This document shows, piece by piece, positions 1 to 44,151 of a stretch of 44,151 bases of DNA. The stretch lies in contig JACNKC010000051.1 of assembly GCA_014382245.1 (NCBI GenBank), forward strand, positions 1 to 44,151. Direction: 5' to 3'. Within the stretch, counting starts at the first letter, position 1. Every line of letters begins with the position of its first letter. Both the position numbers and the translations under genes were made by a program. The stretch is from Pseudomonadota bacterium (GTDB lineage Bacteria > Desulfobacterota > Binatia > UBA1149). The notes under the pieces are model-generated. The model worked only from the letters and a program-made list of their open reading frames with translations, did not search any database and was not told where the DNA came from.

Positions 1-2011
1 GCGGTATGAACGCGTTGCCCATCATACCCAGCGGCGCCAGTGTCGACACTGCCACGAGCGCGGCCGCGGCCACCACGGCGCGCGGGCGGCGCACCGAGAA
101 CTCTATGGCCGGCCGCAGGGCATTAACCAGGGTCCTGCTGACAAAATTATTGCCCGCTGTCCGACCCGCAGGTGGGCGCGCGAACCAGTAGGCAAGCACC
201 GGTACCACGGTGATGGCGAGCACGGCCGAAGCCGCCATGGCAAAAGTCTTGGTCGCCGCCAGTGGCGCAAACAGCCGCCCCTCCTGCTGCTCGAGCGCGA
301 ACACCGGCAGGAAAGAGACCGTCACTATCAGCAGCGAGTAGAACAGCGCCGGCCCGACCTCGAGCGCGGCCTCGCGCACGTTGTCCATGTGGCTACGGCC
401 GGGCTTGTGCTCGTGGTGACGGTGGACGTTGTCGACCATCACCACCGACGCGTCAACCATCACTCCTACGGCTATGGCAATGCCACCCAGGCTCATGATG
501 TTGGCGTTCTGCCCCAGCAATCGCATGATGAGCAACGAGGCGAGTACGCCCAGCGGCAGCGCTACCAGCGCCACCAGCGACGAGCGCAGGTGCATGAGGA
601 ACACCAGGCACACCAGCGCCACCACCACCAGCTCCTGGCCCAGCTTGCCGGTGAGCGTCGATATGGCTCTTTTCACGAGCAGAGAGCGGTCGTAGCTGGT
701 ATGAATCTCCACGCCCTCGGGCAGGCCGCGCTTGAGTTCCCCGAGGCGTTGCTTGACGCGATCGATCACCTCGAGCGCGTTGCCCCCGAACCTGAGCAGC
801 ACTATGCCGGTGACAACCTCGCCCTCACCGTTCATCTCGACCAATCCACGGCGCGGGGCAGGACCGAGCTGCACGCGCGCGACCTGCCTGAGCAGCACCG
901 GCGTATGTGCGCCGTCCACTATTTTTACGGGTATGGTGGCGAGATCGTCGATAGAACGAATGTAGCCCTGGCCCCTGACCATGAACTCGGTCTCGGCCAT
1001 CTCGATCAGGCGCCCGCCAACGTCGAGGTTGGCGCGCTGTATCGCGCGCCTGACCGCCGGGATGGTGACACCGAAGGCGCGCAGTTTCTCGGGGTCGACC
1101 TCGACCTGGTACTGGCGCACAAAGCCACCCACGCTGGCCACTTCGGCCACGCCCTCCTGGCTCATGAGATCGTACTTGAGGTACCAGTCCTGTATGGACC
1201 GCAGGCGCGCGAGATCGTGTCCCATGAAGGCAGCCGCGCGCGCGAGTTCGTCGCGCGAGATGCGCCGGTCGCCGTCACTGTCAAAACCGTCGACGAGATA
1301 GCCCAGCGAGTCGTCGACAAACTCCTCTGCGCTGCGCGTGGCAGCCGGGCTGTCGGTAGCAAAAAACTCGCGCAATTCGTCATCGCTGTAAACCGGCAGC
1401 TCGTTTCCGCCTTCGTGGCCGGACCACCAGCAACGACCGACAAACTGAAAACCGCAGGTGCTACTGCCACCCACCACGCTGATCGCGCCGGGCACGGGCA
1501 GCTCGTCTTCTTCGAGCAGGCCCGAACGGTCCGTGTCGAGATTGTCGCGCAACACCTGCGCCCGCCGGCTGAAGTCGCTCAGCGTGTATTGGTACACCCA
1601 GCCCACGCCCGTGGCGTCGGGGCCCAGCTGCGGTGTTGTGCCCTCGGGCAGCCTGCGCTGGGCGTAGTTGAGATACTCGAGCACACGCGACCTGGCCCAG
1701 TAAAGATCGGTGCCGTCCTCGAAGATGATGTAGATCATCGAAAAGCCGAAGAACGAGTAGCCGCGCACCGAGGTCGCGAACGGAACCGACAGCATGGCCG
1801 TCGACAGCGGGTAGGTGACCTGGTCTTCGACCACCTGCGGGGCCTGGCCGGCGTAGTCGGTAAACACGATTACCTGCACGTCGGATAGATCGGGAATGGC
1901 GTCCACGGGCATGGTGCGTATGGCCCACCACCCGCCCAGCACCAAGGTGGCTGCCAGCGCGGCCACGAAACCGCGGTGCTGCAGGCTGAGTTCGGTAAGT
2001 CGCTTGATCAT
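1..2011 (-). CDS. cusA: CusA/CzcA-type heavy-metal RND efflux pump with inserted EF-hand pair (partial)
   Basis: Inner-membrane proton/metal antiporter of a tripartite efflux system, expected to take Cu(I)/Ag(I)-type or divalent metals from the periplasm or cytoplasm. The gene starts with ATG (MIKRLTELSLQHRGFV) and runs off the left edge after 670 residues of a family usually just over 1000. The first transmembrane helix, the 'IPDLSDVQV' motif, the porter domain 'GPDATGVGW' and 'ASVGGFVRQYQVEVDP', and TM4 'NIMSLGGIAIAVGVMVDASVVMVDN' in the proton-relay region are all visible. An extra segment of about 110 residues (about 150-262) sits between the 'YTLSD' strand and the 'RLRSIQDWYLKYDL' strand. 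It carries two canonical 12-residue EF-hand loops, DTDRSGLLEEDE (159-170) and DSDGDRRISRDE (244-255), and a Cys/Trp/His-containing middle. The start overlaps the cusB stop as ATGA, so translation is probably coupled. Metal specificity cannot be read from the sequence. Confidence 0.95.
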   Translation of the reverse strand, partial: MIKRLTELSLQHRGFVAALAATLVLGGWWAIRTMPVDAIPDLSDVQVIVFTDYAGQAPQVVEDQVTYPLSTAMLSVPFATSVRGYSFFGFSMIYIIFEDGTDLYWARSRVLEYLNYAQRRLPEGTTPQLGPDATGVGWVYQYTLSDFSRRAQVLRDNLDTDRSGLLEEDELPVPGAISVVGGSSTCGFQFVGRCWWSGHEGGNELPVYSDDELREFFATDSPAATRSAEEFVDDSLGYLVDGFDSDGDRRISRDELARAAAFMGHDLARLRSIQDWYLKYDLMSQEGVAEVASVGGFVRQYQVEVDPEKLRAFGVTIPAVRRAIQRANLDVGGRLIEMAETEFMVRGQGYIRSIDDLATIPVKIVDGAHTPVLLRQVARVQLGPAPRRGLVEMNGEGEVVTGIVLLRFGGNALEVIDRVKQRLGELKRGLPEGVEIHTSYDRSLLVKRAISTLTGKLGQELVVVALVCLVFLMHLRSSLVALVALPLGVLASLLIMRLLGQNANIMSLGGIAIAVGVMVDASVVMVDNVHRHHEHKPGRSHMDNVREAALEVGPALFYSLLIVTVSFLPVFALEQQEGRLFAPLAATKTFAMAASAVLAITVVPVLAYWFARPPAGRTAGNNFVSRTLVNALRPAIEFSVRRPRAVVAAAALVAVSTLAPLGMMGNAFIP
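1247..1537 (-). other. EF-hand pair inserted in the CusA porter domain
   Basis: Codons 159-255 of the RND pump. Loop 1 (1502-1537) is DTDRSGLLEEDE, with acidic or oxygen ligands at positions 1, 3, 5, 12, Gly at 6 and Leu at 8. Loop 2 (1247-1282) is DSDGDRRISRDE, with D/D/D/E at 1/3/5/12 and Ile at 8, but Arg instead of Gly at 6. The loops are in the pump's reading frame, checked by counting from the ATG at 2011. The segment between them contains 'STCGF' and 'GRCWWSGHEGG'. By family knowledge this spacing is that of a paired calcium-binding EF-hand; its placement in the periplasm is inferred from the RND topology. Confidence 0.85.
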
Positions 2012-3600
2012 CGACCCTGTCCCCGCGTGCTGTCTTTCTTCTCGAGGAACATGCCGCACTCGGGGCAGCGGCCGGGTTCGTTCGAAACCACCTCGGGGTG
2101 CATGGGGCAAGCATAGATTTCTTCTGGTCCCTCGTCATCATCATAGCCCTGCCCGCTGCTGCCGGCGGTTTCGGAGCGCCCCAGCATCTTGCGTATGGCC
2201 TCCTGCAGCTGGCTCTCGGAATCGAGCAGGAACTGCCCGCTGGCGACCACCAGTTCGCCTTCGGACAGGCCCTCGAGGACCTCGGTCACGTGGTGATCAC
2301 CCACCAGGCCGGTTGTTATCTCCCTCGGTTCGAAACGACCGCCGCCCCTCGCCACGAACACCAACTCGCGTCGACCCGAGTGCAGTATGGCCTCGGTTGG
2401 CACGGCCAGAACGCCGTCCTTGCGACGAAACTCTATGTACACGGTGGCAAACATGCCGGGCTTGAGCAGGTAGCCCGGGTTGTCGAACTCGAGTCTCACC
2501 CTGAGCGTGCGACTACCCTCATCGAGCGTGGGATACACGTAGGCCACCGAACCTTCGACCACGCGGCCCCGCGCGTGGGTCAACTCCATCTGCGCCTTCT
2601 GACCGGGCTCGACCCAGGGAGCGTCGTACTCGTAGACGTCGGCCGTCACCCAGATGCGGCTTAGATCGCCCACGTGGTAGAGATCGCTGCCCGCCTTGAC
2701 ACGCGCACCCTCGACGATGCTCTTGCGCAGGATAAAACCCCTGCGTGGTGCGCGCACCGTGAGCACGCGGTTGGCCCGGCCCGCTTCGGCGATGGCCGCG
2801 ATGTCTTTCGGCGAAAGATCCCACAGCGCCAGCTTGCGCTCAGCCGATTTCGCCAGCTCGCCGGTAGCGCCGCCCGTGCGAATGCCGAGCAGGTACTCCT
2901 CCTGGGCCGACACCAGCTCGGGCGAGTAAATGTCAAACAAAGCCTGGCCGGCCGTGACCAGTTCGCCGGTCTTATCGGCGTAGACTTTTTCGACCCAGCC
3001 CGAGAACCTGAGGTTGACGACCGAGACCTCGCTCTCGCCGACTTCAACCTCGCCCACGGTGCGTATGTGCCTGAAAATCGTTTGTCGCTCGACGCGCTCA
3101 AGGCGCACGCCCATGTTCTGCTGCATCACAGGGTCTATTCTAACCACCGTCGCACCGCCCGCCTTGACACCGGCCGGCGATGCCGCCGCGTCCAGGTAAA
3201 CGGGCACGAGATCCATGCCCATGGGCGACTTGCCGGGTCCGTCGCGTACGTAGGCCGGGTCCATGGGTGCCACCCAGTGCGAAATTTTGCGCTCACCACC
3301 GGCCGCCGGAGAGCTGTCGCCGTGGTCGGCATGGTCGACGTGGTCGGCATCCGTGCCGGTATCAATGGCGACCAGGTCCATGCCGCACTGCGGGCACTCG
3401 CCCGGCTCACTGCGCATGACCTGCGGGTGCATGGCGCATGTATACAGGGTGTCTCCGAGCACGGGGGTACCGCTCAGGCCGGCGCTGTTGTCTGGACCGC
3501 AGCCGGCGACCTGCAAAAACAACAGGGTTGAAAACAGCACGGTCAGCGCGCTCGCCAGGACCGTTGATTTCATCTTCAGGGGCTTCTTGTTCTGGTTCAT
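2008..3600 (-). CDS. cusB: CusB/CzcB-type membrane fusion protein with three metal-binding motifs
   Basis: Periplasmic adaptor linking the RND pump to the outer-membrane channel; in this family it also hands metal to the pump. The 530-residue protein begins with a lipoprotein signal (lipobox VAGC, Cys34). A heavy-metal-binding domain follows with CAMHP...CPQCGM (Cys55, Cys69, Cys72). Next come a His/Asp stretch (DADHVDHADHGD, 84-95) and a second, cysteine-less copy (WVAPMDPAYVRDGPGKSPMGMD, with the central residues at about 109-130). The usual barrel-sandwich, helical-hairpin and beta-barrel regions occupy about 150-470. A third metal-binding motif, CPMHPEV...CPECGM (Cys498, Cys512, Cys515), lies at the extreme C terminus. 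Most homologues carry one such domain, so three at both ends is unusual. Stop and start codons overlap with cusA downstream and cusC upstream (ATGA at each junction), indicating one operon. Confidence 0.95.
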   Translation of the reverse strand: MNQNKKPLKMKSTVLASALTVLFSTLLFLQVAGCGPDNSAGLSGTPVLGDTLYTCAMHPQVMRSEPGECPQCGMDLVAIDTGTDADHVDHADHGDSSPAAGGERKISHWVAPMDPAYVRDGPGKSPMGMDLVPVYLDAAASPAGVKAGGATVVRIDPVMQQNMGVRLERVERQTIFRHIRTVGEVEVGESEVSVVNLRFSGWVEKVYADKTGELVTAGQALFDIYSPELVSAQEEYLLGIRTGGATGELAKSAERKLALWDLSPKDIAAIAEAGRANRVLTVRAPRRGFILRKSIVEGARVKAGSDLYHVGDLSRIWVTADVYEYDAPWVEPGQKAQMELTHARGRVVEGSVAYVYPTLDEGSRTLRVRLEFDNPGYLLKPGMFATVYIEFRRKDGVLAVPTEAILHSGRRELVFVARGGGRFEPREITTGLVGDHHVTEVLEGLSEGELVVASGQFLLDSESQLQEAIRKMLGRSETAGSSGQGYDDDEGPEEIYACPMHPEVVSNEPGRCPECGMFLEKKDSTRGQGR

Positions 3601-4925
3601 CGTAGTTCTCCCGTGTGGCTCACGCCGGTTTCGGCTACCGCCGCCGCCGCGTAGATGTGAGTTCCGACTGCTGCGCGCAGCCAGGCTTCCTGCAAGCGAA
3701 GCAGCTCCACCTGCGACTCGTACAGCGAAGAAAAGTCGGCCTTGCCAACCGAAAAATCCGAAAGCGTTGTTTCGAGCGTCGCGCGCGCGGCCGGAATGAG
3801 CGTGCGATCATAAGTGCCGGCCTTGCCGAAGGCGCGTGTCCAGTCGGCGTTGATGACCGCGAGCGTGGCGGCGATTTCGTTCTCACGATCGGCCAACATA
3901 CTGAGCGCCGAGAGCTCCGCATTCATGTAGGCCCGCTGTCGGCCTCGCTCGCGCGCGCTGCCCGACAGCGGCAAGGGCACAGAAAACCCGGCCGACACAA
4001 AGTCGCTGCCGTCGTCCAGCGCGGTGTCGATCTCTCTCAAACGGTACCCCACCCACAGCGACACTCCGGGACGGGCCTTGACACCCGCCATGCGCGCGCC
4101 TGCCCTCTGGCTGCGAGCACGCTGCGCGAGCGCCGCGAGCACCGGGCGCCTCTGCTGCGCCAGTCGCGACCATCCCTTGCTGTTTCCGACCGGGGCCAAC
4201 GGTTCGACACTATCGCCGGTTACAAAATCCTGCGCCGCCGGGCTCGCCAGGGCGCGGGTCAAGGCCGCGACAAGCGTGACCTCGCGCCTATCGAAGTCAC
4301 CCAGGTCGTCTCGCAGACGGTCCCTGAGGACGGTCAGTCGCAGCACGGCGTTCTGGCCGGCTTTACCCACCTCGTAGTGCGCTCGCACGGCCCTGAGCAG
4401 TTCGCCGGTGCGCGCAATGTGCTCGCCGGTGATGCGCCGCAAGCCGCGGGTCAGCACCAGTTTCCAGTACAGCGTGGCTACCTGCCGCCGGAGCAGCAGC
4501 TCGGCTTCGGCGCTCTCGTGGCGGCTCCCCTGCAGGCGGGCGTCGGCCAGCTCGCGCGCCGCGCCGGTCCAGCCCAAGCGCGGTATTTTCTGGCTGAGCT
4601 TGAACTGCAGACCCGACATGGGCGAGTCATCGAGCGCGAGCGAATCGACAGGGGTGTTGAGATAATCAACCGACAGGCGCGGGTCGTCCCAGTTGGCGGC
4701 CACCTCGGCCAGCTGCTCGAGTTCGGCGCTGCGCTGGCGCAGGGCTGCCAGGCCGGGGTTGGCGCTCACCGCCTGGTTGGCCAATTGCCGGGCCGGCTGT
4801 GGCACGATTGCCGCCTGCTCGATTGCCGCGTTATCGGCGGGCGCGCTGTTTACGGCGGCAGAAGCGTGCGCACACAACAACAGCACTACGAGTGCCACGA
4901 TGATCGAACTGTTTAAATTTTTCAT
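3597..4925 (-). CDS. cusC: TolC/CusC-type outer-membrane efflux channel
   Basis: Outer-membrane factor of the tripartite metal efflux system. The 442-residue protein has a Sec signal peptide (hydrophobic VALVVLLLCAHASA, cleavage near residue 23). It shows the typical long helical repeats of outer-membrane efflux proteins, including 'LRQRSAELEQLAEVAANWDDPRL' near the mature N terminus and 'ADFSSLYESQVELLRLQEAWLRA' near the C terminus. Length and order (channel, adaptor, pump) match CusCBA/CzcCBA operons. It is first of the three efflux genes, and its stop overlaps the cusB start (ATGA). No lipobox is seen, unlike E. coli CusC. The family assignment is secure; the metal is not determinable. Confidence 0.93.
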   Translation of the reverse strand: MKNLNSSIIVALVVLLLCAHASAAVNSAPADNAAIEQAAIVPQPARQLANQAVSANPGLAALRQRSAELEQLAEVAANWDDPRLSVDYLNTPVDSLALDDSPMSGLQFKLSQKIPRLGWTGAARELADARLQGSRHESAEAELLLRRQVATLYWKLVLTRGLRRITGEHIARTGELLRAVRAHYEVGKAGQNAVLRLTVLRDRLRDDLGDFDRREVTLVAALTRALASPAAQDFVTGDSVEPLAPVGNSKGWSRLAQQRRPVLAALAQRARSQRAGARMAGVKARPGVSLWVGYRLREIDTALDDGSDFVSAGFSVPLPLSGSARERGRQRAYMNAELSALSMLADRENEIAATLAVINADWTRAFGKAGTYDRTLIPAARATLETTLSDFSVGKADFSSLYESQVELLRLQEAWLRAAVGTHIYAAAAVAETGVSHTGELR

Positions 4926-5084
4926 TCTACTTTCCGTTTCCGTTTCTGTTCGCGACTGGCTCGTTGTCGGGCGGCAGACGCGGTCCTGCTCAAAAGGGTA
5001 ACGCGAAAGGCAGCGCAGCAGCGCCGTCCATCCGCGAGTCGTACGCTACACCCCTGGGTGCGGCGCGATTGATCGATGCTTGGG

Positions 5085-5561
5085 TCAGGCCAGGAAACTG
5101 GCGTTGAGAATGTAGAGAGGTCGGCGCTTGATTTTGCCCGGTGGCCCGGTGGCTGTCGCAGCTCTTATTGCCGGCGTCGCGGCGACGACCTGCATCGACG
5201 CGAGCAATGCCACCGTTACGGTGGCCGGGGAAACAGCCGTCGCTTCTTGCAGCGAAGACGGCCCCGCAGCTAGAACAGTGGGCTGCTCACAGCAGGCGCT
5301 GTCATCGTGACCCGTTGTGGCAGGTGTTGTGTCGCCGTTGGTGGCAGTACCGGTAGGCTGGCTACCGACGGGCGAGCCGTGATCGCCGTGGCAGGGCATA
5401 TTGCCCGCAGCCGAATCCACCGCCGCTGACTGCAGCGGCGCGCTTGCAGCCTGTGCCAATCCCGCGCCCGGAAGAGCGCACAGCAGGCCGCACAGCCCCG
5501 CCTGCTCCATCAGAAGCAAGGCGGCCAACGATATGCAGAGTCGACGCATGAGATACATCAT
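5085..5561 (-). CDS. Small secreted Cys/His protein preceding the metal efflux genes
   Basis: I do not recognise a named family. From the ATG at 5561 (ATG at 5558 or 5549 also possible; an AGGGG lies just upstream of 5561) the protein is about 158 residues. It has a signal peptide with a Cys-containing hydrophobic core (LAALLLMEQAGLCGLLCALPGAGLAQA). The low-complexity Ala/Thr/Ser mature part carries two possible metal-binding clusters, MPCHGDHG and HDDSACCE. A second hydrophobic stretch (VALLASMQVVAATPAI) and a C-terminal 'RRPLYILNASFLA' follow. It lies 159 bp upstream of cusC on the same strand, so a role as a periplasmic metal sensor or metallochaperone is plausible but inferred. A longer reading from 5666 would overlap the upstream hydratase gene and is less likely. 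Confidence 0.65.
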   Translation of the reverse strand: MMYLMRRLCISLAALLLMEQAGLCGLLCALPGAGLAQAASAPLQSAAVDSAAGNMPCHGDHGSPVGSQPTGTATNGDTTPATTGHDDSACCEQPTVLAAGPSSLQEATAVSPATVTVALLASMQVVAATPAIRAATATGPPGKIKRRPLYILNASFLA

Positions 5562-5589
5562 ACCCCTGATCAGCGGTTTCGGCCAGCAC

Positions 5590-6444
5590 TTATCCGTTCC
5601 TGCTGCCGGTGCCGAAAACAGGCGAGCGTTTCTCGACGAAAGCGCGCACGCCCTCGCGGTAGTCATCCGATTTCATCATCTGCCGCAGCAGGCGGTTGGC
5701 CTCTTCGAGCGAAGCGCCTACGTCGCGGTGCAGGTCGTCGTAGAGCTGCCGCTTGCTGGCCGCAAGCGACGCGGGCGACACCCGCTCGGCCAGACCCGAG
5801 GCATAGTCCTCTACACGTTTGCCAAGGTCGACGGCCCCCAGCGATTCGTTGACCAGGCCCATGGCCGCGGCCTCCTCGCCGCTGAAAATCCGGCTGCTCA
5901 GCAACAGGTCGGCCGCCCGTGTGACACCGATCAGTCTCGGCAGCATCCAGCTCAATCCGTACTCGGCCGGCAGACCCAGTCGGCCATGGGCAGTTGTCAT
6001 GCGCGCAGTGTCGGCGGCAAACCGCAGGTCGGCAAAGCAGGCCAGCGCCAGGCCAACGCCTGCCGCCGCACCGTTGATGGCGGCAATGATCGGCTTGCTC
6101 ATCGCCAACTGGAAGGCGAAGTCGTGTTGGTAGCGCGGGTGAGCGTCGGTGGCCGGGCGGGCGTGGTCGCTCGGTAGCCCGTCTTCGTACGCGCCGCGCT
6201 CGCTGTGGCCCTCCAGCGCTCGCGCGTCTGCCCCGGCACAGAAGGCGCGCTCGCCGGCACCCGTCACCACCACCACGCGCACGGCCGTGTCGCGCTCGGC
6301 CTCGACCATGCACCGGCAGTACTCCTCGTGCATGCGGCCGGTCCAGGTATTCATCGGTGGGCGGTCGAGCGTGATGGTGGCCACCGCGTCGGCCACCTGG
6401 TAGCCCAGCACCTTCAAACCCTCGATAACTGTGCCCAAGGTCAC
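5590..6444 (-). CDS. Enoyl-CoA hydratase/isomerase family protein (crotonase fold)
   Basis: Crotonase-superfamily protein of 284 residues that should act on a CoA thioester, most often hydrating an enoyl-CoA in beta-oxidation. The two oxyanion-hole segments are clear: 'AGERAFCAGADARALEGH' and 'AAINGAAAGVGLALACFADLRFA'. The following 'HGRLGLPAEYGLSWMLPRLIG' and 'SGEEAAAMGLVNE' blocks are characteristic of the fold. Usual family length is 255-290. Its ATG overlaps the stop of the HAD gene upstream (ATGA), so the two are cotranscribed. The substrate is not readable; its position beside acyl-CoA dehydrogenase genes suggests catabolism. Confidence 0.92.
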   Translation of the reverse strand: MTLGTVIEGLKVLGYQVADAVATITLDRPPMNTWTGRMHEEYCRCMVEAERDTAVRVVVVTGAGERAFCAGADARALEGHSERGAYEDGLPSDHARPATDAHPRYQHDFAFQLAMSKPIIAAINGAAAGVGLALACFADLRFAADTARMTTAHGRLGLPAEYGLSWMLPRLIGVTRAADLLLSSRIFSGEEAAAMGLVNESLGAVDLGKRVEDYASGLAERVSPASLAASKRQLYDDLHRDVGASLEEANRLLRQMMKSDDYREGVRAFVEKRSPVFGTGSRNG

Positions 6445-7097
6445 CGGCTCCCGACGGCCAGCTCGACAGCCAGCACCGCCCTGAGCTCGGCCAGCGCCGG
6501 CCCGGGATCGGTTTCAACCAGTATGGCGTGCATACCCATACGGCCGGCGGCGTCTATGTTGCCGGCGAAGTCGTCGAGAAACACCGCGCGGGTGGGATCA
6601 ACGTCGCCCAGTTGGGCCAGCGCGTGCTCGAACATGGCAGGGTTGGGCTTGCGCACTCCCAGCAGACAGGAATCGGCCACGGCATCGAACAGCTCGTCTA
6701 CCGGCAGCATGTTCTTCCAGGCGTCACCGAACTCGCGAATGTTGTTGGTGACAAGTGCCGTGCGCAATCCGGCCGCGCGTACTTCGCGCACGCAGTCAAT
6801 GACCACCTGCCGGCCGCCGTTGTCGCTGGCCAGGCTGGCGAGTACCGCGAACAGGTCGACTTCCAGGCCGTGTACGCGGCCTAGCTCGGCTATCTCGCCC
6901 CGCGCTGTTTCGAGTTCGGTCTCGCCACGCTCCAGGCGATGCCAGGGGTGGTCGGTGTCCTCGTGGTAAGGCCCGAAAACTATTTCCATGAGCTGGCCGG
7001 GAGCGGCGCCCATATCGGCGCCGGCCTTCTCGGCCGCCTCGAAGGGCGAGGGCGTAAACACCCCGCCGAGGTCGAACAGCACCGCCTCAAAGCCCAT
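6441..7097 (-). CDS. HAD-superfamily hydrolase (epoxide-hydrolase-N-terminal-like)
   Basis: Haloacid-dehalogenase-type hydrolase of 218 residues from the ATG at 7097, chosen because the family starts directly with the nucleophile strand (MGFEAVLFDLGGVF). Motif I is DLGGV: the nucleophilic Asp9 is present, but the usual second Asp is Gly, as in the 'FDLGGV' subgroup related to epoxide-hydrolase N domains and ACAD10. Motif II is 'LVTNN', motif III 'RKPNPAMFEHAL' and motif IV 'FLDDFAGNIDAA'. It is translationally coupled to the crotonase gene. It probably acts on a phosphate ester or similar small molecule; the ACAD10 connection makes a hydroxyacyl-CoA-linked role conceivable but unproven. Confidence 0.88.
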   Translation of the reverse strand: MGFEAVLFDLGGVFTPSPFEAAEKAGADMGAAPGQLMEIVFGPYHEDTDHPWHRLERGETELETARGEIAELGRVHGLEVDLFAVLASLASDNGGRQVVIDCVREVRAAGLRTALVTNNIREFGDAWKNMLPVDELFDAVADSCLLGVRKPNPAMFEHALAQLGDVDPTRAVFLDDFAGNIDAAGRMGMHAILVETDPGPALAELRAVLAVELAVGSR

Positions 7098-7126
7098 CGG
7101 CCCTTCTACCACCCAACACCCGGAAG

Positions 7127-7145
7127 GGGAAGACCTACCTTTTCG
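7127..7145 (+). repeat. Fragment of the 62-bp palindromic element
   Basis: Nineteen bases, GGGAAGACCTACCTTTTCG, match 18 of 19 positions of the left end of the full copy at 24595. The second arm is absent. It lies in the 95-bp gap between the divergent HAD and flavin monooxygenase genes, so it may overlap their promoters. Confidence 0.55.
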
Positions 7146-7192
7146 CCCTTTTGACAAGGCGTGCGCGCAACAGCAAAACTAACGGTCGCGTC

Positions 7193-8683
7193 ATGGTCAG
7201 CAACAATAACAAGCGCGGCGAGCAAGCGCGCAACGTGGCCATCATCGGCTCGGGTTTTTCGGGCCTGTGCCTGGGCATCAAGCTCAAGCGCGCGGGCATC
7301 GACGACTTCACCATCCTTGAGAAGTCCGACCGCCTGGGCGGTACCTGGCGCGACAACACCTACCCCGGCGCCTGCTGCGACGTGCCCTCGGTGTCCTACT
7401 CGTTTTCGTTCGAGCAAAAACTCGACTGGACCCGCCTGTTTGCCGAGCACGACGAGATACTGGCTTACATGGAGCACTGCGCCGACAAGTACGGGCTGCG
7501 CGAGCACATACAACTGGATACCGAGATCGCCGACGCGCGCTGGGACGAAGACGGCAACTGCTGGCAGCTCACCGACAGCAACGGCGAGCAGTACGCGGCC
7601 GCCGCGCTGGTGTGCTGCACCGGCCAGCTCAACCGCCCCACGACGCCCGACCTGAAGGGCCTGGGCGATTTTGCCGGCGACACCTTCCACTCGGCCCGCT
7701 GGCAACACGGCTGCGAGCTGGCCGACCGCGACGTGGTGGTGGTGGGCAACGCCGCGAGCGCCATACAGTTCATTCCCCGCATAGCACGCCGGGCGCGCAG
7801 CGTGACCGTGCTGCAGCGCACTCCCAACTGGATGATCCCGCGCAACGACCGCGAGTACAACAAGGCAGAGCTGCAGCGCTTTCGTCGCTACCCCTGGCTG
7901 GCCAGGCTCATGCGCTGGTTTACCTGGGCCATGCTCGAAGCGCGCTTTCCGATGTTCCTGCGCAACCGCGTCTTTGCCGGCTACGTGGAGCGACAGGCCC
8001 GCCGCCACATTGCAGACAACGTAAACGACGCCGAGCTCAGGCGCGTGCTGGTGCCCGACTACCCCATAGGCGCCAAGCGCCTGCTGGTGTCGGACGACTA
8101 CTACCAGTCGCTCAACCGCGACAACGTGCACCTGGTCACCAACGCCATCGACCGCGTGGAGAAAGACGCCGTGCTGACCGCCGACGGCACCCGCCACCCT
8201 GCCGACGTGCTGGTGATGGCCACCGGCTTTGAGTCCACCGGCTTCCTGGCGCCCATGAGCATTGTCGGACGCGGCGAGGAGTTGCTCAACGAGCGCTGGG
8301 CCGAGACTCCCTGCGCCTACCTGGGCATGACCGTGCCCGGCTTCCCGAATTTTTTTACGATGTACGGACCCAACACCAACCTCGGCCACAACTCGATTAT
8401 CTTCATGATCGAATGCCAGGCGCGTTACATAGCCTCGTTGATCGACCGCCTGTTCAGCCACGGGCTGGCCAGCCTTGAACTTAAACCAGGCGTACTCGAG
8501 TCCTGGGACCGGCGCGTGCAACAGGACCTGGCCAACACGGTCTGGTCAGACGTTGACCGCAGTTGGTACAAGAACGCCAAAGGGCGAGTGACCAACAACT
8601 GGTCGGGCACCACCACGCGCTACTGGTGGCTCACGCGGCGCAGCGATTTTGATCTGTACGACGAGGTGCCGCGCGGGTCATAA
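7193..8683 (+). CDS. Flavin-containing (Baeyer-Villiger-type) monooxygenase
   Basis: FAD/NADPH-dependent monooxygenase of 496 residues. An N-terminal Rossmann motif GSGFSG (19-24) binds FAD, followed by 'GGTWRDNTYPGACCDVPS', diagnostic of this family. The Baeyer-Villiger fingerprint F-x-G-x3-H-x3-W reads FAGDTFHSARW (160-170). A second dinucleotide motif, 'VVVGNAASA', binds NADPH. 'DVLVMATGFEST' and 'TNLGHNSIIFMIE' complete the family pattern. Start ATG 7193 (MVSNNNKRG) is preferred over a TTG at 7151 that would add 14 residues and extend into the upstream repeat. It heads a plus-strand run with the TIGR03084-like and acyl-CoA dehydrogenase genes (16- and 26-bp gaps). The product is probably an ester or hydroxylated ketone/cyclic substrate. 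Confidence 0.93.
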   Translation: MVSNNNKRGEQARNVAIIGSGFSGLCLGIKLKRAGIDDFTILEKSDRLGGTWRDNTYPGACCDVPSVSYSFSFEQKLDWTRLFAEHDEILAYMEHCADKYGLREHIQLDTEIADARWDEDGNCWQLTDSNGEQYAAAALVCCTGQLNRPTTPDLKGLGDFAGDTFHSARWQHGCELADRDVVVVGNAASAIQFIPRIARRARSVTVLQRTPNWMIPRNDREYNKAELQRFRRYPWLARLMRWFTWAMLEARFPMFLRNRVFAGYVERQARRHIADNVNDAELRRVLVPDYPIGAKRLLVSDDYYQSLNRDNVHLVTNAIDRVEKDAVLTADGTRHPADVLVMATGFESTGFLAPMSIVGRGEELLNERWAETPCAYLGMTVPGFPNFFTMYGPNTNLGHNSIIFMIECQARYIASLIDRLFSHGLASLELKPGVLESWDRRVQQDLANTVWSDVDRSWYKNAKGRVTNNWSGTTTRYWWLTRRSDFDLYDEVPRGS

Positions 8684-8699
8684 ACCGGGGATAACAACC

Positions 8700-9506
8700 A
8701 TGCAACAGGCACACGATTTCAAAGAAGAGAGCGACGTCCTGCACGAGCTGCTGGCCGCCATGGACAACGCGGCACTGGCGCGCACGACGCTGTACAAGGA
8801 CTGGACCATCAACGACGTGGTGGGCCACCTGCACTTCTGGAACCACGCAGCCGACCTGGCGTTGGCCGACGAAGACGCGTTTGCCGGGCTGATGAAAGAG
8901 TCGCTACCGGGCATTGTTGAGCTGGGCCACCCCGAGTTCACTCGGCGCTGGCTCAAGGGCTGCGAGGGAACGGAACTGGTGGCCCGCTGGCGCGGGTTCT
9001 ACCTGGAGATGGCCGAGCGTTTTGCCACCGCCGACCCGAAGCAACGGGTCAAGTGGGCCGGTCCCGACATGAGCGTGCGCAGCTCTATCACCGCCCGGCA
9101 GATGGAGACCTGGGCCCACGGCCAGGAGGTCTGGGATCTCGCGGGCCTAGAGTTCCTGGGCAAGGCCTGCCCCAACAGCGACCGCGCCAGGAACATAGTA
9201 GTGCTGGGCGTGAAGACACTGGGCTGGGCCTTTGTAAACCGCGGCCTCGAGCTGCCCGACCCCGCGCCATTTGTGAGCCTGCGGTCGCCTTCGGGCGAGC
9301 GTTGGGATTTCAACGACCCCGCCACGCCCGACCGCGTGGAAGGCGACGCGGTTGATTTCTGCCACGTCGTGACGCAGACGCGCAACGTGGCCGACACATC
9401 ACTGGTGGTAACAGGCGAAGCGGCCACGCACTGGATGCAGATAGTGCAGTGCTTCGCCGGCCCGCCCGAAGACCCCCCCGCCGCCGGTACGCGCCACGCC
9501 GCCTGA
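8700..9506 (+). CDS. TIGR03084-like DinB/maleylpyruvate-isomerase-fold protein
   Basis: A 268-residue protein resembling the TIGR03084 family within the DinB/mycothiol-dependent isomerase fold. The N-terminal helix 'ESDVLHELLAAMDNAAL' leads into 'TLYKDWTINDVVGHLHFWNHAADLAL', which has the His/Asp pattern of the metal-binding helices. 'QMETWAHGQEVWDLAGLE' supplies the third His. The C-terminal half resembles the wyosine-base-formation-type domain. Start ATG 8700 (MQQAHDF) follows the monooxygenase stop; an upstream extension lacks family resemblance. Biochemical function is unknown. Its frequent company with acyl-CoA enzymes suggests a catabolic accessory role, possibly thiol-dependent. Confidence 0.8.
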   Translation: MQQAHDFKEESDVLHELLAAMDNAALARTTLYKDWTINDVVGHLHFWNHAADLALADEDAFAGLMKESLPGIVELGHPEFTRRWLKGCEGTELVARWRGFYLEMAERFATADPKQRVKWAGPDMSVRSSITARQMETWAHGQEVWDLAGLEFLGKACPNSDRARNIVVLGVKTLGWAFVNRGLELPDPAPFVSLRSPSGERWDFNDPATPDRVEGDAVDFCHVVTQTRNVADTSLVVTGEAATHWMQIVQCFAGPPEDPPAAGTRHAA

Positions 9507-9532
9507 CAGGCAAACCAGCGAGGAACACCAGG

Positions 9533-10675
<1,143 letters not shown>

Positions 10676-10777
10676 ACGCCTGGCCGCGGCGGCGCAAGCG
10701 CCTCAGTACAGCGCAGGGCCGCGCAGCAGCGCCTTGTCAAGGTCTCACGGTTTTGTCACCTGGAAGTGCTTCATAAC

Positions 10778-10792
10778 ACAGCCTTCGGCTGT
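10778..10792. terminator. UUCG-loop hairpin between convergent genes
   Basis: ACAGCCTTCGGCTGT forms a 5-bp stem closed by a C(UUCG)G tetraloop, an exceptionally stable loop. It lies between the converging acyl-CoA dehydrogenase and beta-helix genes. No T-run follows on either strand, so termination is only likely, not shown. Confidence 0.4.
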
Positions 10793-10819
10793 CTAAGAAA
10801 CCGGGGGAAGTCCATGCTC

Positions 10820-11782
10820 TCAATCCAGTTCGCATATACCCCACGAAACTCCCGGGGCTTGGCATTGTAGACTGGTTCCGCACCTCGTATTGCGAATCTT
10901 CGGAGGACCGCAGGACATGATATCAGCGCAGTTTATTCCAGATTGAACAAGCGGATTCGTACAGTTATCAATGATGAAAGAGTCAAACGCCCTGACACGC
11001 ACTGTCGACACTATGCCGATACGACCGTTCTGAGCAACCGTAGTATTTTTGACAGTTAATACCCCGCCCGCCGCACTCGCTCCCTGCCAGCCATTACCTG
11101 TTATCGTTGAGTCCTTTATTTTCAATCGCTGTGTCAAGCTCACTCCGGTCAGAACATTATTGGTAATCGTTGACCGTTGAACCCGCCCCCCATGGGCAGC
11201 TGCTATTCCATTAGACCCGTTGCCCGTAACCGTTGAGTCCTTGACAACAATCCCGCGCGCCAAAGCCAGCGCACCAATATCGCTATTATTTTTAACGGTA
11301 GAGTTTAAAAGCGTCAATTTAATACCAGCCGAGACGCCGATAAAAGTATTTTCGATCGTAACGGAATCAAGGATGGCTCGCCTGGATACCTGGACACCCA
11401 TCATCTCACTACCCGTGATTGTCAGATTCTTGAGTTTTACCCGCCGTGCATCGTAGCTAGCATAAAAGCCGGTAACACTACCCTCGATGGTACCAGGGCC
11501 CGTAACAGTGCACGAGGCAGAGCAGAATACGACCGATTCTGTCCCGGCCGGGTAATCTAGATTGCCGGTCACAGTATAGCCGTTCAGATAAAGCGTCCCA
11601 CCCGCTACCGTCACGGCTGGCCCTTGGTGAGTAGAACAGTCGAGGTCTCCGAGTAACTCCCCTTGCGTCTTCGCCTCTATCACTTGTCCACATTCAGCGA
11701 CAGCAAACCTCTGGGCAGCGCTCGCAACAGGAGTGAGCAGAAGTACCCCAACCAGCACGCTGCAAGTGGTAAACCCCGTCAC
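10820..11782 (-). CDS. Secreted right-handed parallel beta-helix protein
   Basis: A 320-residue exported protein. The start is taken at GTG 11782 because AAAAAGGA lies 8 nt upstream and it gives a clean signal peptide (TTCSVLVGVLLLTPVASAA). A TTG at 11827 would place 15 charged residues before it. The body consists of short beta-helix coils: 'LKNLTITGSEMMGVQVSRRAILDSVTIENTFIGVSAG', 'KDSTVTGNGSNGIAAAHGG', 'QRSTITNNVLTGVSLTQ' and 'KDSTITGNGWQGASAAGG'. It ends in a Cys-rich tail (CADIMSCGPPKIRNTRCGTSLQCQ). Such folds occur in surface adhesins and polysaccharide lyases; no catalytic motif is seen. Base composition is clearly more AT-rich than flanking genes. It follows the 11852-12748 gene by 69 bp on the same strand. 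Confidence 0.85.
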   Translation of the reverse strand: MTGFTTCSVLVGVLLLTPVASAAQRFAVAECGQVIEAKTQGELLGDLDCSTHQGPAVTVAGGTLYLNGYTVTGNLDYPAGTESVVFCSASCTVTGPGTIEGSVTGFYASYDARRVKLKNLTITGSEMMGVQVSRRAILDSVTIENTFIGVSAGIKLTLLNSTVKNNSDIGALALARGIVVKDSTVTGNGSNGIAAAHGGRVQRSTITNNVLTGVSLTQRLKIKDSTITGNGWQGASAAGGVLTVKNTTVAQNGRIGIVSTVRVRAFDSFIIDNCTNPLVQSGINCADIMSCGPPKIRNTRCGTSLQCQAPGVSWGICELD

Positions 11783-11851
11783 TGGTTCATCCTTTTTGGC
11801 ACAGAGGAGCCGAGAGCCAATTAACAACCCCGTATCCGACTGGATCGCGCC

Positions 11852-12748
11852 CTACTGGCATACGCATTCGTTGTTTGTGCAGCCCGGCGAGAACGGAGCA
11901 GGGCAGATCGGCGCGGCGGGGCAGCAGACCGGGTCACTACACGTATTTCCTCCCCATTGGTTCGGATCGAACATAAGACTGGTGTTCTCAACAAGACACG
12001 GAATGGTGTGGGGGTAATTAAGATCGGTGATCTTGTTATCAAAAAACCGTATCTTTTTATCCTGCCCGACCTGGTGGAGACCTGTATTCACAACAGACAT
12101 AGTGTTGCTGGAAACATCTGGACCCCGACCACTCTTGTTGGTGTCGCGACCGGTGATCTTTATGCCACCAATGCTTGACGCTATTTCATTAGCCCGAATG
12201 AAAGACGTACTGTCGGGCATTACAACGTCAACACAGAATGCACCACAGCTCATAAAAGGATTGTTGTCTACTTTCTTTGTGTAATCCCCGGGTTCGGGGT
12301 CTCCCAGAACCCCCGTGGTCGGGGAGTTGATAGACATGGTATGAATCCGCTTCGCGTTGTGGACGGCCACGGCAATGTTGCCAGTGTAGCTCTGAATGAG
12401 GCCGCCGAATACAGTACTGTTAGGCTTAGACGCGTGGACTGCTGTAGCGCAGCCTTCAGGACTCACACACCGAATCCAGTGGTTTCTGAAATCCAGGTTA
12501 GCCCCGTCCTTCAATCTAATGCATACCGGGTCGTCTTTTGTCATCTCCACATTGCCCGTCAGGATAGTATCTGACCCGAACTTACCTCCCGGGCAGCTCG
12601 GACCGGAAATCTCATTCTGAGCGTAAGCACCCGGCGCGACGAGCAAGAGAGCGAAGACTAAGAAGATTCGGAAGACGTTCCAAAACACGGTCGTGTCTCC
12701 GATGCGGAGAACTCCGCCCCGGGACTTGAGAAAAAACATGACACTCAT
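11852..12748 (-). CDS. Secreted beta-helix-like protein with repeat-encoded leader (copy R1)
   Basis: A 298-residue exported protein of unknown function. The ATG at 12748 sits 5 nt after a perfect AAGGAGG. The first 15 residues (MSVMFFLKSRGGVLR) and the whole 5' region lie within direct repeat R1 and are the same as those of the gene at 15044-15874; the rest differs. The signal continues with 'NVFRIFLVFALLLVAPGAYAQ'. The mature part has beta-helix-type turns ('CIRLKDGANLDFRNHWIRCVSPEGCATAV', 'SIGGIKITGRDTNKSGRGPDVSSNTMSVVNTGL'), Cys pairs and a Cys-rich C terminus (CCPAAPICPAPFSPGC). It resembles the 15044 gene loosely in layout ('NCATAV..', 'SGKGP' versus 'SGRGP'). Codon use is lower in GC than the neighbourhood, suggesting acquisition. 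Confidence 0.8.
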   Translation of the reverse strand: MSVMFFLKSRGGVLRIGDTTVFWNVFRIFLVFALLLVAPGAYAQNEISGPSCPGGKFGSDTILTGNVEMTKDDPVCIRLKDGANLDFRNHWIRCVSPEGCATAVHASKPNSTVFGGLIQSYTGNIAVAVHNAKRIHTMSINSPTTGVLGDPEPGDYTKKVDNNPFMSCGAFCVDVVMPDSTSFIRANEIASSIGGIKITGRDTNKSGRGPDVSSNTMSVVNTGLHQVGQDKKIRFFDNKITDLNYPHTIPCLVENTSLMFDPNQWGGNTCSDPVCCPAAPICPAPFSPGCTNNECVCQ

Positions 12749-12814
12749 ACAACCTCCTTCGCCCTGGCGGCGAGAATCAGATGCCTGCAATCCCTTTCAA
12801 ACCATGCCACCGGC

Positions 12815-12844
12815 TTCTAACACGCCCGGGGGGGTGGCTGTCAA
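12815..12844 (-). promoter_or_regulatory. Candidate promoter with C7 tract in the spacer (R1)
   Basis: On the minus strand a perfect TTGACA (12839-12844) is followed by an 18-bp spacer containing C7 (12828-12834) and then TTAGAA (12815-12820), about 67 bp before the ATG. Length change of the C7 run would move the spacer to 17 or 19 bp. Further runs (C8 at 12864-12871, A6, A5 and C5) lie just upstream. The -10 match is weak, so promoter activity is inferred. Confidence 0.45.
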
Positions 12845-12954
12845 GGAATCCAGGCAAAAAAGCCCCCCCCGAAAAACCCCCACTTTTACTGCCTGTTTAT
12901 TTTCACTGAAGCGACGCGCGCGCAGTTTTCGAGCAGGTGCTTGCCTCAGGGCCG

Positions 12955-13102
12955 CTGGCCGCCTTCCAGAACACCCAGTTCAAGCTCGCCGAACTCGACA
13001 CCGAAATCAGCTCGGCACGCGTGGTCGACAAGTGCGGGTAGCAGCGAGGTCATGAAAATCATCATCAGCCGCGCGCTCATGGGCTGAACGCCTGGCCGCG
13101 GC
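12955..13102 (+). pseudogene. Acyl-CoA dehydrogenase 3' remnant (in R1)
   Basis: The part starting GCCGCCTTCCAGAACACC corresponds to 10361-10440 of the intact gene, then jumps to the sequence equivalent to 10623 onward, losing about 180 bp and meeting an early TAG. The last 72 bases, including the stop codon and following spacer, differ from the intact gene at one base (R2 copy). Differences in the first part are mostly at third codon positions, so it came from a separate, once-functional allele or paralogue. Confidence 0.85.
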
Positions 13103-13103
13103 C

Positions 13104-15032
13104 TCAGGGTTTTGTCGCCCTCAGCTGCCTTGATGTCTGTTTGTTAAGCTGCATGCTTGCTTGCCAGCACTGACCGCCGGGTCCGCGCAGCTGGCCCAGC
13201 ACCGGCCCGACAACCGCAGCGACACTGCCGCTTACCAAGTCGGCAGCTTTGACCTTGACACCAGCCTTGCTCAGCGCCCTGCCATTGGCCCGCATTCGTG
13301 CATTCGAGCTACTCGAAGGGCCGCGGGCTTTGTGCGCGGCACGCTTCCACCCCTGCTTCCAGCACTGATCACCCTGGCAGGGGTCTATCGACATCGAAGC
13401 CAGAGACAAGTCGGCGTCGCCCTGATCGTAAAGGCACACGCTGTAAGACCCCAGTCCCCAGCCGGGAAGAATCTCGGCGGGCTCGCTTGCGGGGCCTTCC
13501 GATTTCCAGGCCAATTTGTCTCGCGCTGGACGTGTGCCCAAGCTGACAGACGCCCTCGCCAACGGACAGCAATCGGTCTCGGGCACTGCCCCGCAAACCG
13601 GCGCCGCGGCAGTAAAAGCCTTGCCCACCACTGCCTCGCCGCAGCGATCAAAATCCGTGATCTCGCAACTGAGTTCGCCCGGCCCGTTGTAATCCCAGAC
13701 TGCGACGAATCCCGACCCTGACGAAACCAGCTTCGCAAAGATCGCAGACCCGTCCGCGTAGCCATCGAGCATGAAGTCGCGTCCGAGCAAGCTGCCATCC
13801 GCACCCACTCGCTTGGCCATCAGCGCTGGAGCCTCGCTGGGCAGGCCTTTTCTCCTGACCACGTGCCCATCGGAACTGTTCCAAGCCACCAGCACACTGC
13901 CCACGGTATTGATCGCCAGGCGTGGCCTCATCTGCAAGCCCCTGGTGGCAGAATTAAGTGCCAGCTCGGCGCCCACACGGCTGCTGTCCGCCGCAAAACG
14001 TTGAAAAAAAATGCCCATATCATCGCCAGGACCGTTGCCAGACCAGGCAACCGCGAAGCCGCCGCTTGAGTCCACGGCCAGGTCCAGGCTTCCCCATCCA
14101 CCCTGCGTTCCCTCGCTGAAGCTGTTTACCTGCCACTCGGGTTCCAATGCTGAGCCGTCAGCGCTGAACCTGCGGGCAAAAACGCCGGCCCAGGAACCGT
14201 CCTGCGATACCGAAAGATCACCCCCGGCCGGAGCGCAGCCGGGCGCGAAACTGCCCTGGTGGCAGCCGCTTGTCCACGCCAGGATAAACCCGCCGGCCGG
14301 CAGTGCCCGCACAACAGCGTAGTACTGGTGGCCGTCGGTAAAATCGGTTGGCGAGATCTCGCCGCTCAACGGGGCTCCGGTAGCGTCAAAGCGCCTGAAG
14401 CCGATTGTCATATCGTTGGGATCCGAGCCTCCATCAAGAGTCCTCGTCCATGCCGCGACCAGCGAGCCGTCGGTCAGGCAGGCCAGGTTCGCGGGCCCGA
14501 ACCACGCCTGTTGGCCCGCCAGTCCCTCGTCCAGCCTGAACTCGGAACCCGCCGGCACCCAGTCGCTGTCATACACCTGCGCGTAGACTTCCTGTTCACC
14601 CCCGGGTCCGTGCCCCGTCCACATGGCTGCCCCTCCACCCGAAGCAAAAGCACAAAGACCGTGCAGGGCCGAGCTACCGACCGAAGACATGTTTACCTGC
14701 TGTTGCGACGAGAGGGCAATACCAAGGTCGGACGAAAAAAGGCGCAGCAGAGCGTTATACTGTGGTGTAGGGGTTTCCTGCCCGGTCGTCTCGGTCCAAC
14801 CCACCACGACGTTGCCCACCGCATCGACCACCACCCGCGAGCCAGCCTGCTTCGCTGCCTCAGATTCGTTGAGAACCTGCTCCCAACTGCAGTCCTGGGC
14901 TGGCGCGGGACCAACCGCCATAAAAAAGAAGCAAGCTCCCGCCCCATAAACCACCCCCCACCATGTCCTACCGAAAAAAGGTTTCCTTCCGCCGGCTAAC
15001 CCCAAAAAACAGGTTTTAATATACGCGTGCAT
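13104..15032 (-). CDS. Secreted beta-propeller-like repeat protein
   Basis: A 642-residue exported protein of unknown function. The N terminus has a long signal region (WWGVVYGAGACFFFMAVGPAPAQ). The body carries five or more repeats of the type 'GGFAVAWSGNGPGDDMGIFFQRF...G.E..LNS', seen in many bacterial surface proteins and expected to fold as propeller blades. A Cys-rich linker (CGAVPETDCCPLARASV) leads to a C-terminal domain ending 'VVGPVLGQLRGPGGQCWQAS'. This resembles a tail common in secreted proteins of Binatota/Myxococcota-like genomes (from memory, not searched). It is 11 bp downstream of the 15044-15874 gene on the same strand, so probably cotranscribed. GC content is nearer the genome average than that of its island partners. 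Confidence 0.8.
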   Translation of the reverse strand: MHAYIKTCFLGLAGGRKPFFGRTWWGVVYGAGACFFFMAVGPAPAQDCSWEQVLNESEAAKQAGSRVVVDAVGNVVVGWTETTGQETPTPQYNALLRLFSSDLGIALSSQQQVNMSSVGSSALHGLCAFASGGGAAMWTGHGPGGEQEVYAQVYDSDWVPAGSEFRLDEGLAGQQAWFGPANLACLTDGSLVAAWTRTLDGGSDPNDMTIGFRRFDATGAPLSGEISPTDFTDGHQYYAVVRALPAGGFILAWTSGCHQGSFAPGCAPAGGDLSVSQDGSWAGVFARRFSADGSALEPEWQVNSFSEGTQGGWGSLDLAVDSSGGFAVAWSGNGPGDDMGIFFQRFAADSSRVGAELALNSATRGLQMRPRLAINTVGSVLVAWNSSDGHVVRRKGLPSEAPALMAKRVGADGSLLGRDFMLDGYADGSAIFAKLVSSGSGFVAVWDYNGPGELSCEITDFDRCGEAVVGKAFTAAAPVCGAVPETDCCPLARASVSLGTRPARDKLAWKSEGPASEPAEILPGWGLGSYSVCLYDQGDADLSLASMSIDPCQGDQCWKQGWKRAAHKARGPSSSSNARMRANGRALSKAGVKVKAADLVSGSVAAVVGPVLGQLRGPGGQCWQASMQLNKQTSRQLRATKP

Positions 15033-15043
15033 ATACCCAGGCC

Positions 15044-15874
15044 TCAGTCGTTCTCAAAAGGGGTTGCGGCAGCACATTCGTTTTGGTCTTCGCTACAACA
15101 ATAGTTATCGGTGAAAGTCTTGTTGGTGACCGTCACGTCAATTGAAGTGCTACTTACGTTGCCCTCGCAGATTATGTTGTTCAAGACCCGCAATTTGCTG
15201 CTGTCCTGGGCCCGAATCCCTGTACCGTAGCGCACCAGCACATTACGCCATACCTTTGGTCCCTTACCGCTGCTTGTGCCCGAAACTTCTATGGCAACGG
15301 GATACCCATCCACCAGGTTGCTCCTTATAAACGCAGTATTATTGACCAAGGCAACGTCAATTCCAGTAGCTCCACCGTTTTTGATGATGTTCCGCCAGAC
15401 TTTCTTCACCAACCCAGAGCTACCGGCCACACCAGTGGCACATCCGTCCATCAGCACACCCTTGACCTCGAATACGTTATCAGCGCACACCGTAAACGGT
15501 CCGGTTATACTCCCTTCTTCGAGAACACTGCCCACGCTATCTCCCTCAACTGCCGTGGCGCAATTTCCGTTCGTGCGAGTGCAGCGAATTTCAGCCCCGT
15601 TGAGGTCCGCATCGTATCCGTCCTGCAGTGCGAAACATGGGCTCGTGGCCGAATCAGTGGTGTATACAAAGCCGGAGTACCCGACAAAATCGCCGCCCCC
15701 GGCTTCGTTAATGTAGATGGTACTGGAACAATCAACGCAAGTTATACCGTCTTCGCATTCATATGACGCGTAGGAGTTCTGCAGCGAGCACAACCCAGTG
15801 GCAACTGCAGCGCACCCGAGAACAGCCACGCGGAGAACTCCGCCCCGGGACTTGAGAAAAAACATGACACTCAT
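15044..15874 (-). CDS. Secreted beta-helix-like protein with repeat-encoded leader (copy R2)
   Basis: A 276-residue exported protein. It begins with the same MSVMFFLKSRGGVLR leader, AAGGAGG ribosome site and upstream region as the 11852-12748 gene, because both lie in the 399-bp direct repeat. It then diverges into its own signal core (VAVLGCAAVATGLCSL). The mature protein is Cys-rich with beta-helix-style turns ('CFALQDGYDADLNGAEIRCTRTNGNCATAVEG', 'AFIRSNLVDGYPVAIEVSGTSSGKGPKVWRNVLVRYGTGIRAQDSSKLRVLNNII'). No enzymatic motif is visible. It is more AT-rich than the surrounding metabolic genes. It is first of a two-gene unit with the propeller-like protein. Confidence 0.8.
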   Translation of the reverse strand: MSVMFFLKSRGGVLRVAVLGCAAVATGLCSLQNSYASYECEDGITCVDCSSTIYINEAGGGDFVGYSGFVYTTDSATSPCFALQDGYDADLNGAEIRCTRTNGNCATAVEGDSVGSVLEEGSITGPFTVCADNVFEVKGVLMDGCATGVAGSSGLVKKVWRNIIKNGGATGIDVALVNNTAFIRSNLVDGYPVAIEVSGTSSGKGPKVWRNVLVRYGTGIRAQDSSKLRVLNNIICEGNVSSTSIDVTVTNKTFTDNYCCSEDQNECAAATPFEND

Positions 15875-16228
15875 ACAACCTCCTTCGCCCTGGCGGCGAG
15901 AATCAGATGCCTGCAATCCCTTTCAAACCATGCCACCGGCTTCTAACACGCCCGGGGGGGTGGCTGTCAAGGAATCCAGGCAAAAAAGCCCCCCCCGAAA
16001 AACCCCCACTTTTACTGCCTGTTTATTTTCACTGAAGCGACGCGCGCGCAGTTTTCGAGCAGGTGCTTGCCTCAGGGCCGCTGGCCGCCTTCCAGAACAC
16101 CCAGTTCAAGCTCGCCGAACTCGACACCGAAATCAGCTCGGCACGCGTGGTCGACAAGTGCGGGTAGCAGCGAGGTCATGAAGATCATCATCAGCCGCGC
16201 GCTCATGGGCTGAACGCCTGGCCGCGGC
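15830..16228. repeat. 399-bp direct repeat R2 (leader, promoter, acyl-CoA dehydrogenase remnant)
   Basis: Partner of R1 at 12704-13102. The homology with the intact acyl-CoA dehydrogenase 3' flank continues four bases past this unit, to 16232, then the aldolase gene end begins at 16239. That makes R2 look like the older junction and R1 the product of a later tandem duplication. The gene-free stretch 15875-16238 consists of this repeat plus 10 bp. Confidence 0.93.
15941..15970 (-). promoter_or_regulatory. Candidate promoter with C7 tract in the spacer (R2)
   Basis: Same arrangement as in R1: TTGACA at 15965-15970, 18-bp spacer with C7 at 15954-15960, TTAGAA at 15941-15946. Both copies have the same tract length here. 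Activity is inferred from the motifs only. Confidence 0.45.
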
Positions 16229-16232
16229 GGCG
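16084..16232 (+). pseudogene. Acyl-CoA dehydrogenase 3' remnant (in R2)
   Basis: Same internally deleted fragment as in R1. Bases 16161-16232 match 10623-10694 downstream of the intact gene with one mismatch, including the stop codon and the 'acgcctggccgcggcggcg' spacer. The first part (16084-16160) matches about 10361-10440 with mainly synonymous changes (ctg/ctc, gag/gaa, ttg/ctc, tct/tcg). Confidence 0.85.
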
Positions 16233-16238
16233 GGGGAA

Positions 16239-17210
16239 TCAATCGAGCGCCGAGTCGCCCTCGCCGCTCTGCTCGAGAAAGAAGTCGTAGCACAGGTCGC
16301 GCGCGCCGTTATCGCCGCGCACGCGCATGGCTTCGCGCGGGTGCTGGTTGAGGTGGCCGCTTATGCCGTAGATGTCGTTGAAGCCCCACTCTATCTCTTC
16401 CCGCAGCGGCACCAGTTGCTCCTGTATGGCGCGGTACACCGGGCGCACGTCAAACTTGGGGTTCTTCAGGAAGTTGAGCAGCAGCTCGAGGTTGCAGTTG
16501 CCCGCCCCGCGGCCGATGCCGTTGATGGTGGCGTCGAGCAGGTTGACGCCCTCGATGATGGCCTGCTGGGTATTTGAGAACGCCAGTTGCTGGTTGTTGT
16601 GGGCGTGGAATCCCAGCGGCTTGTCGGGCGCGTGCTCGCGGTACATGGCCAGGTAGGCGCTCACCTGCTCGGAGTAAAACGCTCCGTAGCTGTCAACGAG
16701 GTAAAGGTAGTCGACTTCAGCGGCTTCGTTCACCTGCCCCAGCGCCTCGATGAGGTCGCTCTCGATGGCGGCCGAGCAGGCCATTATGTTTATCGTAGTG
16801 CCGTAGCCGAGATCCTTTGTGCGCCGGACCAGCTCGATGCCCTTGTCGATGTCGGCCACGTAGCAGGCCGTGCGTATCATGTCGACGGGCGACTGGTCAG
16901 CCGGCACCAGCCGGTCGAGGTCAACCCGGCCCACGTCGAACATGACGGCCACGTCGGGCCGGTGTTCGCAATCGCAGGAATCCACCACGCGGCGGATGTC
17001 GTCGTCGTCGCAGAAGTTCCACTTGCCCCACTTCTCGCGCGTGTACTCGTCGCTGACGGCCAGCTTCTTACCCAGCTCGACTATGTCGACGCCCGCTTCA
17101 CAACTGGCGCGGTAGCAACCCTTGACGAAATCGTCGGTGAACTGGTACTGGTTTATCAACCCGCCGTCGCGGATGGTGCAGTCGAGGACCTTTATCTCTT
17201 CGCGGTACAT
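16239..17210 (-). CDS. DRE-TIM (HMG-CoA lyase-like) aldolase
   Basis: Metal-dependent carbon-carbon lyase of the DRE-TIM family, 323 residues. The signature 'LDCTIRDGGLINQYQF' carries the catalytic Arg-Asp pair. The C-terminal beta strand 'GFHAHNNQQLAFSN' supplies the H-x-H metal ligands, and 'INGIGRGAGNCNLELLLNFL' is the usual glycine-rich loop. The sequence is closest in style to 'aldolase catalytic domain' proteins related to 4-hydroxy-2-oxovalerate aldolase; no acyltransferase extension is present. It converges on the secreted-protein island. In the proposed ancestral order it would have faced the acyl-CoA dehydrogenase directly. The substrate is unknown. Confidence 0.88.
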   Translation of the reverse strand: MYREEIKVLDCTIRDGGLINQYQFTDDFVKGCYRASCEAGVDIVELGKKLAVSDEYTREKWGKWNFCDDDDIRRVVDSCDCEHRPDVAVMFDVGRVDLDRLVPADQSPVDMIRTACYVADIDKGIELVRRTKDLGYGTTINIMACSAAIESDLIEALGQVNEAAEVDYLYLVDSYGAFYSEQVSAYLAMYREHAPDKPLGFHAHNNQQLAFSNTQQAIIEGVNLLDATINGIGRGAGNCNLELLLNFLKNPKFDVRPVYRAIQEQLVPLREEIEWGFNDIYGISGHLNQHPREAMRVRGDNGARDLCYDFFLEQSGEGDSALD

Positions 17211-17349
17211 GTGTTCCTGTTTTCCCTTGGCTTCCCCTGCCGGGACGCCTGAACGCGGCAGTATGACGGCGACGGACAGTTGAGCAAAGCCGGCCTGCCC
17301 GCGGAACCCTCTTCCCCCCCGATCGGGTAATAATCGACCGGGACGAGCA

Positions 17350-17370
17350 CAATGGGCATCCTACCCATTG
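17350..17370. promoter_or_regulatory. Inverted repeat in divergent promoter region
   Basis: CAATGGG-7 nt-CCCATTG is a perfect 7-bp inverted repeat in the 193-bp gap between the divergent aldolase and EGF/beta-helix genes, 34 bp before the ATG at 17404. It could be an operator or a transcript hairpin. Confidence 0.35.
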
Positions 17371-17403
17371 ATTACCCCCCCATCTGTGTAGTAGTCAGTA
17401 ACC

Positions 17404-19566
17404 ATGAGCTGGCTGCCCCAGGTCAAGCGTACCGCCATTAACCGAGCCGAGTACTTGTCTCGGGCGACGCTCAGCGGCTTCGCCGCCATGTCGTTTCTCG
17501 GCCTGCTGCTTGCCGGGCTTCTTGCGCCCTCGTTGACGCGCGCCGATGCTTTTGACGACTGCCGTGACGACAAGCTCAAATCCGCCGGAAGCTATTACCG
17601 GCAACTGTCGCGTTGCTACGCCGCTAATGCGCGCAAGCCCTCGGTCGCCTTGCTGACCTTGTGCAGCGATCGCGCGTTACTGCGACTCAACGACCGCTTT
17701 GCCAAGGCCGAACTCACGGCCTCGCTCGCCGGCGCCGCCTGCCCCGCCACGGCCACCGACCTTCGCCTGGAAGGAGAAGACGAGTGGCTGCAGTCGAACG
17801 TGAACGCGCAACTGCTGGCCGTCAACGATATTCCCTCCACCTGCGTGCGCAGCAAGATCAAGTTGCTGTTCAATCTCACCAAGCGACGGCAAGGCTGCCT
17901 GCTGCGCGAACTGGCGCGGCCGGGTACCGGGCGCTTGTCTAGATGCCAGCTGCGCAGTCGTACGCGATTCAGCCAACGCTGGGCCCGCGCCAACCGCCAT
18001 GGGCTCTGCCAATCGGCCACCGCCTCTGCGACCGAGAAACACATAGATAACAACCTCGCTGCACAACTAGCGCTGTTTGAAACTGTATGCGGCGACACCA
18101 CGGTGACGGCCTTCGAGCAATGCGACGACGGCGGCACGGCGGCCGGTGACGGCTGCGACAGTGAGTGCCGCGAAGAGCAGTGCGCCACGGTGTCGGGCGA
18201 GCTGCGCTGTATTTACTGCCCCGGTGGAACCCCGCCAGCACCCGACTACCTGGACTGCGCCTGCGCGGCCGGTTTTGAACCAGGCCTCGGTGGCGACTGC
18301 GTCGACATAGACGAGTGCGCGCTGGGAACCGACGACTGCGACCCCGGCACCTGCGCGAACTCACCGGGCGACTACTCCTGCGCGGTGGCCTGCACGCAGG
18401 CCGCGCTCGAAGCCGCCATTGCCAATTGCGGTGGCACTTCGGGACGTATCACCTTTGACTGCAGCGACACTGTTATCCTGCTCGACGACGCCGACGGCTG
18501 GGCGGCGCGGCAACTGTTCTGCGATGACGTGATAATCGACGGGCTCGACCGCAACATTACCTTTGAACTCGACCCGCCCTGCTTCGAGGGCTTCCCGCCC
18601 GGCAGCTGCGCCCCGGAGGACCTCAACAACGACGGGACCTGCGACTGCCCCGAGTACGAAAACGGTACCGGCTTCGTGGTGCTCGAGGGCAACAACAACA
18701 CGGTACGCAACCTGTCGCTGCGTTATTTCTCAGAAGGCATCCACGCCGCGGGCGCCAACAACACGGTCGAGAACGTGGACTTCACCCGCCACTGCGACGA
18801 TGCGCTCACCAACCAGGAAAGCGCCGTCGGCACGGTCTTCAGCAACATCGAGATACTCGACGGCTGCGACAAGTGCGCGCAGGTGGCGGGCGACATAGCA
18901 CTGACCTCGAGCGACCCCGACTCGCGCGATTACTGGAACGCGACTCTCGACGACGTCCGCTTCGTAGGCTGCGAAAAACCCCTGCGTGCGGCCCAGGGTG
19001 GTCGCTTCCTGTTGAACGGCTGCCAGATGGTGGGCCCGGGCAGCGCCAGGTTTCACTGCGCCGGTCCACTACTGAGCACCGGCGTGGGCGATCAACAGGT
19101 CGTTCACATCGTCGACACGCTGATCGACAACTGTACGCGCGGATTGAGAGTAGGCGGTGAAGTAGAGTTGGTAATCAGCGACAGCGTGATCCGCAATTCG
19201 CGATTCTTCGGCCTACGCGCTTCCAAGAACGCCGTCGTCAGCATGCAGGACAACCAGGTGGTCGACAACGGCGGCCGCAAGAGCACGTCCGAACCGGGCA
19301 CCGGTGGCGTCGTGGCTCTCGATGACGCCGAACTCGACCTCGGTGGTGGTGCACTCACGATAGACGGGCAGTTGGTCTCCAGCAGCGGCGGCAATACCGT
19401 GTGCCGCAACAAGGCGCCGCCACGGATAGCGCGCAACGTGGACGCGAGCCTGCTCAACGATCCCTCGCAGGTGGTCAAGGCCGAGAACAACACCTGGTGC
19501 AGCGACTCTCCCGCCTCGCGCGTGCTGGGCAACGTGGACCTCGACCCGGTGGCCGCCACACCCTGA
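17404..19566 (+). CDS. Secreted Cys-rich protein with DUF4215-like, EGF-like and beta-helix modules
   Basis: A 720-residue exported protein. An N-terminal hydrophobic segment (SFLGLLLAGLLAPSLTRADA, about 30-48) is preceded by a long basic n-region; a second possible start is Met29 at 17488. Residues about 50-225 form a Cys/Arg-rich helical domain. Then comes a myxococcal Cys-rich repeat (DUF4215-like: FEQCDDGGTAAGDGCDSEC) and a calcium-binding EGF-like module (DIDECALGTDDCDPGTCANSPGDYSC). The C-terminal half is a pectate-lyase-like beta-helix with 'NNTVRNLSLRYFSEGIHAAGANNTVENVDF' and 'DTLIDNCTRGLRVGGEVELVISDSVIRNSRFFGL'. It is probably a surface or extracellular binding protein; no catalytic residues could be assigned. 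Composition is GC-rich, unlike the beta-helix genes of the island. Confidence 0.87.
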   Translation: MSWLPQVKRTAINRAEYLSRATLSGFAAMSFLGLLLAGLLAPSLTRADAFDDCRDDKLKSAGSYYRQLSRCYAANARKPSVALLTLCSDRALLRLNDRFAKAELTASLAGAACPATATDLRLEGEDEWLQSNVNAQLLAVNDIPSTCVRSKIKLLFNLTKRRQGCLLRELARPGTGRLSRCQLRSRTRFSQRWARANRHGLCQSATASATEKHIDNNLAAQLALFETVCGDTTVTAFEQCDDGGTAAGDGCDSECREEQCATVSGELRCIYCPGGTPPAPDYLDCACAAGFEPGLGGDCVDIDECALGTDDCDPGTCANSPGDYSCAVACTQAALEAAIANCGGTSGRITFDCSDTVILLDDADGWAARQLFCDDVIIDGLDRNITFELDPPCFEGFPPGSCAPEDLNNDGTCDCPEYENGTGFVVLEGNNNTVRNLSLRYFSEGIHAAGANNTVENVDFTRHCDDALTNQESAVGTVFSNIEILDGCDKCAQVAGDIALTSSDPDSRDYWNATLDDVRFVGCEKPLRAAQGGRFLLNGCQMVGPGSARFHCAGPLLSTGVGDQQVVHIVDTLIDNCTRGLRVGGEVELVISDSVIRNSRFFGLRASKNAVVSMQDNQVVDNGGRKSTSEPGTGGVVALDDAELDLGGGALTIDGQLVSSSGGNTVCRNKAPPRIARNVDASLLNDPSQVVKAENNTWCSDSPASRVLGNVDLDPVAATP

Positions 19567-19596
19567 CGGCCTTACGGCGCAGGAACCGCAACCCGT

Positions 19597-20724
19597 TCAG
19601 TCGAAGGTCACCACGCTGCGTATCGACTCGCCGGCGTGCATCAACTCGAAAGCGCGGTTGATATCGGCCAGCGGCATGGTGTGGGTAATAAGATCATCGA
19701 TGTTGATACGGCCCTCCATGTACCAGTCGACGATGCCCGGCACGTCGCTGCGCCCCCTGGCCCCGCCGAAGGCAGTGCCCTTCCACACCCGGCCGGTCAC
19801 CAGCTGGAACGGGCGCGTGCTTATTTCCTGGCCGGCACCCGCAACTCCTATGATCACGCTCACGCCCCAGCCCTTGTGACAGCACTCCAAGGCCTGGCGC
19901 ATGGTGGTCACGTTGCCTATGCACTCAAAGCTGTAGTCGGCGCCGCCACCGGTCAGCTCGACCAGCTCATCGACCAGGTCGCCGCCGGTTTCATGCGCTT
20001 CGGTTTCGCGCGGATCAACGAAGTCGGTCATGCCGAACTTCTCGGCCAGTTTTCGCCTGGCCGGGTTCAGGTCCACGCCCACTATGCGCGATGCGCCTGC
20101 CATGCGCGCGCCCTGAACAACGTTCAACCCTATACCGCCGAGGCCGAACACCACTACCGTGGCACCCTCCTCTACCTGGGCGGTGTTGATAACGGCACCC
20201 AGGCCGGTGGTGACACCGCATCCTATGTAACAGACCTTGTCGAAGGGCGCATCGGCGCGGATTTTCGCCAGCGCGATTTCCGGCAGCACCGTGTACTGCG
20301 CGAAGGTCGACGTGCCCATGTAGTGGTACACCGGCTCGCCGTCAACCGAGAAACGGCTGCTGCCGTCGGGCATCACGCCCCGCCCCTGGGTCGTGCGTAT
20401 GGCCTGGCAGAGGTTGGTCTTGCCGCTCAGGCAGTACTCGCACTGCCGGCACTCGGGCGTGTAGAGCGGGATCACGTGGTCGCCCACCGCGAGGCTCGTG
20501 ACGCCCGCGCCCGTTTCGACCACCACGCCGGCTCCCTCGTGGCCCAGTATGGCCGGGAACAGGCCCTCGGGGTCTTCGCCCGAAAGCGTGAAGGCGTCGG
20601 TATGGCAAACGCCCGTGGCCTTTATCTCGACCAACACCTCGCCCGTGCGCGGGCCTTCGAGGTCGACGGTTTCAATGGCCAGGGGCTCGCCGGCCCGGCG
20701 CGCGACCGCGGCTGTTACTTCCAC
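19597..20724 (-). CDS. adhC: Class III zinc alcohol dehydrogenase (S-(hydroxymethyl)glutathione dehydrogenase type)
   Basis: NAD-dependent, zinc-containing dehydrogenase of 375 residues, the normal length for class III enzymes, which oxidise S-hydroxymethylglutathione in formaldehyde detoxification and also long-chain alcohols. Catalytic zinc ligands sit in 'GVCHTDAF' (Cys40) and 'LGHEGAG' (His62); the structural zinc set is Cys92, Cys95, Cys98 and Cys106 ([15 protein letters not shown]). The cofactor motif is '[15 protein letters not shown]'. The start is GTG at 20724, after an AAGGGC patch and 22 bp beyond the upstream acyl-CoA dehydrogenase stop, so the two are likely cotranscribed. Physiological substrate is uncertain. 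Confidence 0.93.
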
Positions 20725-20746
20725 GACTTGCCCTTTGCCCTCACGC

Positions 20747-22447
20747 TCACGGCCTCATTTCGTAGGCGCCTGCCAGCGCCACGACCTGGTTGGTGTACAG
20801 GCCATCAAAACGCGCCGCGTCGGCCACCGGTTTGCGCAGCAGCTTGAGACAGTACTTCATCTGCTCGTCGCTGGCAGCCGGGTTGTTATAAAGGTCGACG
20901 GCGTAACGCGACATGTCGCGCAGCAGTACGTCGAAAATCTGTTCGACCAGCGCATCGGGTATCGAGTAGATGGGCGCGTTTTCGAGTACCAACTGGGCGT
21001 AGACCACCACCGTGAACAACTCTCCCACCGCGAGCAGAAAGTCCACGTTGCGGCTCTGTTCCTTGGTTGGTGCCGCCTTGAGGCACAGCTCCTTCATGGT
21101 TTCGATCTGCTCGATGAACAGCGCCACGTTGGGCAGTTGTGAGTGGCGTTCGAACACCGGCATGGGGTCGTGAAACTGTATGCCCGCCAGCCCGCGAGTG
21201 GCTCCCTGCTGGAAGAGAAAGTCGTCGTTGCTGTCATCGTCGCGGCGGCCTATCTCCGGAAACTCGGCCGGGTTGAACAGGTAGTTGGCCATGAACTTGA
21301 CGATCAGCGCCATGTTGACGTGCACCGTTCCCTCGAGCTTGGGCAGCGCGCGTATGTCGCGGGCAGCGGTCTCAAAGTAGGTGTCGTTCTCGAACCCGCG
21401 CGCGGCGATCACGTCCCACAGGTGGTTGATGACGTCCTCGCCCTGGGTGGTCACCTTCATCTTGACGATGGGGCTGAATAGCAGGTAGCGTCGGTCGTCG
21501 GGGCCGGCGGCGCGCATGTAGTCGGCCGCCCGCAGGCCCACCAGCTTCATGGCCACCAGCCTGGCGTAAGAATCCATCATCAGCCGCCTTACCTGCGGAA
21601 ACTCGGTCACGCGCTGGCCGTAGAGTACGCGGTTGTGTGCGTGGGTGACGGCCTCGTAGAACGCGTGCGTCGAAATGCCGATCGACGCCCAGCCGAGGTT
21701 GAACTTTCCCACGTTGACCGTGTTGAGGGCGGCGTCCCAGGCCTCATGCCCACGAGACAGTATGTCGCTCTCGTTGACGGGGTAGTCGTTGAGCTCGTAA
21801 CTCGACACGTAGGACTGCACGTTGACGACGTTCTTCTTGAGATTGTAAGCCGGGTGCTGCGAGTCGGCGGCAAAGAACACAAAGTCGTCGTTGTCTCCCA
21901 TGCGACCGAAGGTGGAGACCATGCGCGCAACGTTGCCGTTGCCGATGTAGTACTTACTGCCGTTGGCTCGGTAGTCGCCGCCGGCCAGTTGCTCCAGGCG
22001 CATGGAGCTCGAGTAGAGGTCAGCGCCGTGGGCCTGCTCGGACAGGCCGAAGGCGAACAGCTCGCCCTGCTCGAGTTGCGCTGCCGCTTTCTGCCGGGCG
22101 GCTTGGTTTTCGCTCATCCATATCGGCCCCAGGCCCAGTACCGACACCTGCCAGGCGTACCAGTAGTGCAGGCCGTAGAAGCCCAGGATCTCGGAAAAGC
22201 CGCAGTTGCGCCAGGTGTCCCAGCGGCAGTCGTCGGCGCCCTCACCCGCGGGCGTGCACAGGGAGGCGAACACACGGTTGTCGCGCAGAAAATCGAGGTA
22301 GTCCTGGTACCAGCGGCGCTCGTGGTCGTCGTTCTTGAGCTGCCGCTTTCCCTTGGACTCAAAGAACCCGATGGTCGCGTCCATTATTTCGCGGCCGCGG
22401 TCGTCGGGATAGTAGCGATCGTTGTTGTTGGGATCGAGCAGCAGCAT
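20747..22447 (-). CDS. Long-form acyl-CoA dehydrogenase
   Basis: FadE-like flavoprotein of 566 residues, longer than the 380-residue core type. An N-terminal segment ([20 protein letters not shown]) precedes the core, and the C terminus carries an extra helical domain as in very-long-chain types. The flavin region shows '[42 protein letters not shown]', in place of the usual MTEPxAGSD signature. The central helix reads '[46 protein letters not shown]'. The ATG has GGGGAG about 10 nt upstream. It probably works with the adjacent alcohol dehydrogenase; the chain length of its substrate is unknown. Confidence 0.92.
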
Positions 22448-22501
22448 GTTGTCTTTTCTCCCCAGGTGTCCCCGCTGGCATCGGGCGTCCCCACGTTTTT
22501 T

Positions 22502-23599
22502 CTATAACAGACCGCCCGCTACGCGAATTCCAAGTGCGGCCGCACTGCGCTGCAGCAACCAGTACACCGACAGGCAGCCCAGCGCGTAGACCGGAGTCTG
22601 CAGGACCATCCGCGACGCCCATGGCGGCAGGCCAGCCAGTACGCGGGCCGTCGCACCGCTTGTTGCACGCCTGGCGGCCAACACCGCGAGCACGAACGCA
22701 AGCTGCCCGGCCTCTATGCCGAGGTTGAACGAGAACAGCGCCGTCACGAGTTCGTTGCCGGGCAGGCCCACTTCGGCCAGCGCGCCGGCGAAGCCCAGGC
22801 CGTGCAGCAGGCCGAAGCCAGCCGCCACCAGCCACGGCCTGCGGTGCATCATTGTTGCGCGTTGTTGCTGCGGGCGGGTGAGCTCGACGGCGAGCACCAG
22901 GATGCTCGCGGCTATGGCAGGCTCTATCCACGCCGACGATGTCGGCAGCAGGCCGACGACGGCGAGGCTGAGCGTGATGCTGTGGCCAAGGGTAAACGCG
23001 GTGACGGTCTTCACGAGCATGGGCAGGCCGGTGACGAGCAGGAGCAGGCCGAAAACAAACAGCAGGTGGTCCAGCCCACCAACGATGTGACTTGCCCCCA
23101 GCGTGAAGTAGCCGCGCGCCACCGAGCCGCGCGTGCCGGCCAGCGGCACTGTCCACGCTGGCGAATCGGCGCGCAGCACCGCCTGCAGGCTGCGGCCATC
23201 GGCCAGTTGAAGGCGCAGCAGCACGTCCTTGCCTGAGCCGGGCAGGCCGGTCACCGCGATCGTTGTGCCGGCCAGCGCGCTTGTGCCGGTAGCCGCCGCC
23301 CGGTCGGTGGCCGCAGCAGCGCAGCGTTCGGTCCATTCGATGATCACGCGCGCGTCGCTCCGCGCTTCTTTCACCTCCCCCACGGGCTGGCATCGGGCCG
23401 GCAAGGCTGGGCTCAGCTCGCTGCCACGCAGCCTGACCAGCGACGTGGTCCAACGCGCGTGCACGAGCCCGGGGTCGGTCGCGTCTTCGCTGAGCTCGAA
23501 CAGCACCGGTGAGAACGCGTGCGAGTGGACCGCCCGGGGTACAGCCAGCGGAAACAGTGCGAGCAAGGCCGCCAGGGTAAGTACAGTGAAGTTGCTCAT
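22502..23599 (-). CDS. HupE/UreJ-family membrane protein
   Basis: A 365-residue inner-membrane protein of the HupE/UreJ_2 family. A signal peptide (VLTLAALLALFPLAVPRAVHSHA) leads a periplasmic domain of about 150 residues. Six or so transmembrane helices follow with the family's conserved His motifs: 'GASHIVGGLDHLLFVFGLLLL', 'FTLGHSITLSLA' and 'FGLLHGLGFAGAL'. Characterised relatives transport nickel or cobalt, but the subgroup with the extra periplasmic domain is uncharacterised. Its ATG overlaps the stop of the PpiC-type isomerase gene (ATGA), so the pair is cotranslated. Metal transport is therefore possible but unproven. Confidence 0.88.
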   Translation of the reverse strand: MSNFTVLTLAALLALFPLAVPRAVHSHAFSPVLFELSEDATDPGLVHARWTTSLVRLRGSELSPALPARCQPVGEVKEARSDARVIIEWTERCAAAATDRAAATGTSALAGTTIAVTGLPGSGKDVLLRLQLADGRSLQAVLRADSPAWTVPLAGTRGSVARGYFTLGASHIVGGLDHLLFVFGLLLLVTGLPMLVKTVTAFTLGHSITLSLAVVGLLPTSSAWIEPAIAASILVLAVELTRPQQQRATMMHRRPWLVAAGFGLLHGLGFAGALAEVGLPGNELVTALFSFNLGIEAGQLAFVLAVLAARRATSGATARVLAGLPPWASRMVLQTPVYALGCLSVYWLLQRSAAALGIRVAGGLL

Positions 23600-24585
23600 C
23601 TCGGCGCTTCCACGACGATGGTCCAGGCCTCGCGCAGCTCGGCCAGCTGTTCGCGGTAGTGCAGGTCGCGCTCATGGTTGGCCAGCGCCGCGGTGAGCCT
23701 GCTCCTCACCGAGTCGAGTGCTGGCAGCCTGGCCGGCCGGCGGTTGCCAACGCGCACGAGGTGCCAGCCGTAGGCCGACTCGACGGGGCCCTGCCAGTTG
23801 CCGAGCTGCTCATCGTTGGGCAGTAAGTCGTCTGCCGGCAGCGACATAACCGAGTCGGCAAAAGCCGGGCCGAAGCTACGCGCCAGTGTCGCCCGCGATA
23901 CGTTGCTGAAACGGCGGCCGGGCATGAAGGGATCTCCGGCGGGCGCGGTCCTCGCATTACCCACGGCGGCCACCAACTCTCGCTCGGCGCGGTGACGCGC
24001 AGCGTCGGCGCCGCCCTCACCGTCGGCAGAGAAGAATACCTGCTCGAGATCCACGCGCGCCGGCTGCTCGTAGTCCCGGGCGTGGCCACGCATCCAGGCA
24101 AGCAAGCGCTCGTCGCCGGCTTGCTCAACCGCCGCACCGGCGCGCAGCAGCAGCCGCATCTTCTGCACCAGCAGGCGACGCAAGACGAGGTCATCGCGAT
24201 CGAGCTCGAGCTCGAGGGCCTGGCGATACAGCCGATCGCGCGAGCGCTCGTCGGCAGTTGCCTGCTCGCCAGCGAGGAAGCGCATTTTTTCGGCAAGGCG
24301 AAAGCGCACTCCGCTGTCGTTGCGATCAAGGCCCCTTGCCAAGGCCTCGCGGTATAGTATCTCGTTCGTTACCGCGTGCTCGACCAGCGCTTGCCTCTCG
24401 GCGCTACCCGGCTCGCGACCAAGCGCGCGACGGTACTGGCCCACCAGTGCCTCGACCCGGGCCGCGGTCAAGGTCGCCGTGCCGCCCCGCAATCCCGTCT
24501 TCGCGGCGCCACCCAGGGTCACCCACACATCGGCGGCGAACAGCAGAAGCCCGCCCACCACGAAACTCAACACCTGCCGTCTCAT
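23596..24585 (-). CDS. PpiC-type (parvulin) peptidyl-prolyl isomerase, membrane-anchored
   Basis: A 329-residue exported folding factor. One N-terminal transmembrane segment (LSFVVGGLLLFAADVWVTLGG) anchors it. A SurA-like helical region follows, then a parvulin-type domain ('YEQPARVDLEQVFFSADGEGGADAARHRAERELVAAV', '...GNWQGPVESAYGWHLVRVGNRRPARLP'). It is fused by overlap to the HupE/UreJ gene, so it probably assists that membrane protein or its partners in the periplasm. A palindromic repeat begins 10 bp upstream of the start. Confidence 0.87.
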   Translation of the reverse strand: MRRQVLSFVVGGLLLFAADVWVTLGGAAKTGLRGGTATLTAARVEALVGQYRRALGREPGSAERQALVEHAVTNEILYREALARGLDRNDSGVRFRLAEKMRFLAGEQATADERSRDRLYRQALELELDRDDLVLRRLLVQKMRLLLRAGAAVEQAGDERLLAWMRGHARDYEQPARVDLEQVFFSADGEGGADAARHRAERELVAAVGNARTAPAGDPFMPGRRFSNVSRATLARSFGPAFADSVMSLPADDLLPNDEQLGNWQGPVESAYGWHLVRVGNRRPARLPALDSVRSRLTAALANHERDLHYREQLAELREAWTIVVEAPR

Positions 24586-24594
24586 CTTAATAAA

Positions 24595-24656
24595 GGGAAG
24601 ACGTACCTTTTCGGGGTTTCAGACCACGTCTCAAACCCCGAAAAGGTAACAGGTCT
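24595..24656. repeat. 62-bp palindromic element, copy A
   Basis: The core arms ACCTTTTCGGGGTTT (24605-24619) and AAACCCCGAAAAGGT (24633-24647) are perfect 15-bp inverted repeats. Inside them AGAC/GTCT adds 4 bp around a CAC loop. Outer ends read GGGAAGACGT and AACAGGTCT. The reverse complement of 37530-37591 matches at 59 of 62 positions. It lies between the PpiC-type gene (start 24585) and the end of the PEP mutase-family gene. Confidence 0.9.
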
Positions 24657-24671
24657 CCTCGCGGCGAAATG

Positions 24672-25547
24672 TCAGCCCCGACCCTCCTGCGTTTTCTTGC
24701 GAAAGCGGCGATCGGTTTCGTAGCACTCCTGCAGCCCCAGCAGCGAGGTGAAATCGTCAAAGCCCACCATGCTGTCGTCCAGGCCTTCGCTCGTGCCATG
24801 CCTGCGCAGGTGCTCGAATGCACGCGACACGGCTGCGGTGGCCGAGAACAGCCCCGTGAGCACGTAACCCACCGACACGAAGCCCAGCTCGTGGACCTGC
24901 TCGAGCGACAGGCGCGGTGTCTTGCCGCCGTCTATCATGTTGAGGGTCAGTGGCGCGTCGATTTCGGCCACTATCCGCTTCATGTCTTCGACGGTCTCGG
25001 GAGCCTCCACGAACACCAGGTCGGCGCCAGCCCGAGCGTATGCATTGCCGCGCCGTATGGCCTCGTCGAGGCCCAGCGGAGCGATAGCATCGGTGCGACC
25101 AACTATCATCAGGCGAAAGTCGCCGATGGCCTCGCGGGCCGCCGTTATCTTAGCGACGTGCTCCTCCAGGGAAACGACCTGCTTGTCGGCCATGTGCCCG
25201 CAGCGCTTGGGCCAGACCTGGTCTTCGAGAATGACACCGGCCGCACCCATGGCCACGAGTTCGCGGACCATGCGTTGCACGTTGAGTACCCCGCCGTGGC
25301 CGGTGTCGCCGTCAACGATAACCGGCAAGTCGACGGCCGCTATTACGCGCCGGGCGGCATCGAGCACCTCGGTCTGCGTCATCATGCCGAAGTCCGGCAA
25401 GCCCAGGGTCGCACCGGCTACCGCGTAGCCGCTGAGAAACACGGAGTCGAAACCGGCACGCTCGGCGAGCAGGGCGCTCAGCGCGTCCCACACGCCCACC
25501 GACATGAATACTTTCTTTTCCTGCAGCAGTGGATGAACTTCAGCCAT
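24672..25547 (-). CDS. Isocitrate lyase/PEP mutase-family enzyme
   Basis: TIM-barrel lyase of 291 residues in the PEP mutase/methylisocitrate lyase superfamily. Metal-binding 'VIVDGDTGHGGVLNVQRMV' and the catalytic-loop motif 'PKRCGHMADKQVV' (KRCGH as in isocitrate lyases) are present. So are 'GRTDAIAPLGLDEAIRRGNAYARAGADLVFVEAP' and 'LNMIDGGKTPRLS'. Length and the KRCGH Cys favour a 2-methylisocitrate-lyase-like or related C-C lyase rather than a phosphonate mutase. No methylcitrate genes are nearby, so the substrate remains open. It stands alone, bounded by palindromic element A downstream and a 70-bp gap to the radical SAM gene upstream. Confidence 0.88.
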   Translation of the reverse strand: MAEVHPLLQEKKVFMSVGVWDALSALLAERAGFDSVFLSGYAVAGATLGLPDFGMMTQTEVLDAARRVIAAVDLPVIVDGDTGHGGVLNVQRMVRELVAMGAAGVILEDQVWPKRCGHMADKQVVSLEEHVAKITAAREAIGDFRLMIVGRTDAIAPLGLDEAIRRGNAYARAGADLVFVEAPETVEDMKRIVAEIDAPLTLNMIDGGKTPRLSLEQVHELGFVSVGYVLTGLFSATAAVSRAFEHLRRHGTSEGLDDSMVGFDDFTSLLGLQECYETDRRFRKKTQEGRG

Positions 25548-25617
25548 GCGGGGTAGGTTGCACCACTCCCGCCCTTATCGCCACCCCGCAAACACACCCG
25601 CTACCTTCTTCCCCTGT

Positions 25618-26889
25618 TCAGGAAGCGAGTATGCAGAAGGGGTCGGGGCCGAGCACGCTGCCGGTCATAGAATAGCCGCGCGCGCGCGAGCCGCCGCAGA
25701 CGTAGCGATACTCGCATTCACCGCAGGCGCCCTCGAGACGGTCAGCATCGCGCAACTCGATGAGCGCAGGCGACCGGCGGTAGATGTCTTCCAAGGGCTG
25801 CCCGCGCACGTTGCCCAGCAGGGGGTGGGGCAGGAAGCCAGCGGGGTAGACATCGCCGGTGTGACTGACGAAAACAATGCCGTTGCCATCGCGAAAGCCG
25901 AAGCCCATGCGGCGGCCGAGCGCGTTTACCTCGTCGGCCGTCGAACCCTCCTCCAGCCGTCGCTGTATCCAGTAACGCCGGTAGTGCGGAGCCTCCACGG
26001 TGCTCACGTGAAACGGCGCGTCGCGCGAGATCTCGTATACCCAGGCAAACAGCTCCTCCACCTGCTCGGCGCTGGGCACGCCCAGTTCAAGCCCGCGACC
26101 AACGGGTACGAGCAGGAACAAGCTCCAGCGCCTGACCGGTGGCGACTGCTCGTCGGCCAGCAGTCGGAACAGCTCTTCGAGGCGAGGCATGGTCTCGGTG
26201 GTAACGGTGGTGTTGACCTGCACCGCAATGCCAGCCTCGCGCGCCCAAGCGAGCGCGTTCATCGAACAGTCGAAGGTGCCGGGTACCTGCCTGAAACCGT
26301 CGTGACTGGCGGCGTCGGGAGCGTCAATGCTGACACCGAGAGCCGACACGCCCAGCTCGCGCATGCGCAGCACCTGCCCGCGCTCGAGCATCGGCGTGGT
26401 GCTGGGCGTAACGGCCACCGGCACGCGCAGGCCGCGGGCGTATTCTATGAGCTCGAACAGGTCGGGGCGCTTCATCGGGTCTCCACCGGTCAGCACGACC
26501 ATCGAGCCCAGCTCCTTTACCGACCTTAGCAGCGCTCGTCCCTCCTCGGTCGTCAATTCGCGCGGATCGGCATCGGGTTGCGCGTCGGCACGACAGTGCC
26601 GGCAGGCGAGGTCACAAGCCAGCGTGGTCTCCCAGTAAACGTTGCGCGGGGCGCGATCGAAGACATGGCCGGGCCAGGTCTGGCCCACCAGGCGCGTGGC
26701 TACCTGCTCGGGCAGCTCGCCAGGATGCCCGCCGCCCGCAGGATGCCCGCCGCCCGCAGGATGCCCGCCGCCCGCAGGATGCCCGCCGCCCGCAGGATGC
26801 CCGCCGCCCGCAGGATGCCCGCCGCCCGCAGGATGCCCGCCGCCCGCAGGATGCCCGCCGCCGTTACTGCTATTGATACCGCCCTTCAT
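25618..26889 (-). CDS. Radical SAM/SPASM enzyme with N-terminal (GGGHPA)8 repeat
   Basis: A 423-residue radical SAM enzyme resembling TIGR04053 and the NirJ/AhbD haem-modifying group. After MKGGINSSN come eight uninterrupted GGGHP(A) hexapeptides (residues 10-57). The core follows: [4Fe-4S] motif CDLACRHC (Cys92, 96, 99), SAM-binding 'VVLTGGDPMKRPDLF', and a C-terminal SPASM-type Cys set ending 'ACGECEYRYVCGGSRARGY...DPFC'. The ATG at 26889 has AAGGAG about 9 nt upstream, so the repeat is translated. It is divergent from the molybdoenzyme operon across a 298-bp gap. A His every six residues suggests metal or haem binding, or a flexible tether. Target is unknown; a peptide, haem or cofactor modification are all possible. 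Confidence 0.9.
   Translation of the reverse strand: MKGGINSSNGGGHPAGGGHPAGGGHPAGGGHPAGGGHPAGGGHPAGGGHPAGGGHPGELPEQVATRLVGQTWPGHVFDRAPRNVYWETTLACDLACRHCRADAQPDADPRELTTEEGRALLRSVKELGSMVVLTGGDPMKRPDLFELIEYARGLRVPVAVTPSTTPMLERGQVLRMRELGVSALGVSIDAPDAASHDGFRQVPGTFDCSMNALAWAREAGIAVQVNTTVTTETMPRLEELFRLLADEQSPPVRRWSLFLLVPVGRGLELGVPSAEQVEELFAWVYEISRDAPFHVSTVEAPHYRRYWIQRRLEEGSTADEVNALGRRMGFGFRDGNGIVFVSHTGDVYPAGFLPHPLLGNVRGQPLEDIYRRSPALIELRDADRLEGACGECEYRYVCGGSRARGYSMTGSVLGPDPFCILAS
26721..26864 (-). repeat. 18-bp minisatellite, eight units
   Basis: The plus-strand unit CAGGATGCCCGCCGCCCG starts at 26721, 26739, 26757, 26775, 26793, 26811, 26829 and 26847, identical except at the end of the last unit. 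Each unit is six codons of the radical SAM gene, so gain or loss of units keeps frame. No spacers are present, so it is not a CRISPR array. Confidence 0.95.
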
Positions 26890-26907
26890 AACTCTTCACT
26901 CCTTCCT

Positions 26908-26946
26908 GCGATCAACTCGAGCGATCAACTCGAGCAATCAAGTAGC
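26908..26946. promoter_or_regulatory. Tandem 13-bp repeats upstream of the radical SAM gene
   Basis: GCGATCAACTCGA occurs twice head to tail (26908-26920, 26921-26933), followed by a degenerate third copy (GCAATCAAGTAGC). The first lies just before the ribosome binding site of the radical SAM gene, within the divergent region shared with the molybdoenzyme operon. Repeats of this size often bind regulators; that is inferred. Confidence 0.45.
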
Positions 26947-27094
26947 AAACGGGGCGGACGGCGCGACCGTTTCGCAACAACACTCTACCTGCCAGAAAGT
27001 AACGTGCAAGTATCCGCACGACCCGTTACCACTCAGCAACATTGCCACGGCCCGGTCGAGCGGCTAGAAGTATCACTGCCGCCTTAGTTGAACC

Positions 27095-27157
27095 GGGACA
27101 GCCGCCCGGTAGCGCGACCGACGAGAAAACAGCCCGGGTGGCTGCTGTCCGTCGGTC
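27095..27157 (+). promoter_or_regulatory. Possible alternative-hairpin leader of the molybdoenzyme operon
   Basis: Two stems that cannot form together. One pairs GACCGACG (27116-27123) with CGTCGGTC (27150-27157), with an inner ACAGC/GCTGT. The other pairs GGACAGC (27096-27102) with GCTGTCC (27144-27150) plus CCCGG/CCGGG. They lie 30 bp before the start of the first catalytic subunit, whose SD is AAGGACGAGG. Chance is possible in GC-rich DNA. Confidence 0.35.
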
Positions 27158-27187
27158 CTTCAACCGTCCCGTCTTAAGGACGAGGAT

Positions 27188-30076
27188 ATGACAGGCAGGA
27201 AAGGACCGCTGCGTTTCACGCGGCGAGGATTCATTGCAGCCGGCAGCGGCGCCGCGATAGCTCTTGCGCTGTCCAGGCTCGGGCCCTTGTCGTCGGCAAC
27301 GCAAACTGCCGCCCCTACGACCGCCACCGGAAACACTGCCCTCGTATACGGCGACTGGCGCGACGTATACCGCGACCGCTGGAGCTGGGACCGCGTGGTC
27401 AAAAGCTCCCACTTCACCAACTGCTGGTACCAATCGCACTGCGCGTGGAACGTGTACGTGAAAGACGGCGTGGTGTGGCGCGAGGAACAGGTAGCCGACT
27501 ACCCGCAGTCGCGCCCCGACGTACCCGATTTCAACCCCCGCGGCTGCCAGAAAGGCGCGTGCTACAGCGAGCGCATGTACGACCAGGCTCGCGTGACCTA
27601 CCCACTCAAACGCGTCGGCCCGCGCGGTGGCGGTCGCTGGAAACGCGTGGGCTGGGAAGAAGCCCTCACCGACCTCGCCGAGGAGTTCGTCACCATCGCC
27701 ACCGAAGAGGGCAGCAACCGCGTGGTGTGGGACAACGGGCCGCTGTTCACCTTCGGCGCCATGGCCGCGGCCCAGACCCGCTTCGTGGATCTCACGGGCT
27801 GCATAAGCCTCGACATGAACACCGAGATCGGCGACGGCCACCGCGGCGCGGCGGAGACCTTCGGCAAGATCGTCTTCGAGCGCTCGGCCGACGACTACTT
27901 CAACTCCGACCTCATCCTGATCTGGGGATGCAACCCTTTCGCCACGCAGATACCCAACGCACACTTTCTCACCGAGGCCCGCTACAACGGCGCGCGCCTG
28001 GTCACCATCGCACCCGACTACAGCCCCTCCTCGATACACAGCGACGCGTGGCTGCAGGTGCACCCGGGCAGCGACGCGGCCCTCGCGCTGGCCATGTGTC
28101 GCGTGGTCATAGACGAGCAACTCTACGACCGCGCCTTCGTGCGCGAGCAGACCGACCTGCCCATGCTGGTGCGCAGCGACACCGGCCTCCTGCTCAGGCA
28201 GTCAGACCTCCAGCGCGGAGGCGAAGAGGAGATATTCTACCGCTGGGACGAAACCAGCGCAGGCGCAGTGGAGGCCCCGCGCGACAGCCTCGCGCTCGCT
28301 GGCGTAAAGCCCGCGCTCGAGGGCAGCTACCAGGTCGCCACCCTTGGGGGAAACGTCACAGTGCGGCCGGTATTCGAGCTGCTGCGCGAACGCCTGGCCG
28401 ACTACTCACCCGAGCAGGCCGCGCGCATCTGCGGCACGGCGGCCGGCGAGATCAGCCGCCTGGCCCGCGCGGTAGCCCACGCACGCGCCGCCACCAACGT
28501 GACCACCTCTAACTTTGCCAAGTACTACCACGGCAACCTGGTGGAGCGCGCGCAGGCCCTCCTGTTCTCGCTCTGCGGCCACATCGGCAAGAAGGGCGGC
28601 GGCTTCGTGGCCTTCCCGTTTCTCACCAACGACGCCTTCGATCTCTTCGTGCGCACGCGAACCAGCGCCGTCGACACGGCAAAGCTATACGCCGACTTCC
28701 TGCCCCGCAGCACCTGGCTCAAGTGGAAAGGCTACACCGAGGAAATGGTCGCCTACGAGTTCGCGCGCGATGCCTTCCGGCGCGGCCAGGGTTTCGCCTG
28801 CGGCGTGCTGTTCTGGGCCACGCACGGAGGGCTGCTCGAGTACAGCGGCCGCTCGGGTGACTGGGACCCTTATATGAAACGTCCGCTGGGCGACTACCTC
28901 GACGAGTCGCTCAACAAGGGATGGCAACACGTCTGGCCGCCGCGCGACAGCGAGCCTCGCATGCTGTTCAGTTTCGGCTCGAACCTGCTGCGCCGTGTGC
29001 GCGCCTACCCGTTGCTGCTCAAGACGCTGTGGCCCAAGTTGCGTCGCGTGGCCGTGATGGACTGGCGCATGACCTCGACCGGGCAGTGGGCCGACTACGT
29101 GCTGCCGGTATCGGGCTGGTACGAACGCGACGACCACAAGTGGGCAACGCCGCTGTCGCCCTTCCTGCACGCCGGCCGCAAGGCTGTCGAAATAGAAGAA
29201 GCCTGGCACGAGTGGCGAATCTTTCATCACTTCACCCGCATCATAGGCGAGGTCGCCCAGCGCCGCGGGGTGGATCGCTACAGTGACCACCTGGGCCGCG
29301 AGCTTTCACTGGCCAAGCTGCACCGTGAATTCACCTGGGATCATCGCTACGGCGAACGCGACGAGAGCCTGGTGGCCGGCGAGCTGGTGGAACGCTCTAC
29401 CAACCTGGGCGACGCCAAGTGGAAAGACGTGCAGGACAAGGGCTACGTGCGCTTCTCGGCCCCCGGTGGCAGCGCGGTTTCAGTGGGCAACGCTACCGAG
29501 TTTGCCGACAATGATACCATCACCCCGCTCACCGAACACGTGCACGGCAAGATGCCCTACCCGACCACAACCCGTCGCATACAGTTTTACATCGATCACC
29601 CTTTTTACATGGAGCTCGACGAAGCTTTACCGCGACACAAGGACCCGCCCAGGGCAGGCGGCGACTACCCACTGATGCTCACCGGCGGCCACACGAGATG
29701 GAGCATTCACTCGCAGTGGCGAGACGACGCGCTGATGCTGCAACAACAACGCGGCGTGCCCGTGGTGTACATCGGCGTGGAGGACGCCAAGTCGCGGGGG
29801 GTAGCAGACGGCGACGACGTGCTTGTGCGCAACGACCTGGACAGCTTCCGCATACAGGCCAAGGTGTCGCCAGCCGTGCGGCCCGGCCAGCTCATCATTT
29901 ACCACGCCTGGGAGAACTACCAGTTCGCCGGCGGCAAAGGATTCCAGAACCTGATTCCCAGCCCCATCAACCCCGTTGAACTCGCCGGCGGCCAGTATCA
30001 CCTCAGGCCCATGATCATCTGCCTGCAACCGGGACAGTTTGACCGCGACACTCTCGTGGAAGTGGAGAAGACCTGA
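27188..30076 (+). CDS. Type II DMSO-reductase-family molybdoenzyme, catalytic subunit 1
   Basis: Molybdopterin-guanine-dinucleotide enzyme of 962 residues with a Tat signal (TRRGFIAAGSGAAIALALSRLGPL), so periplasmic. The FS0 [4Fe-4S] ligands fit His75, Cys79, Cys85 and Cys120: a His first ligand marks type II enzymes, but C-x5-C is longer than the usual C-x3-C. The likely Mo ligand is Asp216 in 'NTEIGDGHRG', the position used by NarG and ethylbenzene dehydrogenase. 'DLILIWGCNPFATQIPNAHFLTEARYNGARLV' and the C-terminal 'LMLTGGHTRWSIHSQW...IYHAWENYQF' resemble ethylbenzene and steroid C25 dehydrogenases. It probably hydroxylates a hydrocarbon with water or catalyses a related oxygen-atom transfer; specificity is inferred. 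It precedes a second alpha gene by 232 bp, and no separate beta gene follows it directly. Confidence 0.93.
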   Translation: MTGRKGPLRFTRRGFIAAGSGAAIALALSRLGPLSSATQTAAPTTATGNTALVYGDWRDVYRDRWSWDRVVKSSHFTNCWYQSHCAWNVYVKDGVVWREEQVADYPQSRPDVPDFNPRGCQKGACYSERMYDQARVTYPLKRVGPRGGGRWKRVGWEEALTDLAEEFVTIATEEGSNRVVWDNGPLFTFGAMAAAQTRFVDLTGCISLDMNTEIGDGHRGAAETFGKIVFERSADDYFNSDLILIWGCNPFATQIPNAHFLTEARYNGARLVTIAPDYSPSSIHSDAWLQVHPGSDAALALAMCRVVIDEQLYDRAFVREQTDLPMLVRSDTGLLLRQSDLQRGGEEEIFYRWDETSAGAVEAPRDSLALAGVKPALEGSYQVATLGGNVTVRPVFELLRERLADYSPEQAARICGTAAGEISRLARAVAHARAATNVTTSNFAKYYHGNLVERAQALLFSLCGHIGKKGGGFVAFPFLTNDAFDLFVRTRTSAVDTAKLYADFLPRSTWLKWKGYTEEMVAYEFARDAFRRGQGFACGVLFWATHGGLLEYSGRSGDWDPYMKRPLGDYLDESLNKGWQHVWPPRDSEPRMLFSFGSNLLRRVRAYPLLLKTLWPKLRRVAVMDWRMTSTGQWADYVLPVSGWYERDDHKWATPLSPFLHAGRKAVEIEEAWHEWRIFHHFTRIIGEVAQRRGVDRYSDHLGRELSLAKLHREFTWDHRYGERDESLVAGELVERSTNLGDAKWKDVQDKGYVRFSAPGGSAVSVGNATEFADNDTITPLTEHVHGKMPYPTTTRRIQFYIDHPFYMELDEALPRHKDPPRAGGDYPLMLTGGHTRWSIHSQWRDDALMLQQQRGVPVVYIGVEDAKSRGVADGDDVLVRNDLDSFRIQAKVSPAVRPGQLIIYHAWENYQFAGGKGFQNLIPSPINPVELAGGQYHLRPMIICLQPGQFDRDTLVEVEKT

Positions 30077-30117
30077 TTCAGGGCTCTACGTACCCGGCAC
30101 GGCGGCAGCGCCCACGC

Positions 30118-30140
30118 GAAAGCCGGCCGGCAGGCTTTCC
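30118..30140 (+). terminator. Hairpin after catalytic subunit 1
   Basis: GAAAGCC-8 nt-GGCTTTC lies about 40 bp after the stop of the first alpha gene. The loop GGCCGGCA can pair further. No strong T-run follows, so it may be an attenuator or processing site in the 232-bp gap between the two alpha genes rather than a full terminator. Confidence 0.4.
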
Positions 30141-30308
30141 TGTAAGTGCGAAGTGGAAAGTTCTACTACCCGCGCAAGGGCCTGATTTTACTGGCCACTC
30201 TGAGCTGGATGGCAACCGCCGCAGCCTCTGGCAAGGCTCTTGCTTACCGCTTACACCAAGCATTAGGCGTCCTGAAAGGCGGGCCGCCAAAAACAAACGG
30301 GAACGGGT

Positions 30309-33300
30309 ATGAACTCACCGGAACTCTCTCGTCGCGGATTCATCAAGGCATCGGCCGCATCGGCTCTCGCGCTGGGTCTTGCCCGGCTGGGACCGCTGGC
30401 GCCCGGCCCGGCCGGGGCCGCGGCCCTGTCCACCGGCCCGAACTACGAAGGCTGGCGGCAGATGATGGCCGGCAAGTGGACCTGGGACAACACGGCCAAG
30501 GTCACCCACTGCGTTGACTGCTACCCCGGGCAGTGCTCGTGGACCGCCTACGTGAAAGACGGCATGGTCATACGGGAGGAGCAGACCGGCCACTACCCCC
30601 AGCTCAACCCGGACCTGCCCGACATGAACCCGCGGGGCTGCCAGAAGGGCGCGTCGTTCAGCGACCTCATGTACGCCGACGAACGGCTGCGCTACCCGCT
30701 CGTCCGGGTGGGCAAGCGCGGCGGTGGCCGCTGGAAACGCGCCAGCTGGAACGAGGCCCTGGGCAAGGTGGCCGACGCAATGATCACCGCGCAGCAGGAG
30801 TCGGGTCCCGAGTCCTGCGTGATGGAGCAGGGCCCGGGCAACATAGGCATATTCCAGGCCAACTCGGTGGGCCGCTTTGCCACCGCGTGGGGCATGACGA
30901 CGCTCGACGTCGATGGGCTGATCAACGACTTCAACATCGGCCAGTACATAACCTTCGGCAAGTTCCACCAGGCGAGCTCGGTGGACGACTGGTTCAACGC
31001 CGAGGTCGTCCTCATCTGGCACAAGAACCCCATCTATACGCGCATCCCGTCGTATCACTTCATAAGCGAGGCGCGCTACCGCGGGGCTACCGTGGTGACC
31101 ATAGCGCCGGACGCCAGCCCGTCCACCATGCACGCGGACATGTACGTGCCCGTTGATTTCGGGTCCGACGCGGCCCTGGCCCTGGGCATGGCGCAGGTGA
31201 TGATGTCAGAAGGCCTGGTCAACGAGCGCTTCGTAAAGGAGCAGACCGATCTCGCGCTGCTGGTGCGCGACGACAACGGGCGTTTCCTTCGGGCCAGCGA
31301 GCTCGAGGGCGGCGACTCGCGCGACGACCAGTTCTACTTTCTCGACCCCGACAGCGGGCAACCGGCAGCGGCAGCGCTGGACACCCTCGAACTGGGCGAG
31401 CTGGACCCGGCACTGGACGCGCGAGCCACGGTCACCCTGCACGACGGTAGCAGGATCGCTGTGCGCACGGTGTATTCGCTGCTGCGCGAGCAGGTCAACC
31501 GCGACTACACGCCAGAGCAGGCTTCAAAGAAATGCGGCACCTCGGCCGAGACCATACGTCGACTGGCGCGCATGATCGCAACCCGCCGAAGCATGATCAT
31601 CATGGGTTGGAACTCGGCCAAGTACTACCACGGGGACCTCATCGAACGGGCCCAGTCGCTGGTGCTGGCGCTGAGCGGCAACTGGGGCACGAGCGGCACC
31701 GGCAACGCTGGCTGGAACCAGTCGGGCGACGCCAAGAACCTGCTGTTCGGCCGCCGCAACCTGGACGACTCGGAGTTCGACCGCATAGTATCCGGACACG
31801 AAGACGTCATCCGCTTGCTCAAGAAAAAAGACCCGACGATCACCGACGAGATGGCGGCCATAGAATTCGAGAGAATCATCGCGCCACTGACCTCGCACGC
31901 GCCGCCGGTTTTCTACTGGTACCACCACGCGGGCTACCGCGAGGTATGGAACAACCCCGACTGGGGTGACCCCGGCACGAAAAGGTCCTTCGACGAGTAC
32001 TACGACGAGGCCATGGGCAAGGGTTGGTGGGACGGGCTGGTCAAGCCCGCGCCCGAACAGACTCCCCGCGTGCTTATCGGGGTTGCCGGCAGCACGCTCC
32101 GACGGACCCGCGGAGGGCTCAAACAACTTCTCAGCCACACCTGGCCCCGGCTGGACATGGTAGTGAGCATCGACCCGCGCATGAGCACCACCTGCATGTA
32201 CTCGGACGTAGTGCTGCCACCGGCCTGGTTCTACGAGCGCGAGGACTTCCGCTTCCATTCGCCCTCGGTGACCTACAACACCTTTACCGACCGGGCCGTG
32301 GAGCCACTGGGCAACACGATCACCGAGTGGGAAATAATGGGCCGCCTGTCTCAAAAAATCGTCGAGCGAGGGCGCAGCCGTGGCGTGAAGAAATTCGAGC
32401 GCAAGCAAGCACTCAACCGTGACTTCATCGAGCTGCTTCCCGCGCCCATGCGCGCCGCCTACCGGCTGCTCGGGGGCACGATGTTCGAGCAAGCCCTTTC
32501 CTGGGTGCTGCCGGGCATGGCCAGCCGCCTGGGCGTGGAGCGCAGCTACCGCGACGCGGAAAAACAGTACTCCAAGGGTCAACCCATAAACCGCACTGGC
32601 TACCTGGCCACCTTCCAGACCTGGATGAGCGACCAGGCGCGGCTGGGCCTTGTCCCGGCCGACGCCGACCTCGGCAAGTATCGCCGTGAAGGTTTCCAGC
32701 GCATGACCGGCCTGGACCCGATGGACCCGGTGTCACTCAACACCTCGTGCGACATAGAGCCGGATAAACCCATCGTGGCGCTGCAGTGGCACGTGCGCGA
32801 CAAGGTGCCTTACCCCACGATAGTGCGTCGAGCGCAGTTCTACATTGACCACGAGTGGTTCATCGAGGCCGGCGAAGCGCTACCCGTGCACAAGGACAAC
32901 CCGAAGATGGGCGGCGACCACCCGTTCCGCCTCACCAGCGGTCACATGCGGTGGAGCGTCCACTCCATCTGGGTGGTCAACAAGCTCATCCAGCGCACCC
33001 ACCGGGGCCGGCCGGGCATGTTCATCAACCCGAAAGACGCCTCGGCCAAGGGTCTCGTAGACGGTGACATGGTGGAGGTGTTCAACGACTTCAGTTCGTT
33101 CAAGGTGCACATCATTACCTCGAGTTCGGTGCGACCCGGGCAGTTGGTCATCTACCACGCCTGGGAGCCATACCAGTTTCCCGGCTGGAAGAGCTACGAC
33201 GTGGCCATTCCCGGCATGGTCAAGTACCTGCACCTTGCGGGCGGCTACGGGCAGCTGCGCTACTGGCGGTGGAACTGGCAACCGGTGCAGTCCGACCGCG

Positions 33301-33347
33301 CGGTGACCGTTGACTTGAAAAAAACCGACCCGGGGAGGCACGCTTGA
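30309..33347 (+). CDS. Type II DMSO-reductase-family molybdoenzyme, catalytic subunit 2
   Basis: Second catalytic subunit, 1012 residues, with its own Tat signal (SRRGFIKASAASALALGLARLGPL). FS0 ligands fit His67, Cys71, Cys76 and Cys111 (C-x4-C). The Mo-ligand Asp is Asp207 in 'GLINDFNIGQYITFGKF', aligned to Asp216 of subunit 1. 'VVLIWHKNPIYTRIPSYHFISEARYRG' and 'HLAGGYGQLRYWRWNW' recall steroid C25 dehydrogenase and ethylbenzene dehydrogenase. Residues about 690-800 hold an insertion ('LPAPMRAAYRLLGGTMFEQALSWVLPGMASRL') not seen in subunit 1. Its TGA overlaps the TTG start of the cytochrome b gene, so this subunit is directly coupled to the rest of the complex. The two alphas are similar throughout but clearly diverged, so it is an old duplication. 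Confidence 0.93.
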   Translation: MNSPELSRRGFIKASAASALALGLARLGPLAPGPAGAAALSTGPNYEGWRQMMAGKWTWDNTAKVTHCVDCYPGQCSWTAYVKDGMVIREEQTGHYPQLNPDLPDMNPRGCQKGASFSDLMYADERLRYPLVRVGKRGGGRWKRASWNEALGKVADAMITAQQESGPESCVMEQGPGNIGIFQANSVGRFATAWGMTTLDVDGLINDFNIGQYITFGKFHQASSVDDWFNAEVVLIWHKNPIYTRIPSYHFISEARYRGATVVTIAPDASPSTMHADMYVPVDFGSDAALALGMAQVMMSEGLVNERFVKEQTDLALLVRDDNGRFLRASELEGGDSRDDQFYFLDPDSGQPAAAALDTLELGELDPALDARATVTLHDGSRIAVRTVYSLLREQVNRDYTPEQASKKCGTSAETIRRLARMIATRRSMIIMGWNSAKYYHGDLIERAQSLVLALSGNWGTSGTGNAGWNQSGDAKNLLFGRRNLDDSEFDRIVSGHEDVIRLLKKKDPTITDEMAAIEFERIIAPLTSHAPPVFYWYHHAGYREVWNNPDWGDPGTKRSFDEYYDEAMGKGWWDGLVKPAPEQTPRVLIGVAGSTLRRTRGGLKQLLSHTWPRLDMVVSIDPRMSTTCMYSDVVLPPAWFYEREDFRFHSPSVTYNTFTDRAVEPLGNTITEWEIMGRLSQKIVERGRSRGVKKFERKQALNRDFIELLPAPMRAAYRLLGGTMFEQALSWVLPGMASRLGVERSYRDAEKQYSKGQPINRTGYLATFQTWMSDQARLGLVPADADLGKYRREGFQRMTGLDPMDPVSLNTSCDIEPDKPIVALQWHVRDKVPYPTIVRRAQFYIDHEWFIEAGEALPVHKDNPKMGGDHPFRLTSGHMRWSVHSIWVVNKLIQRTHRGRPGMFINPKDASAKGLVDGDMVEVFNDFSSFKVHIITSSSVRPGQLVIYHAWEPYQFPGWKSYDVAIPGMVKYLHLAGGYGQLRYWRWNWQPVQSDRAVTVDLKKTDPGRHA

Positions 33348-33946
33348 GCCCCGTCGCTGATACAGGGCGAGCCCCGGGCCCGGTTTCCGCCGGCGCTCGA
33401 CCGGCAACAAGACGACCATCCTGGCGCAGGCTTCACATTGCCTACGCAGTGGTGGTGCTGGTACTGGTGGCGACCGGCCTGCCCATACAGTTTCCCGACT
33501 TGAGGGCCGGCCTGGTGGGCGGCTACGGGCGCACCATAGCAAGCATCCACGAGTGGAGCGGCGTGGTCATGCTGGCCGTGCCCATTCTGGCACTGGCCTG
33601 GGCGCCGTCGTGGGCCACTACTTCTCTCCGGCTGCGCGCGCGGCGACGCGCCAACTTGGGCCTGCACGCCATCAACCTGTGGTTCACCCTGCTGTCAGGG
33701 GTGATGCTCGTTGTTACCGGCTTCATCATGTGGATGCCGGGCACGCTGCCGCTACCACTCATCGACACGTCGGCGCAACTTCACGCAGCGGCGAGCTGGG
33801 GGCTGTACGTCATGCTTCCCGTTCACCTGCTGGTGACGCGACAGCGCGTCTGGGCAGCAACACGCGAATGGACAATGGCCGCCGCGCGGCTGGCCCGGGC
33901 AGCGGGCGGCACCGCTGAACAAACGGAGGACCAGGCATGCTGGTAG
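33344..33946 (+). CDS. Cytochrome b (FdnI/NarI/b561-like) membrane subunit
   Basis: A 200-residue integral membrane protein with four predicted helices (IAYAVVVLVLVATGLPIQF; GVVMLAVPILALAW; LWFTLLSGVMLVVTGFIMW; SWGLYVMLPVHLLVT). Candidate haem ligands are His in 'RRLHIAYA', 'ASIHEWSG', 'LGLHAINLW', 'AQLHAAAS' and 'LPVHLLV'. The TTG start is supported by GGGGAGG 5-7 nt upstream and by the TTGA overlap with the alpha-2 stop. Such subunits pass electrons between a periplasmic molybdoenzyme and the quinone pool. Ethylbenzene and steroid C25 dehydrogenases lack one, so this complex may be wired directly to the membrane. Confidence 0.87.
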   Translation: MSPVADTGRAPGPVSAGARPATRRPSWRRLHIAYAVVVLVLVATGLPIQFPDLRAGLVGGYGRTIASIHEWSGVVMLAVPILALAWAPSWATTSLRLRARRRANLGLHAINLWFTLLSGVMLVVTGFIMWMPGTLPLPLIDTSAQLHAAASWGLYVMLPVHLLVTRQRVWAATREWTMAAARLARAAGGTAEQTEDQACW

Positions 33947-34578
33947 TAAAACCTGTCAAGGCAAAGAGCAAGGCACTGCTCGACCCGTCGGGGTCGGTGT
34001 GGAGTTCGATAGCGGCGTCTTCGCTATCACTCAAGACAACTCCCGCGGGGACGCAACCTACCAGCTACACCAAGGTGGCCGGCAAGCAGCGCGGCGAAGC
34101 AGCTGTAACGAGCGCTTCGATGCGACTGTGCCACGACGGCCAACGCATCTACGTGCACCTGGAATGGAAAGACGAAAACGAAGACCTGGCCACCGATGGC
34201 AACGGCTTTCCCGACGCCGCGGCCGTGCTGCTGCCGCTTGGCAACGACGCTCCAATAAACCAGATGGGCAGCGAGCAGCAGGCTGTCAACGCGTGGCAGT
34301 GGAGGGCCGGGGATGAACAGGGGCGCTCGGTGGTGGCCCGCGGCGTAGGCACCACCGAACCCACCCCCGACCCTGTAGAAGTAGCGGCCGCGCGCGCGGG
34401 CAACCGCTGGCGCGTGGTCATCTCGCGCTCGCTGGCGGGTGCCGGTTCCGATTCGGTTGCGCTGGCCACCGGCGGCGACTCGCGCGTGGGCGTGGCCATA
34501 TGGGAAGGAAGCGTGGGCGAACGCGGGGGCTTCAAGGCCTTCACCGAAAACTGGACCGACATAAGGCTGGCCGAGTGA
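33937..34578 (+). CDS. Ethylbenzene-dehydrogenase-type gamma subunit (haem b)
   Basis: A 213-residue homologue of the EbdC/SerC/ClrC haem b domain. The pattern 'RLCHDGQRIYVHLEWKDENED...GFPDAAAVLLPLG', 'NAWQWRAGDEQG' and 'VGVAIWEGSVGERGGFKAFTENWTDIRL' is diagnostic. Met110 (INQMGSEQ) and Lys200 (GFKAF) are 90 residues apart, matching the spacing of the Met/Lys haem ligands of EbdC. No signal peptide is visible, so export would depend on hitch-hiking with a Tat-exported alpha subunit. The start overlaps the cytochrome b stop by 10 bp and has GGAGG 7 nt upstream. Confidence 0.9.
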   Translation: MLVVKPVKAKSKALLDPSGSVWSSIAASSLSLKTTPAGTQPTSYTKVAGKQRGEAAVTSASMRLCHDGQRIYVHLEWKDENEDLATDGNGFPDAAAVLLPLGNDAPINQMGSEQQAVNAWQWRAGDEQGRSVVARGVGTTEPTPDPVEVAAARAGNRWRVVISRSLAGAGSDSVALATGGDSRVGVAIWEGSVGERGGFKAFTENWTDIRLAE

Positions 34579-34601
34579 AAGCGGCGCGGAGGTAAACTGA
34601 A

Positions 34602-35654
34602 ATGGCGAGAACAAGAAAAGGCTCGGCCGGTGGGTCGACCCGGCAGGTTGCTATGGTGTTTGACCTCAACAAGTGCCTGGGTTGCCAGACCTGTACCATA
34701 GCCTGCAAGCGGCTGTGGACCCGCGACGAGGGCATGGAACACATGTGGTGGGCCACGGTCAACACCCAGCCCGGGCGCGGCACGCCCAAGGACTGGGAAG
34801 AAATGGGCGGTGGCTTCCGCGATGACGTGGCCCAGGCCGGCAAGCTGCCCACTACTCGCGACTTCGGGGAGGCATGGAAGTTCAACCACGAAGAAGTTTT
34901 CTACGGGGGCAAGGGCCAGGACGTGCACCTCAAGCCCGAGGGCGATCCCGACTGGGGCCCCAACTGGGACGAGGACCAGGGCGGCGGCGAGTACCCCAAC
35001 AGCTACTATTTTTACCTGCCGCGCATTTGCAACCACTGCACCCACCCGGCCTGCCTCGAGGCCTGCCCGCGCAAGGCGATCGAAAAACGCGAGGAAGACG
35101 GCGTGGTACTCATCAACGAGGACCGCTGCCGCGGCTACCGCTTCTGCATGGAGGCCTGCCCCTACAAGAAAATCTACTTCAACCACGCGCGCAAGGTGGC
35201 GCAGAAGTGCATCTTCTGTTTCCCCCGCGTGGACCAGGGCGTGGCGCCGGCCTGCGCGCGCATGTGTCCTGGGCGGGTGCGTTTCGCCGGCTACCTCGAC
35301 GACGAGGCCGGGCCCATTCACAAGCTGGTCAAGCAGTGGAAGGTGGCCATCCCGCTGCACCCGGAGTACGGCACCGAGCCCAACATCTACTACGTGCCGC
35401 CGCTGGCCCCACCGCGCCTGGACGAGAACGGTGACATCGATGAGTCCAACCCTCGAATCCCCGACGAGTACCTCGAGTTTCTTTTCGGGCCGACCGTGCA
35501 CGACGCACTGGCGATACTGAAAAAGGAGATGGAGAAAACCCGGGCCGGCGGCAGCTCGGAACTGATGGACCTGCTCATCTCGCGGCGCTGGCTCGACATG
35601 TTCCACGAGCTCGAGCGTGACCCCGCCAGCCTGGAATGGAGTACCGGCACCTGA
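34602..35654 (+). CDS. Iron-sulphur beta subunit of the molybdoenzyme
   Basis: A 350-residue electron-transfer subunit of the NarH/EbdB type, expected to carry three [4Fe-4S] and one [3Fe-4S] cluster. Cluster motifs are CLGCQTCTIAC (Cys25, 28, 31, 35), CNHCTHPACLEAC, CRGYRFCMEAC and CIFCFPRVDQGVAPACARMC. In the third, Tyr179 replaces the second Cys (NarH has Trp there), giving the 3Fe cluster. A strong GGAGG lies 9 nt before the ATG. It has no export signal of its own, consistent with Tat co-export with alpha. Only one beta gene serves the two alpha genes in this window. Confidence 0.95.
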   Translation: MARTRKGSAGGSTRQVAMVFDLNKCLGCQTCTIACKRLWTRDEGMEHMWWATVNTQPGRGTPKDWEEMGGGFRDDVAQAGKLPTTRDFGEAWKFNHEEVFYGGKGQDVHLKPEGDPDWGPNWDEDQGGGEYPNSYYFYLPRICNHCTHPACLEACPRKAIEKREEDGVVLINEDRCRGYRFCMEACPYKKIYFNHARKVAQKCIFCFPRVDQGVAPACARMCPGRVRFAGYLDDEAGPIHKLVKQWKVAIPLHPEYGTEPNIYYVPPLAPPRLDENGDIDESNPRIPDEYLEFLFGPTVHDALAILKKEMEKTRAGGSSELMDLLISRRWLDMFHELERDPASLEWSTGT

Positions 35655-35704
35655 AGGGGCCGCGATAACGGGGCTCGTTTGAGCCGAGCGGAGAGAAAAC
35701 AGGC

Positions 35705-36418
35705 ATGAAAAATGTGAACGTCGAGGCACCGGTCATAGCCGAAGTAGCGCCCGGCCCGCAGCTGCACGCGGCAGCCCGCTGCACGATGTACCGGCAGCTG
35801 GGTTGGTGGCTGGGTTTTCCCTGGGAAGATTTTCACGCGGCGGCGCTCGCCGGGGAGATCGCGGCCGCGACCCGCGAGTGGTCGGGGTCCTTACCGTGGA
35901 CCGTGGCGGGCCTGGACAACCTGTGTGCGCGCCTGGGCGAGGTCGAGGGTGGGGTCGAGGCCGACTACGATCTTTTTCAATCGGCTTACGTCGGTCTTTT
36001 CGACGTGGGCGCCGGCGGCCCCCCCTGCCCGCTGTACGGCGGCAGCTGGGCCGGCGACCGGCAGAAGACCATGGAAGAGGCGCTGCGTTTCTATCGCTTT
36101 TTCGGGCTCACTATCTCCACCGACGAGCGCGAGCTGCCCGACCACGTGACCACGCAGATGGAGTTCCTGCACTTTGCCTGCTTCAAGGAGGCCGGGGCGG
36201 TCGGCTCCGGCAATGATGCCGGGCAGTACCGCCGAGCCACGCGTGATTTCCTGGCTCGACACCCGGCTCGATGGCTTCCCCTCGCACTTCAAAAACTCAA
36301 CTCGCTCGACGACGAACGCTGCCCTCCCTTCTGGCACGCCCTTCTCGAGCTCGCGGGCAGCTGTTGCAGCAGCGACCTGGCATGGCTGGTTGCCTCGGAG
36401 GGCCCGGTCGAAAAATAG
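35705..36418 (+). CDS. TorD/DmsD-type molybdoenzyme chaperone
   Basis: A 237-residue cytoplasmic chaperone that inserts cofactor into, and proofreads the Tat signal of, molybdoenzyme alpha subunits. Family motifs are 'AYVGLFDVGAGGPPCPLYGGSW' and 'ERELPDHVTTQMEFLHFACFKEAG'. The start at 35705 has GGAGAG upstream. It is the last gene of the operon and must presumably serve both alpha subunits, since no second chaperone is seen. Confidence 0.9.
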   Translation: MKNVNVEAPVIAEVAPGPQLHAAARCTMYRQLGWWLGFPWEDFHAAALAGEIAAATREWSGSLPWTVAGLDNLCARLGEVEGGVEADYDLFQSAYVGLFDVGAGGPPCPLYGGSWAGDRQKTMEEALRFYRFFGLTISTDERELPDHVTTQMEFLHFACFKEAGAVGSGNDAGQYRRATRDFLARHPARWLPLALQKLNSLDDERCPPFWHALLELAGSCCSSDLAWLVASEGPVEK

Positions 36419-36468
36419 GGAGTATCCCCCTTCTATAACTGCTGTTGAAGGTGTAGCCTGCCGCCACC

Positions 36469-37509
36469 ATGAAAATTGAAACCGGTATCCCGCTTAACGA
36501 CTGGCGTGCGGTGGCGCCAGCCGCCCTGCGCGCCGAGCAACTCGGTTTTGACGGCGTGCTGAGCTTTGAGATCGCCAACGACCCCTTCATGCCGTTGGCC
36601 TTCGCCGCCCTGGCCACCGAGCGCGTGAGCCTGGGCACCGCCATCGCGGTGGCTTTTCCACGCAGCCCCATGGTGGTGGCCAACACGGCCTGGGATCTCA
36701 ACGTGCAGTCAGGCGGGCGTTTCACGCTGGGCCTGGGCACGCAGGTCAAGGGCCACAACGAGCGACGCTTCAGCGTACCGTGGTCGGCGCCGTTGCCGCG
36801 CATGCGCGAGTACGTGCAGGCCCTGCGCGCGATATGGCGCTGCTGGGAGAACGGCGAAAAGCTCGACTTCACGGGCGAGCACTACAATTTTACGCTCATG
36901 ACGCCCGAATTCTCACCGCCGCCTTCGGGCCTGCCGCCGGTACCAGTGACCATAGCCGCGGTACGCCCGGCAATGCTGAAGATGGCCGGACAGGTTTGCG
37001 ACGGCGTACGCCTGCACGGTTTCGCCACCCGTCGCTACCTCGAACAAGTGGCCATGCCAGCCCTGGCCGAGGGAATGGAGAAGGGCCACCGCGCACGCGA
37101 CCAGTTCGAAATCTGGGGCGGCGGTTTTATATCCACCGGACCCGACGAAGAAGCAGTTGCGAAGCAGCGCGAGTGGGTGCGCTACCGCATAGGTTTTTAC
37201 GGATCCACTCGCAGCTACCTACCCGTGCTGGAAGTGCACGGCTGGGAAGAGCTCGGCGCGAAGCTGAACGACATGGCGAGAAACGGCAAGTGGAAAGAAA
37301 TGCCGGCCGAGATACCCGACCAGGTGCTCGACGAATTCACCGTGTCGGCCACCTGGAGGGACCTCGCTCCAGCCGTCGAGCAACGCTTCGGCGGCCTCGT
37401 CGACAGCATCACCCTGGAGGCGCCCGCGGCCGACTCCGGGCTGGACGAAGAATTCAGCGAACTGCTCACAGACCTCAAGCGTATACCCTCCCCCTTTCGG
37501 CCCTCCTGA
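36469..37509 (+). CDS. LLM-class F420-dependent oxidoreductase (TIGR03617-like)
   Basis: Luciferase-like TIM-barrel enzyme of 346 residues, closest to the TIGR03617 group of presumed F420-dependent oxidoreductases. 'IETGIPLNDWRAVAPAALRAEQLGFDGVLSFE', 'ERVSLGTAIAVAFPRSPMVVANTAWDLNVQSGGRFTLGLGTQVKGHNERRF' and 'TIAAVRPAMLKMAGQVCDGVRLHGF' are the diagnostic blocks. It starts 50 bp after the chaperone, without a clear ribosome site, so it may have its own promoter. It may act on a steroid-like or acyl substrate, by analogy with actinobacterial relatives. Confidence 0.9.
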   Translation: MKIETGIPLNDWRAVAPAALRAEQLGFDGVLSFEIANDPFMPLAFAALATERVSLGTAIAVAFPRSPMVVANTAWDLNVQSGGRFTLGLGTQVKGHNERRFSVPWSAPLPRMREYVQALRAIWRCWENGEKLDFTGEHYNFTLMTPEFSPPPSGLPPVPVTIAAVRPAMLKMAGQVCDGVRLHGFATRRYLEQVAMPALAEGMEKGHRARDQFEIWGGGFISTGPDEEAVAKQREWVRYRIGFYGSTRSYLPVLEVHGWEELGAKLNDMARNGKWKEMPAEIPDQVLDEFTVSATWRDLAPAVEQRFGGLVDSITLEAPAADSGLDEEFSELLTDLKRIPSPFRPS

Positions 37510-37529
37510 AAAGGCCGCTGCCTGAAAGT

Positions 37530-37591
37530 AGACCTACTACCTTTTCGGGGTTTGAGACGTGGTCTTAAACCCCGAAAAGGTACGTCTTCCC
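37530..37591. repeat. 62-bp palindromic element, copy B (reverse orientation)
   Basis: Reverse complement of copy A with three differences. The arms ACCTTTTCGGGGTTT and AAACCCCGAAAAGGT give a stem of about 20 bp. It sits between the convergent F420-type and thiolase genes, where it could also act as a bidirectional terminator, though neither side has a T-run. Confidence 0.9.
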
Positions 37592-37596
37592 CTTCT

Positions 37597-38748
37597 TCAA
37601 GAAGAAGTGAGGATGGTAACGCAACTCACGCCGGGAAACCCGTAAACGTGGGTGAAGCCCGTGCGCGGGCTGCCGGGCACTTGATGGGCGCCGGCGCGCC
37701 CCCGTAGCTGCAGGCAGACCTCGTGCACCTGCCGCAGGCCCGAGGCGCCTATGGGCTCACCGTTAGCCAGCAGTCCGCCGTCGGTGTTTACCGGCAGGCG
37801 CCCCTCGATGGCGGTCTCGCCGTCGCGAACGAGCGCTTCCTGCTCGCCGTCGGCGCAGAATCCGCACTCGGCCATGTGCATGATCTCGTGCCCGGCCTCG
37901 GTGTCCTGCAGTTGTATGACGTCGATGTCTTCGGGGCCCACGCCCGCGGCTTCAAAAGCCTCGCGCGAGGCTTCCACCGACGGCCCGGGCACCCAGCGCA
38001 CGGGCGTAGACGGGGTCAGCGTCTCGAATGATCCGTAACGGCGAGTGCGAAAAACGTCGGCGCGCAGCTGCACCGGGCTGGTCGTGTAGCGCGCCGCGAT
38101 ATCGGCGCGGCAAAGCACCACCGCCACCGCACCCTCGCTGGGCGAACAGAAGTGGTACTTGCGCAGGGGATCGCAGACCATCGGCGACCCGGCGATCTCT
38201 TCTTCGCTTATCTGCTTGCGCCGCCACGCCCGCTCGTTCAGCGAGCCGTTGCGAAAAGCCTTGGCCGACACGCGGTTGAGGCAATCCTCGCTGATGCCAT
38301 GGTCGTGCATGTAGCGCATTGTTTTCATGGCGAAGTACTGCGGGTTGAGCGCTAGGCCGGTCTCGCCGTACCACTGCCCCAACCCGATGCTCTCGAGCGT
38401 GTCACCCACAGAGAACGCGCCGCGCGGGTGCTTGTCCATACCCACGGCTATGGCCACATCGGCCTGCCCGGCAGTGATAGCATTGGCGGCCGTCAACAGC
38501 AGGTTGCCACCGGTGGCGCAGCCGTTGTACAGGGTGGTGAAGGGAATGCCCGTCAGCCCCATGTGCTTTATCATCGTGTCGGGCTGCAGCACCTCGAGGC
38601 TGCCAGCGCAGGCAAACTGTATGTCGCTCCAGCCAAGGCCGGCGTCCGAAAGCGCGTCGTTGGCAGCGGCCACGCCCATCTCGATGGGGCCCACGCCCTC
38701 GTGTCGACCGAAGGGATACAGCCCGCTGCCCAGTATCGAAACGTTCAT
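37597..38748 (-). CDS. SCP2-type thiolase/aldolase-like protein
   Basis: Thiolase-fold enzyme of 383 residues of the SCP-x/Ltp type. The nucleophilic-Cys region is 'TTLYNGCATGGNLLLTAANAI' (Cys77); the C-terminal His block is 'NTDGGLLANGEPIGASGLRQVHEV', and the last motif is 'GFPGVSCVTIL'. In steroid degraders such proteins pair with a DUF35 partner to release side-chain fragments by thiolysis or retro-aldol cleavage. The next gene here is exactly such a DUF35 protein, overlapping by ATGA. Confidence 0.92.
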   Translation of the reverse strand: MNVSILGSGLYPFGRHEGVGPIEMGVAAANDALSDAGLGWSDIQFACAGSLEVLQPDTMIKHMGLTGIPFTTLYNGCATGGNLLLTAANAITAGQADVAIAVGMDKHPRGAFSVGDTLESIGLGQWYGETGLALNPQYFAMKTMRYMHDHGISEDCLNRVSAKAFRNGSLNERAWRRKQISEEEIAGSPMVCDPLRKYHFCSPSEGAVAVVLCRADIAARYTTSPVQLRADVFRTRRYGSFETLTPSTPVRWVPGPSVEASREAFEAAGVGPEDIDVIQLQDTEAGHEIMHMAECGFCADGEQEALVRDGETAIEGRLPVNTDGGLLANGEPIGASGLRQVHEVCLQLRGRAGAHQVPGSPRTGFTHVYGFPGVSCVTILTSS

Positions 38749-39197
38749 CCTTCTACCGGCCGGAAGGCAAAAGTAACGACCTCTTCGCCCTCGTTGTTTT
38801 TAAAAAACGTCTCGATCACCAATTCCATCTCCATGCCGATGCGCAGGCGCGCCGGATCGTTTTCGGTCAAACGAGATTCCACGCGCACGCCGTCGGCCAA
38901 CTCTATGTAGCCAACACCGAAGGGTACGAACTCGCGCGCGTTGCCCGTCCAGGGATGGGGAGGCGGAAAGTGCTGCACCGTCCAGGTCCACAGCGTACCG
39001 CTACGCCCCAGTTCTACCTCTTCGCAGGCTTGCGAAGGACAGGCCGGGCAGCCGCGCTGCACCGGGAAAGTGGTCTCACCGCAATCCGGGCAACGGCTCC
39101 CGAGAAGGGCTGGATGCTCAGACGGCCAGGTAAACAGGCCCTCTGCAACCGGCCGCGGCGCGCTCGTCGTGTCTCTCACCTGTCTACTCACCCCCAT
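38745..39197 (-). CDS. DUF35 OB-fold, zinc-ribbon acyl-CoA-associated protein
   Basis: A 150-residue partner of thiolase-like enzymes. An N-terminal helical part (VAEGLFTWPSEHPALLGSR) is followed by a rubredoxin-like Zn ribbon (CPDCGETTFPVQRGCPAC) and an OB-fold ('GTLWTWTVQHFPPPHPW', 'PFGVGYIELADGVRVESRL'). ATG 39197 is preferred; an upstream start at 39251 adds an untypical segment. The stop overlaps the thiolase start, as in Ltp2/ChsH2-type complexes. Confidence 0.9.
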   Translation of the reverse strand: MGVSRQVRDTTSAPRPVAEGLFTWPSEHPALLGSRCPDCGETTFPVQRGCPACPSQACEEVELGRSGTLWTWTVQHFPPPHPWTGNAREFVPFGVGYIELADGVRVESRLTENDPARLRIGMEMELVIETFFKNNEGEEVVTFAFRPVEG

Positions 39198-39330
39198 CCG
39201 GGCTAGGCCGGCAAAGCCCGCCCGAAAACACAGGACTAGCCGCCCGGCCACCTCGAAACAACGGCAGCGGCCAGCCCGTGAATTATGAAAATAGCCGCTT
39301 GCGTCAAGGCCGTCCCGGGTGTTTACTTAT

Positions 39331-39340
39331 GTTAGCTAAC
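39331..39340. promoter_or_regulatory. Palindrome in the DUF35/ferredoxin divergent region
   Basis: GTTAGCTAAC is a perfect 10-bp palindrome inside an AT-rich patch (tttacttatgttagctaacta) in otherwise GC-rich DNA. It lies midway between the divergent thiolase/DUF35 and ferredoxin/diiron units. It may be a TetR-type operator or overlap a promoter; inferred. Confidence 0.4.
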
Positions 39341-39425
39341 TATCCGCTTTCAGTCCGCCCTTGCCGTTAAACGCGGGACAGCCGACGCGCCGCCGGCCCA
39401 CCGCAGGACAAGGAGAAAGTTTCGG

Positions 39426-39701
39426 GTGCCAATGCACGTCGAGATCTGCGAAGACGACTGTATCAACTGTGGCCTGTGCGCCGAGCGCGCACCGTCCAAC
39501 GTCGAGGAAGTACCCGACGCCGAACTGCCACGCATAGTTCGACAACCCCTGGGCACAGAAGAAGAAGAGGCCTGCCTCGAGGCGGCCGAGTACTGTCCGC
39601 TTGGTGGCTTTCACGCCGATCAACGACAGGAAGGAGGCAGCGTCCGCGAAGACGTCCCCGCGGGGGATAACGGCACCCGCGCGCGGGCCATGCCACCCTG
39701 A
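39426..39701 (+). CDS. Single-cluster ferredoxin
   Basis: A 91-residue ferredoxin. Three Cys in 'CINCGLC' and a distant Cys-Pro in 'EAAEYCPLGGFHAD' ligate one [4Fe-4S] cluster. The fourth Cys of the bacterial two-cluster motif is absent. The C-terminal 25 residues are polar and disordered. The start is taken at GTG 39426, 10 nt after AAGGAG; ATG 39432 is the alternative. It is likely the electron donor for an oxygenase or desaturase nearby, such as the diiron protein 122 bp downstream. Confidence 0.88.
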   Translation: MPMHVEICEDDCINCGLCAERAPSNVEEVPDAELPRIVRQPLGTEEEEACLEAAEYCPLGGFHADQRQEGGSVREDVPAGDNGTRARAMPP

Positions 39702-39823
39702 TAAAAGCACCGCCACGCGCAACGCCTTTGCCGCCACGCGACTGCGACCAGGCCCGACGTCCCGGGACAACCACAACACCGCCCGACAACAGCTCGCCTT
39801 GGCGGCGAACGGAGAAAACGAAA

Positions 39824-40810
39824 ATGCAACAGGCACAGGAAACGGCGACCCTCGAAGAGATCATCACCCCGATAAAAACGCTGTGGAAGTTCGACTACGA
39901 ACCCCACATCAAGGCACTGCGTGACCTCTACGAGAAGGCCAAGAAAGAACAGTGGAACGCGGCTTCAGACATCCCCTGGCAACTGGAAACCAACCCGGCC
40001 GACGTCGGCGTAATCGCCGGCCCCGGCGGCGACCCTCTCGACGGTTGCAACTTCATGGCCGAACTGAGCGATGAACAGCGCAGCGAGCTGGACAAGCGAC
40101 GGTCGGCATGGACGCTGTCGCAGATGCTGCACGGCGAACAGGGTGCCATGCTCTGCTGCGGGCAACTGGTCGAGGCCGTGCCCGACATGGACGGCAAGCT
40201 CTACGCGTCTACCCAGGTAATTGACGAGGCCAGGCACGTGGAGGTCTTTCACCGCTACATCACCCGCCTCGACCAGGTCTACCCGCTCATGCCCTCGCTA
40301 AAGCAGCTCTTGAACGCGGTGCTCGGGGCCGAGATGTGGCAGAAAAAATGCATCGGCATGCAGGTCATCGCCGAGAGCCTGGCCATGGGCTCGTTCAAGA
40401 TGATGAAAAAGGCCACCAACGACGAGGTGCTCAAGCAGGTGGTCGAACTCACGGCCCAGGACGAGGCGCGCCACGTTTCCTTCGGGCTCATCTACATGAA
40501 AGACGAGCTGCCGCGCATGGCCGAGGACGAGCGTGACGAGGTCGAGGACTTTGCCCTCGCGGGCGTGAGCATGCTCGCGTCGCCCGAAAACCAGGTCAAG
40601 AATGGTGAGTTCCTGTTCACCTTGCTCGCCGAGGTCGGAGCCGATACCGACGCGGCGGCGGCCGAGCTCCAGCAGAAGTACTCCGACCCGGCCTTCGTGG
40701 CGGCACTACCCAACCCGTTCAGGGACTACGTGGTTCCGCAGCTCGAACGCGTGGGCCTGATAACCGAACGCACGGAATCCAGCTACCGGGAGATGGGGCT
40801 GCTCAACTAG
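39824..40810 (+). CDS. Ferritin-like diiron protein
   Basis: A 328-residue four-helix-bundle protein with a complete carboxylate-bridged diiron set: Glu105 (LHGEQGAML), Glu135/His138 (DEARHVEVF), Glu184 (VIAESLAMG) and Glu214/His217 (DEARHVSFG). The spacing resembles R2-like and AurF-like oxygenases rather than storage ferritins. ATG 39824 follows GGAGAAAACGAAA; a 32-residue upstream extension is open but lacks family resemblance. It follows a ferredoxin gene, its plausible reductant. It probably oxidises an organic substrate with O2; which one is unknown. Confidence 0.88.
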   Translation: MQQAQETATLEEIITPIKTLWKFDYEPHIKALRDLYEKAKKEQWNAASDIPWQLETNPADVGVIAGPGGDPLDGCNFMAELSDEQRSELDKRRSAWTLSQMLHGEQGAMLCCGQLVEAVPDMDGKLYASTQVIDEARHVEVFHRYITRLDQVYPLMPSLKQLLNAVLGAEMWQKKCIGMQVIAESLAMGSFKMMKKATNDEVLKQVVELTAQDEARHVSFGLIYMKDELPRMAEDERDEVEDFALAGVSMLASPENQVKNGEFLFTLLAEVGADTDAAAAELQQKYSDPAFVAALPNPFRDYVVPQLERVGLITERTESSYREMGLLN

Positions 40811-40965
40811 GGCGTAGTACATGGCCGGCGTGACCGAGTCGTCCGCGGCAATCGCGGCGGTCCGGTCACGCCTTGCACGCGCCGGGCTGTGGACACAGCT
40901 CGACGCAACAACTTTACTTCACAGCGCGCAGCAGGAATCGGCGCGCAAAGGAGAACCTCGGCTCG

Positions 40966-41766
40966 ATGCTCGAACTTTACCACGCCCGCGTGTCAACGTG
41001 CTCGGTCAAGGTGCGCCTTGTACTGGCCGAAAAAGAACTGGAGTGGACCAGCCGCGAGGTTGACCTGCTCGCGGGCCAGCAACACGATCCCGATTACGTA
41101 CTGCTCAACCCCGGTCACGTGGTGCCCACGCTGGTCGATGACGGCAAAATATTAGTCGAGTCTACGCTCATCAACGAGTACCTCGACGACGCGTATCCCG
41201 ACCCCCCGTTGCGACCCGCAGCGGCCGACCAACGCCACGCCATGCGCGCCTGGACCAAGCTCCTCGACGAAAAAATCCACGTTGCCATAGGCGTCCTGAC
41301 CTACGCCATAGGCATGCGGCCGGTCATACTCGCCGGCAACCCTGGAGAGTTCAAGAAAAGACTCCAGCAGGTACCCGAGCCGGCCAAGCGCGAAGGGCTG
41401 CTCTCCATCATCGAGCACGGAGTAGAATCTCCTCTCATCCCTGGCGCGGTAGCCACGGTTGTGGGCCTGCTCGACCGCGTAGACGAAGCGCTCGAACACG
41501 CCGACTGGCTCGCCGGTGAGCACTGGAGCCTGGCCGAAGCCTGCGTGCTGCCCTGCGTGCTGCGGGTAGACAACCTGGCACTCGGCTCACTGCTTTCGCC
41601 CGACCGGCGCCCGCGCCTGGCCGAGTGGTACGATCGCGTTCGCGCCCGCCCCTCTTTTGCCGAGGCAGTCACCACCTGGGTACCACCCGAAATAGTTGAA
41701 CTCATCCACTCCAACGGTGAGCTCGTACGCGAACAGGTCGAGGCCATGGCCGGGGAATCCAACTGA
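40966..41766 (+). CDS. Glutathione S-transferase family protein
   Basis: A 266-residue GST. The N-terminal thioredoxin-like domain starts 'LELYHARVSTCSVKVRLVLAEKELEW', with Ser10/Cys12 near the catalytic position, and contains the glutathione-binding 'GHVVPTLVDDGKILVESTLINEYLDDAYP'. The helical C-terminal domain has 'WLAGEHWSLAEACVLPCVLRVDNL'. The start at ATG 40966 matches the family; GGAG lies 12 nt upstream. Its TGA overlaps the ATG of the monooxygenase gene (TGATG), so they are coupled. It may handle an epoxide, quinone or CoA intermediate. Confidence 0.9.
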   Translation: MLELYHARVSTCSVKVRLVLAEKELEWTSREVDLLAGQQHDPDYVLLNPGHVVPTLVDDGKILVESTLINEYLDDAYPDPPLRPAAADQRHAMRAWTKLLDEKIHVAIGVLTYAIGMRPVILAGNPGEFKKRLQQVPEPAKREGLLSIIEHGVESPLIPGAVATVVGLLDRVDEALEHADWLAGEHWSLAEACVLPCVLRVDNLALGSLLSPDRRPRLAEWYDRVRARPSFAEAVTTWVPPEIVELIHSNGELVREQVEAMAGESN

Positions 41767-42957
41767 TGGCCACCGCCCACACGGCTGCTCAAACCCGCGA
41801 ACAACTGGTGGCGGCAGCCCGCGAAATCGCGCCGGCCATCGCCGAGCGCGCCGCCGACTGCGAAACTCAACGCAGACTGCCGGCCGAAACCATAGTCGAC
41901 TTCCGCCGCGCCGGGCTGTTGCGCGCGTTGGTGGCGCCGGCTTACGGTGGCTACGGGCTGGAGATAGGCACGGTGATAGAAACCTCGCGCGAGATAGCGC
42001 GGGCCTGCGGCAGCAGCGGCTGGTGCCTGGCCATATGCACACTGCACACCGACCTCGCCTCGGGTTTTCCGCAAGCCGCGCGCGACGAAATATTCGCCGA
42101 ACGCCCTGACCCTGTGATCTGCGGCGTGTTCATGCCCAGCGGCACGGCCACCAGGGCCAGCGACGGCTGGCGACTGACGGGCGCGTGGAACTTTGCCAGC
42201 ACCTGCGACCACGCCGACTTCGGACTCTTTGCAGCCGTCATCAACGACCCGCGCGAGGGCGACCCGCCGGTGGCCAGCTTCGCGCTGCGGCGCGACCAGT
42301 TCTCTATCGTCGACAACTGGCACACGGCCGGCCTTTGCGGCACGGGCAGCAAGCAGGTCGTCATCAACGACGCGGTCATAGCCGACAGCCACGTGATGGC
42401 GGTCGTACCGGGCACCGTGCGCGCGGGCGGTGGCGACCGGCGGGACGACGGACGCCTGTCGGCCGGACTGCCCGGCAGCTCGGTGGCGACCCTGGGCCTG
42501 GCCGGCGTGGCCATGGGAATAGCGCTGGGCGCACTCGACCGATTCGAGCAACGCCTGAAGGGCAAGCTCAGGGAGGGTAGTTTCAAGGACAACGACCGGC
42601 AGGTGGCCGCGCAACTGCGCTTCTCGGAGTCCGCGAGTGAAGTCGACGTGGCCGAGCTGCTGGTGCTGCGTGACCTCGACGAAATGACCGCCGACACGCT
42701 GGCCGGACGCCGCTCGAATGAACAGCAGCGTGCGCGCTACCGCCGCGACGCAGCCTGGGCCATACAGGCCTGCGCCCGAGCCACCGCCCGCCTTCAACCG
42801 GCAGCGGGCGCCGGGTCCATCATGCTCGCCGACCCGCTGCAACGCGCGGTGCGCGACGCACAGACTATCTCGGCCCACGTGGTGGCCGACCTCGATGGCG
42901 GACACGAGGCCTGGGCGCGCGCGCCTGGGGCTCCCCGGCGAAGACCTCCTCAGCTAG
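41766..42957 (+). CDS. HsaA-like flavin-dependent monooxygenase (C-terminal frameshift)
   Basis: Acyl-CoA-dehydrogenase-fold oxygenase of the HsaA/type D flavin-dependent monooxygenase group, which uses reduced flavin from a partner. 'AYGGYGLEIGTVIETSREIARACGSSGWCLAI', 'TGAWNFASTCDHADF', 'DNWHTAGLCGTGSKQVVIND' and 'PLQRAVRDAQTISAHVVADLD' match the family. The frame breaks in a (GC)5 tract at 42915-42924. Read on, the protein ends in an atypical 'PGAPRRRPPQ...' tail at 42998. With one more GC unit it ends 'WARARLGLPGEDLLS' and stops at TAG 42955-42957. That tail is the one expected for the family, so the given end is the restored one. HsaA acts in steroid ring degradation; the link here is suggestive. 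Confidence 0.85.
42915..42924 (+). other. (GC)5 tract at the frameshift
   Basis: GCGCGCGCGC within the HsaA-like gene. Twelve bases, i.e. (GC)6, would join the upstream frame to the conserved LGLPGEDLLS end, so a single dinucleotide loss explains the break. It could be a real mutation, a phase-variable tract or an assembly error. Confidence 0.8.
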
Positions 42958-42986
42958 GAACCTGCGCGGCGACCGGCGACGAAGGA

Positions 42987-44151
42987 TCAGCGTCGTAGTA
43001 CGGCCGCCAACGATGGACGTTGGCGGCGCAACATGTCGGAAGTAACCATGCTCACACCGCGCCCGCGGGCCTGTCTTTCAACCCGCTCCACCACCAGGCC
43101 ACGCACGAAGGACGGTATGCGCTGCAAGCGATCCCTGGCCTCCTCGCTCCACGGCATGGTCGTTCTGGCCTCACGAGAGTACAAGGCATCGCCGACGGGT
43201 AACGTACTGCTCCCGCCACCCGGCTGGTAAGCGCAAGCCGGGTCCTCGGCCATAAGCTCGCCCCCGCTCGCCAGCGCGCGCGCACGGCAACCGCCGCAGG
43301 CATCACGCCACTCGCAGCGCCCACAACGACCACCGAGCAGGCTGCGATTCCTCAAGCTCGCAAACAAGGGCGACTCGTACCACGCCGCGGCCAGGCCTCC
43401 TGGTTCAATACGACCAGCCTCGATGGGTATGTACGGGCAAGGCGTTACACGGCCACGCGGATCAATGCGCAGGTAGTGGCCGGCTGCCGGGCAACCGCTG
43501 TCGAAGGTGGGCAGGGTACCCGCCGCCTGCCCGTCGGCCACGCGCTTGAACTGCGGCGCGCACCGGGGCACCAACATCGTCCGGTCGGCTATGCGCTGCC
43601 GCAAAACGGCCAGCTCGGCCAGCACCAGCTCGTACTCGGCCGCCGGAAGATCGGTCAGGCCCTGGCCGCGCCCGGTGCAGACCAGGAAATACACGTTCCA
43701 GGATGTAGCGCCCAGGTCGGCCACGTAGTCGGCCATGGTCGCCAGCTCGTCGCGATTCCAGGAAAAGACCGAGGTCTGCACGAGAAAGTCCAGGCCCTCG
43801 TCGCGGCAGGCTTTCATGCCGTCGACGGCCGACTGCCAAGCCCCGGAACAACCACGGAACCGGTCATGCAGCCCGGGTTGCGCCAACGAATCGAGGCTGA
43901 TGCCCACGCCCGACACCCCGGCGGCGGCCAGACCGCGGGCAACCGAGCGATCGATCAGCGTGCCGTTGCTTCCCAGCACCACGGTCATGCCCCTGTCCGA
44001 GGCAGCGCGTGTGAGCTCGTGGAGGTCCGGCCTGAACAGCGGCTCGCCACCGGTCATGATCAACAGGCACCCGGGGTTGCGATCGGCGCGTTGATCTCTG
44101 GTGGCCAGGCACTGTGCCGCGTCAGCCCCGTCGCCTCCCGCCCCGCCGCCC
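42987..44151 (-). CDS. Radical SAM/SPASM protein with PCP_red C-terminal domain (5' end outside window)
   Basis: Partial gene: the first part, including the CxxxCxxC cluster motif, lies beyond the right edge. Visible are 'LLIMTGGEPLFRPDLHEL' (SAM binding), 'VVLGSNGTLI', 'SGVGISLDSLAQPGLHDRFRG', a SPASM-like Cys set 'GGRCGRCEWRDACGGCRARALA' with 'EDPACAY', and a C-terminal PCP_red-type domain ('WSEEARDRLQRIPSFVRGLVVERVERQARGRG'). The upstream Cys-containing region reads 'DAAQCLATRDQRADRNPGC'. It is in the same broad NirJ/AhbD-like class as the His-repeat enzyme at 25618, suggesting haem or tetrapyrrole chemistry. It converges on the HsaA-like gene. Confidence 0.85.
   Translation of the reverse strand, partial: GGGAGGDGADAAQCLATRDQRADRNPGCLLIMTGGEPLFRPDLHELTRAASDRGMTVVLGSNGTLIDRSVARGLAAAGVSGVGISLDSLAQPGLHDRFRGCSGAWQSAVDGMKACRDEGLDFLVQTSVFSWNRDELATMADYVADLGATSWNVYFLVCTGRGQGLTDLPAAEYELVLAELAVLRQRIADRTMLVPRCAPQFKRVADGQAAGTLPTFDSGCPAAGHYLRIDPRGRVTPCPYIPIEAGRIEPGGLAAAWYESPLFASLRNRSLLGGRCGRCEWRDACGGCRARALASGGELMAEDPACAYQPGGGSSTLPVGDALYSREARTTMPWSEEARDRLQRIPSFVRGLVVERVERQARGRGVSMVTSDMLRRQRPSLAAVLRR

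Follow-up and report, generated by a model that had tools for sequence, protein, structure and literature searches.

Two genes in a 44,151-nucleotide stretch of DNA (the window) from a bacterium of the order UBA1149 begin with the same 15 codons behind the same upstream sequence, which raises the question of how one leader came to stand in front of two different genes. UBP10 corresponds to the Binatota, and UBA1149 is an order within this group (PMC8262859). An earlier note had described the locus as two 399-bp direct repeats, 3,126 bp apart and different at one base, and repeat comparison bears this out. R1 (12704-13102) and R2 (15830-16228) are identical at 398 of 399 positions, with A at 13057 versus G at 16183 as the sole mismatch, and a match of 99.7% over this length excludes chance. 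According to a genome-wide search, R1 and R2 are the only full copies of the repeat in the 2.94-Mb draft genome. The features of the locus are as follows.

9536-10675, plus strand: intact acyl-CoA dehydrogenase gene (ACAD), left neighbor (Pfam Acyl-CoA_dh_1/M/N)
10622-10694, plus strand: ACAD 3' end and post-stop bases, direct repeat of 16160-16232 (72 of 73 positions) and 13034-13102
10820-11827, minus strand: Y1, module A, 335 amino acids, right-handed beta-helix (Pfam Beta_helix, E=1e-11)
11852-12748, minus strand: X1, module A, 298 amino acids, N-terminal hydrophobic stretch, first 15 codons from the repeat
12704-12949, minus strand: R1 leader half with the first 15 codons, the SD sequence AAGGAGG, TTGACA, and homopolymer tracts
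12950-13102, plus strand: R1 pseudo-ACAD half, 78 bp plus 6 bp plus 69 bp of the ACAD 3' end, with 191 bp deleted between
13104-15032, minus strand: Y2, module B, 642 amino acids, no Pfam or NCBIfam match
15044-15874, minus strand: X2, module B, 276 amino acids, N-terminal hydrophobic stretch, Beta_helix/NosD below the Pfam cut-off
15830-16075, minus strand: R2 leader half, identical to the R1 leader half
16076-16228, plus strand: R2 pseudo-ACAD half, its 3' part adjoining native sequence on the HMGL side
16239-17210, minus strand: HMGL-like gene, right neighbor (Pfam HMGL-like)

Read on the minus strand, the order is R2, X2, Y2, R1, X1, Y1. The modular layout proposed earlier is thus real, with the succession of repeat, X, and Y present twice. 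The proteins behind the leader had been described as otherwise different; X1 and X2 are paralogs with 30 to 35% identity, and Y2 is unrelated to Y1. Only Y1 matched the beta-helix family above the Pfam threshold, X2 being sub-threshold and X1 and Y2 giving no Pfam match. The structure model of X2 is all-beta at low confidence (pLDDT 52; best PDB match, E 0.2), and X2 had no match in the phage collection or among the viral contigs. Judged by their hydrophobic N termini, and for Y1 also by its family, the insert proteins are probably secreted, in agreement with the earlier proposal, and their site of action is probably the cell envelope or beyond it.

About 246 bp of the repeat constitute the leader. 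On the minus strand of each copy, AAGGAGG precedes an ATG and the stretch encoding MSVMFFLKSRGGVLR, which reads in frame into the downstream gene; the perfect AAGGAGG, the 15 codons, and the sharing of one leader by two different genes were all described correctly before. The candidate promoter stood in part: TTGACA is present, but a sigma-70 consensus scan of the leader found no -10 element paired with it, which leaves a candidate promoter. The remaining 153 bp, 38% of the repeat, are a remnant of ACAD, and with this share and no -10 element found, the description as a dedicated leader/promoter element is not supported. Further copies behind other genes, for which the earlier note had suggested a search, were found neither in the same genome, where the leader half has no additional match, nor among 57 additional class genomes, which contained no copy of the full unit or of the leader half. 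The leader pattern was without a match among viral contigs, and Rfam gave no match. Matches of the ACAD-derived half examined across 58 genomes of the class are ACAD genes, and the one match in the plasmid collection is an ACAD gene of Azoarcus.

The flanking genes place both repeats within a larger insertion. In the sister species G001 and G002 (the relatives search returned no other genome of the genus), ACAD (94 to 95% identical orthologs) and the HMGL-like gene are convergent direct neighbors separated by a short gap; the repeats are therefore part of a lineage-specific insert. Collinearity with the sister species extends up to about 10690-10702 and resumes at 16160, giving a net insert of 5,538 bp. 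Its left edge lies just past 10622-10694, and on each side stands a copy of the ACAD 3' end, both in direct orientation (10622-10694 and 16160-16232). The composition of the insert is foreign relative to its flanks: G+C is 57.2% versus 64.9%, and GC3 is 52 to 69% for the X and Y genes versus 83 to 87% for ACAD and HMGL. With an empty site in relatives, atypical composition, and flanking direct repeats, the insert is a lineage-specific genomic islet. No integrase or other mobility gene was detected by Pfam and NCBIfam among its large ORFs, X1, Y1, X2, and Y2, and the insert yielded neither an invertase nor any silent copy.

Judging from the alignments, the broken ACAD sequence in the repeat derives from a gene of the type of the intact ACAD. 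The inner 78-bp piece aligns with 10353-10430 at 88% identity, differing at 9 of 78 positions from the native ACAD gene and at 6 of 78 from that of G001, and the outer piece, comprising the last 69 to 73 bp, aligns with 10622-10694 at 97 to 99% identity (1 or 2 differences from native ACAD in 69 positions). Read in the ACAD frame, the pseudo-ACAD halves reach a stop after the deletion. In these comparisons, which are short at 78 bp and 69 bp, the mosaic of ACAD pieces fits recombination with a related allele.

The same genome holds three further X-Y pairs, at the loci C58, C105, and C124. One genome of an uncultured phylum thus contains five such pairs at four loci, and at three of these, C58 and C105 among them, both sister species have an empty site. 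Of 148 class genomes, 8 encode X-family proteins, and neither sister species does; a two-row X alignment found no relative in the genome contig collection. Relatives of Y1 are present at C58 and C124, a Y1-like gene follows X in G114, which belongs to another family of the class, and a weak relative of Y2 (24% over 363 columns) follows the X gene of C105. The C124 pair occupies L197 6630-9600; both sister species are collinear only up to 6630, and past the pair, near the contig end, there is a gene for an IS5-family transposase. An unrelated 160-bp repeat in direct orientation, which itself contains an inverted repeat, encloses the C105 pair (94%; L070 7894-8052 and 11029-11189), in the order repeat, X, Y, repeat, and for C58 no flanking repeat was found. 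Flanking repeats therefore exist at two of the four loci, and they are made of target-gene sequence only at the ACAD-HMGL locus.

Some observations lie beside this subject. A 74% relative of the 160-bp repeat is located at C55:20746-20854, and the C105 insert carries a gene for an AraC-type regulator (L070 6909-7661) upstream of its X-Y pair. Elsewhere in the window, palindromic repeats of about 92% identity lie in opposite orientation at 24589-24659 and 37527-37597, and of the stretch between them, approximately 25588-36447 is without a counterpart in G002. Related palindromes at L198 1432-1497 and L070 13825-13897 identify them as a dispersed palindromic repeat family. An 18-bp tandem repeat at 26721-26862, encoding repeated GGGHPA, marks the 5' end of an ORF (25618-26889, minus strand) with a radical-SAM-like CxxxCxxC motif.

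Concerning the origin of the locus, we favor, at roughly even confidence, an accessory islet that was acquired from outside and that recombination at a duplicated target both installed and enlarged, one leader becoming fused in frame to a second gene. The repeat then looks like a scar left by recombination. Incoming DNA carrying a diverged, internally deleted ACAD 3' fragment would have recombined with the chromosomal ACAD 3' end, and Campbell-like integration by a single crossover would have left target sequence flanking the islet on either side. At the 399-bp repeat, the second module may then have joined, most simply as a 3,126-bp unit integrating by recombination between repeat copies. In this leader capture, X1 would have lost its own start region and gained in frame the start codon, ribosome site, and 15 codons of X2. 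On X2 the leader forms a continuous signal-like N terminus, whereas on X1, which is 47% identical to the C58 X protein, it produces an extra-long N-region compared with that protein. Hence, X1 appears to be the recipient of the X2 leader, which is probably native to X2. The sites at ACAD-HMGL, C58, and C105, empty in both sister species, count in favor of the islet, as do its foreign composition, the pair at C124, and the repeat enclosing the C105 pair. Against this origin counts that no intermediate, such as a circle or a strain with a single module, is seen, that no donor genome with the leader was found among the 57 other class genomes, that the C58 pair has no flanking repeat, and that mere copying of the repeat would result in an identical arrangement. 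The sister lineage could in principle have lost the islet, though both sisters share the empty state at all three sites. As a possible signature of the mechanism, the 9-base sequence CCCTGAGGC, which the end of Y2 shares with the junction of pseudo-ACAD and leader, was given no weight, since 172 of 2,000 random stretches of the insert had 8-mers in common with the junction region.

Copying without integration could have taken the form of a leader conversion, which we regard as unlikely but of appreciable weight. With the modules already in tandem, gene conversion or template switching would have copied R2 to give R1, replacing the X1 start and carrying the pseudo-ACAD piece along. This would explain why the repeat copies are 99.7% identical when X1 and X2 share about 30 to 35%, and why the junction lies in frame at the X1 5' end, and it would make a second insertion event unnecessary. 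However, the repeat runs 153 bp into ACAD-derived sequence, away from homologous genes, so that the conversion would need a nonhomologous end there. An intact ACAD gene with a copy of its 3' end at the far edge would be expected from the relic of a site-specific element that integrated into the ACAD 3' end, supplied a replacement end, left the displaced end at the far edge, and lost its integrase. Such a relic seems quite improbable, considering that no mobility gene was seen among the large ORFs, that the displaced copy lacks 191 bp internally and occurs twice, and that the other X-Y inserts occupy unrelated sites with no common core. Just as improbable is an assembly artifact, in which one module lies behind the repeat and the other belongs elsewhere, to another strain or to a circle. 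The assembly is nonetheless the main caveat: it is a 129-contig draft MAG, the 353-bp identical stretch in the repeat exceeds a short read, and an assembler would arrive at the same graph from a chromosome with one module and an excised 3,126-bp circle. Yet a single base, 46 bp from the ACAD-side flanks, distinguishes the copies, and both are well inside the 44-kb contig, the repeat not having been left as a contig end.

The repeats are so arranged that, as the earlier note claimed, homologous recombination could excise the 3,126-bp unit or multiply it. They could serve as substrates for RecA-type deletion, with loss of module B, or for amplification, and recombination across the outer ACAD copies would excise the islet and leave ACAD intact. 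The earlier note went further, envisaging a modular cassette in which leader recombination exchanges the gene behind the leader and switches the surface protein made. An in-frame leader ahead of two different genes, the homopolymer tracts, and the direct orientation agree with this idea. It nevertheless appears very improbable: the leader is already on both X genes, so that exchange between the repeats, which yields deletion or amplification only, removes a module and offers no choice between silent and expressed copies. Moreover, no leaderless or silent copy with leader sequence was found in the same genome or in the 57 class genomes, and the 38% share of ACAD remnant in the repeat and the lack of a -10 match also count against it. 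That the units of repeat, X, and Y are mobile, integrase-free cassettes, circulating between strains as small circles or fragments, we consider rather improbable. Such cassettes would enter by homologous recombination at the piece of the target locus that they carry, and the arrays behind ACAD would be strain specific. If modules really move, this would be a simple integrase-free route to shuffle secreted proteins.

Returning to the islet reading, several known systems invite comparison. Strain-specific genomic islets may be bordered by direct repeats of their target gene's 3' end, prophage e14 in E. coli icd being one example. Similarly, the ACAD-HMGL insert adjoins an intact conserved gene, the 3' end of this gene is duplicated at both edges, and the copy at the far edge has diverged. 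In contrast to e14, this insert shows no integrase among its large ORFs, its far copy is internally deleted, present twice, and fused to a leader, and other islets of the same Binatota genome use unrelated sites. The homologs of the sap (S-layer) locus of Campylobacter fetus have common 5' ends. The likeness lies in different genes for surface or secreted proteins having an identical upstream and N-terminal coding segment able to recombine. In C. fetus, recombination exchanges sap homologs at a conserved promoter region (PMC3887049). Whereas C. fetus transcribes predominantly one gene and exchanges the homologs, each of the Binatota X genes already has the complete leader, in direct orientation, and silent copies were not found; with the leader on both genes and no other copy in the genome, the locus does not have a single expression site with silent donors. 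Tandem duplication or amplification with promoter capture is a known route to new expression signals. The present locus differs from that route in that neither downstream gene pair is a duplicate of the other, but as there, a duplicated upstream region stands before another gene and direct repeats are left behind. It is tempting to regard the locus as a worked case in which recombination at duplicated target sequence would have fused the leader of one gene in frame to another.
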